Part shown: in pieces, positions 1 through 64,000 of the stretch
Layout of the letters: every line of letters starts with the position of its first letter
Position numbering within the stretch: the stretch's first letter is position 1
From: Acholoe squamosa
Lineage: Eukaryota; Annelida; Polychaeta; Phyllodocida; Polynoidae
DNA length: 64,000 nt
Assembly (NCBI GenBank): GCA_949317995.1
Contig: OX439052.1
Span: 36,085,932-36,149,931, forward strand
Direction of reading: 5' to 3'
Position numbers and translations under genes: made by a program
Notes under the pieces: model-generated
What the model was told of the DNA's origin: nothing
Databases searched by the model: none
Seen by the model: the letters and a program-made list of their open reading frames with translations, nothing else

Positions 1-61
1 ATGCGGCCTTAAGACGTCTGATTGCTATCCAATCACTCCCATAGCCCACATTACCTGTAGT

Positions 62-270
62 GCCATCCTGAGCCCGGGCTTCCCTAGCCCACTTAAAAGG
101 GTCTATATCTCCTCTTTCCTATCCCCTCAGGATGTGTGTGGTGCACATATGCGCGGGCACTGACACATTCCTCTGTTAAATTATCAACCTGTGAAGCACG
201 GGATAGCCACTTAGTGCCACTAAAGTGCTGTAAAACACAAATCAATCAATCAATCAAGCCATCCTGAGCC
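62..270 (+). repeat. SINE-A, full-length copy with 13-bp target duplications
   Basis: The body at 75-257 (183 bp) starts CGGGCTTCCCTAGCCC and ends in an (AATC)n tail. It is flanked by a perfect 13-bp direct repeat, GCCATCCTGAGCC, at 62-74 and 258-270, the mark of LINE-driven insertion. The same 183-bp body lies at 29818-30000. Copies in reverse orientation lie at 22611-22789, 35713-35892, 36087-36221 and 39030-39208. No convincing A/B box pair was found, so the class (tRNA-derived or other) is open. Confidence 0.8.
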
Positions 271-1230
271 GCGAAAACAATGTATATATTCACTTGTAGG
301 GCCAGACAGATACCCTTCTACCTTGCTATAGTGGTGCATTGACGCTAGGAACTCAGTAAGACTGTATATTAATTTGTAGGGTCAGACTGATACTCTTTTA
401 CCTTGCTATAGTGGTGCATTGAAGCTACTCAATAAGCTGCTGCACATCGTCATAGTGCTTCAAAAGGCACCAGTAAGAGAATCAATTTGATTATTTTCTC
501 TACACAATGTATAAAGCCCCTACACATCGTCATAGTGCATTTAAGACAGGGGTAGCTATACTCTATAAAACAGGACCGTGCTTGCCGCTATGAACTCCTG
601 AACATCATCATATAGGTATATGGGACTGCTAAGGTGGTTAAGTTGCCTTAAAATGTCGTCAAATTCCCTTCATGGCTGCATTTTGGAAGCTAACTTTCTT
701 ATGCTTGACCATAGGTGAAAATAAACATCACCATGATGATCGCCAGCTCGAAATACCCTTAAATCATAGGTCACACTATGGGAAAACTCCTATATGACTA
801 GGACTACCCCCTGCACCCCCTTTTGCCAGTCCTGCACTGGTATGTAGGCCCCCCTCCTCAAAAAACCATTTTTCGACCTCTTCCTGCCTTAAACATAGCC
901 TTTTTTCGCCAGTTGAGCGCAAAACAGGTATCTTTTGGCAGAAGGTAGTGCGCGTCCACACCATGGTAAGGGCACAGCTGGACTGGCTGGGCCGAAAAGG
1001 TACCTAGTCAAAAAAATTATTTCGCTTATTCTTTTTCAAAACCGATTTTTTAGGGGGGGGGGCATGTCCTTTAGGGGGACAAAACACCCCAGATTGATAC
1101 CAAACATTCCATATCCGCGCATATTATTTGCATAATTAGCATAATTATGCAGTATTTTTGTACTGTTCAATATAATATAGATATGTTCCATTGGTCTTTT
1201 ATAGAATTTGTATGCTTGCAAGTATAAACT
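271..1230. other. Non-coding stretch with a short tandem duplication
   Basis: No gene is supported here. A stretch of about 65 bp around 281-349, containing CTTGCTATAGTGGTGCATTG, is repeated with substitutions at about 365-428. The phrase ACATCGTCATAGTGC recurs near 445 and 525. Short open frames here lack codon or splice signals and are treated as chance. Confidence 0.5.
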
Positions 1231-1812
1231 ACTGACTGCACCTACCCCCTGTGGAGTGGGGACCTTCATGTGAGGGCATGAAGGAGCAGAATAATTTCAT
1301 TGGGAGTCCACAAGGAGAAATCTCCTTCCATACTAACAGTGGGCATACCAGATTCGTAAAAGGCGACAAACTTGGGGTTTCTTGTGTCTTGGGGTGAGCA
1401 TGTGGGTAGCTGGTGTCCATATGCGCGGGCCTGGGCTTACATGCTTGTTTTTTGCCATGGGATTCCCCCTCAGTGAACCACGTCTGAGTGATCAAAGGCC
1501 GTGGTTTGTCTGGCCCTGCCTATGGGACCAGGCAAATAAAAGAACACTTGCTATCCTTCGAAAAGTGTAGGGGAATGAAGCCCCGGTAGCGGTTTTCCCC
1601 CTCAACCCTCCTCATAGATTCGGTCATTCATCTCATAGATTCGGTCATTCATAGATTCGGTCACTGCTGTGTCGGGCAAGCAGCATATAAATACCTGTCC
1701 AAAAAGAAAAGAAAGGACTTAATGTCCGAGAAACCTTGAATGTCTGAGTTCCTTGATGGCCCCCGGACGTAAAACTAAACAAACAAACAAACAAACAAAC
1801 TGACTGCACCTA
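1231..1812 (+). repeat. SINE-C, full-length copy with 14-bp target duplications
   Basis: The body at 1245-1798 (554 bp) begins with the near-palindrome CCCCCTGTGGAGTGGGG and ends in (AAAC)n. The flanks ACTGACTGCACCTA at 1231-1244 and 1799-1812 are a perfect target-site duplication. Other copies are at 28203-28757 (+) and 54136-54718 (-). Tail-only fragments are at 5408-5458, 12368-12465 and 27911-27957. The body has no long coding frame and no tRNA-like part that I can recognise. Confidence 0.8.
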
Positions 1813-2123
1813 GTGACTAGTGGAATCTGAACAATAGAAAAGAAATACCCCTCCCTTACCTTCCTATAGCATCAAACAAGTTGTTCAATGGAGGAAGCCA
1901 TTGCTTGATCACATACTTAAACCTTTTAGATCCAAATGCTAGTTACCAGTGCATTATCACTGTTGATAAGCTTTACACATCAATACCTGCAGCCACCTGG
2001 GGCACAAGCCCTGTTTGCACTGAATGGATATCTTTCCATTTCTCCATTCTCTGGTGTTCCATTGAAAATGTTGATGTCATTCTGTGTTTTAATTTGTGTT
2101 TTAATCTGTGTTTTTATGGTACA

Positions 2124-2320
2124 TGTAGTGGTTCGTCTCGTTAAGTTAGATTAAATCATAACGAAGAGAGAGAAAGTTTCCGGGTAGGCAACCGAGTAAT
2201 GGATACGAACCCAGAGGCAGGTGCTGCCACCTGCCATCCGGACTCCCCCACTACACCCGAAGACCTAGGTCTGAGTCCCACGGGTACATGAACGTAAAGT
2301 GTAAACACCATACCCCTACA
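2124..2320 (-). mobile_element. Solo LTR with a tRNA-like internal segment
   Basis: Read on the minus strand, the 197-bp unit runs TGTAGGGG...CCACTACA and is flanked on both sides by GTACA (2119-2123 and 2321-2325), a 5-bp target duplication typical of LTR elements. Inside, the minus strand has GGGTTCGTATCC at 2201-2212, a good pol III B box, with a weak A-box-like GGATGGCAGGTGG at 2227-2239. The termini match those of the Gypsy LTRs at 22153 and 31919 and of the miniature element at 38738-39632. Confidence 0.65.
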
Positions 2321-3706
2321 GTACATGTATTGAGTTAAGGGCTATAACAGGTTAGTGTTTGTGCTATGGTATGATAGTAATTACTCACTATTTGTCAAAA
2401 TATGTCAGTATCTATGGACTATTTGTAAGAAATTAGTTATTATTTGTTAGTAATTATTCACTATTTGTCAGCAATAAGTCAATACATGGTAGTAATTACT
2501 TACATTTTATCAGCATTTAGTCAATATATGTTTGTCACCAATAAGTCAATATATGTCAGTGCTTTGTCACTATTTGTCAGCAAATAGTTGATATATATCA
2601 GTACTTAGTCACTATATATATATCAGCAATTAGTCAATATATGTCAGTATTTACTCACTATTTGTCAGCCAAATCAGTCAGTACTTGGTCATTATGTAAC
2701 AGCAATTAGTCCATATATTTCAGTAAATACTCACTATTTGTTAGCAATTAGTCAATATATGTCAGTACTTCAATTATAAATACATGTCAGTATTTACTCA
2801 CAATCTGTCAGCAATTAGTCAATATATAACAGAGAAATAGCCATTGATTCAATTGTGCATCCTGCCTTGACTGGTATTTGTCAAAATATGCCAGTATCTA
2901 TGGACTATTTATCAGCAATAAGTTAATATATGTTAGTAATTATTCACTATTTGTCAGTAATTAGTCAATACATGATAGTTTTTACTTATATTTTATCAGC
3001 ATTTAGTCAATATATTTTATATTTTGTTTTATAATGACTAAGTACTGGCATATATTGACTGATTGCTGACAAATAGTGAGTAATTACTGACATATATTGA
3101 CTAATTGCTGACAAAGAGTGAGTAATTATTGACATAATATTTTATATTGACTAATTTCTGATAAATAGTGAGTAATTACTGACATTGATTGACATATTGC
3201 TGTCAAAGTGAGTAATTACTGACGTATATTGACTAATTGCTGAGAAAGAGTGAGTAATTACTGACATATATTATCTAATTTCTGATAAATAGTGAGTAAT
3301 TACTGACATATATTGACTAATTGCTGACAAAGAGTGAGTAAAATTACTGACATATATTGACTAATTGTTGTTATATAGTGACTAAGTACTAACATATATT
3401 GAGTAATTGCTGACAAATAGTGAGCAATTGCTAACATATATTGACCAATTGCTAGTGAGTATTTATTAAAATGCAAGTAAATACTAACATATATTGACTA
3501 ATTGCTGATGAATTCTGAGTAAATACTGACATGTATTGACTAATTGCTGATATATATTGAGAAATTACTGACATACATGGACCAATTGCTGACAAATATT
3601 GAGTAATTACTGATATATTTTGACTAATCCCTGACAAATAGTGAGTAATTACTCACTTTTGTCAGTGATTAGTCAAAATATACATGTATCAATATATGTT
3701 AGTATT

Positions 3707-3947
3707 TACCGTAATCTCTCGCGTATAAGACGCGTCTTCTAGGCCAAACAAATGCCTGGTGCGTCTTATAGGTTTTCCCAAAGAAGGGGGTGCGTCTTAT
3801 ACGAGGGGTAATTTTACTATAGAAATGTACTAATCTTACAATTTTCAGCCTTAAAATGTACGTCTTATATATATGCGAAAATGCATTTGCTGAGTTTGGG
3901 GTGCGTCTTATACGCGCAGCGCGTCTTATACGCGGGAGATTATGGTA
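3707..3947. mobile_element. MITE, CGCGTATAAGACGC family
   Basis: The unit begins TACCGTAATCTCTCGCGTAT and ends with its near reverse complement ATACGCGGGAGATTATGGTA. The interior carries repeated CGTCTTATA motifs and no coding frame. It sits inside the minisatellite. The family recurs at 6908-7144, 17066-17361, 19719-20754, 20988-21559, 42746-43041, 45758-46921 and 62622-62858. Confidence 0.75.
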
Positions 3948-4327
3948 GTCACTATATAACAGCAATTAGTCAATATATGTCAGTAATTGCTCACTATTTG
4001 TAAGCAATTAATCAATATTTGTCAGTAATTTCTCACTATTTGTCAGCAAATAGTCACTATATATCAGTATTTAGTCACTATATATCAGTCAATCTATGTC
4101 AGTATTTAGTCAGTATATAATAGTAATTACTCACCTTTTGTCAATAATTAGTCAAAATATATCAGTAAGAATTCACTATTTGTCAGCAATTAGTCAATAT
4201 ATGTTAGTAATTACTCACTATATAATAGCAATTAGTCAGGATATGTCAGTACTTAGTCATTATATATCAGAAATTAGTCAACACATGTCAGTATTTACCT
4301 ACAATTTGTCAGCAATTAGTCAATATA

Positions 4328-4945
4328 TGTGACCCATCAAGGGAGAACACCCCTCCGTGGGGGATTTCTAATTCTCCATTTGGCCACCAGGGGGCATTGG
4401 AGGGCAAAATTACTCTAAAATCAATATAAAAATACATTACGCCAATTTTTGATGCAGAATTCAATGGTTTCATTTAAAATGCACCATTTTTGGTAGAAAT
4501 GGCCCATATTTGGAGGGTAAAATGAACATTTTTCATGAGAAATTAACCTATATGCCTGTTCCTGGTTGCCATGGCAACCATTCCAATAATCAATTGTTAC
4601 ATATTTTTATGCCAATTTTTGGGGATACTCACCAAAAACCCAAAACTGAAAACAGAAATGGAAAATTCTTTCTAGATCAAAATCTATGATAAAAATCACT
4701 ATATTATTATGTAATTTTTTATGAAAAAGGCTGATTTATTGTATTTTTAGGCATTTTTTGTGGTTTATAATGAATTTAGAGCTTAATCATCGATTTCAGA
4801 TATGAATAACGACCTATGTTCAAGGAGGGGTTCTGACATAACTACTAGGAATATTTAACCCAATGATATCTCATTTTAAAGATCTTGAGATGGACTTTGA
4901 TAATAAATTTCCCTGCAGAGGGGTGTTTTTGTTTGCCTGGTCACA
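4328..4945. mobile_element. MITE with GTGACC inverted ends, about 618 bp
   Basis: This block interrupts the minisatellite and has imperfect inverted ends of about 27 bp, both starting TGTGACC and both containing AACACCCCTC at the inner edge. It is AT-rich and non-coding. The open frame that crosses its right edge into the minisatellite is chance. Confidence 0.6.
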
Positions 4946-5040
4946 TATGTCAGTATTTACTCACATTTTGTCAGCAGTAAGTAAATATATGTCAGTACTT
5001 TGTCACTATTTGTCAACAATTAGTCAGAATATATCAGTAA

Positions 5041-5584
5041 CTATGCGAGAGGGAACCTATTCAAATATTCTGGTCATCAACCTTGGCAAAATAATTCATC
5101 ACAGCTATGCTGTGCTTACCTCAAGGTTTTCCTCAAGTCATCAAAAATATGCCTCCTCGTTAAGCCAGTTCTGCTTACCCCACCTGCCTCCACCACCATC
5201 CCTCTACACCCACCCCACCCACAGTGTGAGAATGTTTGTACAAGCACTGTCTTATCAGCAGGAGATAAAGAGTCTGTGCACCTCCATCCACCCAGCTGGA
5301 ACAAAACTGCCCCCACTTTTGGGGGCAGGTTCACTTGTCTGCCACCAGGATAGAAACTGGGACCATTGGGATCTGGCCACTAGGAATGCTGTGTGTCAGC
5401 ACAGCTATGTCTGAGTTCCTCGATGGCCCCCCGGACGTAAAACTAAACAAACAAAGAAACAGCTCCTGGTGGTGGAGCTAGTTGTCTCTGCCTGTGAGAA
5501 TGTATCCATACAGCACACCCAGCGGCCAGTGGAGGAGTTACCCTGGTAGTAAGTCTATATATGTGTACCGGGTAGTATTCATGA
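5041..5584. other. Non-coding stretch with a SINE-C tail fragment
   Basis: Positions 5408-5458 match the 3' tail of SINE-C (GTCTGAGTTCCTCGATGG, then ACGTAAAACTAAACAAACAAA). The rest holds nothing I can assign. Confidence 0.5.
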
Positions 5585-6065
5585 ATATCGTAGTGCCCCT
5601 CCCTACACTGTAAATGTGTGTGAAAATTTAACTGCCCCTCCCTACACTGTAAAAAATGTGTGTAGAAATTACACTGCCCCTCCCTACACTGTAAAAAATG
5701 CATTGAAATTACACTACCCATCCCTACACTGTAAAAACATGCGTTGAAATTACACTGCCCCTCCTTACTCTGTAAAAATGTGTGTAGAAATTACACTGCC
5801 CCTCCCTACACTATAAAAATGTCTTGAAATTACACAACCCCTCCCTTCACTGTAAAAAATGTGTGTTGAAATTACACTGCCCCTCTCTACACTGTAAAAA
5901 CATGTGTTGAACTTAACTGTCCCTCCCTACACTGTAAAAAATATGCGTTGAAATTACACTGCCCCTCCCTACACTGTAAAAACTGCGTTGAAATTACACT
6001 GCCCCTCCCTACACTGTAAAAACGTGTTGAACTTACTGCCCCTCCCTACACTGTAAAAAATGTGT
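5585..6065. repeat. Tandem repeat, unit about 41 bp
   Basis: About a dozen imperfect copies of a unit containing ACTGCCCCTCCCTACACTGT followed by AAAAA and a TTGAAATTAC segment. Units vary by small indels. No coding potential is seen. Confidence 0.8.
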
Positions 6066-6907
6066 AATACATAAATTCAGCATAGAATGTGTGATGTCGA
6101 TATATGCCGATCTGCATTCTAGCAGGCAAAAATGCATGTATTTTTTTCTCAGTCCTGGTAGTTAAAAAATGTCTAGCTGTTGCTGTTATAGTCTAATAGG
6201 TAGAATAAAACGGAAACACCACTTCATGGACATATTCGTAGCCATATGCCCGCTGTAGGCCCACAAGTGGCATGAATAAACACTATTTTTTTTCGGAGAT
6301 GGCCATATATTCACTCTACTTACAATTAAAAATTCCTCTCCTATAAACCAACAAATGATTAAAAAAAATAGTGACAGTAAAGAATCTTAAATTGCCCATA
6401 CACGAGCCTATTACCATGATGCTGAGCCTACTGTGACAAGTCACACGTACAATTTTTAACTAACAGTTATAGGAATCAGGGAGACCTGGGGAGAGTAACC
6501 TATAGAAAGTAGCATACCATTGGTAGCTACCTCTTCTTCTCATGCATCTTTGATTTATACTAGAGAGTTTATGATTTGCCTACTTGTAACATGTGTGGCA
6601 ACATCTAGCTATGGAATTGCACAAGGTTTTCTACTGTGTATTTTTATGGTCTAGCCTACCATTTTCTATCATTCCAGACGTACACGTTGCCGTACAAGTA
6701 GTGATCTTCAACTCTCTAATGTCAAAATGGCAAGGCTGCTGCTTTCCGAGTTACATGCGATATAAATCGCTTCAAAACTCCTTCATTTGCCATGATTTGG
6801 GATTTTTTTTTACCATATCTATGAATCAATACCGTAGACGACACAACTAGTGGAAATAGCCTAATAAGTTAAAACCTTTTTTTATTGTTATATTTCATAC
6901 AAGAAAT
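6066..6907. other. Non-coding stretch upstream of the first visible ANKZF1 exon
   Basis: No exon, repeat or RNA gene could be supported. I searched for the Cys half of the ANKZF1 C2H2 finger, which should precede the exon at 7260, and did not find it here or farther upstream; it probably lies before the window. Confidence 0.4.
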
Positions 6908-7144
6908 TACCGTAAACTCCCGTGTATAAGACGCGTCCTCTACGCCAAATAAATGCCTGTTGCGTCTTATAGGATCTACTGAAGTTTGGGGTGCGTCTTA
7001 TACGAGGGGTAATTTTACTATAGAAATGTACTAATCTTACAAATTTCAGCCTTAAAATGTGCGTCTTATACGTGAAAATGCATGTGTTGAGTTTGGGGTG
7101 CGTCTTATACGCGCGGCGCATCTTCTACACGGGAGTTTACGGTA
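6908..7144. mobile_element. MITE, CGCGTATAAGACGC family
   Basis: Inverted ends TACCGTAAACTCCCGTGTAT and ACACGGGAGTTTACGGTA. The interior is closely like that of the 3707-3947 copy (shared GAGGGGTAATTTTACTATAG segment). No coding frame. Confidence 0.75.
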
Positions 7145-7259
7145 CAATAAATAATTTCAGAACACAAACTTATAAATGCTAAGATGTTGTTCAAATAGAA
7201 TGTATGTTAAGTGCGTTGAATACGATGCATGTCCTTAATATGGGATATCATCATTTCAG

Positions 7260-7356
7260 AAAGAGCATTACAAGACTGACTGGCACAGATACAACTTACG
7301 GCAGAAACTCAAGGGGTTAGAACCTATATCAGAGGATAAATTTGAAGAACTAGTTG
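7260..7356 (+). CDS. ANKZF1: ANKZF1 exon: C2H2 His half
   Basis: Acceptor TTTCAG before 7260, donor GTAAGT at 7357. Encodes [19 protein letters not shown] and onward, the conserved segment after the paired cysteines of the finger. The preceding exon is outside the window or unrecognised. Confidence 0.93.
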
Positions 7357-10300
7357 GTAAGTTAACAATTCATTACATGGAATAAATAATATTCTTGGTC
7401 ATAGGATTTCCTTTTCCCAAATTTAGTTTTCTCCTTTTCAATAGCAAGGTTTTATGAACATCTGAACTATACAGATACAGAAAATATAATGCTGGTGGTT
7501 TCCATTTCAAGCTGGAGATATATCAAGCATCTCTGGCTCTGACACTGGAGAGAGTGCAGATGAGGAGGAGTCAGAGAAGGCGAAAAAGTTCTCCCTGCCT
7601 GAGCCGCTATTCAACCGGCACACCGAGGTGGATTCTGGACATAGCGAGGGAGAGATGTCTGCCCATGTTGAAGGTATAGGCCGCCGTCACCCACAAGTGT
7701 TTGTGCGGAACAAGCAGGGTCAGCTACTCTCCATTTATCGATGTGTCCTGCACGGAAAGAAGGTATGTGTGTTGATGATCCATATGAAAACAGCCCTCTA
7801 ACAAGGAATGTGTTAATTACAGTGTTTAGCATAGAACTAAGGTGCAGAAAAGTTGTATAGACAGTATATGAAAATAATAGAAACAGCAGTCACTGTTATC
7901 AGAATAAGTGCTCAGTATCTAACTGCTCAATTGTGGATAATCATCTGGAATTGAAGCTTACTTTCATATACTGATTGTATTTTTCTAGAATCAGCCAGAG
8001 ACCCAAGAGGAGCTAGTTTCCATGGTAACTGCTATGCCGAACCAGACAAAGTGGGTCATCCTGATGAATGCAGCCGGACATTTTGCTGCTGCCGTCTTTG
8101 ACAAGTAAGTCCCCCAGTAAACTTCAAAATCAATATTGTTACCTTGAGGCAGGCTCTATGTAACATGTAGTGGCCATACATGGCTACATGTCCATGTGTT
8201 CTCAATTGTCGGTGCTGTATCATCAACTTAACCACATATGAAATATGAGTATATACCCCAGTGAACTACTGCACAGGTCAATTTCCTATTAGCTGTCCCT
8301 CCCCAGCACTATTGTGACTAAATACCCAACACTGGTCAAGGTTTTGTCAGTTGGTAGGGGTTAGAGCTTGTGCATCTTTAGACTTCGCCCAGGTTTTAAT
8401 ATGTCAACATCAAGTGTCAGTGATCAATGTTGGGGTGCTGTATCTATTCCAACCGGTGCACCACTGGGCACAATGGAGAGCAACTCATCTGGGGAAGGGG
8501 AGGCCCCTATGGACTGTAAAAACACTGATAAAGCAGCGAAAAAAAGAATGCCTGACGAAGCAGGACTGTCTGATGACGATACTGATAGAAAACTGAGGGT
8601 CACCGAAGAAGCCCACCAACACCAGTCTAACAGCGGGGTAGCTGGTACTGCTAGCAAACCTACACTAACCCAGAACATCAACCCTGAGGAGCTGAGTTTA
8701 CTCACGCTAGCTAGAACTTTAGCCAGGATCGAGGAACGGCTTATCAGAGTCAACAACACTGGTCAAACTACTGCAAACGACATCAAGGAATTCAACGATA
8801 ACCTTTCAAGTGTGGCGGAGGATGTAGAAATCAACAAAGGCGACATCCAGGTCCTGAAGGAGCAAGTCGCTAAGCTCCAGACAGATCTAACGGAAACAAA
8901 GAACCAACTATCAGAGACGAAAACCAAGCTGGAGGAAACTGAGATACAGGTTAAAGGAAATAAGGCTCACCTCGAGAGAAATGAGGACAACACCATCAAA
9001 CAGGAAGCGTACTCAAGAAAATTGAACTTACTGCTGGATGGCCTCCCAGAAGGTGAAAACGAAACATCTGAAAGTTTGAGAGCAGAGTTGGGAAGAATCT
9101 TTTGGCGCCATGCAAAAATGGAGAGTAGCTGCATTGACGTGGCTCATCGCATTACGAGGAACCCTGGACAAGCTACAAGGCCTGTACTAATAAGGCTGAA
9201 ATTCCTGGATGCAAGAAATAAATTGTGGGGGCGAAGAGCACAGTTTAGGGACTACAAAGTAAACGGTGCCCAACTCTGGCTCAGTGAGGATATCCCTACC
9301 AAACTGAAAGGGGAACTAGCTAAAGTTAAAAAGACGTATTGGGTGGCCAAGAACCATGGCACTTACAGAGAGGTGAGAATGTCGGGCACATTCCTGTACC
9401 TCGATGGCAAGCTCTACAACAAAGAAAACTGGGACACTCTTCCTGAATATTTGGAACCAGAGGCTCTGGCCACACTAGAGAATGAGAACACTGTAGTTTT
9501 CTTCACCAAGGCCTCTCCTTTTAGCAACCACTACCCTGCTACATTTAAGATTGGAGACAAGACCTACACATCGATGGAGAAATACCTCGCCATACAAAGG
9601 TGCATTATCGCAAGGCGTGAAGACTTAGAGAGACAGGCATGGCAGCTGGACGTGCCTGCCAAGCTAAAGGGCATACTACACAAGTGCAGGGAAGAGCACA
9701 AGGACGAATGGATCGCTAAATCCAAGTCCATTGCAATGGAAGGGATTAGGGCTAAGGTCCAACAAAATCCACTCATTCGCCAGCGTCTCCTTAGCACAGG
9801 AAATAAGGTTATTGGTGAAGCCTCAAAAGACGCTGTATGGGGCATAGGTATGAGACTGACTGATAAGAACGCCTTAAACCAGGAGCTATGGTCTGGAAAA
9901 AACCTGCTTGGTAAAATTCTCCAAGAGGTGCGCCAGGAATTTGAGGATACTGCCTAACTTACTCGGTCCCAAAATGTGTACATGTATGTGTATATGTGTG
10001 TATTGATGGTAAACAACTGGGTATAACCATGTGGTGCTCAAGATTCATTCAACTTCGGGATGGATCGCAATAGTCTTAAATAAAATACCCAACAAAAATG
10101 AACATATAATCAAACAGCTCTCTCAGTTGCATGAGACGCATGGTCTATGGAGCAACTAAATGTGGATGCTCTACTTTTCTCTTCTTGTGTGTTTATGTTT
10201 ATCTGTTATTTGTGTGCGCAAGTTTATGTACATCATTTTGGTAGTTGTGTTATTGTATTTTGTTTCTATGAGGTGCCAACAGAATGTTAGCAAGGCTTAT

Positions 10301-13300
10301 ATGATGATATATGAGTATTGTACCCTCACAGCGTGGCTGTGGATGATTCTAAGACAACTGAACCTAAAAAGTAGAGTTATTGGTACCCCACAAATTCTGT
10401 GTAAAACCAAACATAATATTCTGAATCCAAAAGGTTATGACCAATAACACAAGAGTGATTAACCTATGCTCTTTTAATGTTAATGGCATAAGGGTGAGAG
10501 ATAAGCGAAGAGCTATTTTCAAGAAGCTAAAGGATGAAAGTTATAATATTGTCTTCCTTCAGGAAACCCACTGCACAGCAGAAGTAGAAAAGATTTGGAA
10601 GGCTGAGTGGGGTGGTGATATAATATGTGCAAATGGCAGCTCATCATCCAAAGGTGTAGCCATACTCTTCAATAGAAATTACCCTTACAAGTGCCTAGAA
10701 AAGACACTGGATGCCAATGGGAGGTATATTATATTGCACATCAAGGTTCAGGGAGTGGATTATGTCTTATGCAATATTTATGCTCCAACACAAAACTATG
10801 AAGCAGACCAGATGGCTGTATTAGATGAAATATCAGATAGATTAAAAGGCTATGAAGTTGAAAACTTTCTCCTTGGAGGCGACTTTAATGAAACCCCAGG
10901 CCCATATATAGACAGAAGGGCAACCAATAGTATAAGGGCAGCTAATAAGCAGTATAGGAAGCAAATATACAGTCTACAAGATACTCTCAGCTTAGTGGAT
11001 ATATGGAGAGTTAGACACTCTAATTTACGTAGATATTCTTTTCATAGGCAGGAGCAAGCATCCAGGATAGATTTCTGGCTAGTGTCTGAGCATTTGACAG
11101 GCTTTGTTCATAAAACAGATATCCGTCCTGGAACGCTATCTGACCACAGTAAGGTAAAACTGGGAATCTCCAGTGCTGACCAGGACAGAGGCCCAAATTT
11201 TTGGAAGTTTAATAATACCCTTCTCTCAGATAAAGACTATGTGAATCAACTTAAGACTATGCTTGGAAAATGTAAGATAGAATACCAGGATCTGGCACCC
11301 AATGCGAAGTGGGAGATTCTGAAGTATGAGATAAGGAAATTTTCAATTAATAACAGCAAAAAGAAGAAGGCAGAGTCTAAAAAGGTAGAGAGGGAGTTAA
11401 CAAACAGTCTGGGCAAATTGACTGCAGCCTTTGATGAGGGCCATGATGTAATTGATGAAATGGAAATTGTTAAGAGAGACCTGAAAGATATTGAATTAAA
11501 GACAGCTAGAGCCATCATGTTTAGGTCAAAAGCGAATTGGTCCCAGGTAGGTGAACGACCAACCAAATACTTTTTGAATTTAGAAAAAAAGAATTTTATG
11601 GACAAACTTATTACTCAACTGAAAGATCAAAATGGGCATATAGTCACTGAATGCAAAGATATCCTTAGCGTACAGAAGCAATTCTACAGAAATCTATACT
11701 CAGATAGCTATAGAGTTGTCCCTTCACAGATACAAACAACTTAGCTGTCTTGTCTGACAACCAGAGAGAGATGATAGAGAGACCCTTATCAAAGTCAGAT
11801 TTTCTCAACAGTCTTAAATCTTTAAAGAATGGGACGTGCCCAGGCACTGATGGGCTAACTGCAGTTTTATAAGTTCTTCTGGACTGATATTGGGGATGAT
11901 GTTAGTCAAAGTCTACTCTATGCCACAGAAACGGGCAGCTTGAGCCAAGAACAGAAACGTGGCATTATAACCCTTATCCCTAAAAAGGAAAAAGATAGAC
12001 TCCAGCTAGGAAACTGGAGGCCGATCAGCCTGCTGAATACAGACTATAAGATCTACACCAAGGCCCTGGCAGAAAGGATAAAACCCCACCTCCCTAGTAT
12101 TATAAGCTTAGATCAATCTGGATTTGTTAGGTCAAGGTATATAGGAACAAGTATTCGCACAGTTGAAGATATATTAGCATACACCACAAAGTTAAGTCGC
12201 CCTGGTATTCTGATGGCGGTGATTTTGAAAAAGCATTTGATAAGATAAGGTGGGAGTTTATCTTTAAGGCACTTGAAAGGTTTGGATTTGGGGAAAAATA
12301 CATCTCATGGGTCAGGATATTATATAAAGACATTGTTGCCTGTGTCATAAATAATGGGTACACAAGTACCTGTCCAAAAAGAAAAGAAAGGACTTAATGT
12401 CCGAGAAACCTTGAATGTCTGAGTTCCTCGATGGCCCCCGGACGTAAAACTAAACAAACAAACAAACACAAGTGACTGGTTTGAACTTGCATGCGGAACC
12501 AGACAGGGATGCTGTCTATCGCCTTTTTTGTTTGTTATTGCTGTAGAACTGTTAGCTCATAATGTACGCATGAATGTAGATATTAAAGGTATAAGACTTG
12601 GTACTAGAGAAGTAAAGATATGTCAATATGCTGATGATACCACTTGTTTTATCGAGTCAGCAGCAGGTCTACATCACCTGCTGGACTGTTTGAGAAGGTT
12701 TAGGAGGTACTCTGGTCTGAAGGTAAATAGATATAAGACACAATATCTTGCACTTGGTGGTATTGACACTAGTCAGACCGGATTGGAGGGTCTTGCATGG
12801 AGCGAAAGATTGATTGTCCTGGGCATCTCTGTAGCACCGAATAGGACAGAAGCCCAAAATTACTCGTGGAACTTTGAACCCCAGATACAGAAAATCACCA
12901 GCATAAGTGATGATTGGAGGCACCGCAACATCTCACTCAAAGGTAAAACTATCATCATAAACAGTCTAATGCTACCATGTGTGATGTTCCCGGCCTCAGT
13001 CACCACTACACCATCTAGAGCAATAGATGAAGTCAATAGAATTGTTGACAGATTCCTATGGGGCTCCAACAGGAACAAGGTAGCCAGGGCACGTGTTCAG
13101 GCACAGACTAAGCATGGTGGACTTGCAGTAGGCAATTTTAAAACGAAAATCATTGTATCTAACATAAACTGGATCAAAAGGTTCTATTGGGATACCACCA
13201 TGGTTCCATGTGATTTTATTAAGTTATTTCTCCATGAAGTGTCTGACTTGAAACTGTTTATTCATACAAAATCAGATATTAACATACCACGAGAAGCAAG

Positions 13301-16300
13301 CCCATTCTATTATCAGGTTCTCAAGGACTGGCATGAATTCCAAAATGTCTCACTAGTAAGAGGTCCGTAATGAAGTATTGTGGAAAAATAAGTTTATTAC
13401 TATCAATAATACACCAATATTTTGGAAGTCTTGGAGGGAAGCTGGTATTGTCAGGGTTGAAGATTTACTGGATAATGGAAGTTTTATGTCAGACACTCAA
13501 ATTTCTCAAAGGTATGGTGTTCAGTGTAACTTTCTTCAGGCTCTACAAATTCGACAAAGTATACCAGGTAGCTGGAGAGCTAGCATATCCTGTGACGAAA
13601 TTCAAAGGCCAAATGACTGTATTTGGGTCATTGATAATAACCCAGATGTAGATCTCTTTTCAACATCAAGCAAGAAATTGTATTGGATAGTTCTATACCG
13701 TCACTCACAACAAATGCCAAGGAATGAAATGAAATGGGCAAAAGTCTTTCCTGAGGTCAAATTTACAAAGGTTCCATGGTATGACATATATATATGTCCA
13801 TACCAAGTGAGTAGGGAAACAAAGTTACAATCATTTCAATATAAGGTACTCCATAAAATACTAGTTTGATATACGTGCAAAGGAAAACCCAGAATGTATA
13901 TATTGTGATGGTAAGACTGACACTCTTGATCACTTCCTTGTGAAATGCCCCCCAGTAGTCTACTTCTGGAAGTTAGTCGTACGATGGATAAACACTGTTG
14001 CTAAGATTGATACAGGGAATTTAGATGAGCATGAATTGATACTTGGATTATGTAGAAAAATTCCAAATGGTGATATCATCAACAATGTAATGCTTAGAAC
14101 CAGGTTTTACATTTATAGGCAGCGTTTGTATCACAAGTGCCATCTTGATCTGTTGCAATGGATAGGAGAGTTTAAACACTCTCTTCTCTCAGAACAATTT
14201 ATATGCAGTCTGGAGAACAAGCAAAAGAGGTTTAGGAAATGGGAGGCTATTTTGGACTCAATGTAACTGCTATGCATACACTGAAAGAACCCTAGTATCT
14301 CACTCATAGCATACTTCCTAGATAGGGGAACGGAGCTGCGAAAACTGTATCGATGTAGAGGTATATCAGTATCTAGTCTCTATCACTAGTCATATAGAAC
14401 ACATCTATTGTCATACTCACTATAATAATGCACTATGTATTGTCCTGTGGTGTTTATATAACAAAATATCAAAAAATGTAGCGAAGACCTGTATAGCTAT
14501 AGACATTTTTTTTTAAAATAAAAAATGAGCGCTGCTCTATATATATATAAAAAAAAATATTGTTACCTAAGGGGTTTTATACCAGTATTATGTATGAAGT
14601 TAACTGTCAATCCCGGTTCAGCATCCCTCAAGGAAACCCTAGTAAACATCCATCCACAGCTCAGCCTTTCAAAGTTTTTGTTATTACTCCAGGAAAATTC
14701 CAAATTTAATGATCTAAAATTCTAGTATTAGTAGAAGAAATTAGGAATTCAAATTGTTCATTGTGACACATATTTATCTCTGTATATCAGGGGAGTGGTA
14801 GTGGCACATAAGACATTTCATCGCTACACGGTGAGAGCTAAGCGTGGAACAGCACAGGGGCTGAAGGACAAACAGGGCGGTGCGATACACTCTGCTGGGG
14901 CCAGTCTACGCAGATACAATGAGGCTGCACTATCTCAAGTATGGTTAAAGTTTGTACACTTTACAGGGATGTAAGTTCTCAGAATTTGGTCTGATTTCAG
15001 AATTTTCAGAGTTTGAGCTGCCTATTAGATATACCCAAATTTCTTTTCTCAGAACAATTTTTTGTTGGCAATCATGCTTGAACTATTACCGAGCCCACAA
15101 TTGTTAGAATAAAGTGAATATTACTCAGACTTCTCAGTACTCTAGTTATCCCATACCTTAAATCATTGACCAGATTAAACTATTTTTGAATATGAAATAT
15201 GAGGATTGAATAAACATCAATTGCAGGAAGTGTCTGAGCTAATTTCGAGTTGGTCTGAGCACATGGAAACATGTGACAGGATATTTCTACGTGCCCCCAG
15301 CTTTAATCGAGCAATATTCTTTGGAGGGAAGTATCCACCACTGGACAAGAAAGATACCCGGATACGCCTCATTCCCTTCCCAACCCGCCGCCCCACTTTT
15401 AATGAGCTGCAGAGAGTCCATACCGTCCTGGCCGCCATTGAGTGTTATGGTGAGAAGTCTGATTAAAATCTGATAATTAAAGATGATTAGTTATACAAGA
15501 TAGTGAATGAGAGGGCGTATAGTGATCTCTATCATACTTACATATATATAAACATCTGTCCCTATGAACGTTTTTATAGGTTCAAGGGAAATTAAAACTT
15601 TATTGATTTATCAGGAAGGTTTTCCCCCCTTTGGGGTATTCAATTTTTTCATTATTGCTAGAAAACTTTAGCAATCACTTCTGCTCCAGTTTGATATACA
15701 GTATAACAGAGTTAACTTCAAGTCTTCTGTGAGGATATATAGTTCAAAAGTACTGCACCCAAAAGGTTTCTCAAATAATCCTACTAGGGATTTGATATCA
15801 TATTTCCTTCTCAAATATTTTCAGTACATTTCAGTTGGAAGGAAATATGTTATATGTTTGAACAGGTGAAGACGATACAATACACGACCACATCAAGACT
15901 TCACCAAAACGTGCTGCATCATCTCAGCCCAAGACCTCCATTCAACCTCGGGTACAGAGTGAAATGGTACCGAGTGATACACAGAAATCATCAGACAACA
16001 CTCAACAAGGTAAGCACGGTTATATATCAGAATTCCCCAGTTTTATCATTTAGTAATGCACCATTGCTTACATATTTAGCTTGCCGGTTGGAGCTGTGGT
16101 AGGGTGGTAATTTTGTACAATGGAGCCATCCATAAATGATGTCATGCAAAATTTGACCATTTTTGACCCCCCCTCGTCACGTTTTTTGCCAAATTTGCAA
16201 TGCTGAAGGTATATAAAAAAAAACAATTCTGTCACGCCGAGCCTGACCCCCCCCCCCCTCCAGCGTGACGTCATTTGTGGATGACCCCAATGTACATATT

Positions 16301-19300
16301 ATAACCCCCACGCCTTGGGTACTGCAGAACTGCCTTTATTACAAAGATAGTGATAATCTGCTAGTAATCTAAGTACCGGTAGTACCCGGTAAGGTCGTAT
16401 TCAGCAGTGTACTGTAGATCTATATTTCTCTCTTCTTATAATTTACTGTGTTTGTTATATGACATGAAAAATCTGTTGATCACAGTTGCATTTAGTTTGT
16501 TAAGTTGCTGTTATGTTGGATCTATTGCTGCAACAGCTACAGGTACAACCCAATCTGCATGTTCTGTTAGATGTTTCAATTTCACTTGAGTGAATTTGTT
16601 TCCTCTTTCTAGATGACTGGGACAACGAAGATGAGGAGGTAGAGCTTGTGGCATCACTAGAGACTATCGACCTCACCCAACTTAATCCATTTGAATCTAC
16701 CAAGAAGCCAAAGAAGAAGAAAACAAAAAAGCCAAATAAGGATACGGAACCTGCCATTGTGAAAGCAGCTAAAGAGGATGCTAAACCTTCTACTCCCTTG
16801 ATAGAATTTAGTAAGTTGGCATAGGGTAGATTAACCTAATGACAGCCACATACCTTGAGACTTCCACCCCCAGAAAATAGCCATAACATTGGGTTTGCTA
16901 GTGAATCAGCATTACCAACTAGTAGATCCAATGCTCATCAACAATTTCATAATGTTGATGCAGAAGTCTATTTTTCTTTGCAAATATGTTCGGTGGACGT
17001 CTCAAGGTATGTGGCTGTCTTTAGGTTAATCTACCCTGGGTGATTAACATGTATGCTGACTTTGCTACCATAATCTCCTGCATATAAGACGCATCTTATA
17101 CGAGGGGTTTTAGTTCTCCTTGGACCCACAAGGGGGACACCAAGACCTTTCTTTTGATATGTTATATGCCATAATGGTCATAATAGGGCATAAGGGGGCC
17201 CAGGGGGGTTCAGTGGGCCAAAGCTACACGCAGGTTTTTAAATTTTGAAAATTCACTCAGTAGAACCAAAGTTATGAATTTTTCACTTTTTTTGAGGATT
17301 TTCCAAAACTCTAGGTGCGTCTTATACGCGCACTGCGTCTTATACGCGGGAGATTACGGTAGTTTAATTATCGGCCAATGAAATAACACCAACTATTCAC
17401 TGCGGTCCTCTCGGGGGGCAGTGGTACGCATCAGTTAACAGTTATCAGTGATAAGACCTGGGATCCAGCTTCAGCAGTGGCCGCGCCCATTGGACAATCT
17501 GCTACCTCGGTATACATGAATATCTTTTAGAATATTATATGCCCAGCCATTTGTGTCTTGGAGTAGGCTTTCAGGAGAAGGTCTCAAAGAGGAAAACAGT
17601 GGTTATAAAAAAATAGGGGGAAATATTTTTTATATTCATATTCTAAGGCTCTCTGTATCTCTATGTATAACATAAGATATATATTTATCTGAGTAAATTC
17701 CAGATTTACTCAGATAACTCTTAACCTCACTCTAAATCCCATTACAGGCGATGAGGAGTATGCTTTGCGAAACGAGCTCTACACAGCGTGTAAGATCGGC
17801 AATGTAGAACGGCTTCGGGAGATCCTCTCACCACTTAGGCCAGAAGATGCCAATGAAGACATATCACAGAATATAGATTCACAAGATGAACCTACGCCCT
17901 CTCAGAAAGGACCAGATAATGCACATACTGTTATAGAAAGAGACTGTGGGTATCTACCTGAGAAGAATTGTTCTAGTAAAGAGAATGACTCTGGAGGTTC
18001 AATTATCAAAGCAGAACCAACAAAAGGCTGTGAAGATATACCTAAGTGTGATAAGATTGCAGGCCCAAATGAGAAAGCTGCAAAAATGGTAGTAAAGGTA
18101 GAGCTGTTAAATGCACCATTTGGAGAGTCGCGGCGTACATTGTTACACGTGGCTGCGGGACAGGATCACGCGGAAGCTGTAACATGTTTACTGGAGGCAG
18201 GCGCTGACCCAAGTTTAAGGTAAGAAAATCCCCCATGTCTTTACTAAAGTCTTTATGAACCGAGTAATAATTAAAGAGTTTTAAGAGTTTTTATTGGGTC
18301 TAATGATACATATAGACAAATAAAATTAATTAAATGATATGTATGATATGGGCATGTTGCCCTACTTATGTTAGTACCCCTTTATATTTCATATATATGA
18401 TCTAGACATTTATATCAGGTATAGCAGGAGAAATACAGTGGTTTCAATATCAACAGCAGAGAAACACAGTTACATATTTCGCTATTTTTGAATGAGATGA
18501 GATACTACTGTTCTTAATGGTGAAGATCAAAATTGATAAAAAAAAGAAACAGGCCTTTTTACATGAAACAAGCAGGGTAGTCCTCCAGAATTTTCTTTTC
18601 AAAGACCTTGGAACATTTAATGGTGGTATAGTCAGTCTTAACGTCATTCCACATACTTATAGCCCTGTAGTAGGAGCTGTGTAGGAACAAGGGTTTTAAG
18701 AATGGGGTAGAATCAACCTAATACCCTGATTTCTCCTTGTAGGGAGATTTCTATTATCTACCAAATTTTGAATATCTTTTAGCCTGAAGGCATATGCCAG
18801 AAGGTGTATATCTCTTCTATTAATTAATTTCTGGCACCCACTCTTTTCATGCAGCTGGGCTGTAGTGTACAGGGGAAATTCCTTGAGGTTAACTTTGTAT
18901 ACAGATCTCAAACCCTTGTTTTGTAATAAATGCAGTTCTTAAGTTTCACCCCTATAATCCCTATTCCATACATAGTCTGCATAATCCAGTACTGGCAGCA
19001 CAAGTGTTTTATATATAATGAAGGCAGTATCATCATTAGTATATTTTCTAACTCTATATAAGGCCATTCCAAATTAATAAATTGTTCTATGGATTTTCTG
19101 TTTTAGAAAAAGAGGCTGGAGGGCGAAATTTTTATTTTATTTTTCTAGGAAAAATTATTTGTCTGGATTTTGCATGGCCAAAATGTGGAGAGGGCTATTT
19201 TTTTTTTTTGGTGGCGGGGGGGGGGGGGTCCCTTGCTTAAAATGTTCATTTTGCTTTAAGTGCAGAATAGGCCTATATAATAAAACCGGTGATATCTTTA

Positions 19301-22300
19301 CCTATCCAATGAGTGGTCTGCCATTTCTGTACAATTGATTGATCCTGTAAGCTCCATGGTAAAAAAAAAAAAAAAATTGGCAATTTTCCAGAAAATGATG
19401 CGGGTGGAATCCATAGACCAATAAATTTTCATATAATCTTTGCCTAATTTTTTTGCAGGTATTTTCTATATGAGGGGTGAACGTTAGACCAGTGTCTATT
19501 GTCACACCTAGATATGTAAATTCATGAACTTGCTCTAGTACAGAATTACCCAGGTTAAAAACAGGTAGTGGATCATGCTTTTTAATATTGAAAACCATCC
19601 ATTTTGTTTTAGCACAATTGATAGTAAGACTATTGTCGATACACCAAGCCATTATAGCAGTTAGGGCAGCATGCATCTTGGCACTTGAAGTTACAGTTAT
19701 CACTGCATCATCAGCATATACCGTAATCTCCCGCGTAGAAGACACGGTGCGCGTAGAAGACGCTCCCCAAACTCACGGTAGGCTGGTTCGTGTAGAGGAC
19801 GCATCCAACCTCCCTGGATCGATATTTAGAAAAAAAACCGTACAAGACGCCCCCCCAACTCACCAGGGGGGGGGGGGTTCGCGTATAAGACGCACCCCCC
19901 ACCCCCCACCCCCAGGCTCTATGAGTTCAAGCTGTCATCGGCACACAGTCGGCGTTTTGCCCGCCGAGCAAATCTACAGCGACCGGTCTGCCGCGCTGCT
20001 GGCTATATGAGTTCAAGCTGTCATCGGCACACGGTCGGCTTCTTCCCCGCCGAGCAAATCTACAGCGACCGGTCTGTCGAGGTGCTGGCGCTATGAGTTC
20101 AAGCTGTCATCGGCACACAGTCGGCGTTTTGCCCGCCGAGCAAATCTACAGCGACCGGTCTGCCGCGCTGCTGGCTATATGAGTTCAAGCTGTCATCGGC
20201 ACACGGTCGGCGTCTTCCCTGCCGAGCAAATCTACAGCGACCGGTCTGTCGAGGTGCTGGCGCTATGAGTTCAAGCTGTCATCGGCACACGGTCGGCGTC
20301 AAACCCGCTGAGCGCCTGTACACTGCTGCTGCGCTGCTGGCTATATGAGTTCAAGCTGTCATCGGCACACGGTCGGCGTCTTCCCCGCCGAGCAAATCTA
20401 CAGCGACCGGTCTGCCGCGGTGCTGGCTATATGAGTTCAAGCTGTCATCGGCACACAGTCGGCGTCAAACCTGCCGAGCAAATCTACACCGACCGGGCTG
20501 CCGAATTGCTGGCTATATGAGTTCAAGCTGTCATCGGCGCATGGTGGGCCTTATCCCCGGCGAGCGCGTCGACACCTCCCGGTCTGCCGCGGTGCTGGCG
20601 CTATGAGTTCAAGCTGTCATCGGCGCATTTTCCCAAATGAGATGTTGGAAAACCCCGTGTATAAGACGCACCCCCAACTTGAAGAAATCCTATAAGACGC
20701 ACAAGGCATTTGTTTGGCGTAGAGGACGCGTCTTATACGCGGGAGATTACGGTAGTGAAATTTTATAATCATACAGTGTCTCAATTTTAGGTTTTGTGAC
20801 TTTGGGTCTAAGTACATGTGTTATACAAGCTAAAAAAAACCAGTTGAATTGCAATATAAGGACTGAATTGTGAATGGATGTCATGTCGAAGGGAAATTAA
20901 TTTTCAGTCATTATAAGGTGGGGTGTAGTGTCACACCTTTATGCTTGGGTATGTGATTGAGCATCTGTAGTTCTATCAATAAGGACATACCGTAATCTCC
21001 CGCGTATAAGGTGCGCCTTGGGGGGGGGGTAATATTACTATAGCCCAGCGCCTACGGCGCTGTGATTATAATGGGACCAGCGGCAAAGTTTTCCGCCGCT
21101 CGGTCAACGTACTGGGCTCGTGCTCGTCTCCGTCTTAACAGAGAGACTCGCCGAAACCAGTGGCAAAGTTTTCCGCCGCTCGGTCAACGTACCGGGCTCT
21201 TGCTCGTCTCCGTTTTAACAGAGAGACTCGCCAAAACCAGCGGCAAAGTTATTATTTCTTTCCTCTTAAATAGATGACAAATTCAGATAGAAATACATGC
21301 AGGGTCGAGAGAAAAGAAGAATGGGTGGATTGAAAGTGAATAATTATAGAGATTTCTTGATAAAAGCAGTCACGTCAGTGCGTGAAAACACTGCCTCCAC
21401 TGCCGGAGGCGGGGGAGGTTTCATAGATAAGGGGGGTAAACAGTACTAAATTAACAAAAATCTGCCCTTAGAGGTGCGCCTTATACATGGAATTGCATTC
21501 TCTTAGTTGGGGATGCGCCTTATACACGAGCTGCGCCTTATACGCGGGAGATTACGGTACCAATTTGTCAAGCTATAGGGTTCAAATATTTCATCCTTAC
21601 ATTTCAGGGACAGTGATGATAAACTGCCATACTTAATGGCCAACCAGAAATCAGTCCGGAACCAGTTCCGACAGTTCATGGCCAAATACCCAGACCGCTA
21701 CGATTATACTGCAGCAGAGGTTAGTTGTGATTAAAAGAGGTCTATTCTTGCATGTAGATATATCTATTTCACCTGAGCTGGGCTAGCCCAATTTACGGAT
21801 ACACACACACATATCCATTCATCAATGGTGTTTTCTGTCTGTTAATTTGACCTTAGCTTTCGAAATAACATTGTTCACTCACTCTCTTGCATATACACTA
21901 CGGGGGTAACTTAAAAGTCCTGGCTATTCATTCCATATTTTATTTTACTTGGTAGTATTCATAACATCTGATAAAGGAAAATTATTACATATTGCAAATA
22001 TCTGATACATTTTTTATAGATTCCCGCCCCTGTCTCGTCAGAGAGAGAAGCTGAGAAGAAAGCAAAGGATGCAGAGAGACGCAAACAGGCGAAGAAAGCA
22101 AGACAAGCTAGATTAAAGGTTTGTTTGTAAGAAAGGAAAATTTGTATATATATGTAGTGGTTTGAATGTATAACTCGAATGGTTCGAAGTGAAAACCAGA
22201 CAAGGGATCTCGGGTTAGTGCAACTGGCACGTGTTTATTTCGGTGTATGGTTTACATCTACCTGGATATAGGTCGCCTAATGAAATGTTAAGCTTGGTAA

Positions 22301-25300
22301 GAAGTGGTCCGACTCTGTCGAGAGGCAGATCCAGACTAACGCCTTCCCCGGCCCCAGGTAGGAGCTGGAGCGAGGCGAACATTGCTGCCACCACCCCGCA
22401 GCGACCAGGGGTCGTAAGGACCTCTAGTGACTACCGGTGATGGGCGCACCACTCGAAACGCCCTCTCGAGGAAGACGCTCACACTATATTACGATCTACG
22501 AGCCCCTACACTACCCCCACCAGAATAAGGAAAGGGGTGTACAAAAAACATATTTAAACTAGAACGATTTCCTTATTCTACATTAAAGGGCTCGATGTAA
22601 TAAACAAGAGTGAGTGAGTAATAGATGTTTAAAGCCATTTCGACAGCTAAGGTCATATTCATGGAGAGAACCTCATTACAAAATTTCACAGAGGAATGTG
22701 TCAGTGCCCGCGCATATGTGCACCACACACATCCTGAGGGGATAGGAAAGAGGAGAAATAGACCCTTTTAAGTGGGCTAGGGAAGCCTGTAATAAACAAG
22801 AGTTCGAAGTAGAACATGATATGTTATTTGTGTGACGTGACGTCTTAATAGTAGGAGTCGACCACATAGAATTATTTTAAGGTAAATTAAATATAACAAT
22901 ACACTATAAACATAATTAGAGAAGGATTGAGACAAGTTTGAAAGAACATGTTTGAATCCGTACATTAGAGTATTAACGTATGTTATTAATGACATACCAT
23001 GTTCGTAATTATTTATAGTAATATATGTTACCTAACCCGAAAAGAAAATTTTTATAGTTCATGTTGTACTATATTTATTAGTTTTTTTAACACAGTTTAC
23101 AGTAACTGTGGTTTTTTTTTACATTTATATATACCACTATTAACCTGAAGTATTATGTGAACACATTAGGTTGGTACCTGAGAAGTGTTTTTAAAGCAAA
23201 TGTACATAGTTCGAGTTACAGATCTTGTAGGTTTGTAGCACCTACTGGGGCTGGATCTGGGGTTATAGCCGCAGTGGCTACTTCAGGGGTTGGGTTCGGG
23301 GTGTCGATAGGGTTGACGGTGGCAGTGGTCGGGGCAGCAGTAGCAGCTTCAGGTTCCCTTTGAGGTCTGACTGGGTGTCCAGGCTCAGTGGCAGACTGCT
23401 TCGGGGTGGGCACACTCATGAATCCAAAGGATTCAATGTCTGCCTGGAGCTGTCTGGCCTCCTGGAGTTTGCCCTGGAGCTTCTCGAATGCACTTTCCGG
23501 AGTGCCATCCAAATCCTTCATGAAGCAGCCGAATGCTGCCATGAATCGAACGTCCTGATGGTCATACTGCCTCCATAGCTCCTGAAGTTCGGTTTCAGAC
23601 CTGGTTTCGCGAATTTGATGCATTTGAAATTTTGGAGTAGGGTGATTTCTCTTTTTATGGGTATACTATGGGTGTGGATGGTTACTATTGCAGAGGTAAT
23701 TTTTCTTAAATATGTAAACTGTTGCCATGGTTACCAATGCAATTTGGTACAATGTCAACAATTGCTCGGTTGTCGTACCTACTTGCAGCACAGGTACAAT
23801 TCTGTTATCTAACTATCTATTGTATGTCCATTTTGTGCACCCACATATCCACTATGTACACCCCTAATTTCACAGTTGTGCCATGTATAGGTACAGAGCT
23901 ACAAGGGGAAACATCACCCCACTCCAAGGGATGCTCAAGGTATCTGGAGTTGACTCGGTGAGAGACGGCTCCGTTTCGGTGGTGTCCATTAGCTCAACTT
24001 CTGGACTTCGGGGTGCCTCGTCCTGGGCTCGAAGTGGGGTCGGGTGCCCATCAGGACTGGCCGTTACGGTCGCCACCACCTCTGACTGAGCCATATTTCG
24101 GGCTCAGACGGTTCAGGGTTTGCCCTCCTTCGTACAGAGACTAAGGTAGTGCAAGTTAATTGGTGGTATCTGGATTCCTTTGCTATAGAGGCTTGAGAGA
24201 AAACAGCGGCACGTCTTACCCCTGTAAGACGGTTCGCAAGCTGTGAGCGATATTAGGGTCACAACAAGCGAAGCGGGACCAATGCGCATGCGCCACTGCA
24301 CTGCGCCGCTCCTAGTCCCCGGTTCACTAGCGCCCCCTTTCGGTTGTGGCAAGCGTCCGTACTACCCCGGATAACCGAGGTTCGAGGCTTGGTGTTTTCA
24401 TAGGCCGTTGGTGGGACTACCCTCTTCTCTGTTTATTTCGATGGGAGTTTGGAAGAAAAACATGTAGCATCATGCGTACACCCCAGGCTAGCTGTCTGCC
24501 ACCCACAGGAACCATAAACAGGGTGGTAATACGCATCATGGTTGTATTTCGAATCATGGTCGAGGTATCTCAACCTCCAAACACATAACAAGACATGTAG
24601 ACAGGACTATACACTCATTGTGATTTCGGAACATTAACCCATTAAGGCCTGATGTTGAGAATACTCAACATCCATGTAGGGGCGGATGTTGAGTATTTTC
24701 AACACCATGTGGGGGCTGATGTTGAGTATAATCGACATAGATATATTATGTGGCAGCCATGTTTGGAAATTTGAGATAGACTTAAGTGTATTGCTATTTT
24801 TGGTATGATGATGTTTGATACCTATTTTGGGGCTGAGGAATTCAAATCTGAGAATTTTACAGTGATAGAGACATTGTGAAATGGTTGAAAATGATATCAA
24901 AGTCATGGACAGTGTATTATACCATGCACCCTCCCGCCCCCTGGTAAATGTACTGCTCAAAATTCAGTCCCCTAGCCTTCTAAAATACTCTCATAGCCAG
25001 CCCTTAATGGGTTAAGTAACGGCAGTCCGCCCAGGAATTCTGGGACTGCACCTCACCTCTCTTATCTTTGTTTTTCAACTGAAAATCTCGAGAAGGTTTA
25101 ATGGAAGGTGCCAACATCTTCCTCCTACCTCGGATTCTCCGTTCCGCCGAGACATTTTTATCACGATTAGATTTTGAATCCGTGTCAGTGTCGACCCCTT
25201 AGGTTTATCGTCACCTACCTTTTTACAGGGTCAGCCCCTTTTTTGTCTCAGGGCATTCTCCTTCAGTTTCCTGGCTAACTCGTTGGTCCTCATTAGGACC

Positions 25301-28300
25301 TCATCTTTTTCTTCATTCAGCTTTCTTGAAATTTTCTCACACTCGAAGACAGCGGCGTCACGCCCTCTCCATCTTCTCAATCTGCATACATCAGACTTAT
25401 TCATTCGACCTGTCGCCAAGCTCATAAGCATAACTGTACTCTCTGATATGATCTGGGTGACCACATGAGGCCCGTCCCAGCTCGAAACTAGTTTCTTACA
25501 CCTTAAAGGTTCATGTATCCTAAAAACTCGATCACCAACACTGAATTGACGTATCTTCAGGTTAGTATCATATCCAATCTTCTGCCAATTTGCATTCTTT
25601 AGTAGCTCATTTCGAACTATCTCATATGCTCTCTTAAATTGATCTCTTAGAGATTCCACAAACATCACGTTACATGGGGCTTCAGGGCTTACCCATATAA
25701 CACCATATACGAGATCTGCAGGCATTATAATATCCTCCCCAAAGACTAATAAGTTGGGGGAGCAGCTCGTTGCAGAATGTACAGTACTATTGTAAGCGTG
25801 TACCAAGAAATCACATTGTTCGTCCCAATCGTCTTGGCAAGAATTTACCAAGGGTTTTAGGACTTGTACCTGACCATCAGACTGGGGTCTGTATGGATTG
25901 GTTCGAGTTTTGCAGATGGCTAGAAAATGGCACATTTCTTGCCATAAGTTAGACTCGAATTCTCTTCCTTGATCACTGTGCATCTTTAGTGGTGCCCCTA
26001 AATGTAGAACCCATCCTCTCACGAAGGCACTTGCGCAAGTGGCTGCCTTGTGGTCGGGTAAAGGGTATACTCGAGTACACTTGGTGTTATTAGTCGGTGA
26101 CTACCATCATGCAAGTATTCCCACGGGGGGTAGGTTCGATTCCGTTGATGATATCAATCGCTCCTCAAGCAAATCGGACACCAAAAAGCTCCTGGCATTT
26201 TTCCCATTCCAGGACCAGGTTTATTCTTACCACATTCGGGGCAGCTCATCACCCATCTTGTGATGTCATTGTGCATTCCCGGCCCACTACGAGCAAGGTG
26301 CTCTAGGGTGCTCTTCCAGAAGTGTCCATTGGTTTTATGTCCATGACAATAGAACATAATGTCTCGCCTTAGTGACATAGGTATCACTATCTGTAGAACC
26401 TTATCCTTAGTACGGCAGGTTTTCCATCGACACAGTAACCTGTTCCGAACTTCTAGCTCGGTCCATTGGGCTAGAAATTTACTAGTTTATCTGTCTTCGA
26501 GGGACAATGCAGGCCGTTCAGGCTTTGCATTGGTGTTCAGGAATGAAATCACTCTCTTGATTGCGGGGTCAGCTTGTTGGAACTGTTCGATAGTCTCTGT
26601 TGGCCATTCTACAACATTTTCCATACAGGCATACGATAGGGGTTCGATCTGTCCGTTTCGAACTGTAGCAACTACCGCAATGTGGGCTCCACAATCAATC
26701 TTCTGGCATTTTCTAATGGGCCTTCGGGATAGGGTGTCCGCATAAACATGCTTCGAACCCGCTCGGTGTTGGATCTGGCTATGTTCCAACCCAAATTCTG
26801 ACAGGTGTGCCAGCCAACAGCCAATCATTCCTTCGGCGTCCTCAAAGTTAAGGAGCCACCTCAGGGAGGAATGGTCTGTTCGAAGTGTGAAGTGTCGAAA
26901 CTTTTTAGTGTACACCACCACAGACAGCAACTCTGAGACAGGGCTGCACCAATGCTATCATTGCTAGCGTCAGTGTCCAGTCTGCTGTAGGATATTTTAA
27001 TTCTGGCGTGTTAGCGTGTTTTATTTGCTCGAAGGCTGCACTTTCTTCATCACCCCAGGGAAAGCGCTCTTTTGCCCTACCTGGAGTCCAATGTGCTAAT
27101 GTCTGTTAAGGATAGCTCACTTTAGAATAGTTTGGGAGGAAATCTCGGTAGTACGAGCAGAACCCTAGGAAGGATCTTATTTCCTTCACGTTTATGGGTT
27201 TCTGCCACTCGGATACTGTCCAGAGTTTTTCAGGGTTGGCTTTTACGCTGTTGGGAGTTATTATACGACCAAGATAAGTAATAGATGTTTTAAATAGATT
27301 ACATTTCTTAGCCTTTAATTTCAGACCATTAGCTAGTATCATCTTTAGGACTAACTCGAGGTTGTGAATACAGTCCCCGAAAGTCTTCCCGAATACTATG
27401 ACATCGTCGAGGTATACCAAGCAACTCTTCCAGAGAAGGTCACTTAGCATCTCCTCCATCATAGCCTCGAAAGTGGCTGGTGCATTACACAGCCCAAAAG
27501 GTAAGACGTACTGAAACAAGCCCATGTGGCTCGAGAAAGCAGTTTTCTCCATGTCCCTTGGGTCCATCCCGATTTGCCAATACCCGGATCGGAGATCCAG
27601 GGTACAAAAATATTTGTTGCCCCCTAGAGAGTCCAAGGTCTCGTCCATCCTTGGCAAGGGATAGGAATTCTTTTTAGTCAGACGGTTCAACTTCCGGTAA
27701 TCTGTGCAGAATCGGATAGATCCGTCCTTCTTCGTAGTCATACACACGGGGCTAGGCACAATAACCCCCTTTTCCAACTGATCAAGAATTTGCCCCTCGG
27801 CCTCCATTTTCTTTTTCAGAGGTAGTCTCCGATAGGGTATTTTGAATGGCTTCGGATCGCCAGTGTCAATCGTGTGTAACACCTTGCTAGTTCGACCTAC
27901 CGAACCTCCATGTCTGAGTTCCTCGATGGCCCCCGGACGTAAAACTAAACAAACAAATCCAGGTTTCCCGAAGGCTTCATAGAAGGTAGCAAGCAAAGCT
28001 CCAAGCCTTTCCTTTTCTGACTTATTTGTCAGGGAAGAATCCTCTACCAACTTCTTTAGGTCGTCTGGTAACCCTCGGACTACGCCATCAGGCAGTTCAG
28101 TCTGAAATTGAGCTTCCGAAATATGTTCAACCAAGAACATCTCACCAATTTTCACATCTTTCTTAAAATAAATAGGGGTTCGTCCTCTATTCATAATTGG
28201 AACTAATTCTCCCCCTGTGGAGTGGGGACCTTCATGTGAGGGCATGGAGGAGCAGAATAACTTCATTGGGAGTCCACGAAGGAGGAATTCTCCTTCCTTT

Positions 28301-31300
28301 CTACCAGTGGGCATACCAGATTCGTAAAAGGCGACAAACTTGGGGTTTCTTGTGGCTTAGGGTGAGCATGTGGGCAGCTGGTGTCCATATGCGCGGGCCC
28401 GGGCCTACATGCTTGTCTTTTGCCATGGGATTCCCCCTCAGTGAACCACGTCTGAGTGATCAAAGGCCGTGGTTTGTCTGGCCCTGCCTATGGGACCAGG
28501 CAAATAAAAGAACACTTGCTATCCTTCGAAAAGAGTAGGGGAATGAAGCCCCGGTAGCGGTTTTCCCCCTCAACCCTCCTCATAGATGCGGTCATTCATC
28601 TCATAGATTCGATCATTCATAGATTCGGTCACTGCTGTGTCGGGCAAGCAGCATATACATACCTGTCCAAATAGAAAAGAAAGGACTTAATGTCCGAGAA
28701 ACCTTGAATGTCTGAGTTCCTTTATGGCCCCCGGACGTAAAACTAAACAAACAAACAAAAAACTGTCCACGATCCATTTCCCACTAGAGTATCGGCAGAT
28801 TCTAGCTGCAGGCTAGATAATACCTCGGGGTTAGGTTCGAACACGGCGTCCGATCCTCTGAAAGCGCTGTTCGAAGAGCACAGAAGAACATCACAGGCCA
28901 TTCCAGCTGTAATTTTCAGTCTGTACTATGGTGGCTACAGAAGACACATGTCTCAATATACATGGGATCTCGCAGTTGTATGGTTGCCGAATTTTCAACA
29001 TCCCGAAACAGGGATCCAACACAGGGCCATACAAGCTTGCGAAATCCAAACCGATTATTCCATCGTCACTTATGTCCGCAATGGTGGGACTCATCTCTTA
29101 CTCATAGCCCCCCATTCCAATCTGTATGAACGTCTTGCCAAAAGTCTGCATCTGGCTACCGACGGCCGTGCAAGCATTAACACCAACAGGTAGTGTTTCA
29201 TGGTTGCTGGACACCAGATTGAAGAATTTTCTTGAGACACACGAATGGCTGGCACCAGTGTCAATCAAAAATTCTCCAGTCTGCTCCTCCACCGATACAG
29301 CAATGTACCAACACTTCCCCCCCAAAGGAGAGGAGTTCTGTGCGAATCTGAGTTGTTCCTGAGAATCACCGATCTCCCATCCAAAACCCTTCAAAAAGGT
29401 TACACATGGATGGTTCGGGGGGAGATGTGCCGCACACACTCGCGTCAACTCTTCAACCCAACCTCCCTCTTATTCAACGCAGGATCTCTCCCCTTGGTTC
29501 CGACCCTCATTCGTCCCTACCCCGTCGAAGCCCCCCGGCTCGGACTGGGATGGAGGAACCTTCCCACATACCAGTCTCCCGGAAGGTACTGACTCTCCAA
29601 CTGACTCACCAGTGGTGGCATTTTGGCAGATTTTTGAACTACGGATCACATCCTTTGCCACAGATGTGACCCTCTTTAGTTTTCCTCTTCAGGCTTCTCC
29701 TCTTCATAGTTAATTCGGGATAGCACAGGTTTTGGGGCCGTGCACTTATGAGCATAGTGCCCCATCTCTTGACAACGGTAGCAGCGTAGCCTGCCTTGAT
29801 CTACCCTTCGTTGTTCACGGGCTTCCCTAGCCCACTTAAAAGGGTCTATATCTCCTCTTTCCTATCCCCTCAGGATGTGTGTGGTGCACATATGCGCAGG
29901 CACTGACACATTCTTCTGTTAGATTATCAACCTGTGAAGCACGGGATAGCCACTTAGTGCCGCTAAAGTGCTGTAAAACACAAATCAATCGATCAATCAA
30001 CCTTCGTCGTTCAGGTCTAGTGTACATCGTCTCAGCGAACGTTTTCATGAAATCTTCCATCATCTTTTTCATGTCCAGCGGCTCAGGTGGAGCGGGGACT
30101 CTCGCTAGGGGTTGCCTCGGAGGGCGGCTTATAGCCATCTCTGTAGTTCGATTATCTGAGGTGGGTCTTGTCTCCCCTCGAGGTCCGCTAGCGTTTTGGT
30201 TGTATATTCTTTGAGGAATATACTTGCGTTTCACATCTCTTTTTACTTGTATGGCGGAGATGCTTCCATCCTCCTCAATTTCAATGATCTCGATATCATT
30301 ATCTACTATTTCCGGGTGTGTCAGTTGGTGTATCCCTGACATAGGGGTCGTACTAGTGCTAGTACTCGCGCAAACTTTGGTACTCAAGGTCTTCATTTCT
30401 ACTTTCCCTGCCATGAGGGTCTTTTTCACTGTCCAGCACTCAATTCCTTCGAACAGATCCATAAGGTTGGGGTTTCTACCCTTCCAAGCATCTAAGGCTG
30501 CTTGCTGTTGGTCTTCATCTCAAAGTCCTTGCACGAATTGTGGTAACAAATCGTTCAGAAAGTATTTGTCCGAGGGATTGGCCCTCTGTAACAGAGACTG
30601 TAGCTTGTATCCGTAAGCTCGAAATGATTCCTGAGGTTTCTGGGTTCACTTCTTGAAGAGCATGAAAGGATCTTCACTCACTAGGTTGTACAGCAAAATG
30701 CTGGCAATCTCGACTAGCTGCTGGAATGCCACTCTTTCGAAGTATACTTCATTCCTTTTCTCGACGGCTATCCGGCCTGGACCGTGTTTCAGGCAGCGAA
30801 TCAGGTGTGGCAGGGCCTCCTCGGGGGTCCATGCATTGCATCGCATGTCGTCAGTGAAGTTCGAGAACCATTCTTTCCAGGTTTTTACGCCCGCGTAAAT
30901 CTTTGGAAGGATGGCCTGTCGTCTAGCTGCGTTGTTAATGCGTACCAACTTTTGACATTGGTTGACACTCCATTCCCTGATGGTCTCTTCACTGTGTGCG
31001 GTGTTCGAGGTGTTAGCGGATTGATTTAACATATCCTCTAGCACGCTGCTTGGAAACCTGCTCTTCGAAGTTCCTCCTGTGGCACCACTAGCCCATTGCT
31101 GAGGGGGGTGTCGGCCCTCGGGTGGCACTGGATGCGCTGCCCCCAGTCGCGCCTTGGTTTCCCGTGCCTAAGGGTTCAGGCTCGTTTACTGAGTCGTCAT
31201 CATTTGACAACTCGAAGTGTCCATCCTCCCCATACTGGGTGTGGTTGGGTTCGTTGTGGCTGTCATCCTCTTAACCCAGCAAATCCCTGGCCCTGCTGAA

Positions 31301-34187
31301 TCTTATTTTGCGCTTTTCAGACTCATCTCGGCTAGTTTTATGTGTGGGGTTGTAAACACCATCATTCCGGACATGTGCATCAGCATTCTCATTTACAAAT
31401 GGGTCGTATCGGTCTGGCTTCTTCAAAGCTTCCCTGGTGTAATCGGACTCTATTTATAGCATCATCTCTTAACTTGGCTTGCTCGCGCAAGTAATCGGCT
31501 GCTGATTCTTTAACGTTTCTCGAACCTCCTATGTCGAATACCGAAACGTTCAAGGCATCCAAGGACCGTCGAGGATCAGCAGTTTGGGTTTCTGCCCGGG
31601 CCGAAGCTGTTCGTTGGGCATCTACAGTCATTATTGTAATTGGTGTCAATTGTTCTGTGGAGTCTATACTTATTCTATATGTAGGATTCGTAACTGGAGC
31701 AAGCATCTCTCCCGACCGGAGGTTTCGAAATAATTTCTCTACTTTTGGTCCACTTACTGAGGTGTACCCTTTCATTTGGATTCGGCTTGTGTCATTGGTC
31801 TGAACATTGTCACTCATTGTGGATCCCAAGGTACTCGAACTTCTTTCTCTGGATCCATCGTGCGCATGTTCGGCCTCCAGGGCCGCCCACTAACACCAAG
31901 AACTGGTCACGGCACCAGTGTAGTGGTTCGAATGTATAACTCGAATGGTTCGAAGTGAAAACCAGACAAGGCAGACGATATAGGTTGCTTAATGAAATGT
32001 TAAGCTCAATGAGAAAAGGTCCGACTCCGTTGACAGGCAGAGCCAGACTAACGCCTTCCCCGGCCCCAGGTAGGAGCTGGAGCGAGGCGAACAGTCCTGC
32101 CACCACCCCGCAGCGACCAGGTGTCGTGAGGACCTCTAGTGACTACCGGTGATGGGCGCACCGCTCGAAACGCCCTCTCGAGGAAGACGCTCACACTATA
32201 TCACGATCCCCTACATATACATAGTATCTGTGCAAACTGGATCAATTGCGACACCTTTTTAGTGCTTTAAAAAATATATTAGAATTTTATTCCCACGTTA
32301 GATAATGTGAGTATTATGAGGTGAAAATAAAATATAGTTTTGCGAATTTCACACATACTAAAGGAGGCTTGAATCCACAGCAGCTCGAATGTGCAAAAGT
32401 CAGCACAGCTAGGTCATGGCCACTGTTAGCCTTTAAAGTAGTGAACAAGACGTAATCCTCATCATTCTTTCATTAAGGAAAAGAAGGCAGAGGAAGCTGA
32501 AAAAGAGGCAGAGCGGAAAGAACAGGAGCGATACTTAAATCTTAGCGACAGAGAAAAGGTGAGCTATGCATAAAATCAAATTGAGTCTCAGAATAAATGT
32601 ACTCATATGTCTATGATAGGAACCAAATTAACCCTTTAAGGGCAAAGCAAAAATTGTTGCCCTGGCCATGGGGACGGCCTCTGAAAAAAGTATAGTTCCT
32701 AGAGGACGAGCCTATTTTCAATTCCTATACTAATCCTATATAACTGGCATCGACTATAGTCGACGCTAGGCCTGCCATTGTGTCGACTATAGTTGATGCT
32801 AGGCCTACCATGGTGTCGACTATGGTTGATGCTAGCCCTCAATGGGTTAAAGGGTTGACAATTGTTAATGAAGATTTCATCTTGCCTCAAGTAAGATGTT
32901 AGTATCGCCCCTCCCATCCCATTTGCTGTCACTCTCTAGAGGATTGCTAATTTCGTGCTATCTACATATGCTCTGTATTCGATGGCTGCTGTTGTAGACT
33001 CTCATTACGTCTGCCTTAAAGTGCAAACTTCAGATTAAAGAACATTAAAAATATCAATACATGTTGATAATGGTAAATATTTTTGTCCCATTTAATCAGA
33101 GGGCGCTGGCAGCTGAACGTCGCCTACTAAGCCAGATGAACACTGAGGGAAATACTACCCCTGTTTTAAGGTAAGTGTTTGGGTTGTTAAGCATCTTTGT
33201 ACACCTAATAAGAAAAAATTATGATGGTTATGTTTCATGAACATTCGCTTATGTATGCACATACCTTATTTCCCCGAATACAAGCCTGGCCTCAAATATA
33301 AGCCTTGTCAAAAGGGTCACTGGGTCTAAAATAAGCCGGGCCCCGAATATAGGCCAGGGTATGCAGCAGAAATCCAATTGAGATCACTTATTTAGTCATG
33401 ATTTGAATTTCAAGTGAAATTTCTATATATTCCTTATACATGTACAAATAAATCGTCAAGTGACCAGGTAGACATATCTAAATTGGATAAAGTTACATTA
33501 TGGTTGTCAGTATCAGGAAGTTTCTGCAAATTAGTTTAAATTATAGAATTAATTTGATAGATATTGGAAAGGGGCAGAGTAAATCTTCTAGTGAAATAGA
33601 TATAAGCCTGCCTCAAATATAAGCCTGCCCGAATTCAAGCCTGGTCAATTTGCCACTTGAAATCATTATAAGCCCAGGCTTCTAATCGAGGAAATATGGT
33701 AGGTGTTAAGTTTATGATATAAGTTTGTAACCAGTGCCTCAGTGTTATACCAGTAAATAGTGGATTCCACTAAATCTGTATCTGTATCCTCTTAATTAAG
33801 CCTTGGCTGCATCAGGATTGCAAATGGAAAATATTTACCATAATTGATATATTCGATTGCCAATCTCGTCTTGGCTTTGGTATGTTTTTATTGAGTGATC
33901 ATTTTCTAGCAATAGGGCCTTTTAACCAAGTAACACGCTGGCTTTTTCATTGTAAACAGGTGAAATTATTTTGCCCCCTTCCCTCTGAGTTAGTGTATAA
34001 TGATTGATCCCGAGAAATTAACTCCAATAATAATCTAGTGTTGACAAATGTAATGTAATTTTATTTCAGTCGATGCTGGCAGTGTGGAGTAGATATCACT
34101 GGGAAGGTGCCATTTGAGTATTACGACTTCAAATTCTGCACTCCAAAATGTTTAAAAGATCATAAACTAGCTCAGAAAAAAAGTTAA
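7260..34187 (+). CDS. ANKZF1: ANKZF1/Vms1-like peptidyl-tRNA hydrolase, 13 exons, 5' end missing
   Basis: Known role: ANKZF1/Vms1 acts in ribosome-associated quality control, releasing nascent chains from peptidyl-tRNA on 60S subunits, and binds VCP/p97. Seen: 13 exons with consensus splice sites that join in one frame to 709 codons plus stop. In order they encode the His half of a C2H2 finger ([12 protein letters not shown]), the VLRF1 domain with [12 protein letters not shown] (catalytic Gln at about visible residue 177), a charged linker, an ankyrin repeat ([19 protein letters not shown]), a Lys/Arg/Glu-rich helix, an exact VCP-interacting motif RX5AAX2R ([11 protein letters not shown], split by an intron) and a C-terminal treble-clef zinc cluster (CWQCG, FCTPKC, H). 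The length is close to the vertebrate protein once a short N-terminus is added. Introns hold a LINE (8145-14555), a LINE relic with MITEs (18219-21608) and a Gypsy element (22153-32215). No break is seen, so the gene looks functional. Confidence 0.95.
7512..7762 (+). CDS. ANKZF1: ANKZF1 exon: start of the VLRF1 domain
   Basis: Acceptor TTTCAAG before 7512, donor GTATGT at 7763. An acidic Ser-rich linker ([16 protein letters not shown]) is followed by [20 protein letters not shown], the first strands of the release-factor-like domain. Confidence 0.93.
7989..8104 (+). CDS. ANKZF1: ANKZF1 exon: VLRF1 domain
   Basis: Acceptor TTTTCTAG, donor GTAAGT at 8105. Encodes [17 protein letters not shown], a conserved hydrophobic core of the VLRF1 fold. 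The next intron carries the full-length LINE. Confidence 0.93.
8368..9957 (+). CDS. LINE ORF1 protein fused to a NADAR domain
   Basis: A 529-codon open frame. An alternative start at 8401 (MSTSSVSD) is possible. Residues about 110-215 are Glu/Lys/Leu-rich heptad-like coiled coil ([18 protein letters not shown]). Residues about 215-345 resemble the L1 ORF1 RNA-binding region ([45 protein letters not shown]). Residues about 374-525 are a NADAR domain: [13 protein letters not shown], the Glu-containing [44 protein letters not shown] and [13 protein letters not shown] all follow the family pattern, including the conserved E, D/WG-G and N-L-G positions. Family knowledge: NADAR proteins are N-glycosidases acting on riboflavin intermediates or on ADP-ribosylated guanine. 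I infer a retained enzyme; its substrate in this element is unknown. Confidence 0.88.
   Translation: MCIFRLRPGFNMSTSSVSDQCWGAVSIPTGAPLGTMESNSSGEGEAPMDCKNTDKAAKKRMPDEAGLSDDDTDRKLRVTEEAHQHQSNSGVAGTASKPTLTQNINPEELSLLTLARTLARIEERLIRVNNTGQTTANDIKEFNDNLSSVAEDVEINKGDIQVLKEQVAKLQTDLTETKNQLSETKTKLEETEIQVKGNKAHLERNEDNTIKQEAYSRKLNLLLDGLPEGENETSESLRAELGRIFWRHAKMESSCIDVAHRITRNPGQATRPVLIRLKFLDARNKLWGRRAQFRDYKVNGAQLWLSEDIPTKLKGELAKVKKTYWVAKNHGTYREVRMSGTFLYLDGKLYNKENWDTLPEYLEPEALATLENENTVVFFTKASPFSNHYPATFKIGDKTYTSMEKYLAIQRCIIARREDLERQAWQLDVPAKLKGILHKCREEHKDEWIAKSKSIAMEGIRAKVQQNPLIRQRLLSTGNKVIGEASKDAVWGIGMRLTDKNALNQELWSGKNLLGKILQEVRQEFEDTA
10437..14266 (+). pseudogene. LINE ORF2: AP endonuclease, reverse transcriptase and Cys motif, broken
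   Basis: The first open part (10437-11744) has an APE endonuclease: [20 protein letters not shown], the NIYAPTQNY strand, [20 protein letters not shown] and LSDHSKVKL. The RT follows in pieces: [20 protein letters not shown], palm motif [12 protein letters not shown] (near 12215-12250), [11 protein letters not shown] (near 12505-12535) and the catalytic YADD near 12630. A C-terminal [18 protein letters not shown] zinc-like motif lies near 13890-13945. Frame changes are seen near 11730, 11860, 12220, 13370 and 13870, and a SINE-C tail is inserted at 12368-12465. The endonuclease and RT type point to the Tx1/L1 group. Confidence 0.9.
12360..12473 (+). repeat. 5'-truncated SINE-C insertion inside LINE ORF2
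   Basis: The 98-bp insert at 12368-12465 is the SINE-C 3' part ending in (AAAC)n. It is flanked by ACACAAGT at 12360-12367 and 12466-12473. Removing it rejoins the RT frame between VINNGY and [13 protein letters not shown], so SINE-C jumped after the LINE inserted. Confidence 0.85.
14791..14938 (+). CDS. ANKZF1: ANKZF1 exon with the catalytic glutamine
   Basis: Acceptor TATCAG, donor GTATGG at 14939. Encodes [20 protein letters not shown]. The Gln of GTAQG (codon at 14855-14857) is the catalytic residue of Vms1/ANKZF1, taking the place of the eRF1 GGQ loop. Confidence 0.95.
15227..15449 (+). CDS. ANKZF1: ANKZF1 exon: end of the VLRF1 domain
   Basis: Acceptor TTGCAG, donor GTGAGA at 15450. 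Encodes [20 protein letters not shown] and [20 protein letters not shown], the conserved end of the catalytic domain. Confidence 0.95.
15866..16009 (+). CDS. ANKZF1: ANKZF1 exon: linker
   Basis: Acceptor AACAG, donor GTAAGC at 16010. Ser/Pro/Gln-rich linker ([15 protein letters not shown]), low in conservation, but phases match both neighbours. Confidence 0.85.
16122..16288. mobile_element. MITE with ATGACGTCAT-type ends
   Basis: Inverted ends GGAGCCATCCATAAATGATG and its near complement CGTCATTTGTGGATGACCCC. TGTACA lies just outside on both sides. A second copy is at 55895-56255. Confidence 0.55.
16613..16810 (+). CDS. ANKZF1: ANKZF1 exon: acidic and basic linker
   Basis: Acceptor TTTCTAG, donor GTAAGT at 16811. 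Encodes [20 protein letters not shown], then a Lys-rich run ([13 protein letters not shown]) that could be a nuclear-localisation or RNA-contact patch (inference). Confidence 0.9.
17066..17361. mobile_element. MITE, CGCGTATAAGACGC family, subfamily with GGACACCAAGACC
   Basis: Ends TACCATAATCTCCTGCATAT and ATACGCGGGAGATTACGGTA. The interior (GGGGGACACCAAGACCTTTC onward) is nearly identical to that of 42746-43041, so the two form one subfamily. Confidence 0.8.
17748..18219 (+). CDS. ANKZF1: ANKZF1 exon: ankyrin repeat region
   Basis: Acceptor ATTACAG, donor GTAAGA at 18220. It opens with [20 protein letters not shown], a first ankyrin helix pair. A poorly conserved acidic insert of about 100 residues follows, then [20 protein letters not shown] and EAGADPSLR, a second ankyrin repeat. 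The insert splitting the repeats is typical of this family. Confidence 0.93.
18480..19718 (-). pseudogene. LINE reverse transcriptase relic
   Basis: The minus strand encodes a decayed RT end: [13 protein letters not shown] (catalytic YADD), [31 protein letters not shown], then after frameshifts [34 protein letters not shown] and a C-terminal MWNDVK segment. This order fits CR1/Jockey-like LINEs that lack a Cys tail. Only the 3' half is present; a MITE (19719-20754) cuts its 5' side. Confidence 0.8.
19719..20754. mobile_element. Large MITE holding a 9-copy 86-bp tandem array
   Basis: Inverted ends TACCGTAATCTCCCGCGTAG and TACGCGGGAGATTACGGTA. Between them lies the array 19921-20630. The edges carry CGTATAAGACGCACCCCC-type motifs as in other members. 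It is inserted in the LINE relic inside an ANKZF1 intron. Confidence 0.8.
19921..20630. repeat. Tandem array, 86-bp unit, nine copies with dimer pattern
   Basis: ATGAGTTCAAGCTGTCATCG recurs at 19921, 20007, 20093, 20179, 20265, 20345, 20431, 20517 and 20603: spacing 86 bp except one 80-bp step. In the first part, unit ends alternate between a CTGCTGGCTAT form and a GAGGTGCTGGCGCT form, a 172-bp dimer pattern. The last unit is cut short. Confidence 0.9.
20988..21559. mobile_element. MITE, CGCGTATAAGACGC family, with an internal tandem repeat
   Basis: Ends TACCGTAATCTCCCGCGTAT and ATACGCGGGAGATTACGGTA. Inside, CCAGCGGCAAAGTTTTCCGC-type units start at about 21074, 21157 and 21236 (steps of 83 and 79 bp). 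Non-coding. Confidence 0.8.
21608..21719 (+). CDS. ANKZF1: ANKZF1 exon after the ankyrin repeats
   Basis: Acceptor ATTTCAG, donor GTTAGT at 21720. Encodes [20 protein letters not shown], a well conserved family segment. Confidence 0.95.
22020..22118 (+). CDS. ANKZF1: ANKZF1 exon: charged helix
   Basis: Acceptor TTTATAG, donor GTTTGT at 22119. Encodes [20 protein letters not shown] and a Lys/Arg-rich helix. The following intron contains the Gypsy element. Confidence 0.93.
22153..22510 (-). repeat. Gypsy 3' LTR
   Basis: Minus-strand reading TGTAGGGG...CCACTACA. It shares long identical stretches with 31919-32215 but has an extra segment of about 60 bp near 22208-22270. The adjoining 22511-22523 reads CTGGTGGGGGTAG on the minus strand, the likely polypurine tract. 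Confidence 0.92.
22598..22802 (-). repeat. SINE-A copy with 13-bp target duplications
   Basis: Body 22611-22789 (179 bp), flanked by TAATAAACAAGAG at 22598-22610 and 22790-22802. The tail side reads TGAGTGAGTAATAG rather than AATC repeats. Inserted in the Gypsy internal region. Confidence 0.88.
23216..23623 (-). CDS. Gypsy accessory ORF, 135 codons, function unknown
   Basis: Open frame on the element's coding strand between integrase and the 3' LTR. The first half is helical and charged ([37 protein letters not shown]). The second half is Pro/Ala/Thr-rich. No signal peptide or membrane segment, so it does not look like an envelope gene. I do not recognise the family. Confidence 0.45.
   Translation of the reverse strand: MHQIRETRSETELQELWRQYDHQDVRFMAAFGCFMKDLDGTPESAFEKLQGKLQEARQLQADIESFGFMSVPTPKQSATEPGHPVRPQREPEAATAAPTTATVNPIDTPNPTPEVATAAITPDPAPVGATNLQDL
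23870..24094 (-). CDS. Second Gypsy accessory ORF, acidic, 74 codons
   Basis: Open frame upstream of the 135-codon ORF on the same strand. It starts [16 protein letters not shown] and is rich in Pro, Glu and Thr ([13 protein letters not shown]). It could be a separate small protein or a first exon joined to 23216-23623; no splice choice stands out. Function unknown. Confidence 0.35.
   Translation of the reverse strand: MAQSEVVATVTASPDGHPTPLRAQDEAPRSPEVELMDTTETEPSLTESTPDTLSIPWSGVMFPLVALYLYMAQL
24634..25015. mobile_element. MITE with TTAACCCATTAAGG ends
   Basis: Inverted ends TTAACCCATTAAGGCC and CCCTTAATGGGTTAA. The left part has three copies of a GATGTTGAGTAT-type unit. A related MITE is at 32628-32850. 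Inserted in the Gypsy element. Confidence 0.7.
25231..26387 (-). pseudogene. Gypsy integrase, broken
   Basis: 26387-26154 encodes the zinc-binding end ([17 protein letters not shown], then [14 protein letters not shown] type). 26022-25231 encodes the core: [14 protein letters not shown] with the second Asp, then [17 protein letters not shown]. The third acidic residue normally sits in SDGQVE and here reads Q, so the DDE triad appears lost. A C-terminal [15 protein letters not shown] segment resembles the usual SH3-like tail. Frame breaks lie between the parts. Confidence 0.88.
26487..27105 (-). pseudogene. Gypsy RNase H
   Basis: [13 protein letters not shown] (near 26940-26985) holds the first catalytic Asp. 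[20 protein letters not shown] and [18 protein letters not shown] follow, typical of Gypsy RNase HI with its DxLSR end. A frameshift separates the two parts. Confidence 0.85.
27106..28314 (-). CDS. Gypsy reverse transcriptase, open frame partly built from SINE-C
   Basis: An open frame of 402 codons. RT motifs: [68 protein letters not shown], the catalytic [13 protein letters not shown] (codons at about 27400-27414) and [16 protein letters not shown]. The first 35 or so residues (28203-28314) are SINE-C sequence, and a second SINE-C piece at 27911-27957 is read through in frame ([14 protein letters not shown]), so the frame looks open but is not the native N-terminus. Confidence 0.88.
   Translation of the reverse strand: MPTGRKEGEFLLRGLPMKLFCSSMPSHEGPHSTGGELVPIMNRGRTPIYFKKDVKIGEMFLVEHISEAQFQTELPDGVVRGLPDDLKKLVEDSSLTNKSEKERLGALLATFYEAFGKPGFVCLVLRPGAIEELRHGGSVGRTSKVLHTIDTGDPKPFKIPYRRLPLKKKMEAEGQILDQLEKGVIVPSPVCMTTKKDGSIRFCTDYRKLNRLTKKNSYPLPRMDETLDSLGGNKYFCTLDLRSGYWQIGMDPRDMEKTAFSSHMGLFQYVLPFGLCNAPATFEAMMEEMLSDLLWKSCLVYLDDVIVFGKTFGDCIHNLELVLKMILANGLKLKAKKCNLFKTSITYLGRIITPNSVKANPEKLWTVSEWQKPINVKEIRSFLGFCSYYRDFLPNYSKVSYP
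28203..28757 (+). repeat. SINE-C, near full-length copy
   Basis: About 555 bp, strongly similar to 1245-1798 from CCCCCTGTGGAGTGGGG to the AAAC tail. Inserted between protease and RT of the Gypsy element. No clear target duplication. Confidence 0.85.
28891..29448 (-). pseudogene. Gypsy aspartic protease
   Basis: The active-site motif [13 protein letters not shown] with the catalytic DTGAS, then after a frame break [12 protein letters not shown], the usual IIG-D second motif. It lies between the gag zinc knuckle and RT, as expected. Confidence 0.85.
29740..31829 (-). pseudogene. Gypsy gag region, broken
   Basis: Pieces: 31829-31389 ([19 protein letters not shown]-terminal part), 31128-30646 (capsid-like: [34 protein letters not shown]) and 30462-29836. 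A zinc knuckle [14 protein letters not shown] (CX2CX4HX4C) lies near 29750-29790. Frame changes separate the pieces, and SINE-A (29818-30000) splits the end. Confidence 0.85.
29805..30013 (+). repeat. SINE-A copy in gag with target duplications
   Basis: Body 29818-30000 (183 bp) with an AATC tail. Flanks CCTTCGTTGTTCA (29805-29817) and CCTTCGTCGTTCA (30001-30013) differ by one base. Confidence 0.88.
31901..31918 (-). promoter_or_regulatory. Gypsy primer-binding site
   Basis: Just inside the 5' LTR the minus strand reads CTGGTGCCGTGACCAGTT. TGG one base after the LTR is the standard start of a site pairing with a tRNA CCA end. The tRNA was not identified. Confidence 0.6.
31919..32215 (-). repeat. 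Gypsy 5' LTR
   Basis: 297 bp, TGTAGGGG...CCACTACA on the minus strand. Shares the central GC-rich stretch (CCTTCCCCGGCCCCAGGTAG on plus) with the other LTR. The substitutions and an indel of about 60 bp between the LTRs indicate an old insertion. Confidence 0.92.
32478..32558 (+). CDS. ANKZF1: ANKZF1 exon: helix and first half of the VCP motif
   Basis: Acceptor ATTAAG, donor GTGAGC at 32559. Encodes [20 protein letters not shown] and then DREK, whose Arg opens the VCP-interacting motif. Confidence 0.93.
32628..32850. mobile_element. MITE with TTAACCC ends and a 33-bp internal repeat
   Basis: Ends TTAACCCTTTAAGGGC and GCCCTCAATGGGTTAA. Inside are three copies of a unit built around GTCGACTATAGTCGAC, a perfect palindrome in the first copy and decayed in the others, each followed by GCTAGGCCT or a variant. 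Confidence 0.7.
33100..33170 (+). CDS. ANKZF1: ANKZF1 exon: second half of the VCP motif
   Basis: Acceptor TAATCAG, donor GTAAGT at 33171. Encodes [13 protein letters not shown]; joined to the exon before it gives [11 protein letters not shown], an exact RX5AAX2R motif. Confidence 0.93.
33262..33701. mobile_element. MITE with TACCTTATTTCCCCGAAT ends
   Basis: Left end TACCTTATTTCCCCGAATAC and right end ATCGAGGAAATATGGTA. ATATAAGCC and TTATAAGCC motifs near both edges. The architecture parallels the CGCGTATAAGACGC family (TACCG... ends plus TATAAG motifs), but the sequence differs. Confidence 0.7.
34070..34187 (+). CDS. ANKZF1: ANKZF1 last exon: C-terminal zinc cluster
   Basis: Acceptor TTTCAG, stop TAA at 34185-34187. 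Encodes [30 protein letters not shown] and a Lys-rich end. The C-x2-C, C-x3-C and H pattern is the conserved treble-clef finger of Vms1 proteins. Confidence 0.95.
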
Positions 34188-35645
34188 CTAATTGTCTGTA
34201 GGACATTCATATGGTTTTAATTTTCTTATTATTCATATGAATCCCCCACATATGTGGATAAATTACCACCATCTGGCGAAATCTTTCACCAATACTTGCA
34301 ATAATTACATCAAGATGGCCCCGAGGAATGATAGTTTCATTAATATTAACAATTTCTACCTATTTCCATATATATCAATATTACTGACAAATCATGATGT
34401 ACTAGTGTATAGAGGGTTAGAAACGTAAGGTAGGAGTGATATTGTAAAGTGGGATCAAGGTCCTTTCAACTTGGGATCATTGTTCCCAGGGAGCAAAACA
34501 TGGTATCATCGTTCCCACAGGACCATCGTTCCCGCGGGGGCCATCGTTCTGCAGGACCATCGTTCCAGAGCCATTGTGAAATATAATAATTATTTCCTAT
34601 GAGAGAGAGGGCTCTGTGAGATCAAGATTTTTAGGTACTGGTACTGCAATATTAATGGTATGCCACATTTGTGGTATGATTGTACATTAACTTAAGCTGA
34701 TATAACCATGAAATTTATTTGGAAAATAAATACCGATCACATACCACCTGAGTGTTCTCCATATCACAACCGCATGTCTATTCGCTCTTTTTTTTTTTAT
34801 AACAATTGCAAGTTAATTCCTAGCACCAGGAAGATATATACAAAAAGACAAGGCACAGTATATACTTTGGCCATTCAGTCCTGTGATTTTCATCATTACG
34901 TAGGCCCAGATTGATTTCGGCAGGTCCGAATACCTCAAAATTATTAATGTCAGGAAAGACAGTGAAAACAAAAATTAACTTGCTATTCTAATCATTCAAG
35001 TTACGACAACTCTTCAAAATCTAACAAAAACCTGGGCTGTAAACACCTTAATAATGGTCTGATTTGCAAGCCGTAAAAACCAAAATGTATCCTAAGATCT
35101 CAAGATTATAGTCAAGAAATCCTAGTGCAAGGAAGATAAATACAAACAGAAAAGACACAACATATATTATTTGGTTTTTAATGGCGAAGTGGCTGGGATA
35201 ACACCGAAACCGACCCAGTCACTTATAATGTGATAGTGTCGTGTAATACTGTCTCTAGTTCATGTGCCACGCGTTAGTCAAACACTTAAATAATGCACTA
35301 TATGTACCATAGAAAGCTATTCTGTTTTAGTCTTATCCAAATGGTCTAGGGCCATCGTACTATGAAAACACTTTGAAACGGCCACGGGATATCTATAAAT
35401 ATAACAGACCTGTACATTTTTTTAAGTTGTCATATCACAGAGATGGTCATAATACAAAAACTCAAACACCTCCTATATATTTGAATTTCATTACAGGTTG
35501 AAGTGCACTAATGCACGAGTACCAAAATACCTTGTAATGGTGCCCTTTGCTCTGGATACCAATTTTAACAGTCTACTACAGTACTGGACAAAATAACAGA
35601 AACCAATATTTTAAATAATTTATTCATTGATTTGTTAAACGTCCA
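34188..35645. other. Intergenic region between two convergent genes
   Basis: Holds the presumed ANKZF1 3' UTR. A short repeat ACCATCGTTCC occurs four times at about 34500-34570. AATAAA at about 34723-34730 is a possible polyadenylation signal. Nothing else is supported. Confidence 0.5.
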
Positions 35646-36280
35646 AAGGAGTTGATTGATTGATTTGTTTAACGTCCTAAGGCCGTAGGCCTCATGGGAC
35701 TGCCTCATTGGTAGTGAGTGAGTGAGTAATAGATGTTTAACGCCATTTCAACAGCTAAGGTCATATTCATGGCGAGAATGACATTACACAATTTCACAGA
35801 GGAATGTGTTGGTGCCCTCGCATACGTGCACCACACACATCCGGATAGGAAAGATGAGAAGTAGACCCTTTTAAGTGGGCTAGGGAGGCCCGTGTTGAAC
35901 TTACACTGTCTTGTTAAAATGTCAGTGCCTAATCATTATTTGTTGGCAATTAGTCAAAATATATCAGTAATTAGTCACTATTTGTCAGCAAATAGTCATA
36001 ATATGTCAGTAATAGTCACTGTTTTTCAGCACTTAGTTAAAACATGTCAGTACTTAGTCACTATTTGTCAGTAACTAATCAAAATAAGGTCATATTCATG
36101 GCGAGAATGACATTACACAATTTCACAGAGGAATGTGTTGGTGCCCTCGCATACGTGCACCACACACATCCAGATAGGAAAGATGAGAAGTAGACCCTTT
36201 TAAGTGGGCTAGGGAAGCCCGAAACGTCCAAAGGTGGTAACACCTCATGGGACTGCCTTATTAGCATGTCGACATTGTCG
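35646..36280. repeat. Repeat cluster: SINE fragments and minisatellite patch
   Basis: 35646-35712 is a SINE-like tail (GATTGATTTGTTTAACGTCC...CTCATGGGACTGCC). 35713-35892 is SINE-A in reverse. 35925-36085 is a patch of the 2390-5040 minisatellite. 36087-36221 is a second, truncated SINE-A. 36226-36280 resumes the first fragment type. A related fragment is at 44424-44485. Confidence 0.7.
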
Positions 36281-36892
36281 CATTTAAAAGATGCTTGTCT
36301 GAAAGAGCTGGGCAGATATTTATACACTGCTTATCCATCACAGCAGTGATGCTAACTGAGGATCACAGATGGCTGCAGTAAATATACACTTTCACTTACA
36401 TTACCAATGATGCAAATAGATTTGTATGAAAAATTATAATATCAGGGTATACAATATCGAGTTTTTCATGTACAAACATATCAAGTACCTGTAATGTGTT
36501 GCAATTAATGTATATAAATGTATAGAGATCATCTTTCATGGCGTTGAGAATATTTATGTTTCCACAGCAGTATACATTATTTGTCAAAAGTAAAACTCGC
36601 CGATATGTTCAGCTTGACAACAAATTGGCTAAGTACCACAGAACAGGTATTTGCCTAATATTCCAAATGTGCATTCATTGTTCTAAATTTGATTTTTAAA
36701 ATAGGCTCCACCCTTCTTTTAACCAGCATTCACGTTGGTGAATCACGCCAGTAGCTTTCTCTGAGTGGAATTGTGTCAGTTAAAAGAACATCCACCAAGT
36801 GAAACACTTAGCTGTGTGCAGCCTTTATACCAAGGAGATAAAGAGTCATTTCTTAATGTAGCACCAGCTTATCTATATTATCTATACAACTT

Positions 36893-36985
36893 TTAAAGTT
36901 TTAATTTCACATGGGCCTGTCTCTTCTTGATGCTCGCCTTCAGAAGGCGGAAGGCTTTATATGGGTCAGTTTCCACCAAGGAAGT
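36893..36985 (-). CDS. Unrecognised gene, last exon
   Basis: Acceptor TTTCCAG, stop TAA at 36893-36895. Encodes TSLVETDPYKAFRLLKASIK and a basic end. Confidence 0.75.
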   Translation of the reverse strand, partial: TSLVETDPYKAFRLLKASIKKRQAHVKLKL

Positions 36986-39900
36986 CTGGAAAAGAAAACT
37001 CAAAATCAAAATCTCAAATATATTGATCAGGCTTTGTTTTGGGATTTTATACAGAATCAGGGATGAACACTAACATTTTGGGCCAGCAGTATCCGGAGTA
37101 AACAGTATTAAAGTGGGGGTAAACAGTATATAATTAACCTCCATAATAAATTATGAGCACAGCCCATTGATATAAAACAGGGATAATCTTACTGTGTACA
37201 AACAGCAAGACTTACTGCAGTAATGTTTATAACGGTGTGGTTTCACTGGGGCTACATGTGCATCAAAATCCATCTTATGATCTACTTTTTGGTTGGACAA
37301 GTATTTTAAGCAAACCAGTGGAATTATTTAAAAAAAGAACTTACTGCAAATAATTCCATAGAAGTAACATCGCTGTGTTTGGAGGTTACAGAACCTCTGC
37401 TAACAAGTCTGCCTATAGCAGGGAGACCAGCGACCTTCTTATCCTGAAAAAAAATTCCAGCAAGCTCAAATTGGGGACCCCTTACATTAGCAGAGATGCC
37501 GCTCACTGGCCAACAAAAAACAGGAAAACTGGACTTATTTTCCCAGGAATCTAACATAATTTAATACAAAAAATCTTGGAAGCAAAACCAGGAATTCCTA
37601 GTAAACCAGGAAAAGTGGCATCTCTGCATTGAAACTTTTATGACATTTACAAGGCATTGAAAATGTATGTAAAGCCCTGATCTCGGAATCCTGCCATGGG
37701 TAACTATCGTCCCACAACGTCATTTACCAGCACATATTTGTATTGCATATCATTTAGTAAAATGAAGAGAGATTCACAAACTTAAAATAATTAAGTGATA
37801 TGAAAAGAAAAAAGAACAGGTAGGTTATCAACAATTTAACTACTATATGCTACATTAAAGTGTACTGCTTACCAATGGCGGGAAGGCAAAGCCTGCCGAT
37901 AGAGAAAAGTACCCTAAGTCTTCAAAGTATGCTGCAATAAACAAAATCTGATTTAATATTAAATAACTAGTGCAGGTACTTACACCATCCACCACTCACA
38001 GTCTGTGCGTATGCATAGGGGACGGTTGGCGGGTCTAGACAAAACCGTTATAGGCTGGTATCTCATTTGAATTTTACAATAGAGCTTTATTTACAGTAAG
38101 ACATGGAAGAATTACATTGTCAATCTCAGGCCCTACCGAATGACTACATCGGAGAAGAATATGAGCATTCATCTACCTCATATAACCTACACACATGATA
38201 TCTGGGGGTCCTTTTTTTCTTTTATTTTAATTGTCACTTATCTCAGTAAATAACATGATCTGCTTGACAATATTTTGTAGCAATACCACATATAAATAAA
38301 TGCAAATTACAGGACAAGTTCATTCATGTTTATGGCCATTTGTAACAGAAAGGGGCCTGGTAGAGCTTATTCAGCTGCAACATGCAGAAAAGGAGGGAAG
38401 CCATATTAAAGGAGCTGTCGTAAATGGGGCCCCCTAAAAGCATAAGGTGGGGTAAAAAGAGGAACCAGGAGAGGGATTCCTTTGCTGTAATACCATACAT
38501 GCACTTACCTCTTACAGCAAAATAAACGAGATCTAAGAAATCCTTGCATAGTTCAGGGGCGATTACAATAATCTCATAATCCTTTTTGGGATTCTGGAAA
38601 AGGAAGAAAAGTATTACATGTATCAAGTTGATTTAAGAACATATATAGTGCAATTAGATTGTGGAAGGCACATATATACAAAGTATAATTATGTATAATT
38701 ACATTTTACCTGTTGGTGAAGAGGCTCTTAATAGTCTTTTAGTGGTCAGTGGAAAATGTCATGGAGAAACCGGGACTCGAACCCAGGACCCACCAACTTT
38801 GAAGCGGAAGCTCTACCCCTGAGCTACTTCCACTGGCCTGACATTCTCTACCTTCCAAATACCCTGGATCGGTATGGTATACATAGGGGCAGTGACACAA
38901 TCAAGGAAACAGTCCCTCTGAAGGCTCTGCGCACCCGACGGGGGAATGAACCCCTACACATGTCCCAACCAGCTTTGACCGTATCTGCCCAGAACTGGTC
39001 CTCCAGTCCAGTCTGAACAGTACCACATGTGAGTGAGTAATAGATGTTTAACGCCATTTCGACAGCTAAGGTCATATTCATGGCGAGAACTACATTACAC
39101 TATTTCACAGGGGAATGTGTCAGTGCCCGCACATATGTGCACCACACACATCCCGAGGGGATAGGAAAGAGGAGAAATAGACCCTTTTAAGTGGGCTAGG
39201 GAAGCCCGAGTACCACATGTACCCGTACTGAGTCACACACAACCCGTATAGGCTCCTGTTCCAAGGAACGGCTGAGTGTGCCACCTGTTTCTTAGTTCCT
39301 CAGCACTAGCAGATCGAAGCACTTGTCTATACCATACCGGCCCAGGTACCGAGCTCTCTAAAGATCCCCCTTGTGAGGCAGGACCACTCGGTTTCTCCAC
39401 CAATGTAGTGGTCAGCGGAAAATGTCATGGAGAAACTGGGACTCGAACCCGGGACCCTCCAACTTCGAAGCGGAAGCTCTACCCCTGAGCTACTTCCCCT
39501 GGCCTGACATATTGAGTTTAAATACCTTCCAACTACCCTGGATCGGTATGGTATACATAGGGGGAGTGACACAATCAAGTGAACCGTCCCTCTGAAGGCT
39601 CTGCGCACCCAACGGGGGAACGAACCCCTACAGTCTAATAAAATCAAACCTCATTTCAATAGACAAATGTCGCTATCCATTTTTACAACTCACAATGGGG
39701 GCGAAGGCCACAGCTTTGCCCCAGTGCACTGCCAACCCAATGTCAACATGGGTTTGTATGAGATCAAAGAAGTAGTTCCTGCCATGGTTATTCAGGTATT
39801 GCTCTGCCACATCCTGCCACTTTTTGTAATAACCTGAAATCATAGAATATTTTTGATGTCTTAGCATATGGGAATTCTTTAGCATAAATCCTTACTTTCA

Positions 39901-42900
39901 CAAAACAGTGAAAATAGTTACATATAATGGGAGCCTGATTAGCATCTAAAGGGCAGATATGATACAGAATTATTCTCTGTAAAGTGAGATTATTCAGTTT
40001 AAATTCATTTTGATATTTTATCACACTAAACAGACCATCTGTAAACAAATAAAGTTATCAATAGTGTGCTTAGTTTGTTGGACAAATTAAGAAAGTATTA
40101 AATTACAGTCCCATATTAACACATATAATCTTAGCTTTTAGCTTCCTTTTAGCTATTTACAACTATAGAATAAAAGGAAATCTATGGGATGAGGTGATAA
40201 TGAGAGTGATGAAATAGATTCAAATAACTCATATGAATAATAAAAGATTTGTATGTCGATAGCACTGGATGAATCCCTCGTTATTAAACCTTCCATAGCT
40301 TTATCTGTGTATCATAAAAGCAACGGGATTTGATACACTAGGTATCCCTTAATGAGTTAAAATGGAATAGTTGATAAAGTACACTCACCATAGTATCCAT
40401 ACCTGGAGAGGAAGGGGTGGTGGTGTGGGTGTGGCTGACTGCCTCCTGCACGGCCCAATACCTCCCAGAAGATGTGTGGATATATGTTTGATGGACTTAC
40501 GGTGTTCGCTTTATCAAACCTGATGTTCAAATATTAAAGACTGCACTGAGGGGGATAAACATTATTGTACATTGCCTGATGAAGACACCTAAAGTGTGTC
40601 GAAACGTTGCCAACCAACAAATTATTCACCAATTCTTCCATGTCAACAAAGATTCAATAAAAGCTTCAAAGAAATTTCACAATTAAAACTAACTTGTTTG
40701 GTTTTCTGTGACAACATCACGATATATATTATTGTACATTTTGGATTGCATTGCTGGAAAGGAAAGAGACAGATAATGTCCCTGATACGGATAAAGAAAT
40801 AATTTGCTAACCTCCCCAGTGGGCACAGAACATTGAATCAACGTTGACAACTGGTTGATATGTGTTGATAGACCTGTCTTCAGCACTTTTTCAATGAATC
40901 CATTTCAATTTTGCCAACCATCGCCATTTCAACAGCAGATTAACAGTTGATTATATCACCATTGAAATATTATTCTCAATTCAACATTGATGTCATTGTT
41001 GGATCAACAATGCCATTTTCAATGTAGATTCAACATTGATGTGTCAACTCATAATCACCTCAATGAAGAATCTATCAATGTTGAAACAACATTGTTAAAA
41101 TCAATGTTGATACAAACATTGAATCAATCAACACTGATGGATAGATGATGAATCACAGTTGATTTGTTTTGTGAACTTTCAAATTCAAATCTATTTTAGC
41201 CCTGAGTCAAAGATTGAACAACGCTAAATCAACTTTAGTGTGTCCACTGGGTCATAGCATACATGTTAGCGTCCACTTAAAAGGATGCTCAGCAGATTGG
41301 CTCTACGTTTACCCTTTTTGTTTGTCTGCTGACAGGACTTAAGGCAGGGAACGAACATTCAAATAGAAAAGAACTATGCCTTCCAGTTAATTCCTTCTTT
41401 GCTATATTTGTATTGAGCTGTGGTCCCATTGCTTAACCCCACCACACGTGTTAGTGACCATTTAGTCCAATGTTAGAATATTTTCAACCATTGTCGACAT
41501 TACCATTTGTTTGCTGTCATGAAGCTGTCATATAACTGCATGTAGCCCCAGTCCACAGGGTGATGTGTGTCAAAGATAACCAGGCTGTGCCACTCCTCCA
41601 ACTGAAACAAACCATATACCTCTGTTAAATCTTTAAGGCAAAATGTTCCTTGTCTTCATAACGATTCTGTTGGTCACTAGCTGGTCTGGAGCTGGTTCCA
41701 GCGACACACACTGATAAGAACTGATAAGATGTGACCAGCATGTCCCTGGAAGTGGGTGTTAACCAGGGACAAGGTACCCATCATGGTATGCCTTATCAGT
41801 CGGCTTTACCTCAACCAGCGAAATTCAAAATGGCGGCTCCACTAGGCCTCCATACTGAGTCCTATAGAGGTCAGGCATGGGATTCTTCAGGATATATTCA
41901 AAATCTCGGATAATTGAAAGCAAAATTGGACATCCTTGATTTTGTACAGACTCAGTGAGAAAATGATTTAACATTAAAAGGGGGTTGGGAATTTTTTTCT
42001 ACTACATCCATTGCAATTAGTACTACCCGAGAGAAAGGACGGACACACCATCTTGGATATTTTTTCAAAACCCAATCCCATGCCTGAGAGGTACATCATG
42101 GCGACAATATTTGACCTCACTTAGGGAATGTAGAAGCCCAGTAGGGTCATAATGATGCATGAGTACATCTCTTAAATTTAGGATTAATATGGGATAGAGG
42201 CCATCAAGTACTAGTATCTATTGCGATGGTTCTTCAACCAAATTTTTGGTCAACCTGGATGTCATATATGTTCGCCTTAACTTATTCCTTGGGTCCCTAT
42301 CGTTCAATGACAAATGATATAGGCAATCTAGGTTCAACCTCAAGCTAGCTGTCATATTGTACTATTTTGAAACACAGCACCGTACAACCAACTACAAAAA
42401 GAAAGGTTACCAACCTTGAAAACATTTGCAGCTGTGTAGCTGTGACTACCATATAATCGCCCAAATGAATCTGTGGCAGTGTAGTTTAAATTGCAGAAGT
42501 CACAAGACGTTTGCTGCTTCAAGATGACAGTCTCCACACTAAACCAAAAAAGTGACAAAAAATTTAACGTGTGATATATATCACATATGGCCCAGGGTCT
42601 ACTACCCCCCCCCATATAAAAATTGGGCGTTGTGCATTGAAGCACAGAAGGCTCAGGGTAGGTACCATAAAACCCTCTATTAACCCTGTAGGGTCACAGG
42701 AATCAGCACTTGCAAAATATTGACTAATTACTTACAAATAGAGACTACTGTAATCTCCCGCGTATAAGGCGCATCTTATATGGGGGGTTTTAGTTCTCAT
42801 TGGATCCACAAGGGGGACACCAAGACCTTTCTTTTGATATCTTACATGCCCCCTTGGTCATAATGGGACAAAATGGGGCCCAGGAGGGCCCAAGGTGGCC

Positions 42901-45900
42901 CAAGCTACCCATAGGTTTTTGAAATTTGAAAATTCATTTAGTAGAACCAAAGTTATGAATTTTTCATTTTTTTGAGAATTTTCCAAAACTCTAGGTGCGC
43001 CTTATACGCGGGATGCGCCTTATACGCGGGAGATTACAGTATTATCTATACATGTACTGACACCAGTCTGGCATAATCTTCTCTTACTAAACCCCTTGGA
43101 CCGCTGGCCCCCTGGTGTGCTGGCCCCCCGGACACCTGGCCCCCGGACACTTGGCCCCCGGACACCTAGCCCCTGGACACCTGGCCCCCTGGAAACCTGG
43201 CCCCCTGGACACCTAGCCCCTCGCTCCCAAATCCCTCCCTCATAAATCTATTCACTTGAGCAAGTCAAATGTCAATTCACTGGGAGTTAGGCGTTGTACA
43301 GAAAACTTTATCCTTAGCATGCTTAGTTTATCGCTCAGTCCCCAATGTGTTATGTGTATAGCTTGGACACTGTAAACATTGCCTGCTGAAAAAAAGTGTC
43401 TCACTTGGTGATTACCCATGGGACTCCATGTGCTTATTTCATCACCAAAATCTATCTGACCCATAGACCCAATGGTTAAAGGACTTGTAGTCAGTATAGC
43501 TCCCAAAAACATGACATAAGTACAGCAGCTTTTTTCGTAGAGAAAGACACCACTCACCATAAAGGACAAAATGTTGTCTGATAGATGAGATTTGAAACTT
43601 TCCTTTGGCTTTTGAAAAATGTGTAAACTAACAGTATATCACTGAATGATTACACCCTAAAGTTGGTGATTACAAATTTGTGGATCTGGCTGAAAACCCG
43701 GCTCCAATAGCCCAGGGGATACCCTGGGCAAATGAGAGTATAAAGATGATTAATTAACTTAATTCTAAATAAAGATGTGCACTTTGGTCTTCCCATGAAG
43801 GCCCATCACTAAACTGGAGCCATATTGCTCTCGTCTTGACTTGTCTATTGGACATAATTCATGGCCTTATATCTAGTGTATTGGGCGTATGGCACTGGCA
43901 GGCAAGCAGTAGGTGCATTTTTACCAGCTATGGGAGGAGTGCAGTGCTATTACTGAAATACTAGGCAGATGATACCAGAATACTATATCCAGACTACTAC
44001 AATATTTGGCATTATCAATACTTGCTGATAACAATTCTTTCAATCATAAAGGGTAATACTCACTATTGTCTGTCATTCAAACCCAATTCAGAATTAGCCC
44101 TCTTAGGCCGCATTCCACGGAGTAAATTTAGGATGGTTGCTGAATAGGTCCATTTATTTCTTATGTGAATCAAGGTCTGGAACAGCAATAGGGCCATTAA
44201 GCAATTAATTTAGCGGTGAATTGGTAGGTGAACTGTTCATGCCAATAAACAGAAGAATAATTTAACACAATGTATGGATATAGTTTTGGAGGATGGAAGG
44301 GACAGCAGGTGTTTAAGCAGGCGTTGATTGATCCCAAATGTAAGGTGCCCGTTACAACAATATCCACACACCTGGACAGCTGGAGGGTCATGCTACAAAG
44401 CAAATCAAAACCAATTGAGTGATTGATTGGTTTGTTTAACCTCCTAAGACCAGTAGGGCCTCATGGGACTGCATCATTAGTTTGCAGAACCAAAAGAGAA
44501 AACGTTTTTGTATTGCTAAATAAAAACTTTCATAAACTTGTTTTTGATAAACCGTGCATGTTGCTTACACCTCGAAAAGTGTTTTTCCATGCATTCCGAT
44601 TTAAAAAAGTATTTGTCAATACTCTATGAAAATTTACTCAGTCCTCTCTGAATCTTTTTTTTTTTACAGAGGTCCTTCCTCGTTATCCTTAGGCAAGACC
44701 CTCTTGTTACACATGTGGAGCATGGAGGAACAGTGGGCACTACACCATTTACCTATGTGCACTTTAATGTATAACACATACTCATTCAATTTTAGACCTT
44801 TCGCAAAGGGTATAAGGTGACATCGATTTCAGTGAATTGGTAAGACATTGGGTTGAAAGCCAGGGTTGAAAGATCATCATATAAATACTTATTTCGAAAT
44901 AGCGCATGTAAGTAGGACCTTACTTTAGTAATAAGAAGTAACCAGACGACCTACCTGATTCAATGTGAGGGCTAACAGGTCTTCTCTTCCACCAAACCAG
45001 TGTGATATATGGGATTTCATAACAGGGCTTAGGTCTATGGAGCTACGCCGGGGTCTAAAGTCAAATAACCGGCGAAATAATTTTTCTTTCTGCCTGAAAT
45101 GCATCAACCAACAAAGTCAGCAAAAAATGTATAATATAACAAAGGTATAAGATATCTTTCTTAGACTTAAATTTGAATAACAGGACTATGGAAAATTGGA
45201 CAACTAATTGGTAATTAGAAATGTGGTTAAATTAGTTCAACCTACCTGCATGCCTGTATGGGTGATTGCGCCCAGTTGTCTAGAAGACTGATGAGAGTGA
45301 GAAGGCTACCATTTGATGTAGCATTTAGCAGACACTCAACCTAGGGGAAACAGTATTTCAAATTCAGTGTCTGTGACCTTTCATGAACTGGGTTGTACTC
45401 TTAATCGAAATTGGCAGATGGTACAAGAATATTGATGATAATAATATCTCATTAAATTACTATACTTTCAGAGATGTAAGTCAGGTACTTGGAAAATCCC
45501 TGAAAAGCTGTTATCGCGACACTGGGAGAGTTGGCAGCACCCCTGGTATATAAGCAGAGTGTTCAGGGCAGACATTGCCCAGCACAGCATCATGGCACCC
45601 CCTGGTGTTAAAGAATTGTACTATGTTGCTGACTGATGATTTTAGACCAATCAGAGCAGCATTCCCTTCATTTCTCCCTGGGAGGGTCTACCCCTGAGAT
45701 TCCCTGCCCAGAGTCTCCCCTGGACCAGTGAGTCCCTCTGCTTACACCAGGGGGGCTTACCGTAATCTCTCGCGTATAAGGCGCAGCCCGCGTATAAGGC
45801 GCACCCCCAACTTAGGGAAGGCAGATCCGCGTAGAAGGCGCATCTGCTGCTTCTGAGTCATATATTTGAAAAACCCGCATATAAGGCGCACCCCTAACTC

Positions 45901-47414
45901 AAGGAGCATGGTCCACTCAAAGGACCCAACCCAAAGGGGCATTTCAAATATTGTCTGCAACTATCAATACCCAACTGGTCATGTATTTTCTTTAACCAAA
46001 GAAAAGGTGTAGTCTATACCATGGTGCTCTAAATACCCTTAAACTGCTGAATGAAACATGCCATTCTGCTCACCATAAAAGTGTTTGGAAATGTGTGTAC
46101 ACCCCTCTCACTGAGAGCTTTGTTAATTACACTATTGACCTTTTAATCAAGAGAATCCATGCAGCATTATAATCAATAATCCTGCCATAGTGTGTGCTGC
46201 CACCTGGTGTTGTATGAGCTGTATGTCATTCTCTATTCTCTACATTACAAACTACTGGTATCCCAGCATGCCATGTCTCTAGAAGACAGGCCTATTTCCC
46301 TGTTATAACAGTGTGGGCCTAGATAATCAATGGGAGGGTATGATATGAACAAATAACAAATTTGGTTTGAACCTGTCTTATCTATAACTTTTTAACAAAT
46401 AATGCAAATCAGAGGATTATTTCTTTCAAAAAATGAAGAGTATTGTACCTTTCAAAATGATGCCAAATAACGTCAGTTGTGGGCCATATGAAGACAATTG
46501 GCATCAATAGTAGTTAATGAGTTAAATGATTCCTAGAAGAACACCAGGTGGCAGCACACACTATGACAGGATTATTGATTATAATGCTGCATGAATTCTC
46601 TTGAATAAAAGGTCAATAGTGTAATTAACAAAGCTCTCAGTGAGTCAGGTGTACACACATTTCCAAACACTTTTATGGTGAGCAGAATGGCATGTTTCAT
46701 TCAGCAGTTTAAGGGTATTTAGAGCACCATTGTATAGACTACACCTTATCTTTGGTTAAAGAAAATACATGACCCTGTGTACATCTTTCTGGTTTGGAAA
46801 GTGGAGGTACCCCGCGTATAAGGCGCACCCCCAACTCAAGGCAATTACCCTCCCGTGTATAAGACCCAGTCACGATCTGATTCGCGTATAAGACGCGCCT
46901 TATACGCGGGAGATTACGGTAGTGGAGTTGAAAATACAACTGAGGACGGTCTGTGTGAAGAAAATGACTAGGGAAAGAAGGCTGTGAATAAATTCTGTCC
47001 CTGAAGATCCTGGATATCCCTATTCAGACTAGAGGGAGTCTACATTTCAACATTTTTGAATTCCCTATTTTCAGGGAAATCCCCGACAACTTACATCTCT
47101 GTACTTTATCTTTAGTAGAGAATTAATGTCTTTTCACTTGAACATAATTCAAAATGCTCCAAATGCAGATATTTCCCTATTCCATTGCATGGAAGTCATC
47201 ATTCATTTAAGATAAAAAGCATTTGGTTAAATTCTGTAATAACTTCTCATAGAATATAAATATAATTTACCTTTTCATTTGATAAAATAATGACATCTAG
47301 TTGCTGAGTATGCCTGACGGATGTCCTTTGTATATTGGTCGAGGAGAAGAATATGAACGCACCAATCACAGAGATCAATAGCACCAATGCCATAAAGCGA
47401 TAGTTTCTAGACAT
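36893..47414 (-). CDS. Unrecognised multi-exon gene for a type II membrane protein
   Basis: At least ten minus-strand exons with splice signals. The first (47414-47271) starts MSRNYRFMALVLLISVIGAF, a short cytosolic end and one hydrophobic segment (residues 8-24), so a signal anchor with the rest in the lumen or outside. The next exons give VECLLNATSNGSLL (N-glycosylation sites), FDFRPRRSSIDLSP, CDFCNLNYTATDSFGRLYGS, EEWHSLVIFDTHHPVDWGYM, SNIYPHIFWEVLGRAGG, QPHPHHHPFLSRYGYYGYYK, THVDIGLAVHWGKAVAFAPI, DYEIIVIAPELCKDFLDLVY and a basic C-terminus ending KKRQAHVKLKL. Phases agree except between 44955 and 42538, where at least one exon is unresolved. Visible coding is about 380 residues. His/Trp/Asp-rich motifs suggest a luminal enzyme, but I do not recognise the family. 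Confidence 0.75.
37345..37443 (-). CDS. Unrecognised gene, exon DKKVAGLPAIGRL
   Basis: 99 bp, acceptor TTTTTTTCAG, donor GTAAGT, phase 0 on both sides. Encodes 33 residues ending DVTSMELFA. Confidence 0.78.
38516..38593 (-). CDS. Unrecognised gene, exon NPKKDYEIIVIAP
   Basis: 78 bp. I chose donor GTAAGA (38510-38515) over the GTAAGT seven bases downstream, because only the first keeps the next exon in frame. Confidence 0.75.
39019..39219 (-). repeat. SINE-A copy with 11-bp target duplications
   Basis: Body 39030-39208 (179 bp), flanked by AGTACCACATG at 39019-39029 and 39209-39219. Inserted in the internal part of the miniature LTR element. Confidence 0.88.
39386..39402 (-). promoter_or_regulatory. 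Primer-binding site of the miniature LTR element
   Basis: The plus strand reads ACTCGGTTTCTCCACCA, one base from the LTR: a tRNA 3' end with CCA, so the minus (sense) strand can pair with that tRNA. CGGTTTCTCCA also ends the tRNA-like segment inside the element's own LTR at 38738-38958. Confidence 0.7.
39694..39833 (-). CDS. Unrecognised gene, exon YYKKWQDVAEQYL
   Basis: 140 bp, acceptor TTTCAG, donor GTGAGT. Encodes 46 residues including THVDIGLAVHWGK. Confidence 0.8.
40389..40519 (-). CDS. Unrecognised gene, exon with His-rich segment
   Basis: 131 bp, acceptor ACATCAG, donor GTGAGT. Encodes SNIYPHIFWEVLGRAGGSQ then PHPHHHPFLSRYGYY, possibly a metal-binding stretch (inference). Confidence 0.8.
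40571..40612 (+). ncRNA. Hammerhead-like motif, probably degenerate
   Basis: CTGATGA (40576-40582), a hairpin GACAC...GTGTC (40584-40600) and GAAAC (40601-40605) match two of the three conserved hammerhead core segments. The required UH cleavage segment and a closing stem III were not found, so activity is unlikely. Such motifs are known in Penelope-like elements; no RT is nearby. Confidence 0.3.
40815..41251. mobile_element. MITE with CCCAGTGGGCAC ends
   Basis: Left end CCCAGTGGGCACAG, right end GTGTCCACTGGG. The interior is a run of diverged CAACATTGATGTCAAC-like units in both orientations. Non-coding, in an intron. Confidence 0.7.
41504..41601 (-). CDS. Unrecognised gene, exon LEEWHSLVIFDTHH
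   Basis: 98 bp, acceptor TTTCAG, donor GTAATG. Phase joins exactly to the exon at 40389-40519 (NK then WFDKANT). Confidence 0.8.
42415..42538 (-). CDS. Unrecognised gene, exon VETVILKQQTSCDFC
   Basis: 124 bp, acceptor GGTTTAG, donor GTTGGT (weak). Encodes 41 residues with paired Cys and an NYT glycosylation site. Confidence 0.75.
42746..43041. mobile_element. MITE, CGCGTATAAGACGC family, same subfamily as 17066-17361
   Basis: Ends TACTGTAATCTCCCGCGTAT and ATACGCGGGAGATTACAGTA. Both ends carry the same compensating change (CTG/CAG). The interior is nearly the same as at 17066-17361. Confidence 0.8.
43095..43222. repeat. Short tandem repeat, CCCCCGGACACCTGGC
   Basis: Seven or more imperfect copies of a unit of about 16-17 bp (GGCCCCCGGACACCT). 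Non-coding, in an intron. Confidence 0.8.
44955..45093 (-). CDS. Unrecognised gene, exon QKEKLFRRLFDFRP
   Basis: 139 bp, acceptor TTTCAG, donor GTAGGT. Encodes 46 residues with FDFRPRRSSIDLSPVMK and SHWFGGREDLLAL. Confidence 0.8.
45246..45340 (-). CDS. Unrecognised gene, second exon
   Basis: 95 bp, acceptor CCCCTAG, donor GTAGGT. Encodes VECLLNATSNGSLLTLISLL. Phase 0 start agrees with the first exon. Confidence 0.8.
45758..46921. mobile_element. Foldback element of the CGCGTATAAGACGC family
   Basis: Left end TACCGTAATCTCTCGCGTAT, right end ATACGCGGGAGATTACGGTA. Between them are two 235-bp arms in inverted orientation (45977-46211 and 46540-46774) that are almost complementary, around a 328-bp loop. 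Far larger than other members. Confidence 0.82.
47271..47414 (-). CDS. Unrecognised gene, first coding exon with signal anchor
   Basis: ATG at 47412-47414, donor GTAAAT. 48 residues: MSRNYRFMALVLLISVIGAF, then a polar stem. The start is chosen because the Met precedes a single hydrophobic segment and the exon ends in phase 0. Confidence 0.78.
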
Positions 47415-49208
47415 CTTCCTGCAAAATCTGAAACACCAAGGAAATTTTAGAATTAGCAGATGGTAATGACAGCAAATTTTCTACAATAAAAGATGTTCTT
47501 AGTCATTATTCCCTGGATATATCTTTGGTAAAATATGAGTTTTCTTGTGAATGGTTTTAAGATATAAACCGATATATGTGTGTGTGTACTAAGCAATTCA
47601 TATGGAATTATATACATTATACACTGAACAAAAAGGCAGAACAACGGCTTGGGGGTTAGAGTCCATTCTAGGTACAATATGTGTCTGTAGGTTCTATAAT
47701 TATGGTTTTCTTTTTTGGTCTTTCTTATACCAATAGTCCACTGGGCCTATACATTCGCCTGACTTAGGTGTAGGGAATGTTTATGGCCAAACTTGCCTGA
47801 AGAGGCCTAGTGGACTGTTTGTATTAGAAACAATATCGCGTATAACTGCTGTAATTTACTACACTGTATTAGCACGTGGCAGGGTGCAGAGTCCACAAAT
47901 CCTCTAAACTTTATACAACGTCCTGCATGCACCTTCCTTTAAAATAGCTAGGCTACAACAATCTTATTTGGATATAAAGATTTGAACAATGAATTTACCT
48001 TAAAAGACATACCTATTACATTTGTGTCCACAAACTTATATCAACTACTAGATTCATTTACACGTGCTCATTGCGTTAACTGATATCAATGTATCATGCA
48101 GACCATGATGCATAGACAAAACAATAAGATTAAGGTCAAATCCTACATTGTTACCCTAACCCATTTTCTATTGCGGATCTACAGCAAACAATAGGGTCGT
48201 CAATGTGGTTAATACTAGCACACAGAGGAATTAAGGCTAGGAAAACTGAGTCTCGGTCTACACCAGGTACCCTGGCTACATCAGTGCACAGGTCATCCCA
48301 GTAGAGCTGGCAGTAGAGCCCTCTCATAGGCAGCCAACATTAAGGTCTATAGTTCATGCACTGCCAGCCAGATGCCACCATTCTATTGATAATGACCTGT
48401 TACCTTCTACAGAGTCAATGTATTCCTTGCCATCCTGCAGTAAGTTGGTCAGTAAAAGCTCAAATACAGGGTAACATCTATATTACATATGTATAAGATA
48501 TCATACAAAAGGTCCCCTAGAAGAGCTGGTTCCATGCATAAATATAGAATATTCTCCAAGTTTATGGTATCAATGAGGTATTTGTACAGAAGGACGGTCC
48601 AGTCTGCCTGGTTTCAATGTCAAAAACATCAGCCTTTTCATTGTCATGTGAAAATATTTTTAGGAACTCCGACCATATGAAAAACTTTGATCTACCTAGA
48701 GAATATTTCATTGTGCGATCTTGTATGATATCCAGAGTATATTCAACACTTGAACATATTTAAACTTGTGTATATCATTAATGATAATTCTATGTGAACT
48801 CCCAAACGGACTGGCCTTACTCCCAACATGGGTTTGGCAGGTGAGAGTTACATCTCAACTAACAATAATCTAAGCACAATCGTTGCCCTATAATGTATTC
48901 AACACACCATCACTTTACACACAATCACTATGCTGCTTTCTCTAACATTACCTTATTTTAAAGCGCTTCCATGGCAGCCACCTAACCTTCATTTTACAGT
49001 AGCTTTTTACACCGATCTATTGATCTTTCTCGGGATCTACCTTCCTCATTTGTCCACGTACCTTTCCCTACATCTACAATGTACCCTGGAATACCTCCCC
49101 TTGCATGTTTTTCCATTATAGGCACACATTTGCAATCTAGTTCATTCTGTGCAAGCATCTGAACCCTAACATAGAATCACCTACCTTGACGGCCATGCAG
49201 GTGATATA
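47415..49208. other. Upstream region of the unrecognised gene
   Basis: No exon, RNA gene or defined repeat was recognised. It should contain the promoter and any 5' UTR exons of the minus-strand gene. Confidence 0.4.
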
Positions 49209-50422
49209 AGGGAGTGATCATTTTTTAACAACAGGGGGGGGCGGTGGGTTTGAGGGGGGGTCAGAATTTTTTCAACCCCTTGACTGGGGGGGGTCAGAAT
49301 TTTTTCAATACCTCTGATGGGGGGGGGGTCACCTGTTTTCAGTGGAAAACCCCGCGTGTTACTGTTGAGCGTGTCTGTGTTCTGGGATGAATGCACATAT
49401 ATTAAGGTCTTATCTGCTTACCTTGTCTCCAGCACCACTGATGTAGTTAGCAGTAATGTCCCCAGAATGATAAGCTAATGCTTGTATGTAATTGACCAAT
49501 ACGCGCTCATCTGTATTAGCCACAGAGCACTCGTGAGAGATAATAAGCTTTTACACTTTATTGCTGATATTCACAACTGGTATGCACAACATCACAATGA
49601 TCAGAATAGTGGTAAATGTCCAAGTCAGAGAATGCTCCAATATTCAGTCTCATGGGCCATGGATATCTATAAGTCCTTACTGTCCTACTGAGTGGCAGCA
49701 CTATCCATGGGTAGTCTCACACACAGCAACTCACCCTGATTTCAGCAACAGTTAGCAATCCCAAGTCCAATTGCTTTTCGTCATCACCAGCAATATGTTC
49801 ACTTAGTTTCCCCCTCCAGATTGGCAGTCTGACCGATCTAATATAGTCCAAGAGGTCATGACCCCATCTATGTCATAGATTTGAGTTCAGGGTTGAATTA
49901 GGTTCAGCTTGTGTGAGTTCACCACCCCATGTCATGTCATGGCCCAGTCCCTGGTTTACAGTTCACAGGTTTCTGTGAGTCACACTGAGTTCATCACCAG
50001 TACATGGGTTCACACAGGCCTCGAGTCATAAGTTCATCCCAAGCACATAGTTCAACATAGGCTTTGAGTCACCAGTCCATCACTGACCCATAGTTCATGC
50101 CTGTTCATGTGACCCAGGGTCTCTCTTTAATTACCATTTGACCTCAGAGCACTCTCCAACCTTAGTGTTCTTTAGTCTCTACCCATACACAATTATAGTT
50201 ACCTTTTATCCTTGTATGATATACTAATTCACCTATCTAGCTCAATAAGGGACCTTAACATTACTATAGGCTAAAAGGGGACGTTCGTGCACGATTTTTG
50301 TCCCTTATGGGGGGGGGTCGAAAAAATTTTACCCCCTCGCGAGGGGGGGTCGAAATTTTTTTCGCGCGTCCGCGCGCAAACCCACCGGCCCCCCCCCTGT
50401 TGTTAAAAAATGATCACTCCCT
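49209..50422. mobile_element. Long version or split copy of an AGGGAGTGATCA-ended MITE
   Basis: The left end AGGGAGTGATCATTTTTTAA and right end TTAAAAAATGATCACTCCCT are perfect inverted repeats. The outer parts (49209-49350 and about 50265-50422) match the short element 62019-62229. About 915 bp between them has no counterpart there. Confidence 0.7.
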
Positions 50423-52386
50423 AAGATACAGGCATAGGGATTCATTCATACTGCAATGCTGATTGACGACGCAGAGCAGGTGAAGAATTCACAGAAGCAA
50501 ATTATTGAGAGAGGAAATCCAATTTATTTACCACAGTATCCCTGACCTACTGGTCCTAGGTGTGTTCCTTGTGTCGTATACTGATTAGCAGTTGTCCCTT
50601 TTTTGTAACTACCCCGGTATGTGCCTTCCTTACCTATCTTAGTGTCTGTATTATTATTATTCTGTCTGTACCCTCTGTGTACCTCTTTCCAAATGCTGAT
50701 CCCCACTGTCCAGGAAGGCATTTCTGAAGATGTTACGACTAGACCCATTCAAGTCGTAGTGGGATCCCTCACTTTAATGCCATTACAGCCCTGTGTCTTG
50801 TAGGAACAAAGGATTGCACTGGTATGACTGCCCTACCCATGTAATAACTGCTGATCGTACAGCCTAGTCGTAGTGCATTACCTACGATCCCCAAGTCTGA
50901 TATTAAGGGCTTCAAATCATGATGGTTGTGTCCAGTAGTACCATCTTGAGAAATGCCTTCCTGGTGGCATACAGGCAGGTGTACATGATTTCAGGACTGG
51001 ACCCTGTCTACCATTGACCCAAGGCATGCCCTGGGTCATATAGTTACCACATCTAGGTCGAAAACTAAAACGATTTGTCGTCTAACTTTTGGGATATGTG
51101 CATGCTAATAGGATTATGGTGATTTACGCAGCTCAATAAAGTCCAGATCGTGAACATAGTATCCAGAAATTAGTGATGGGACAGAACTTTGTATTCTAAT
51201 TAATTCTCAGATTATCTAACGGAGAGAGTATTGTAAAAATATATGATTCTATATATGGAGCTGGGGAAGCCGATTTATTTTGAGCCCTCTGACCAAGATA
51301 CCTGTGTAGCTAGCATAATTGGCTGAGGTTTCCCTTTTAGTCTGAAGAGGGCTACATCCCTGGGGTCAAAAGGCTTGACCTACACTGCCACATTGACTGA
51401 TTGATTGGGATGAAATTGGTGGCTAGCACTGAATGTACAATGTACAAAGTTTGTCATTGGAGACCCTGAAAGCAGTACATTGTATACTGAAGGGCAATAT
51501 GTACATATGTCGATGGTGTCTACCCTATTATTGAGCCCATTCTTATTCTTTTTCTCATTATTGTTTGAGTGCTTTGATTTCCGGTACGGCATATGCAGGC
51601 AATCCATGCTACATATATATACAAACATTTCAGTTTTCACAGTTTTTCTATGATCTGTCAGGGTCATTCTTGTGATTCATCCAGATCCAATGAGATATCA
51701 TTTTACCACTTATAAAGGGGGAGGGGGGTCTTGGGAGAAATTCGGATACAAGGGTATCAGTGATCCATAAAAAGCACCAGCATGCACCATTTAGCTTCTC
51801 AAATTTCAAAATTTCTCTCACCAAGGGTCAATTCCAATTTTTCACAATTCAATCTTACTTCAAAGGAAAAATTTCATCGCTTTTATCGGCTCAGTTTTTT
51901 CTCACTGCAGAATTTGCATGTATGATGCTAGCATTTTGCCCGTTTTGCATACTTTTGGACAGATGATTATTCAGAATACTGCTTTGTTCACTACAGCTAT
52001 CTTCAGCCAGTCCTATACACAATTTATATTGGGTATAGTTAGAAAGGCCAGGGCCAGACAAACCCAAGTCTGTGATATCTCAGACCTGGTTTACTGAATA
52101 AGGAAAGCCCAAATATTCCCATGCACTATCGTTAACTGCAGACTTGGACAACCAATGTGTAATTTACATGTAGGATTCCCCATGGGGCTTACAGGAAAAC
52201 TGGATTCTAGGCGTAATTCCTGATGTTGTGAACACTACGACTCAGTGTGAATACAGGGTGGGCCAAGTGATTGACATAGCATGATTTTATATGTGGTCGT
52301 CACTAAGTTTAACTATTAAATAACGGGGTACAGTGTTAAGAGGGGTCTGATATCAATTGTAGCGATACAACTTTATGTTTAACCTT
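50423..52386. other. Non-coding stretch
   Basis: No exon, repeat family or RNA gene was recognised. Open frames here are short and lack splice or codon support. Confidence 0.4.
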
Positions 52387-53470
52387 AAGGTGGTACCACC
52401 CTAAATATGCGGTGCGACCCGAAAAAATCCACTATCGCTGACGCTTGACAAACTATTTCAAGTACTTAAAATTTCCTCAGAACTAAGCCAAATATACCAG
52501 ATTGTAGCTTTTGAAATGGCAAAAATCATACATTAGGTCTGTCATAACAAAGTGCAATCAGATTTTTCGCAAATCGCCATGGAAACCACCGATGTGATTT
52601 TATGGTCTACCACCTGAGTCACTACACATCTATCATAGGTGCCTTTGGTCCGCAGTAAATTATCTAAATTATTTTCATTCTTTTCCAATCTTTTTTTAAA
52701 AATATTCTCCAAGCCTGCAGGATAATTTTAATGCCAATATATACACAGACATCCTGTTTAGAACCCATTTTATAGCCCTAGAAATGAAAAATTGACTGTA
52801 TTTAGTGCAGGAACAAGTTTTTGACAGGGCTAGGATGCAGCACCTCCTTCTTCCACGATGCAACCACTCTGAATGACGGTTAGGCCAACGGGCTATGACG
52901 TCACTTGGAACACTGTTGCCAGGCAACAGCCACTGTTGACAAATCTCCATGGAGGGTTGTCATGTTCACCAAGGTTGCTAGGCATCCTTAGTTTATGTCA
53001 GCAACAAAGAGTTGTTGACAGATTTTGAGCAGTTTCGTCCTGTAGTGACTCATCAGGCATCTGTTTGTGAAAATAAAGTGGCTGTACAGCCAAGTGGTCC
53101 CAGATCTAATGAAGGCCTGGAGTTAGGTGGGTTTGATTGGCAGCTGGGCTGTCAGTTAAACCCATCCACACTGTCAATGACTGTATGGATCTAAGTTGGA
53201 GACCCTAGGGTGTTTCTAACAGCAGGATAAATTCCATATAGGAAAATAACCCTAGGTGGCACAATAAAACCAGGTTTATTATGAGTGTTCCGCAATGATA
53301 GCTTGTGATACAAGCTGTCATCGAGTTTTTAAAATTAACTCTATTTACGTGTCACACAAAAAATTAATAAAAAAAATTTTGATGCGGCTAAAAAAAAAAA
53401 AAAAAAGTATTTAGTGCAGGACTTTCATCATTCTAACCGGAAGTGACCTGATTTAGGGTGGTACCACCTT
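52387..53470. mobile_element. Non-coding DNA transposon with perfect 20-bp inverted ends
   Basis: AAGGTGGTACCACCCTAAAT at 52387-52406 and its exact reverse complement at 53451-53470. The interior of 1.08 kb has no transposase. No clear target duplication. Confidence 0.75.
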
Positions 53471-54124
53471 GTCACTCTATCTTGAGACTTTTCCGAGATC
53501 ACAATCGCCGTGTGCCCAATCATTTGTGAGATTAAGCACAGTCAAAATCTTACTTCACAGTCTATCGATTAATGAAGGCTATAGCTCAGTTCGTGGGTTT
53601 GAATGTCCCTGGTGAAATGTCCATCTATTACAATAGTTTACAGGTGGATCAGTATAGTTCAATCAATCATTTGATATGATTTCCTAATGCCATTCTGCAA
53701 AGAAATCATTATGCGAACAGGAGGGCAATTCTAAAAAACTTACAATCTTTTTATGGTCATGTCTTGCATTTAGAAACATTCATTCAAGAAACAGAATTTA
53801 GCCATATTTCTAAATTATTATACATTTCCAGTGTTATATATGCATTTCTAACACAGACATTATGCAGAAATATCAGTTATGAACTTGATTAGACCTGTTG
53901 TGATTACCTTTGTGTCATAACGGAAATTGTAATTCTATATCGTGAGTTTTAAGAATCACCCTCCTGATGTATAGAATGATGCATTCCAGGGGGGGGGATT
54001 TAGAAGGGGACGCGGGGCGCGTGCCCTGTAGTTCATTTTATTTGCTATCGCGTTTAGCACCAAGTTATCAAGCAATAAAGAAATGGGGTGCACCCTCTAG
54101 TTATGGGCTGCACTACCTCCCTTT
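53471..54124. other. Non-coding stretch
   Basis: Nothing recognised apart from a G-run near 53990. Confidence 0.4.
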
Positions 54125-54729
54125 ACAAGTCCAGGTTTTGGTTTGGTTTGGTTGATTTTACGTCCACTAATAGTACTTAAAAGTTAGCAGACATTTCTGT
54201 GGCTTGCGGACTTGATGTCCTTTCTTTTCTTTTTGGACAGGTTTTTAAAAGCTGCTTGTCCAAACAGCTAGACAGTTATTTATACGCTGCTTGCCTGACA
54301 CAGCAGTGACCGAATCTATGAATGACAGAATCTATGAGATGAATGACCGCATCTATGAGGAGGGCTGAGGGGGAAACCGCTACTGGGGCTTCATTCCCCT
54401 ACTCTTCTCATAGGATAGCAAGTGTTCTTTTATTTGCCTAGTCCCATAGGCAGGGCCAGACAAACCATGGCCTTTGATCACTCAGACTTGGTTCACTGAG
54501 GGGGAATCCCATGGCAAAAGACCATCATGTAGGCCCGCGCATATGGACACCAGCTGCCCACACGCTCACCCCAAGCCACAAGAAACCTCAAGTTTGTCGC
54601 CTTTTACGAATCTGGTATACCCACTGGTAGAATGGAAGGAGAATTCCTTCGTGGACTCCCAATGAAGTTATTCTGCTCCTCCATGCCCTCACATGAAGGT
54701 CCCCACTCCACAGGGGGAACAAGTCCAGG
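54125..54729 (-). repeat. SINE-C full copy with 11-bp target duplications
   Basis: Body 54136-54718 in reverse orientation, flanked by ACAAGTCCAGG at 54125-54135 and 54719-54729. The AAAC tail appears on plus as TTTGGTTTGG. Confidence 0.85.
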
Positions 54730-55894
54730 GCTATCTACCACTATGCTATGCACAAGAACATTGATGTTGACTTCCCAACGAGTGAATGAAAGGGAAATTA
54801 TACATCAGTGCATGTTCGATGATGTTACCACGCGACATCTATATGGTGACGAAATGCAACCTGATGGCTTATTGTTTCTGATTATTTCTGCAGGGACTTA
54901 GTTTAAAACATGATTGTCTGGGTATGCTCGATCAGGATGAATAAAGGCGGATGTAGGGGAGTCATTGAGCCATCGATTATCAAAAGTATATGTCATGATG
55001 AGACAAAGGTTATAAATGTGCGTTTCGGGTAGCACGGCATAAAATCTAGGGTTACAGTAGGTCTCTTCTTTTTAGAATATAGTCCTGTTTCTTTTTAATC
55101 AGGCCTCACAAATAACTACAAAGAATTCGAATCATGAAATGCTGCGATGACTTACAAATAATCATGGCAGCAACTCCTGGACATCCAAATTGACTCAAAA
55201 ATCATCTCCAAATGTTTTTGTTTCTTTTAAATCTGTATAAAAAGTATGGGAAACCTCTGGCTAGGTAGACTTGTTTCAATGACATGGAACACGTCTCCTT
55301 TTCGCCTGCATCAATTGTGCATGCTACTTATTTAAATATTGAATAGAATACCTTCAAGCCCCTACACATAGCTCTATATCCACTTATCCCTTTATCTGTA
55401 TTATACATGAATACAAAAAGGGCCTGGCAGCCTCCTGTCAGCATCCACGCCCCAGACCAAGGCAGATTACATGTAGTCCCATTTTGAAGTTGAAGTTCTG
55501 CGATAGTACCTCGCATAAAAGGATTATGACACGCAGTTAATGTGAACTTCCCCCGGTGCCCGGGATCCAACTGGTCAGCCAGCCCTAATAAGTACTATTA
55601 AAGCCGTGGCTTGTGGGCAAGGATTTTTTATTTATTTACCCTGAGACGCCACTTGGGGGTTGTGAGCTACCCAAGTGTGACGGAAAAGGGTATCAATATT
55701 CATTAAAAGATGAGTTATTGATGAATTGTCGTCCATTGTGGCAGCTTTTCTAAACATGGGGTAGTTCGATTAGTCCAGGTCTCTGTTACTAAAAAATATG
55801 GCATGAAAACTTTGGTAATTGATAATCCATAAAATAAACCTTACTAATATTTATACCAACAACCGATATCATACCCCCGGGAATCATACCCACC
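54730..55894. other. Non-coding stretch
   Basis: No gene or recognised repeat. Confidence 0.4.
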
Positions 55895-56255
55895 GGGCCA
55901 TCCAGAAATGACGTCATGACGGAGGGGGATGGGGGGGGGGGTACGGCCTGGCATGACAGGATTAATTCTCATATGCCTTCAGCATTGTATTAAAAATTGG
56001 CAACAAAAGAAAACATGACGAGTGGGAAGGGGGGGGGTCAAAAGTAGCCAAATTCAGCATGACGTCCAGGGGCGGATCCAGAAGGGGTGTTCTAGGGGGG
56101 GGGGGGCACAGCCATGAAAATTTGGTCATGGGGGGGCACAAGCAGGTTTTCAGGCCATGTTTCCTATAGCCTGGTCCAATTTCAGGGGGTCTAGGGGGGC
56201 ATGTGCCCCCTAGCCCCCCCTGGATCCACCCCTGATGTCATTTATGGATGGGCCC
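55895..56255. mobile_element. Nested MITEs
   Basis: The outer element has ends GGGCCATCCAGAAATGACGT and TGTCATTTATGGATGGGCCC, matching the MITE at 16122-16288. The inner element at about 56067-56234 has ends CAGGGGCGGATCCAG and CTGGATCCACCCCTG. The inner one sits in the right end of the outer one. Confidence 0.7.
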
Positions 56256-58599
56256 CCACACCCTCTGCCCCTTCTGCCTGGGAGTTGGGACTGGAGGTTT
56301 CGTTAGTATGTAGGTCACACCATGCTGAGCCTGCATGCTGAAGGTACTGCCTACAAGTTTGTTAGGGGTCTGCAACTAGACTGCACACAGTATTGATGGA
56401 GACTGCTCCCAGACTGCTAAGTGGAAATTAGCCAAAAGAACCTCAACTAATGCAAAGAGTAAAACCATGAGCTCAGAGCAGTGCACCTGTTCATTATATA
56501 ATTTATAGGAAAATAACCCTGATAGACCATAGTAGAGATAGTGTAGTGCACTGCTCTACAGGGACTCCAATACGGATTGGTCTGATGACAGCAATGACTC
56601 CTCCTGGAGTGGTCGCGCATTCTATTGCAATTTAAGATTGGGAAGTTTGGTGCACTCCCTCAGAGAAATTAGTTTCCATGGGAGCCTTCTGACAGGCTGT
56701 ATAAACAGTGTAGGATTTGGAGCTGTGTGTCGGTGTATACCTAGCAGCATGCTAACTGGTGCTTGGGGGTGGCTCGGCAAGGGTATGGCAGGCTGTTCAT
56801 GCCGCATTATTGCCTTGTTCTAGGGATTGGTACATTTCAATGTCTTTTATTATTATTATTATTTATATTGAAGGAACGCATCATTTCTAGTAACCCATTT
56901 GAATTGTGGACCGATCATTTTAATAACGGGTTACGGTAGGGGAAACAAAATGGAGAGAATTACTATCCATTTATAGAGAGAGAGGGAGAGTCACTCACTC
57001 ACTGAATAGAATCACATCATATTGCAGCTCTGCCCCTTTCTTATTCCACTCTTATTAGATATCGCAACCTGACACTACGATAAGTATGCCTATATGCCCA
57101 ATAGCCTAGGTATAAGGCCACAGGTCAATGTCATATTCTGTGTAGGTAGGCCCATTCTCTAGGGAGAGGCCAGCATGAAATAAACCACATCTAGGATATC
57201 AGACTTGGAACATGACGTGGGATAGGCCCCAGGGGAGACGGGGGGGGGGGGGCTCATGCCCCTTGTCGATTTTAAAGAAGCCCTTTCGTCCCCTTCTCGA
57301 TTTTAAGGAATCTTGTCCCCTGAACGATTTTAAGGAATCTAGAAGACCCCTTTTCGATTTTAAGAAGTGGCCTTGACGCTTCTCTCTCAACCCCATGTAT
57401 TGGGCCCCACGTCCCTTGTCGACAAGAGGTAGCCAGGCTTGTCCTCTTGTTGATTTTACTCGTCTGGGTCCTACAAATGTAAATCATGGATCGGTATAAA
57501 TATCATTAGATCCCAAGTACCATACATGGATATCGCCCCAAGAAGATGCTAGACTGGATTTTTGGAAGTGAGGTCGCTCTACAAGCTAATATACGAATAG
57601 CAACGGGGCAAATCACCACACACGCCACATTGTGGACTATCAATCAGTGCCAGGAAAGAAACTGTCCTACTACAGACTAATGTTTCACCATGTAGCCTAG
57701 GTATAATGCATGAATACGTAATGACTTGTCCTTTTAGCCTAGGTTTTTATCTCCTAACTGTAAACAGCTCCTCTGAAAGCAGACAGACTATGGCAAGCTA
57801 ACATACATGTCCCGTCACTAGGTGTGGTTACCACGGCAACAAATTTTAGAGAACTGGCCGTCGGATGCAAGCAGTCTGCCGCGCCCGTGCTGCCGAGTCA
57901 GGTGTCAATGGATGCGCCTATGGCAGACCATATACATGTACATGTATTAGGAGGGTGGGGCTCTTGGCTCATTCGTCACACATTACCATCAGAAATTCTC
58001 AGAAAAATAAACCAAGAGAATCAATCAAATGTCGTTTTCTTTTCTACTTTCAGAATGAGGGCTGTGAGGATGAAAAATATCTTTTATTTTGTGTGTGTAC
58101 AGTAGCATTTACAATGTGTCGTGCTAGCCTGTCATTTGGGTACATGTAAATATTGGTGCTGGGAGATCTATAGGCAGCCGCGGATTCAAGGGGGGGGGGG
58201 CTGACACGGCGCAACCACCCACCCCCACCCTTTGGTGCCCAAAGAGCGGTTTTATGTTCAGTGTATTCTCAAATACATATGTCACACTTTACGGTTTTTA
58301 AATCGGACAGTTATTAAGGATTCTACAGCTTAGTACCAAGGTAGTAAAAGTAGGAGGAGTGGAAATGGCCACTGTGGTGGCTATATATAGCCACTAGAAT
58401 TGCTTGTGTGGAATTAGGCCCAGTTAGAAACTATTCAGGGGAAGGAAGGGGGGAAGCCATACACATAAGTTTTACACTCCATAAGGCCTTAATCTGCTAT
58501 TCTTTATCCCTGCGGGCTGCGTGTTATATCTGAGTATGCCCCACACGCATTGCCCTAATTTATTTAATTAATAAACATTCAATTTTTAAAAAAAATTTA
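56256..58599. other. Non-coding stretch
   Basis: A GATTTTAAG-rich repeat patch (about 57265-57440, CCCCTTCTCGATTTTAAGG-like units) is seen. No gene supported. Confidence 0.45.
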
Positions 58600-59014
58600 C
58601 ATAATTGTCACTTTAAACATTAGATACATTATTTGGATATCAGAAACGTCTTATTGATCTTAGAAACGTTCTTCAACATTAGAAACATGATTTTAATGTT
58701 AAAAACGTCTTTTGTCACTTTAACATCAGAAATATCATTTTGACATTAGAAATATCATTTTGCTGTTTTAAACATCATTTTAATGTTTTTGATATAGTTT
58801 AATTGTAAAGAAATATCATTTTCACGTTATAATTTCATCTTATCAATTCAACCTTCATTTCAATGTAAAAAAAAAAAAAAAACATGTTATTTTGTCATTT
58901 CAACATTAGAAATAAATTATCGTTCAGATCGCTTTGACATCAGAAATATCACTTCAACATTAGAAACCTCATTTGAATGTCAGGAACGTCATATGGCACT
59001 AGAAACATCATTTT
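58600..59014. repeat. Degenerate minisatellite, CATTAGAAAYATCATTTT units
   Basis: Many imperfect copies of ACATTAGAAATATCATTTTG-like units of about 20-28 bp. Abuts the LINE relic that follows. Confidence 0.7.
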
Positions 59015-61770
59015 GACAAGAAATCTCCTAAAAGAATGTCATGTTAATCTCTTCCTGTTGAACTGGCTTGAGGCATATTTTACTGACAGGGGTCACAGAA
59101 CTGCTGTCAATGGAAAGCTTTCTCAAGGATCCGTGCTGGGCCCCATCCTCTTCTCCTTCTTCATAGTGTGGGGATTCCACATCGTCTGCCGCAATCTGGC
59201 CCCAGCTCGACCACTAGCGTGAGTCGTCTCTGGCACCTAGTGTTTGTGGGTAAAAGAAGTTTTTTTCCGCTGGTTGCCATAGTGCTTATTTGTAGGCAGG
59301 TACCTCTCGTAGTAATCTTCCCCAGAAAATGGGGACCATCATCCCCATACATGAGAGAGGTATTCCCTAGAATCTCGACCGGGCGAGACTGCGTCTGCCG
59401 CTCAAGGAGCTCTGTACGGTGTCACATGTGGGAGTTATAATACCAAATGTTTCGGGAGCGCAGGGAGACTTGACGCGCAACCCTTACTCTTAACCCCTCC
59501 TCTTAAAATTGAGTGAGTGGATGTATATACCCCCCCCCCCCCCTTTAGATATCCTGAAATTTTGGGGGAGCTACGATAATTCTAACATAAGAAAAACAAA
59601 CATTTTCCGACCAACCTGTACATAGCCATGTTCGGACATTCAAAACAAATATGGCGGCCAGCGGACTTTAAACTTTTATATCTCAATAAATATGGCAAAT
59701 TTCACTTCAATTTGTTGTAAATAGCTAGAGGACAACACAATATATTGTCCATATTTTCTACGGAACCCAGTTTTCACTCTAAATATATCGGTCAGCTACT
59801 TGTAAACAAACCACTGCCCATTTCCGGTGGCAATACCAGTGGCAGTGAAAGGCAGTGGCTGAAAGATATTGTATGGGAGAGGAGCCGGTCCCTAACATCA
59901 TATGCCTAGGGACCGGTTGGCAGGTCTACTTCTTCATATATAGATTAGGCACCTCTGCAAAATCAAGCTTTATGCTGATGGCATTGTTATCTACTCCTCA
60001 CACAGAAAACCACATAGAGCGTAACAAGATTTACAGTCTGACCTAGATGATTTATGTCTGCTATGTGATGATAGTGGTCTTTAATACTATAAATGAGTCT
60101 AAAAACGAAAATCATGTGGTTTGGGTCCCTACAAAATTGTAGAACGTGCCCAAAATCGTCCCCCTGTATGACAGGGACCAAGATACAATCAGTACCCTCC
60201 TTCATTTTCAAGTACCTATATAGGTGCTATTCTGGACTCCCAACTATCCTTCAAAGCAAATGCCCAACAATCCTTTAACAATACAAATTTCTTGGCATTC
60301 AAACTTTCTAAAATAAGGCACATGGTGTCTAGAACTATTGCAAATCTAATATTCAAACAGACAATTCTGCCAAAATTCGACTGCTGCTTATTTTTAATAG
60401 ATGACACAGTCAAATCTTGGAGAGATCAAATTCAAAAAGTACAGAATCGAATGTTAAGAAAACAAGAGAGGGTTTATTTTAAAACAGTTGAGTCGAGAGT
60501 ATGTCTTGGAGAGACAGAAAGGAAACGAGGCGAGGGTACAAAGCCTAGGCTAGATGACTTGCCCTTGACTTTCCCACTATGTCATTAAGGACACATTTAG
60601 CTGCTTGATTGTCTTCCTCCCCCTCCCAACACAACTACCGGCACAGCTCTTGAGTATTGAGGCATGCCTGAGTACCCCCCACCCGACCATTTGCCCCGAC
60701 CAGTCCCCAACCAGTCCCATCCATCCATCCATCGACAGTCATTGTTGATCCTACAATTAACATCACAGACAGTGTAGCCAAGGTGATGTGACCTTGTTAC
60801 AATTACTTGTTACATTTCCTTCCTTTCCCATGGGAAATGATTGGAAGCCAATTCTCTTAAAGGGCCCAGCTATCTCAGTACTGATACTTACCATAGAGAA
60901 GCCTACTAGGCTCCTCTATGTACTCACCTAGATTCACCTCCAATGCAAGACTAATGTTTTGTCTATGAGAGAATCTTGGAATTAAACCTATCAATAAACC
61001 AAATTGGAATGCCTTCAAAATCAACTATATCAAAAGATATTTGCCCAGATAACCATGGCACGCACTGCCCCCATATCTACTCTATGCCCTCCTCTTCTAA
61101 AAAATCTGAAATCTGTCTATAAGTGGGGTTAAAGACAGTTTGATTACCCTTTTATTTAGGGTAAAAAGAGCCCTAAATCCCATGCATTTCTCCATAGGAA
61201 TAAAAAACAACAGTAATGAAATGTTTTTTTCATCATTTATCAAAAGATTTTCATGTAAATAGAAATATGACTCATGGGGTCTTTGAAGGGTGTGATAGAG
61301 TATATGCTGTGTAATGGAAGTCTTTTGGTGGTGCATGTAATCTGCTAGAGGCCAAAAATAGCAATTGAAACTTGGTAATCATAAGAAACTCGACTAAGGG
61401 CTAGTAGACAAGAGGTCAGAAAGGTGGTGTCAAAAGCCCTTGCCTCGTTTAATATTAAAGGTAAGGGTATGGGAAGAATCAATTCCCGCTTTGCACAACC
61501 TATGTGAGGTACCCAAGCAAGAAAATAAGAGTCAAGAGCTCTTGATGTCTTTAGTTTATAGCAAACTTAATAAGGACCCACCCCCAACAAATAAACTCGG
61601 GTCCAGAACCGGAAATGCATATAAAAAGAACATTCCTCTTCCTAGGCCTAAAACTGAGTTTTTCAAGAAAAACTCTGCATATAGAGGTGCCTAAACTTGG
61701 AATTCCCTGCTAGCCCATATGCAGCATGCCGAGAATAAATTCAAGTTCAAGACCCTCTTGAAAAAATAGT
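59015..61770 (+). pseudogene. LINE reverse transcriptase relic, interrupted
   Basis: Fragments in order: LLNWLEAYFTDRGHRTAVN, LSQGSVLGPILFSFF (RT motif B), after an insertion IKLYADGIVIYSSH (YADD box decayed to YADG), LSFKANAQQSF, FKQTILPKFDCCLFLIDD, and a terminal YRGA, WNSLLAHM, KFKFKTLLKK segment near 61670-61770. This is the layout of CR1/Jockey-like LINEs. Stops and frameshifts throughout. Confidence 0.75.
59156..59938. mobile_element. 763-bp insertion of unknown type with 10-bp target duplication
   Basis: CTTCTTCATA at 59156-59165 and 59929-59938 flanks 59166-59928. Removing it rejoins the LINE RT. The insert starts GTGTGGGGATTCC and ends near a palindrome (CCGGTCCCTA...TAGGGACCGG at about 59886-59915). 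No coding frame is recognised. Confidence 0.65.
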
Positions 61771-62018
61771 TTGACACTTACATTGTTGGTAGAAGACAAT
61801 TACTTCTGGATGCCCGTCTGGGTATCGGTGAATTCTCACCGCCTGGCCCGCTGGAGTCAGTGCTCAATAATAGAATTTTCCTTCCTTCTGCGCCTGACCC
61901 GTCGGAGCTGGGCTATCCCTCCTGTTTTCACCTGTAAGAAGAATGTAGGCTTGGGATAGACCACTCAAATTACGTATTATGTATACGGATATACCCTAGG
62001 GCTTGTAACTCCATTTTA

Positions 62019-62229
62019 AGGGAGTGATCATTTTTTAACAACGGGGGGGGGGGGGGCTGGTGGGTTTGAAGGGGGGGGGGTCAGAATTTTTTCAACCCCT
62101 CTGATGGTGGGGGTCAAAATAATTTCACCTGTTTTCAGTGGAAAAACCCTGTGCGTTTCTATAGGTTAAAAGGGTTTACCCCCTCGAGAGGGTGGGGGGT
62201 CACCTGTTGTTAAAAAATGACCACTCCCT
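62019..62229. mobile_element. Short MITE with AGGGAGTGATCA ends
   Basis: AGGGAGTGATCATTTTTTAA and TTAAAAAATGACCACTCCCT. G-rich interior (GGGGGGTCAGAATTTTTTCA). 211 bp. Confidence 0.8.
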
Positions 62230-62621
62230 TACCTTTAAGTTGTTGACAGCCTGCCAAGTTTGCAGCAAAATGGGACGTTATCATCATCGCATCTTAATTG
62301 ACTGGAATGTCCTGAAATGTATGACAATGAAATTATATAGCAAATGTATCAACTCAGAAGTTTATAGCGAAGGTATCAACTCAGAAATTATGAAACAAAT
62401 GTATCAACTCGGATCTACCTACTACACAATGATTCTTTATGTCAAGGTGAATATCGATGCCCCATTGACAATGCACTAAACCCCCGTATTGCACCCCTGC
62501 ATTGAATAACCAGCGCCAAATCTGCACAATTATTACGTCATAGGTCCATTGTGCATGCCCACTGCACTTTTCAAATTCAAGATGGTGATGGTCGCATCAA
62601 AACAATGTCGGAGAACCTTAT

Positions 62622-62858
62622 TACCGTAATCTCCCGCGTAGAAGACGCGTTGCACGTATAGGACGCACCCCCTTCTTGGTAGAAGCATTTTCGCGTATAA
62701 GACGCACCTCTTAGGGCTCAATTTTGTTAATTTAGTACATTTCTATAGTAAAAGTACCCCTCGTATAAGACGCACCCCCAATTTCAGTACATCCTATAAG
62801 ACGCACAAGGCATTTGTTTGGCATAGAGGACACGTCTTATACGCGGGAGATTACGGTA
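62622..62858. mobile_element. MITE, CGCGTATAAGACGC family
   Basis: Ends TACCGTAATCTCCCGCGTAG and ATACGCGGGAGATTACGGTA, with a TACTATAG-type interior as in 3707-3947, in the opposite orientation. Confidence 0.8.
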
Positions 62859-64000
62859 AATGTGAGTTTTTGTCCATTTCTTATAGATTAAATATACACC
62901 CAAACACCTTGACATAAATGTAAAGGTGGAACTACTGCTGTTTTTCGGTCGGTAAAATGTAAGCACAGCCCCGAACCCCTTTTTTGTTCTAATGTCCAAG
63001 GAAGTGTTTTTAACTTCGGGGGCTGTGCCCCCAAACCCCTCTTTTCTTTGATTTAAATGCAAAACACAGTCCCAAAAGGTGGATTTAATCACAATCTAGC
63101 CTTTGGCAAAAGTACCGACCAATAAAGCACAATCTACCCGTAAAGGTGAACTCTGATTAGTTTGAGCCTCCTGTTTCTTCATGAGGGTGTCCTGCCAATT
63201 CCGCACAAGGCCGCACGAGTCAAAGTAATCAACGTTCACCTTTACCATTTTATTGGTTCTATTGGATGCGTCGACTGGAAAAGTTGTACTGAAAATCATA
63301 AATAAATGGTTAGGATTCAAAACCAAAAAAAAAAAAAAAAAAATGTCGTATGCATGAATACCATTTTGAAGTTGAAGTATTTATTTTGATTGGGAATCTG
63401 ATTTTATGTCATGGCTGCTACGAACGTCATGATAGAGCTTTTTCAGTGAATGTGTATTCACACCCTCATCGGCCCTGGTGGAGATCTCAAGTGTAAACAA
63501 GAGGCAGCTCACGCACTGCAGTCTAGGGGGAAGCAGACATACTTCCACTTCCACAATAAATTTTTAACATTTATATAAAATATAGGGCACCAATATGCAT
63601 TGCTCATAACTCAAATAAAATTCAAATTTTTTGGCAGATGTTATGTACCATAAATTCTTTGATTTGAGGTTCATATCATATTTGAATCAAATCAAAATTG
63701 TAGTTTATTGCAAGGTCAGTAATGCAGGTAATGTTGCTTGTATCAAAGAATTTAAGGTAATTGCAGTTAGACTCTCTGCTGTCCCAAAGCTCTGGCCCCT
63801 TTATACTTGATAGTCTTTTCCATTACATTGTTTCTCCAGAATTAAAATCAATAGCCTTGAGCAAGTCTAGCTTGTGGTCTGACATCAACACTCCCATTCA
63901 CAGACAGGAACCAACTCCAAGCAGGTGTTAAGTAGTTTTATAGTCCTATACTTTCACAAGACATCTGCTTGGAGGACCAGATGCTACTCACCCAGGTTAT
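62859..64000. other. Non-coding end of the window
   Basis: No exon or known repeat recognised. An A-run lies near 63328-63343. Confidence 0.4.

What the first reader, a model, noticed from the sequence alone, without database searches (positions are those of the whole stretch)
9487..9945. NADAR enzyme domain built into a LINE ORF1 protein
The C-terminal 150 or so residues of the ORF1 protein match the NADAR signature along its whole length ([52 protein letters not shown]), and key polar positions are intact. NADAR enzymes cleave N-glycosidic bonds, including removal of ADP-ribose from guanine. Fused to a coiled-coil RNA-binding ORF1, it would ride on the LINE RNP. Inference: the element may erase host ADP-ribosylation of its RNA or cDNA, or use NAD-derived signals. 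I do not know of an established description of this fusion.
Basis: partly seen in the sequence, partly recalled or inferred. Interest (0 to 1): 0.88.

Follow-up and report, generated by a model that had tools for sequence, protein, structure and literature searches.

The report
LINE ORF1 protein carrying NADAR domain
A jumping gene in what looks like an animal genome carries, fused to its RNA-coating protein, an enzyme domain of a kind known to strip ADP-ribose from DNA; such fusions were already noted in print for oyster LINEs, but this genome holds many young copies, on at least three different kinds of LINE.

The parts
8132..8144 (.). 5' copy of the target-site duplication AATATTGTTACCT
   Evidence: D6; ends one base before the independently found 5' boundary at 8146
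8146..14555 (+). Full-length LINE, L1-like group, in an intron of a VLRF1/ANKZF1-like host gene, same strand
   Evidence: homology with other copies starts at 8146 in 4 of 4 and ends at 14554-14557 in 3 of 4; the fourth, L025, stops matching at 13906; host exons
8401..9957 (+). ORF1, 518 aa plus stop, uninterrupted (start taken at the ATG as in the homologue P0001; the listed ORF starts at TTG 8368)
8683..9015 (+). Coiled-coil helix, residues 95-205
   Evidence: coiled-coil Pfam matches are below their cut-offs
9019..9471 (+). L1-type RRM and CTD, residues 207-357
9472..9954 (+). NADAR domain, residues 358-518; E393, R400, K423, W437, E473, D477, W480 correspond to E43, K50, K75, W89, E125, D130, W133 of the Phytophthora NADAR
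10437..11744 (+). ORF2 endonuclease part and the stretch before the RT
   Evidence: Exo_endo_phos E 3.9e-15; human L1 ORF2p E 4e-31 over residues 1-424
11940..12248 (+). ORF2 RT, first open piece (ORF2 is broken)
   Evidence: RVT_1 E 2.1e-10
12368..12465 (.). 98-bp insert inside ORF2, absent from the four copies compared
   Evidence: gap in 4 of 4 alignments (12373-12465 in L026)
12528..13370 (+). ORF2 RT, second open piece, with the YADD motif
   Evidence: RVT_1 E 3e-8
13378..14266 (+). rest of ORF2, in two open pieces (13378-13869 and 13940-14266)
   Evidence: no Pfam match for the first piece, the second not searched
14556..14568 (.). 3' copy of the target-site duplication, after a TA/A-rich tail

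Best explanation
The window holds an L1-group LINE whose ORF1 protein is a type II ORF1 (coiled coil, RRM, CTD) with a YbiA-type NADAR domain at its C-terminus. ORF1 copies would coat the element's RNA as coiled-coil oligomers, so the RNP would carry many NADAR units next to its RNA and nascent cDNA (inferred from the L1 ORF1p fold). The NADAR unit most likely works as an N-glycosidase that removes an ADP-ribose-type adduct, plausibly from guanine, placed on the element's nucleic acid by a host transferase acting as a defence; this lets reverse transcription proceed. Shown: the fusion, the predicted fold, the retained glutamates, recurrence and purifying selection. Inferred: catalytic activity, substrate, and the counter-defence role.
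For: Domain and fold. Pocket: among 22 ORF1-NADAR proteins, the window's included, E43 is E in 22 of 22, E125 is E in 19 of 20 with a letter there (D in one), K75 is K in 21 of 22, W89 is W in 19 of 20; the 10 rows from this genome (1 class A, 7 B, 2 C) all keep E43, K/R50, K75, W89, E125 and D130. Equivalent positions were shown to matter: D171 (=E125) and K95 (=K50) mutants lose hydrolysis in E. coli C7 NADAR (PMC11543638, section 12 read); E, D and W positions matter in C. elegans SNA-3 (PMC9303266 passages). Selection: NADAR pairwise dN/dS 0.263 over 41 copies; in three pairs of class B families synonymous sites are saturated (0.80-0.93) while nonsynonymous differences are 0.23-0.31, and NADAR is more conserved than RRM-CTD in 25 of 28 protein pairs. 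Retention: NADAR sequence follows the RRM in 20 of 20 further copies found with the RRM query. Chemistry: NADARs, eukaryotic ones included, remove ADP-ribose from guanine (passages). Writers exist in animals: shellfish CARP-1 modifies guanine N2 and has been proposed to act in innate immunity or NAD+ control (PMC8053099 passages).
Against: No activity was measured. R79, which contacts the pyrophosphate of ADP-ribose, is R in only 2 of 21 ORF1-NADARs against 15 of 16 stand-alone ones, so the ligand may differ. K50 is Arg in the window; the equivalent K95R in E. coli C7 NADAR worked in vitro but did not rescue from toxicity, and E88A (=E43) had only a minor effect in vitro, so that glutamate alone is weak evidence. 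D130 is D in only 14 of 20, and class B has lost W133 in 7 of 7. In the copies found with the RRM query NADAR dN/dS (0.443) is no lower than that of the whole ORF1 (0.433); these were chosen from outside the best NADAR matches and many are decaying. The host search with the Scabin-like family found nothing, but no control rang, so it says nothing.
Confidence: 0.5

Rival explanations
1. The NADAR domain is catalytic but acts on RNA ends or small molecules: NAD-derived caps, ADP-ribose phosphates from RNA repair, or another N-glycosidic nucleotide, so it processes the transposition intermediate rather than countering a defence.
For: NADAR is associated with RNA processing (PMC9503650 passages; SNA-3 trans-splicing factor with NADAR domains); the 2025 paper suggests RNA processing for the TE versions; loss of R79 in most ORF1 NADARs suggests a changed ligand.
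Against: Guanine de-ADP-ribosylation is the activity shown for NADARs outside riboflavin synthesis in the passages read. No result here separates the substrates.
Confidence: 0.27
2. The NADAR domain is a non-catalytic binding module: it grips ADP-ribose or nucleotides, or helps ORF1 assembly or RNA packaging.
For: Several ligand contacts have changed (R79, R93, Y84; K50 is R in the window and Q or M in 2 of 22).
Against: Both ribose-contacting glutamates are almost invariant across very distant copies (22 of 22 and 19 of 20); a mere scaffold would not need them.
Confidence: 0.18
3. The fusion is an accident of one copy or a passenger domain without function.
For: The window copy is itself broken in ORF2. 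In RRM-found copies NADAR dN/dS is like that of the rest of ORF1.
Against: 31 of 134 matches of this family lie in open frames of 500 aa or more; related fusions in 21 other proteins; strong conservation between families.
Confidence: 0.02

Closest known systems
Tx1 LINEs of Crassostrea gigas with NADAR in ORF1 (PMC12477816, Genome Biol 2025; the three passages with NADAR read)
   Same: LINE ORF1 with a YbiA-family NADAR domain
   Different: Their sequences were not at hand, so no direct comparison was made. The passages read give no pocket analysis, selection test, copy numbers or other LINE groups for that fusion.
NADAR domain at the N-terminus of Pol in Ectocarpus Gypsy elements (PMC12477816)
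   Same: NADAR captured by a retrotransposon
   Different: LTR element, in Pol and not in ORF1
Human LINE-1 ORF1p and ORF2p
   Same: Coiled coil, RRM and CTD of ORF1; ORF2 EN and RT best match L1 among solved structures
   Different: L1 ORF1p ends after the CTD (recalled); here a NADAR domain follows
Stand-alone NADARs: E. coli YbiA, Phytophthora NADAR 8bau, DarT1-linked NADAR
   Same: Predicted fold; E43, E125, W89, D130 and W133 positions
   Different: Fused to ORF1; in the window R79 and R93 are lost and K50 is Arg. In the tree 52 of 54 stand-alone NADARs, host ones included, group apart from all ORF1 forms (93/72); YbiA and 8bau fall among ORF1 rows with weak support or unresolved
Type IV (esterase) ORF1 of CR1/L2 LINEs (PMC4120745 passages)
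   Same: Class C ORF1 found here ends in an esterase-like region (weak SASA match)
   Different: Class C also has a NADAR in the middle; the window element has no such region

Membership tests
NADAR superfamily (PF08719) | Profile match over the whole domain above the curated cut-off | tested here: met
   95.7 bits vs 35.1; profile 9-162 of 163
NADAR superfamily (PF08719) | YbiA fold | tested here: met
NADAR superfamily (PF08719) | Functional E43, K50 and E125 (Phytophthora numbering) | tested here: inconclusive
   E43 and E125 kept; K50 is Arg in the window, a change tolerated in vitro but not in vivo in another NADAR
NADAR superfamily (PF08719) | Pyrophosphate contacts R79 and R93 as in the ADP-ribose complex | tested here: not met
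   His and Ser in the window. R93 also varies among stand-alone NADARs, so this bears on the ligand rather than on membership
NADAR superfamily (PF08719) | N-glycosidase / de-ADP-ribosylation activity | not testable with these tools
   needs an assay
YbiA subfamily of NADAR | Glutamate (not Asp or His) at position E125 | tested here: met
   E473; rule from PMC11125620 passages
L1-group LINE | Type II ORF1: coiled coil, RRM, CTD | tested here: met
   type definition from PMC4120745 passages, which also find it in CR1, L2 and R1 clades
L1-group LINE | APE-type endonuclease and RT closer to L1 than to other solved LINE RTs | tested here: met
   L1 E 4e-31 for the window's 10437-11741 piece; family RT in L021: L1 233 bits, best R2 71 bits
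L1-group LINE | Target-site duplication and A-rich tail | tested here: met
   13-bp duplication at the independently found boundaries; TA/A-rich tail
Tx1 clade | RT phylogeny with Tx1 references | not tested
   no Tx1 reference sequence was at hand

The most novel reading that the evidence does not exclude
NADAR is a standing counter-defence module of animal LINEs: ORF1 NADARs, marked by kept glutamates and loss of the R79 contact, have come to sit in ORF1 of at least three LINE lineages in one genome (L1-like class A; class B with a very different RT but the same RRM-CTD-NADAR ORF1; class C with NADAR plus an esterase-like region), and they erase a host modification of retrotransposon nucleic acid.
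Probability: 0.3. Interest if true: 0.85.

Novelty: new member of a known kind. Interest (0 to 1): 0.6.

Why it matters
If the domain is active, LINEs carry an enzyme against a nucleic-acid modification, which would point to ADP-ribosylation (or a related mark) as a host weapon against retrotransposons in animals that have these elements, and would give the animal NADAR domain a role. It is directly testable: one purified domain, a known substrate, a catalytic mutant. Its presence on three RT lineages also makes it a case of enzyme-domain traffic between LINE ORF1s.

Tried and rejected
Single-copy accident: rejected. Recent capture of the host's own NADAR gene: not supported; the two host stand-alone NADARs (L011, L012) group with bacterial NADARs and are 28-29% identical to the window domain. 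One origin for all ORF1 NADARs: neither shown nor rejected (AU p 0.367; in the smaller tree the 18 stand-alone and host rows separate from all ORF1 rows at 93/88, short of the starred level). A virus source: a viral-contig scan with the ORF1 alignment kept two loci; I read only L001, a stand-alone 210-aa NADAR frame. A Scabin-like transferase in the host: PF22596 (accession recalled, name confirmed by the call) found nothing, and no control genome rang either, so no conclusion. Clade name Tx1 versus L1: no reference available. Class C esterase: only a weak SASA match, E 0.0023, below cut-off; no PDB match of weight. The low dN/dS of intact NADAR-picked copies (0.155 in 16 copies; 0.154 in 22) is biased by how they were picked; the RRM-found copies gave 0.443 and are biased the other way. 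An ungapped look at phosphate contacts led to no ligand assignment.

Full report

The element. Four other copies share homology with the window from 8146 on; three match to 14554-14557, and the fourth, L025, stops at 13906. The 13-bp sequence AATATTGTTACCT stands at 8132-8144 and 14556-14568, just outside. The flanking exons match the VLRF1 release-factor domain, split at the LINE: profile 1-17 before it (E 0.013, below cut-off) and 22-68 after it (E 8.1e-20); an ankyrin match follows at 17765, so the gene looks like ANKZF1 (name recalled). ORF2 encodes an APE-type endonuclease and RT but is broken in this copy, and carries a 98-bp insert that the four compared copies lack. The first ORF2 piece matches human L1 ORF2p at 4e-31, and the family's RT (L021) matches L1 with 233 bits against 71 for the best R2.

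How common. In the window's genome (1.48 Gb, 63 contigs) the first look with PF08719 gave 3224 candidates; the best 150 were scored and 150 matched; by my count of the listing 143 of 150 have no stop inside the stretch. A search with the RRM-CTD part of this ORF1 gave 134 matches, some of them pieces of one locus (150 of 320 candidates scored); by my count 31 lie in open frames of 500 aa or more with no stop in the match. Sixteen complete ORF1s, the window's included, are 97.4-99.7% identical in DNA, so the family was active recently. I took 20 further copies from the RRM list that are absent from the NADAR list; 20 of 20 have NADAR sequence behind the RRM (coverage 42-100%), several with frame breaks, stops or losses.

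Selection. Over 41 copies (two more divergent ones, L067 and L069, left out of 43) pairwise dN/dS is 0.263 for NADAR and 0.345 for all of ORF1. In the RRM-found set (18 copies and the window) it is 0.443 and 0.433; in the NADAR-picked set (22) 0.154 and 0.253. Both sets are biased: the first was taken from outside the best NADAR matches, the second from among them. In the 41 copies, NADAR variants seen in eight or more copies are all synonymous (7 of 7), while rarer shared variants include 10 amino-acid changes. Over longer times selection is clear: in three pairs of class B families (L022/L014, L016/L018, L036/L018) NADAR has 0.23-0.31 nonsynonymous differences per site while synonymous sites are saturated (0.80-0.93), and among the eight proteins of alignment A2 NADAR is more conserved than RRM-CTD in 25 of 28 pairs, 35.0 against 27.3% mean identity.

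Relatives. Three searches of the large genome-and-metagenome protein set gave P0001-P0041; each scored only the 7997 candidates sharing most words. P0001-P0019 and the partial P0021 and P0034 match both the RRM/CTD profile and NADAR: 21 proteins. P0020 and P0022-P0033 are NADARs without that profile match, two of them (P0020, P0027) with a macro domain; P0036 also carries a Pfam NADAR label but was not used. P0035 and P0037-P0041 match the RRM profile and have no Pfam NADAR label.

Three classes in one genome. The 20 best-scoring loci were read at length: two host stand-alone NADARs (L011, L012), four of the window's class A (L017, L021, L025, L026), eight of class B (L013-L016, L018, L022-L024) and six of class C (L019, L020, L027-L030). 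Class B ORF1s match the RRM-CTD profile of class A and then NADAR (61-73 bits for L016, L018, L022, L023, L024; 49 for the partial L013; 13 for the partial L014; the L015 frame starts inside NADAR). Class C ORF1s do not match that profile; NADAR lies in the middle and the C-terminus is esterase-like by a weak SASA match below cut-off. A search with that C-terminus gave 82 matches (92 of 92 candidates scored). ORF2 comparisons between different loci of one class give 472-2264 bits; A against B gives at most 55 or nothing, A against C 52-58 (nothing for the partial L017), B against C 18-102. So the RTs are far apart: class A is much closer to human L1 than to B or C. For class B (L022) the best solved match is R2 (46 bits) over L1 (31); for class C (L027) L1 (97 bits) over R2 (69).

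Pocket. Against the Phytophthora NADAR (residue roles from PMC11543638, section 12 read), the 22 ORF1 NADARs, gaps set aside, keep E43 in 22 of 22, E125 in 19 of 20, K or R at 50 in 20 of 22, K75 in 21 of 22, W89 in 19 of 20, W or Y at 133 in 19 of 19, and D130 in 14 of 20. R79 is R in 2 of 21, against 15 of 16 in stand-alone forms. Classes B and C in this genome show the same: glutamates kept, R79 replaced by Asp or Asn in 9 of 9 rows; class B has also lost W133 in 7 of 7. In the mutant data read, the E125 position and K50 matter most; Ala at the E43 position had only a minor effect in vitro. This fits an active site with a changed grip on its ligand; that is inference.

Origin. A tree of 82 NADAR domains holds 28 ORF1 forms and 54 stand-alone ones: 18 of 80 fetched bacterial and 18 of 80 fetched viral-contig loci, picked for under 62% identity, plus host, protein-set, L001, YbiA and 8bau rows; partial ORF1 forms P0015, P0018 and P0034 and near-identical class C rows were left out. 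Fifty-two of the 54 stand-alone rows form one side of a branch (93/72); YbiA joins three ORF1 rows weakly and 8bau is unresolved. One clade for all ORF1 forms is neither rejected (p 0.367) nor shown, and long branches are many.

Known before. Searches 'NADAR' + 'retrotransposon' (20 of 104 papers listed), 'NADAR domain' (all 15 listed) and 'YbiA' + 'transposable element' (both listed) show one relevant paper, PMC12477816. Its passages report NADAR in ORF1 of several C. gigas Tx1 LINEs and in Ectocarpus Gypsy Pol, and suggest RNA processing. The window's fusion is therefore a further member of a reported kind. In those listings and passages I saw no report of NADAR on other LINE groups, of the esterase-like combination, or of selection or pocket data; the paper's supplements were not read.

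Mechanism. ORF1 would place many NADAR units on the RNP. NADARs, eukaryotic ones included, remove ADP-ribose from guanine (passages), and shellfish have a guanine-modifying transferase proposed to act in immunity or NAD+ control (passages). The counter-defence reading joins these; it has no direct test here. The host of this window is not identified, and my search for a Scabin-like transferase in it is uninformative.

Noticed in passing
L027, L028, L029, L030, L019, L020 (own genome): Class C LINE: ORF1 with NADAR in the middle and an esterase-like C-terminus; in L027 and L028 a 1167-aa open ORF2 frame follows directly after the single stop codon, in the same reading frame.
   Followed up: partly
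L013-L016, L018, L022-L024 (own genome); also the ORF1s L036, L037: Class B: RRM-CTD-NADAR ORF1; where ORF2 was compared, its RT is far from the window's L1-like RT, suggesting ORF1 exchange between LINE lineages.
   Followed up: partly
L011, L012 (own genome): Two stand-alone host NADAR genes, 65% alike in the domain, grouping with bacterial NADARs.
   Followed up: partly
P0020, P0027 (public protein set): Macro domain fused to NADAR; P0027 stands for 271 sequences.
   Followed up: no
window 12368-12465: 98-bp insert in ORF2 absent from the four copies compared; a short repeat (ACAAGT) stands at both sides, SINE-like by eye.
   Followed up: partly
window 25231-31829 (-): Open frames that read by eye like a broken Gypsy-type retroelement (RT and integrase motifs).
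   Followed up: no
window 2418-4330, 4940-5039 and 35919-36086: Arrays of 21/42-bp tandem repeats that look alike.
   Followed up: no
window 5594-6065: Tandem array of CCCTCCCTACACTGTAAAAA-type units.
   Followed up: no
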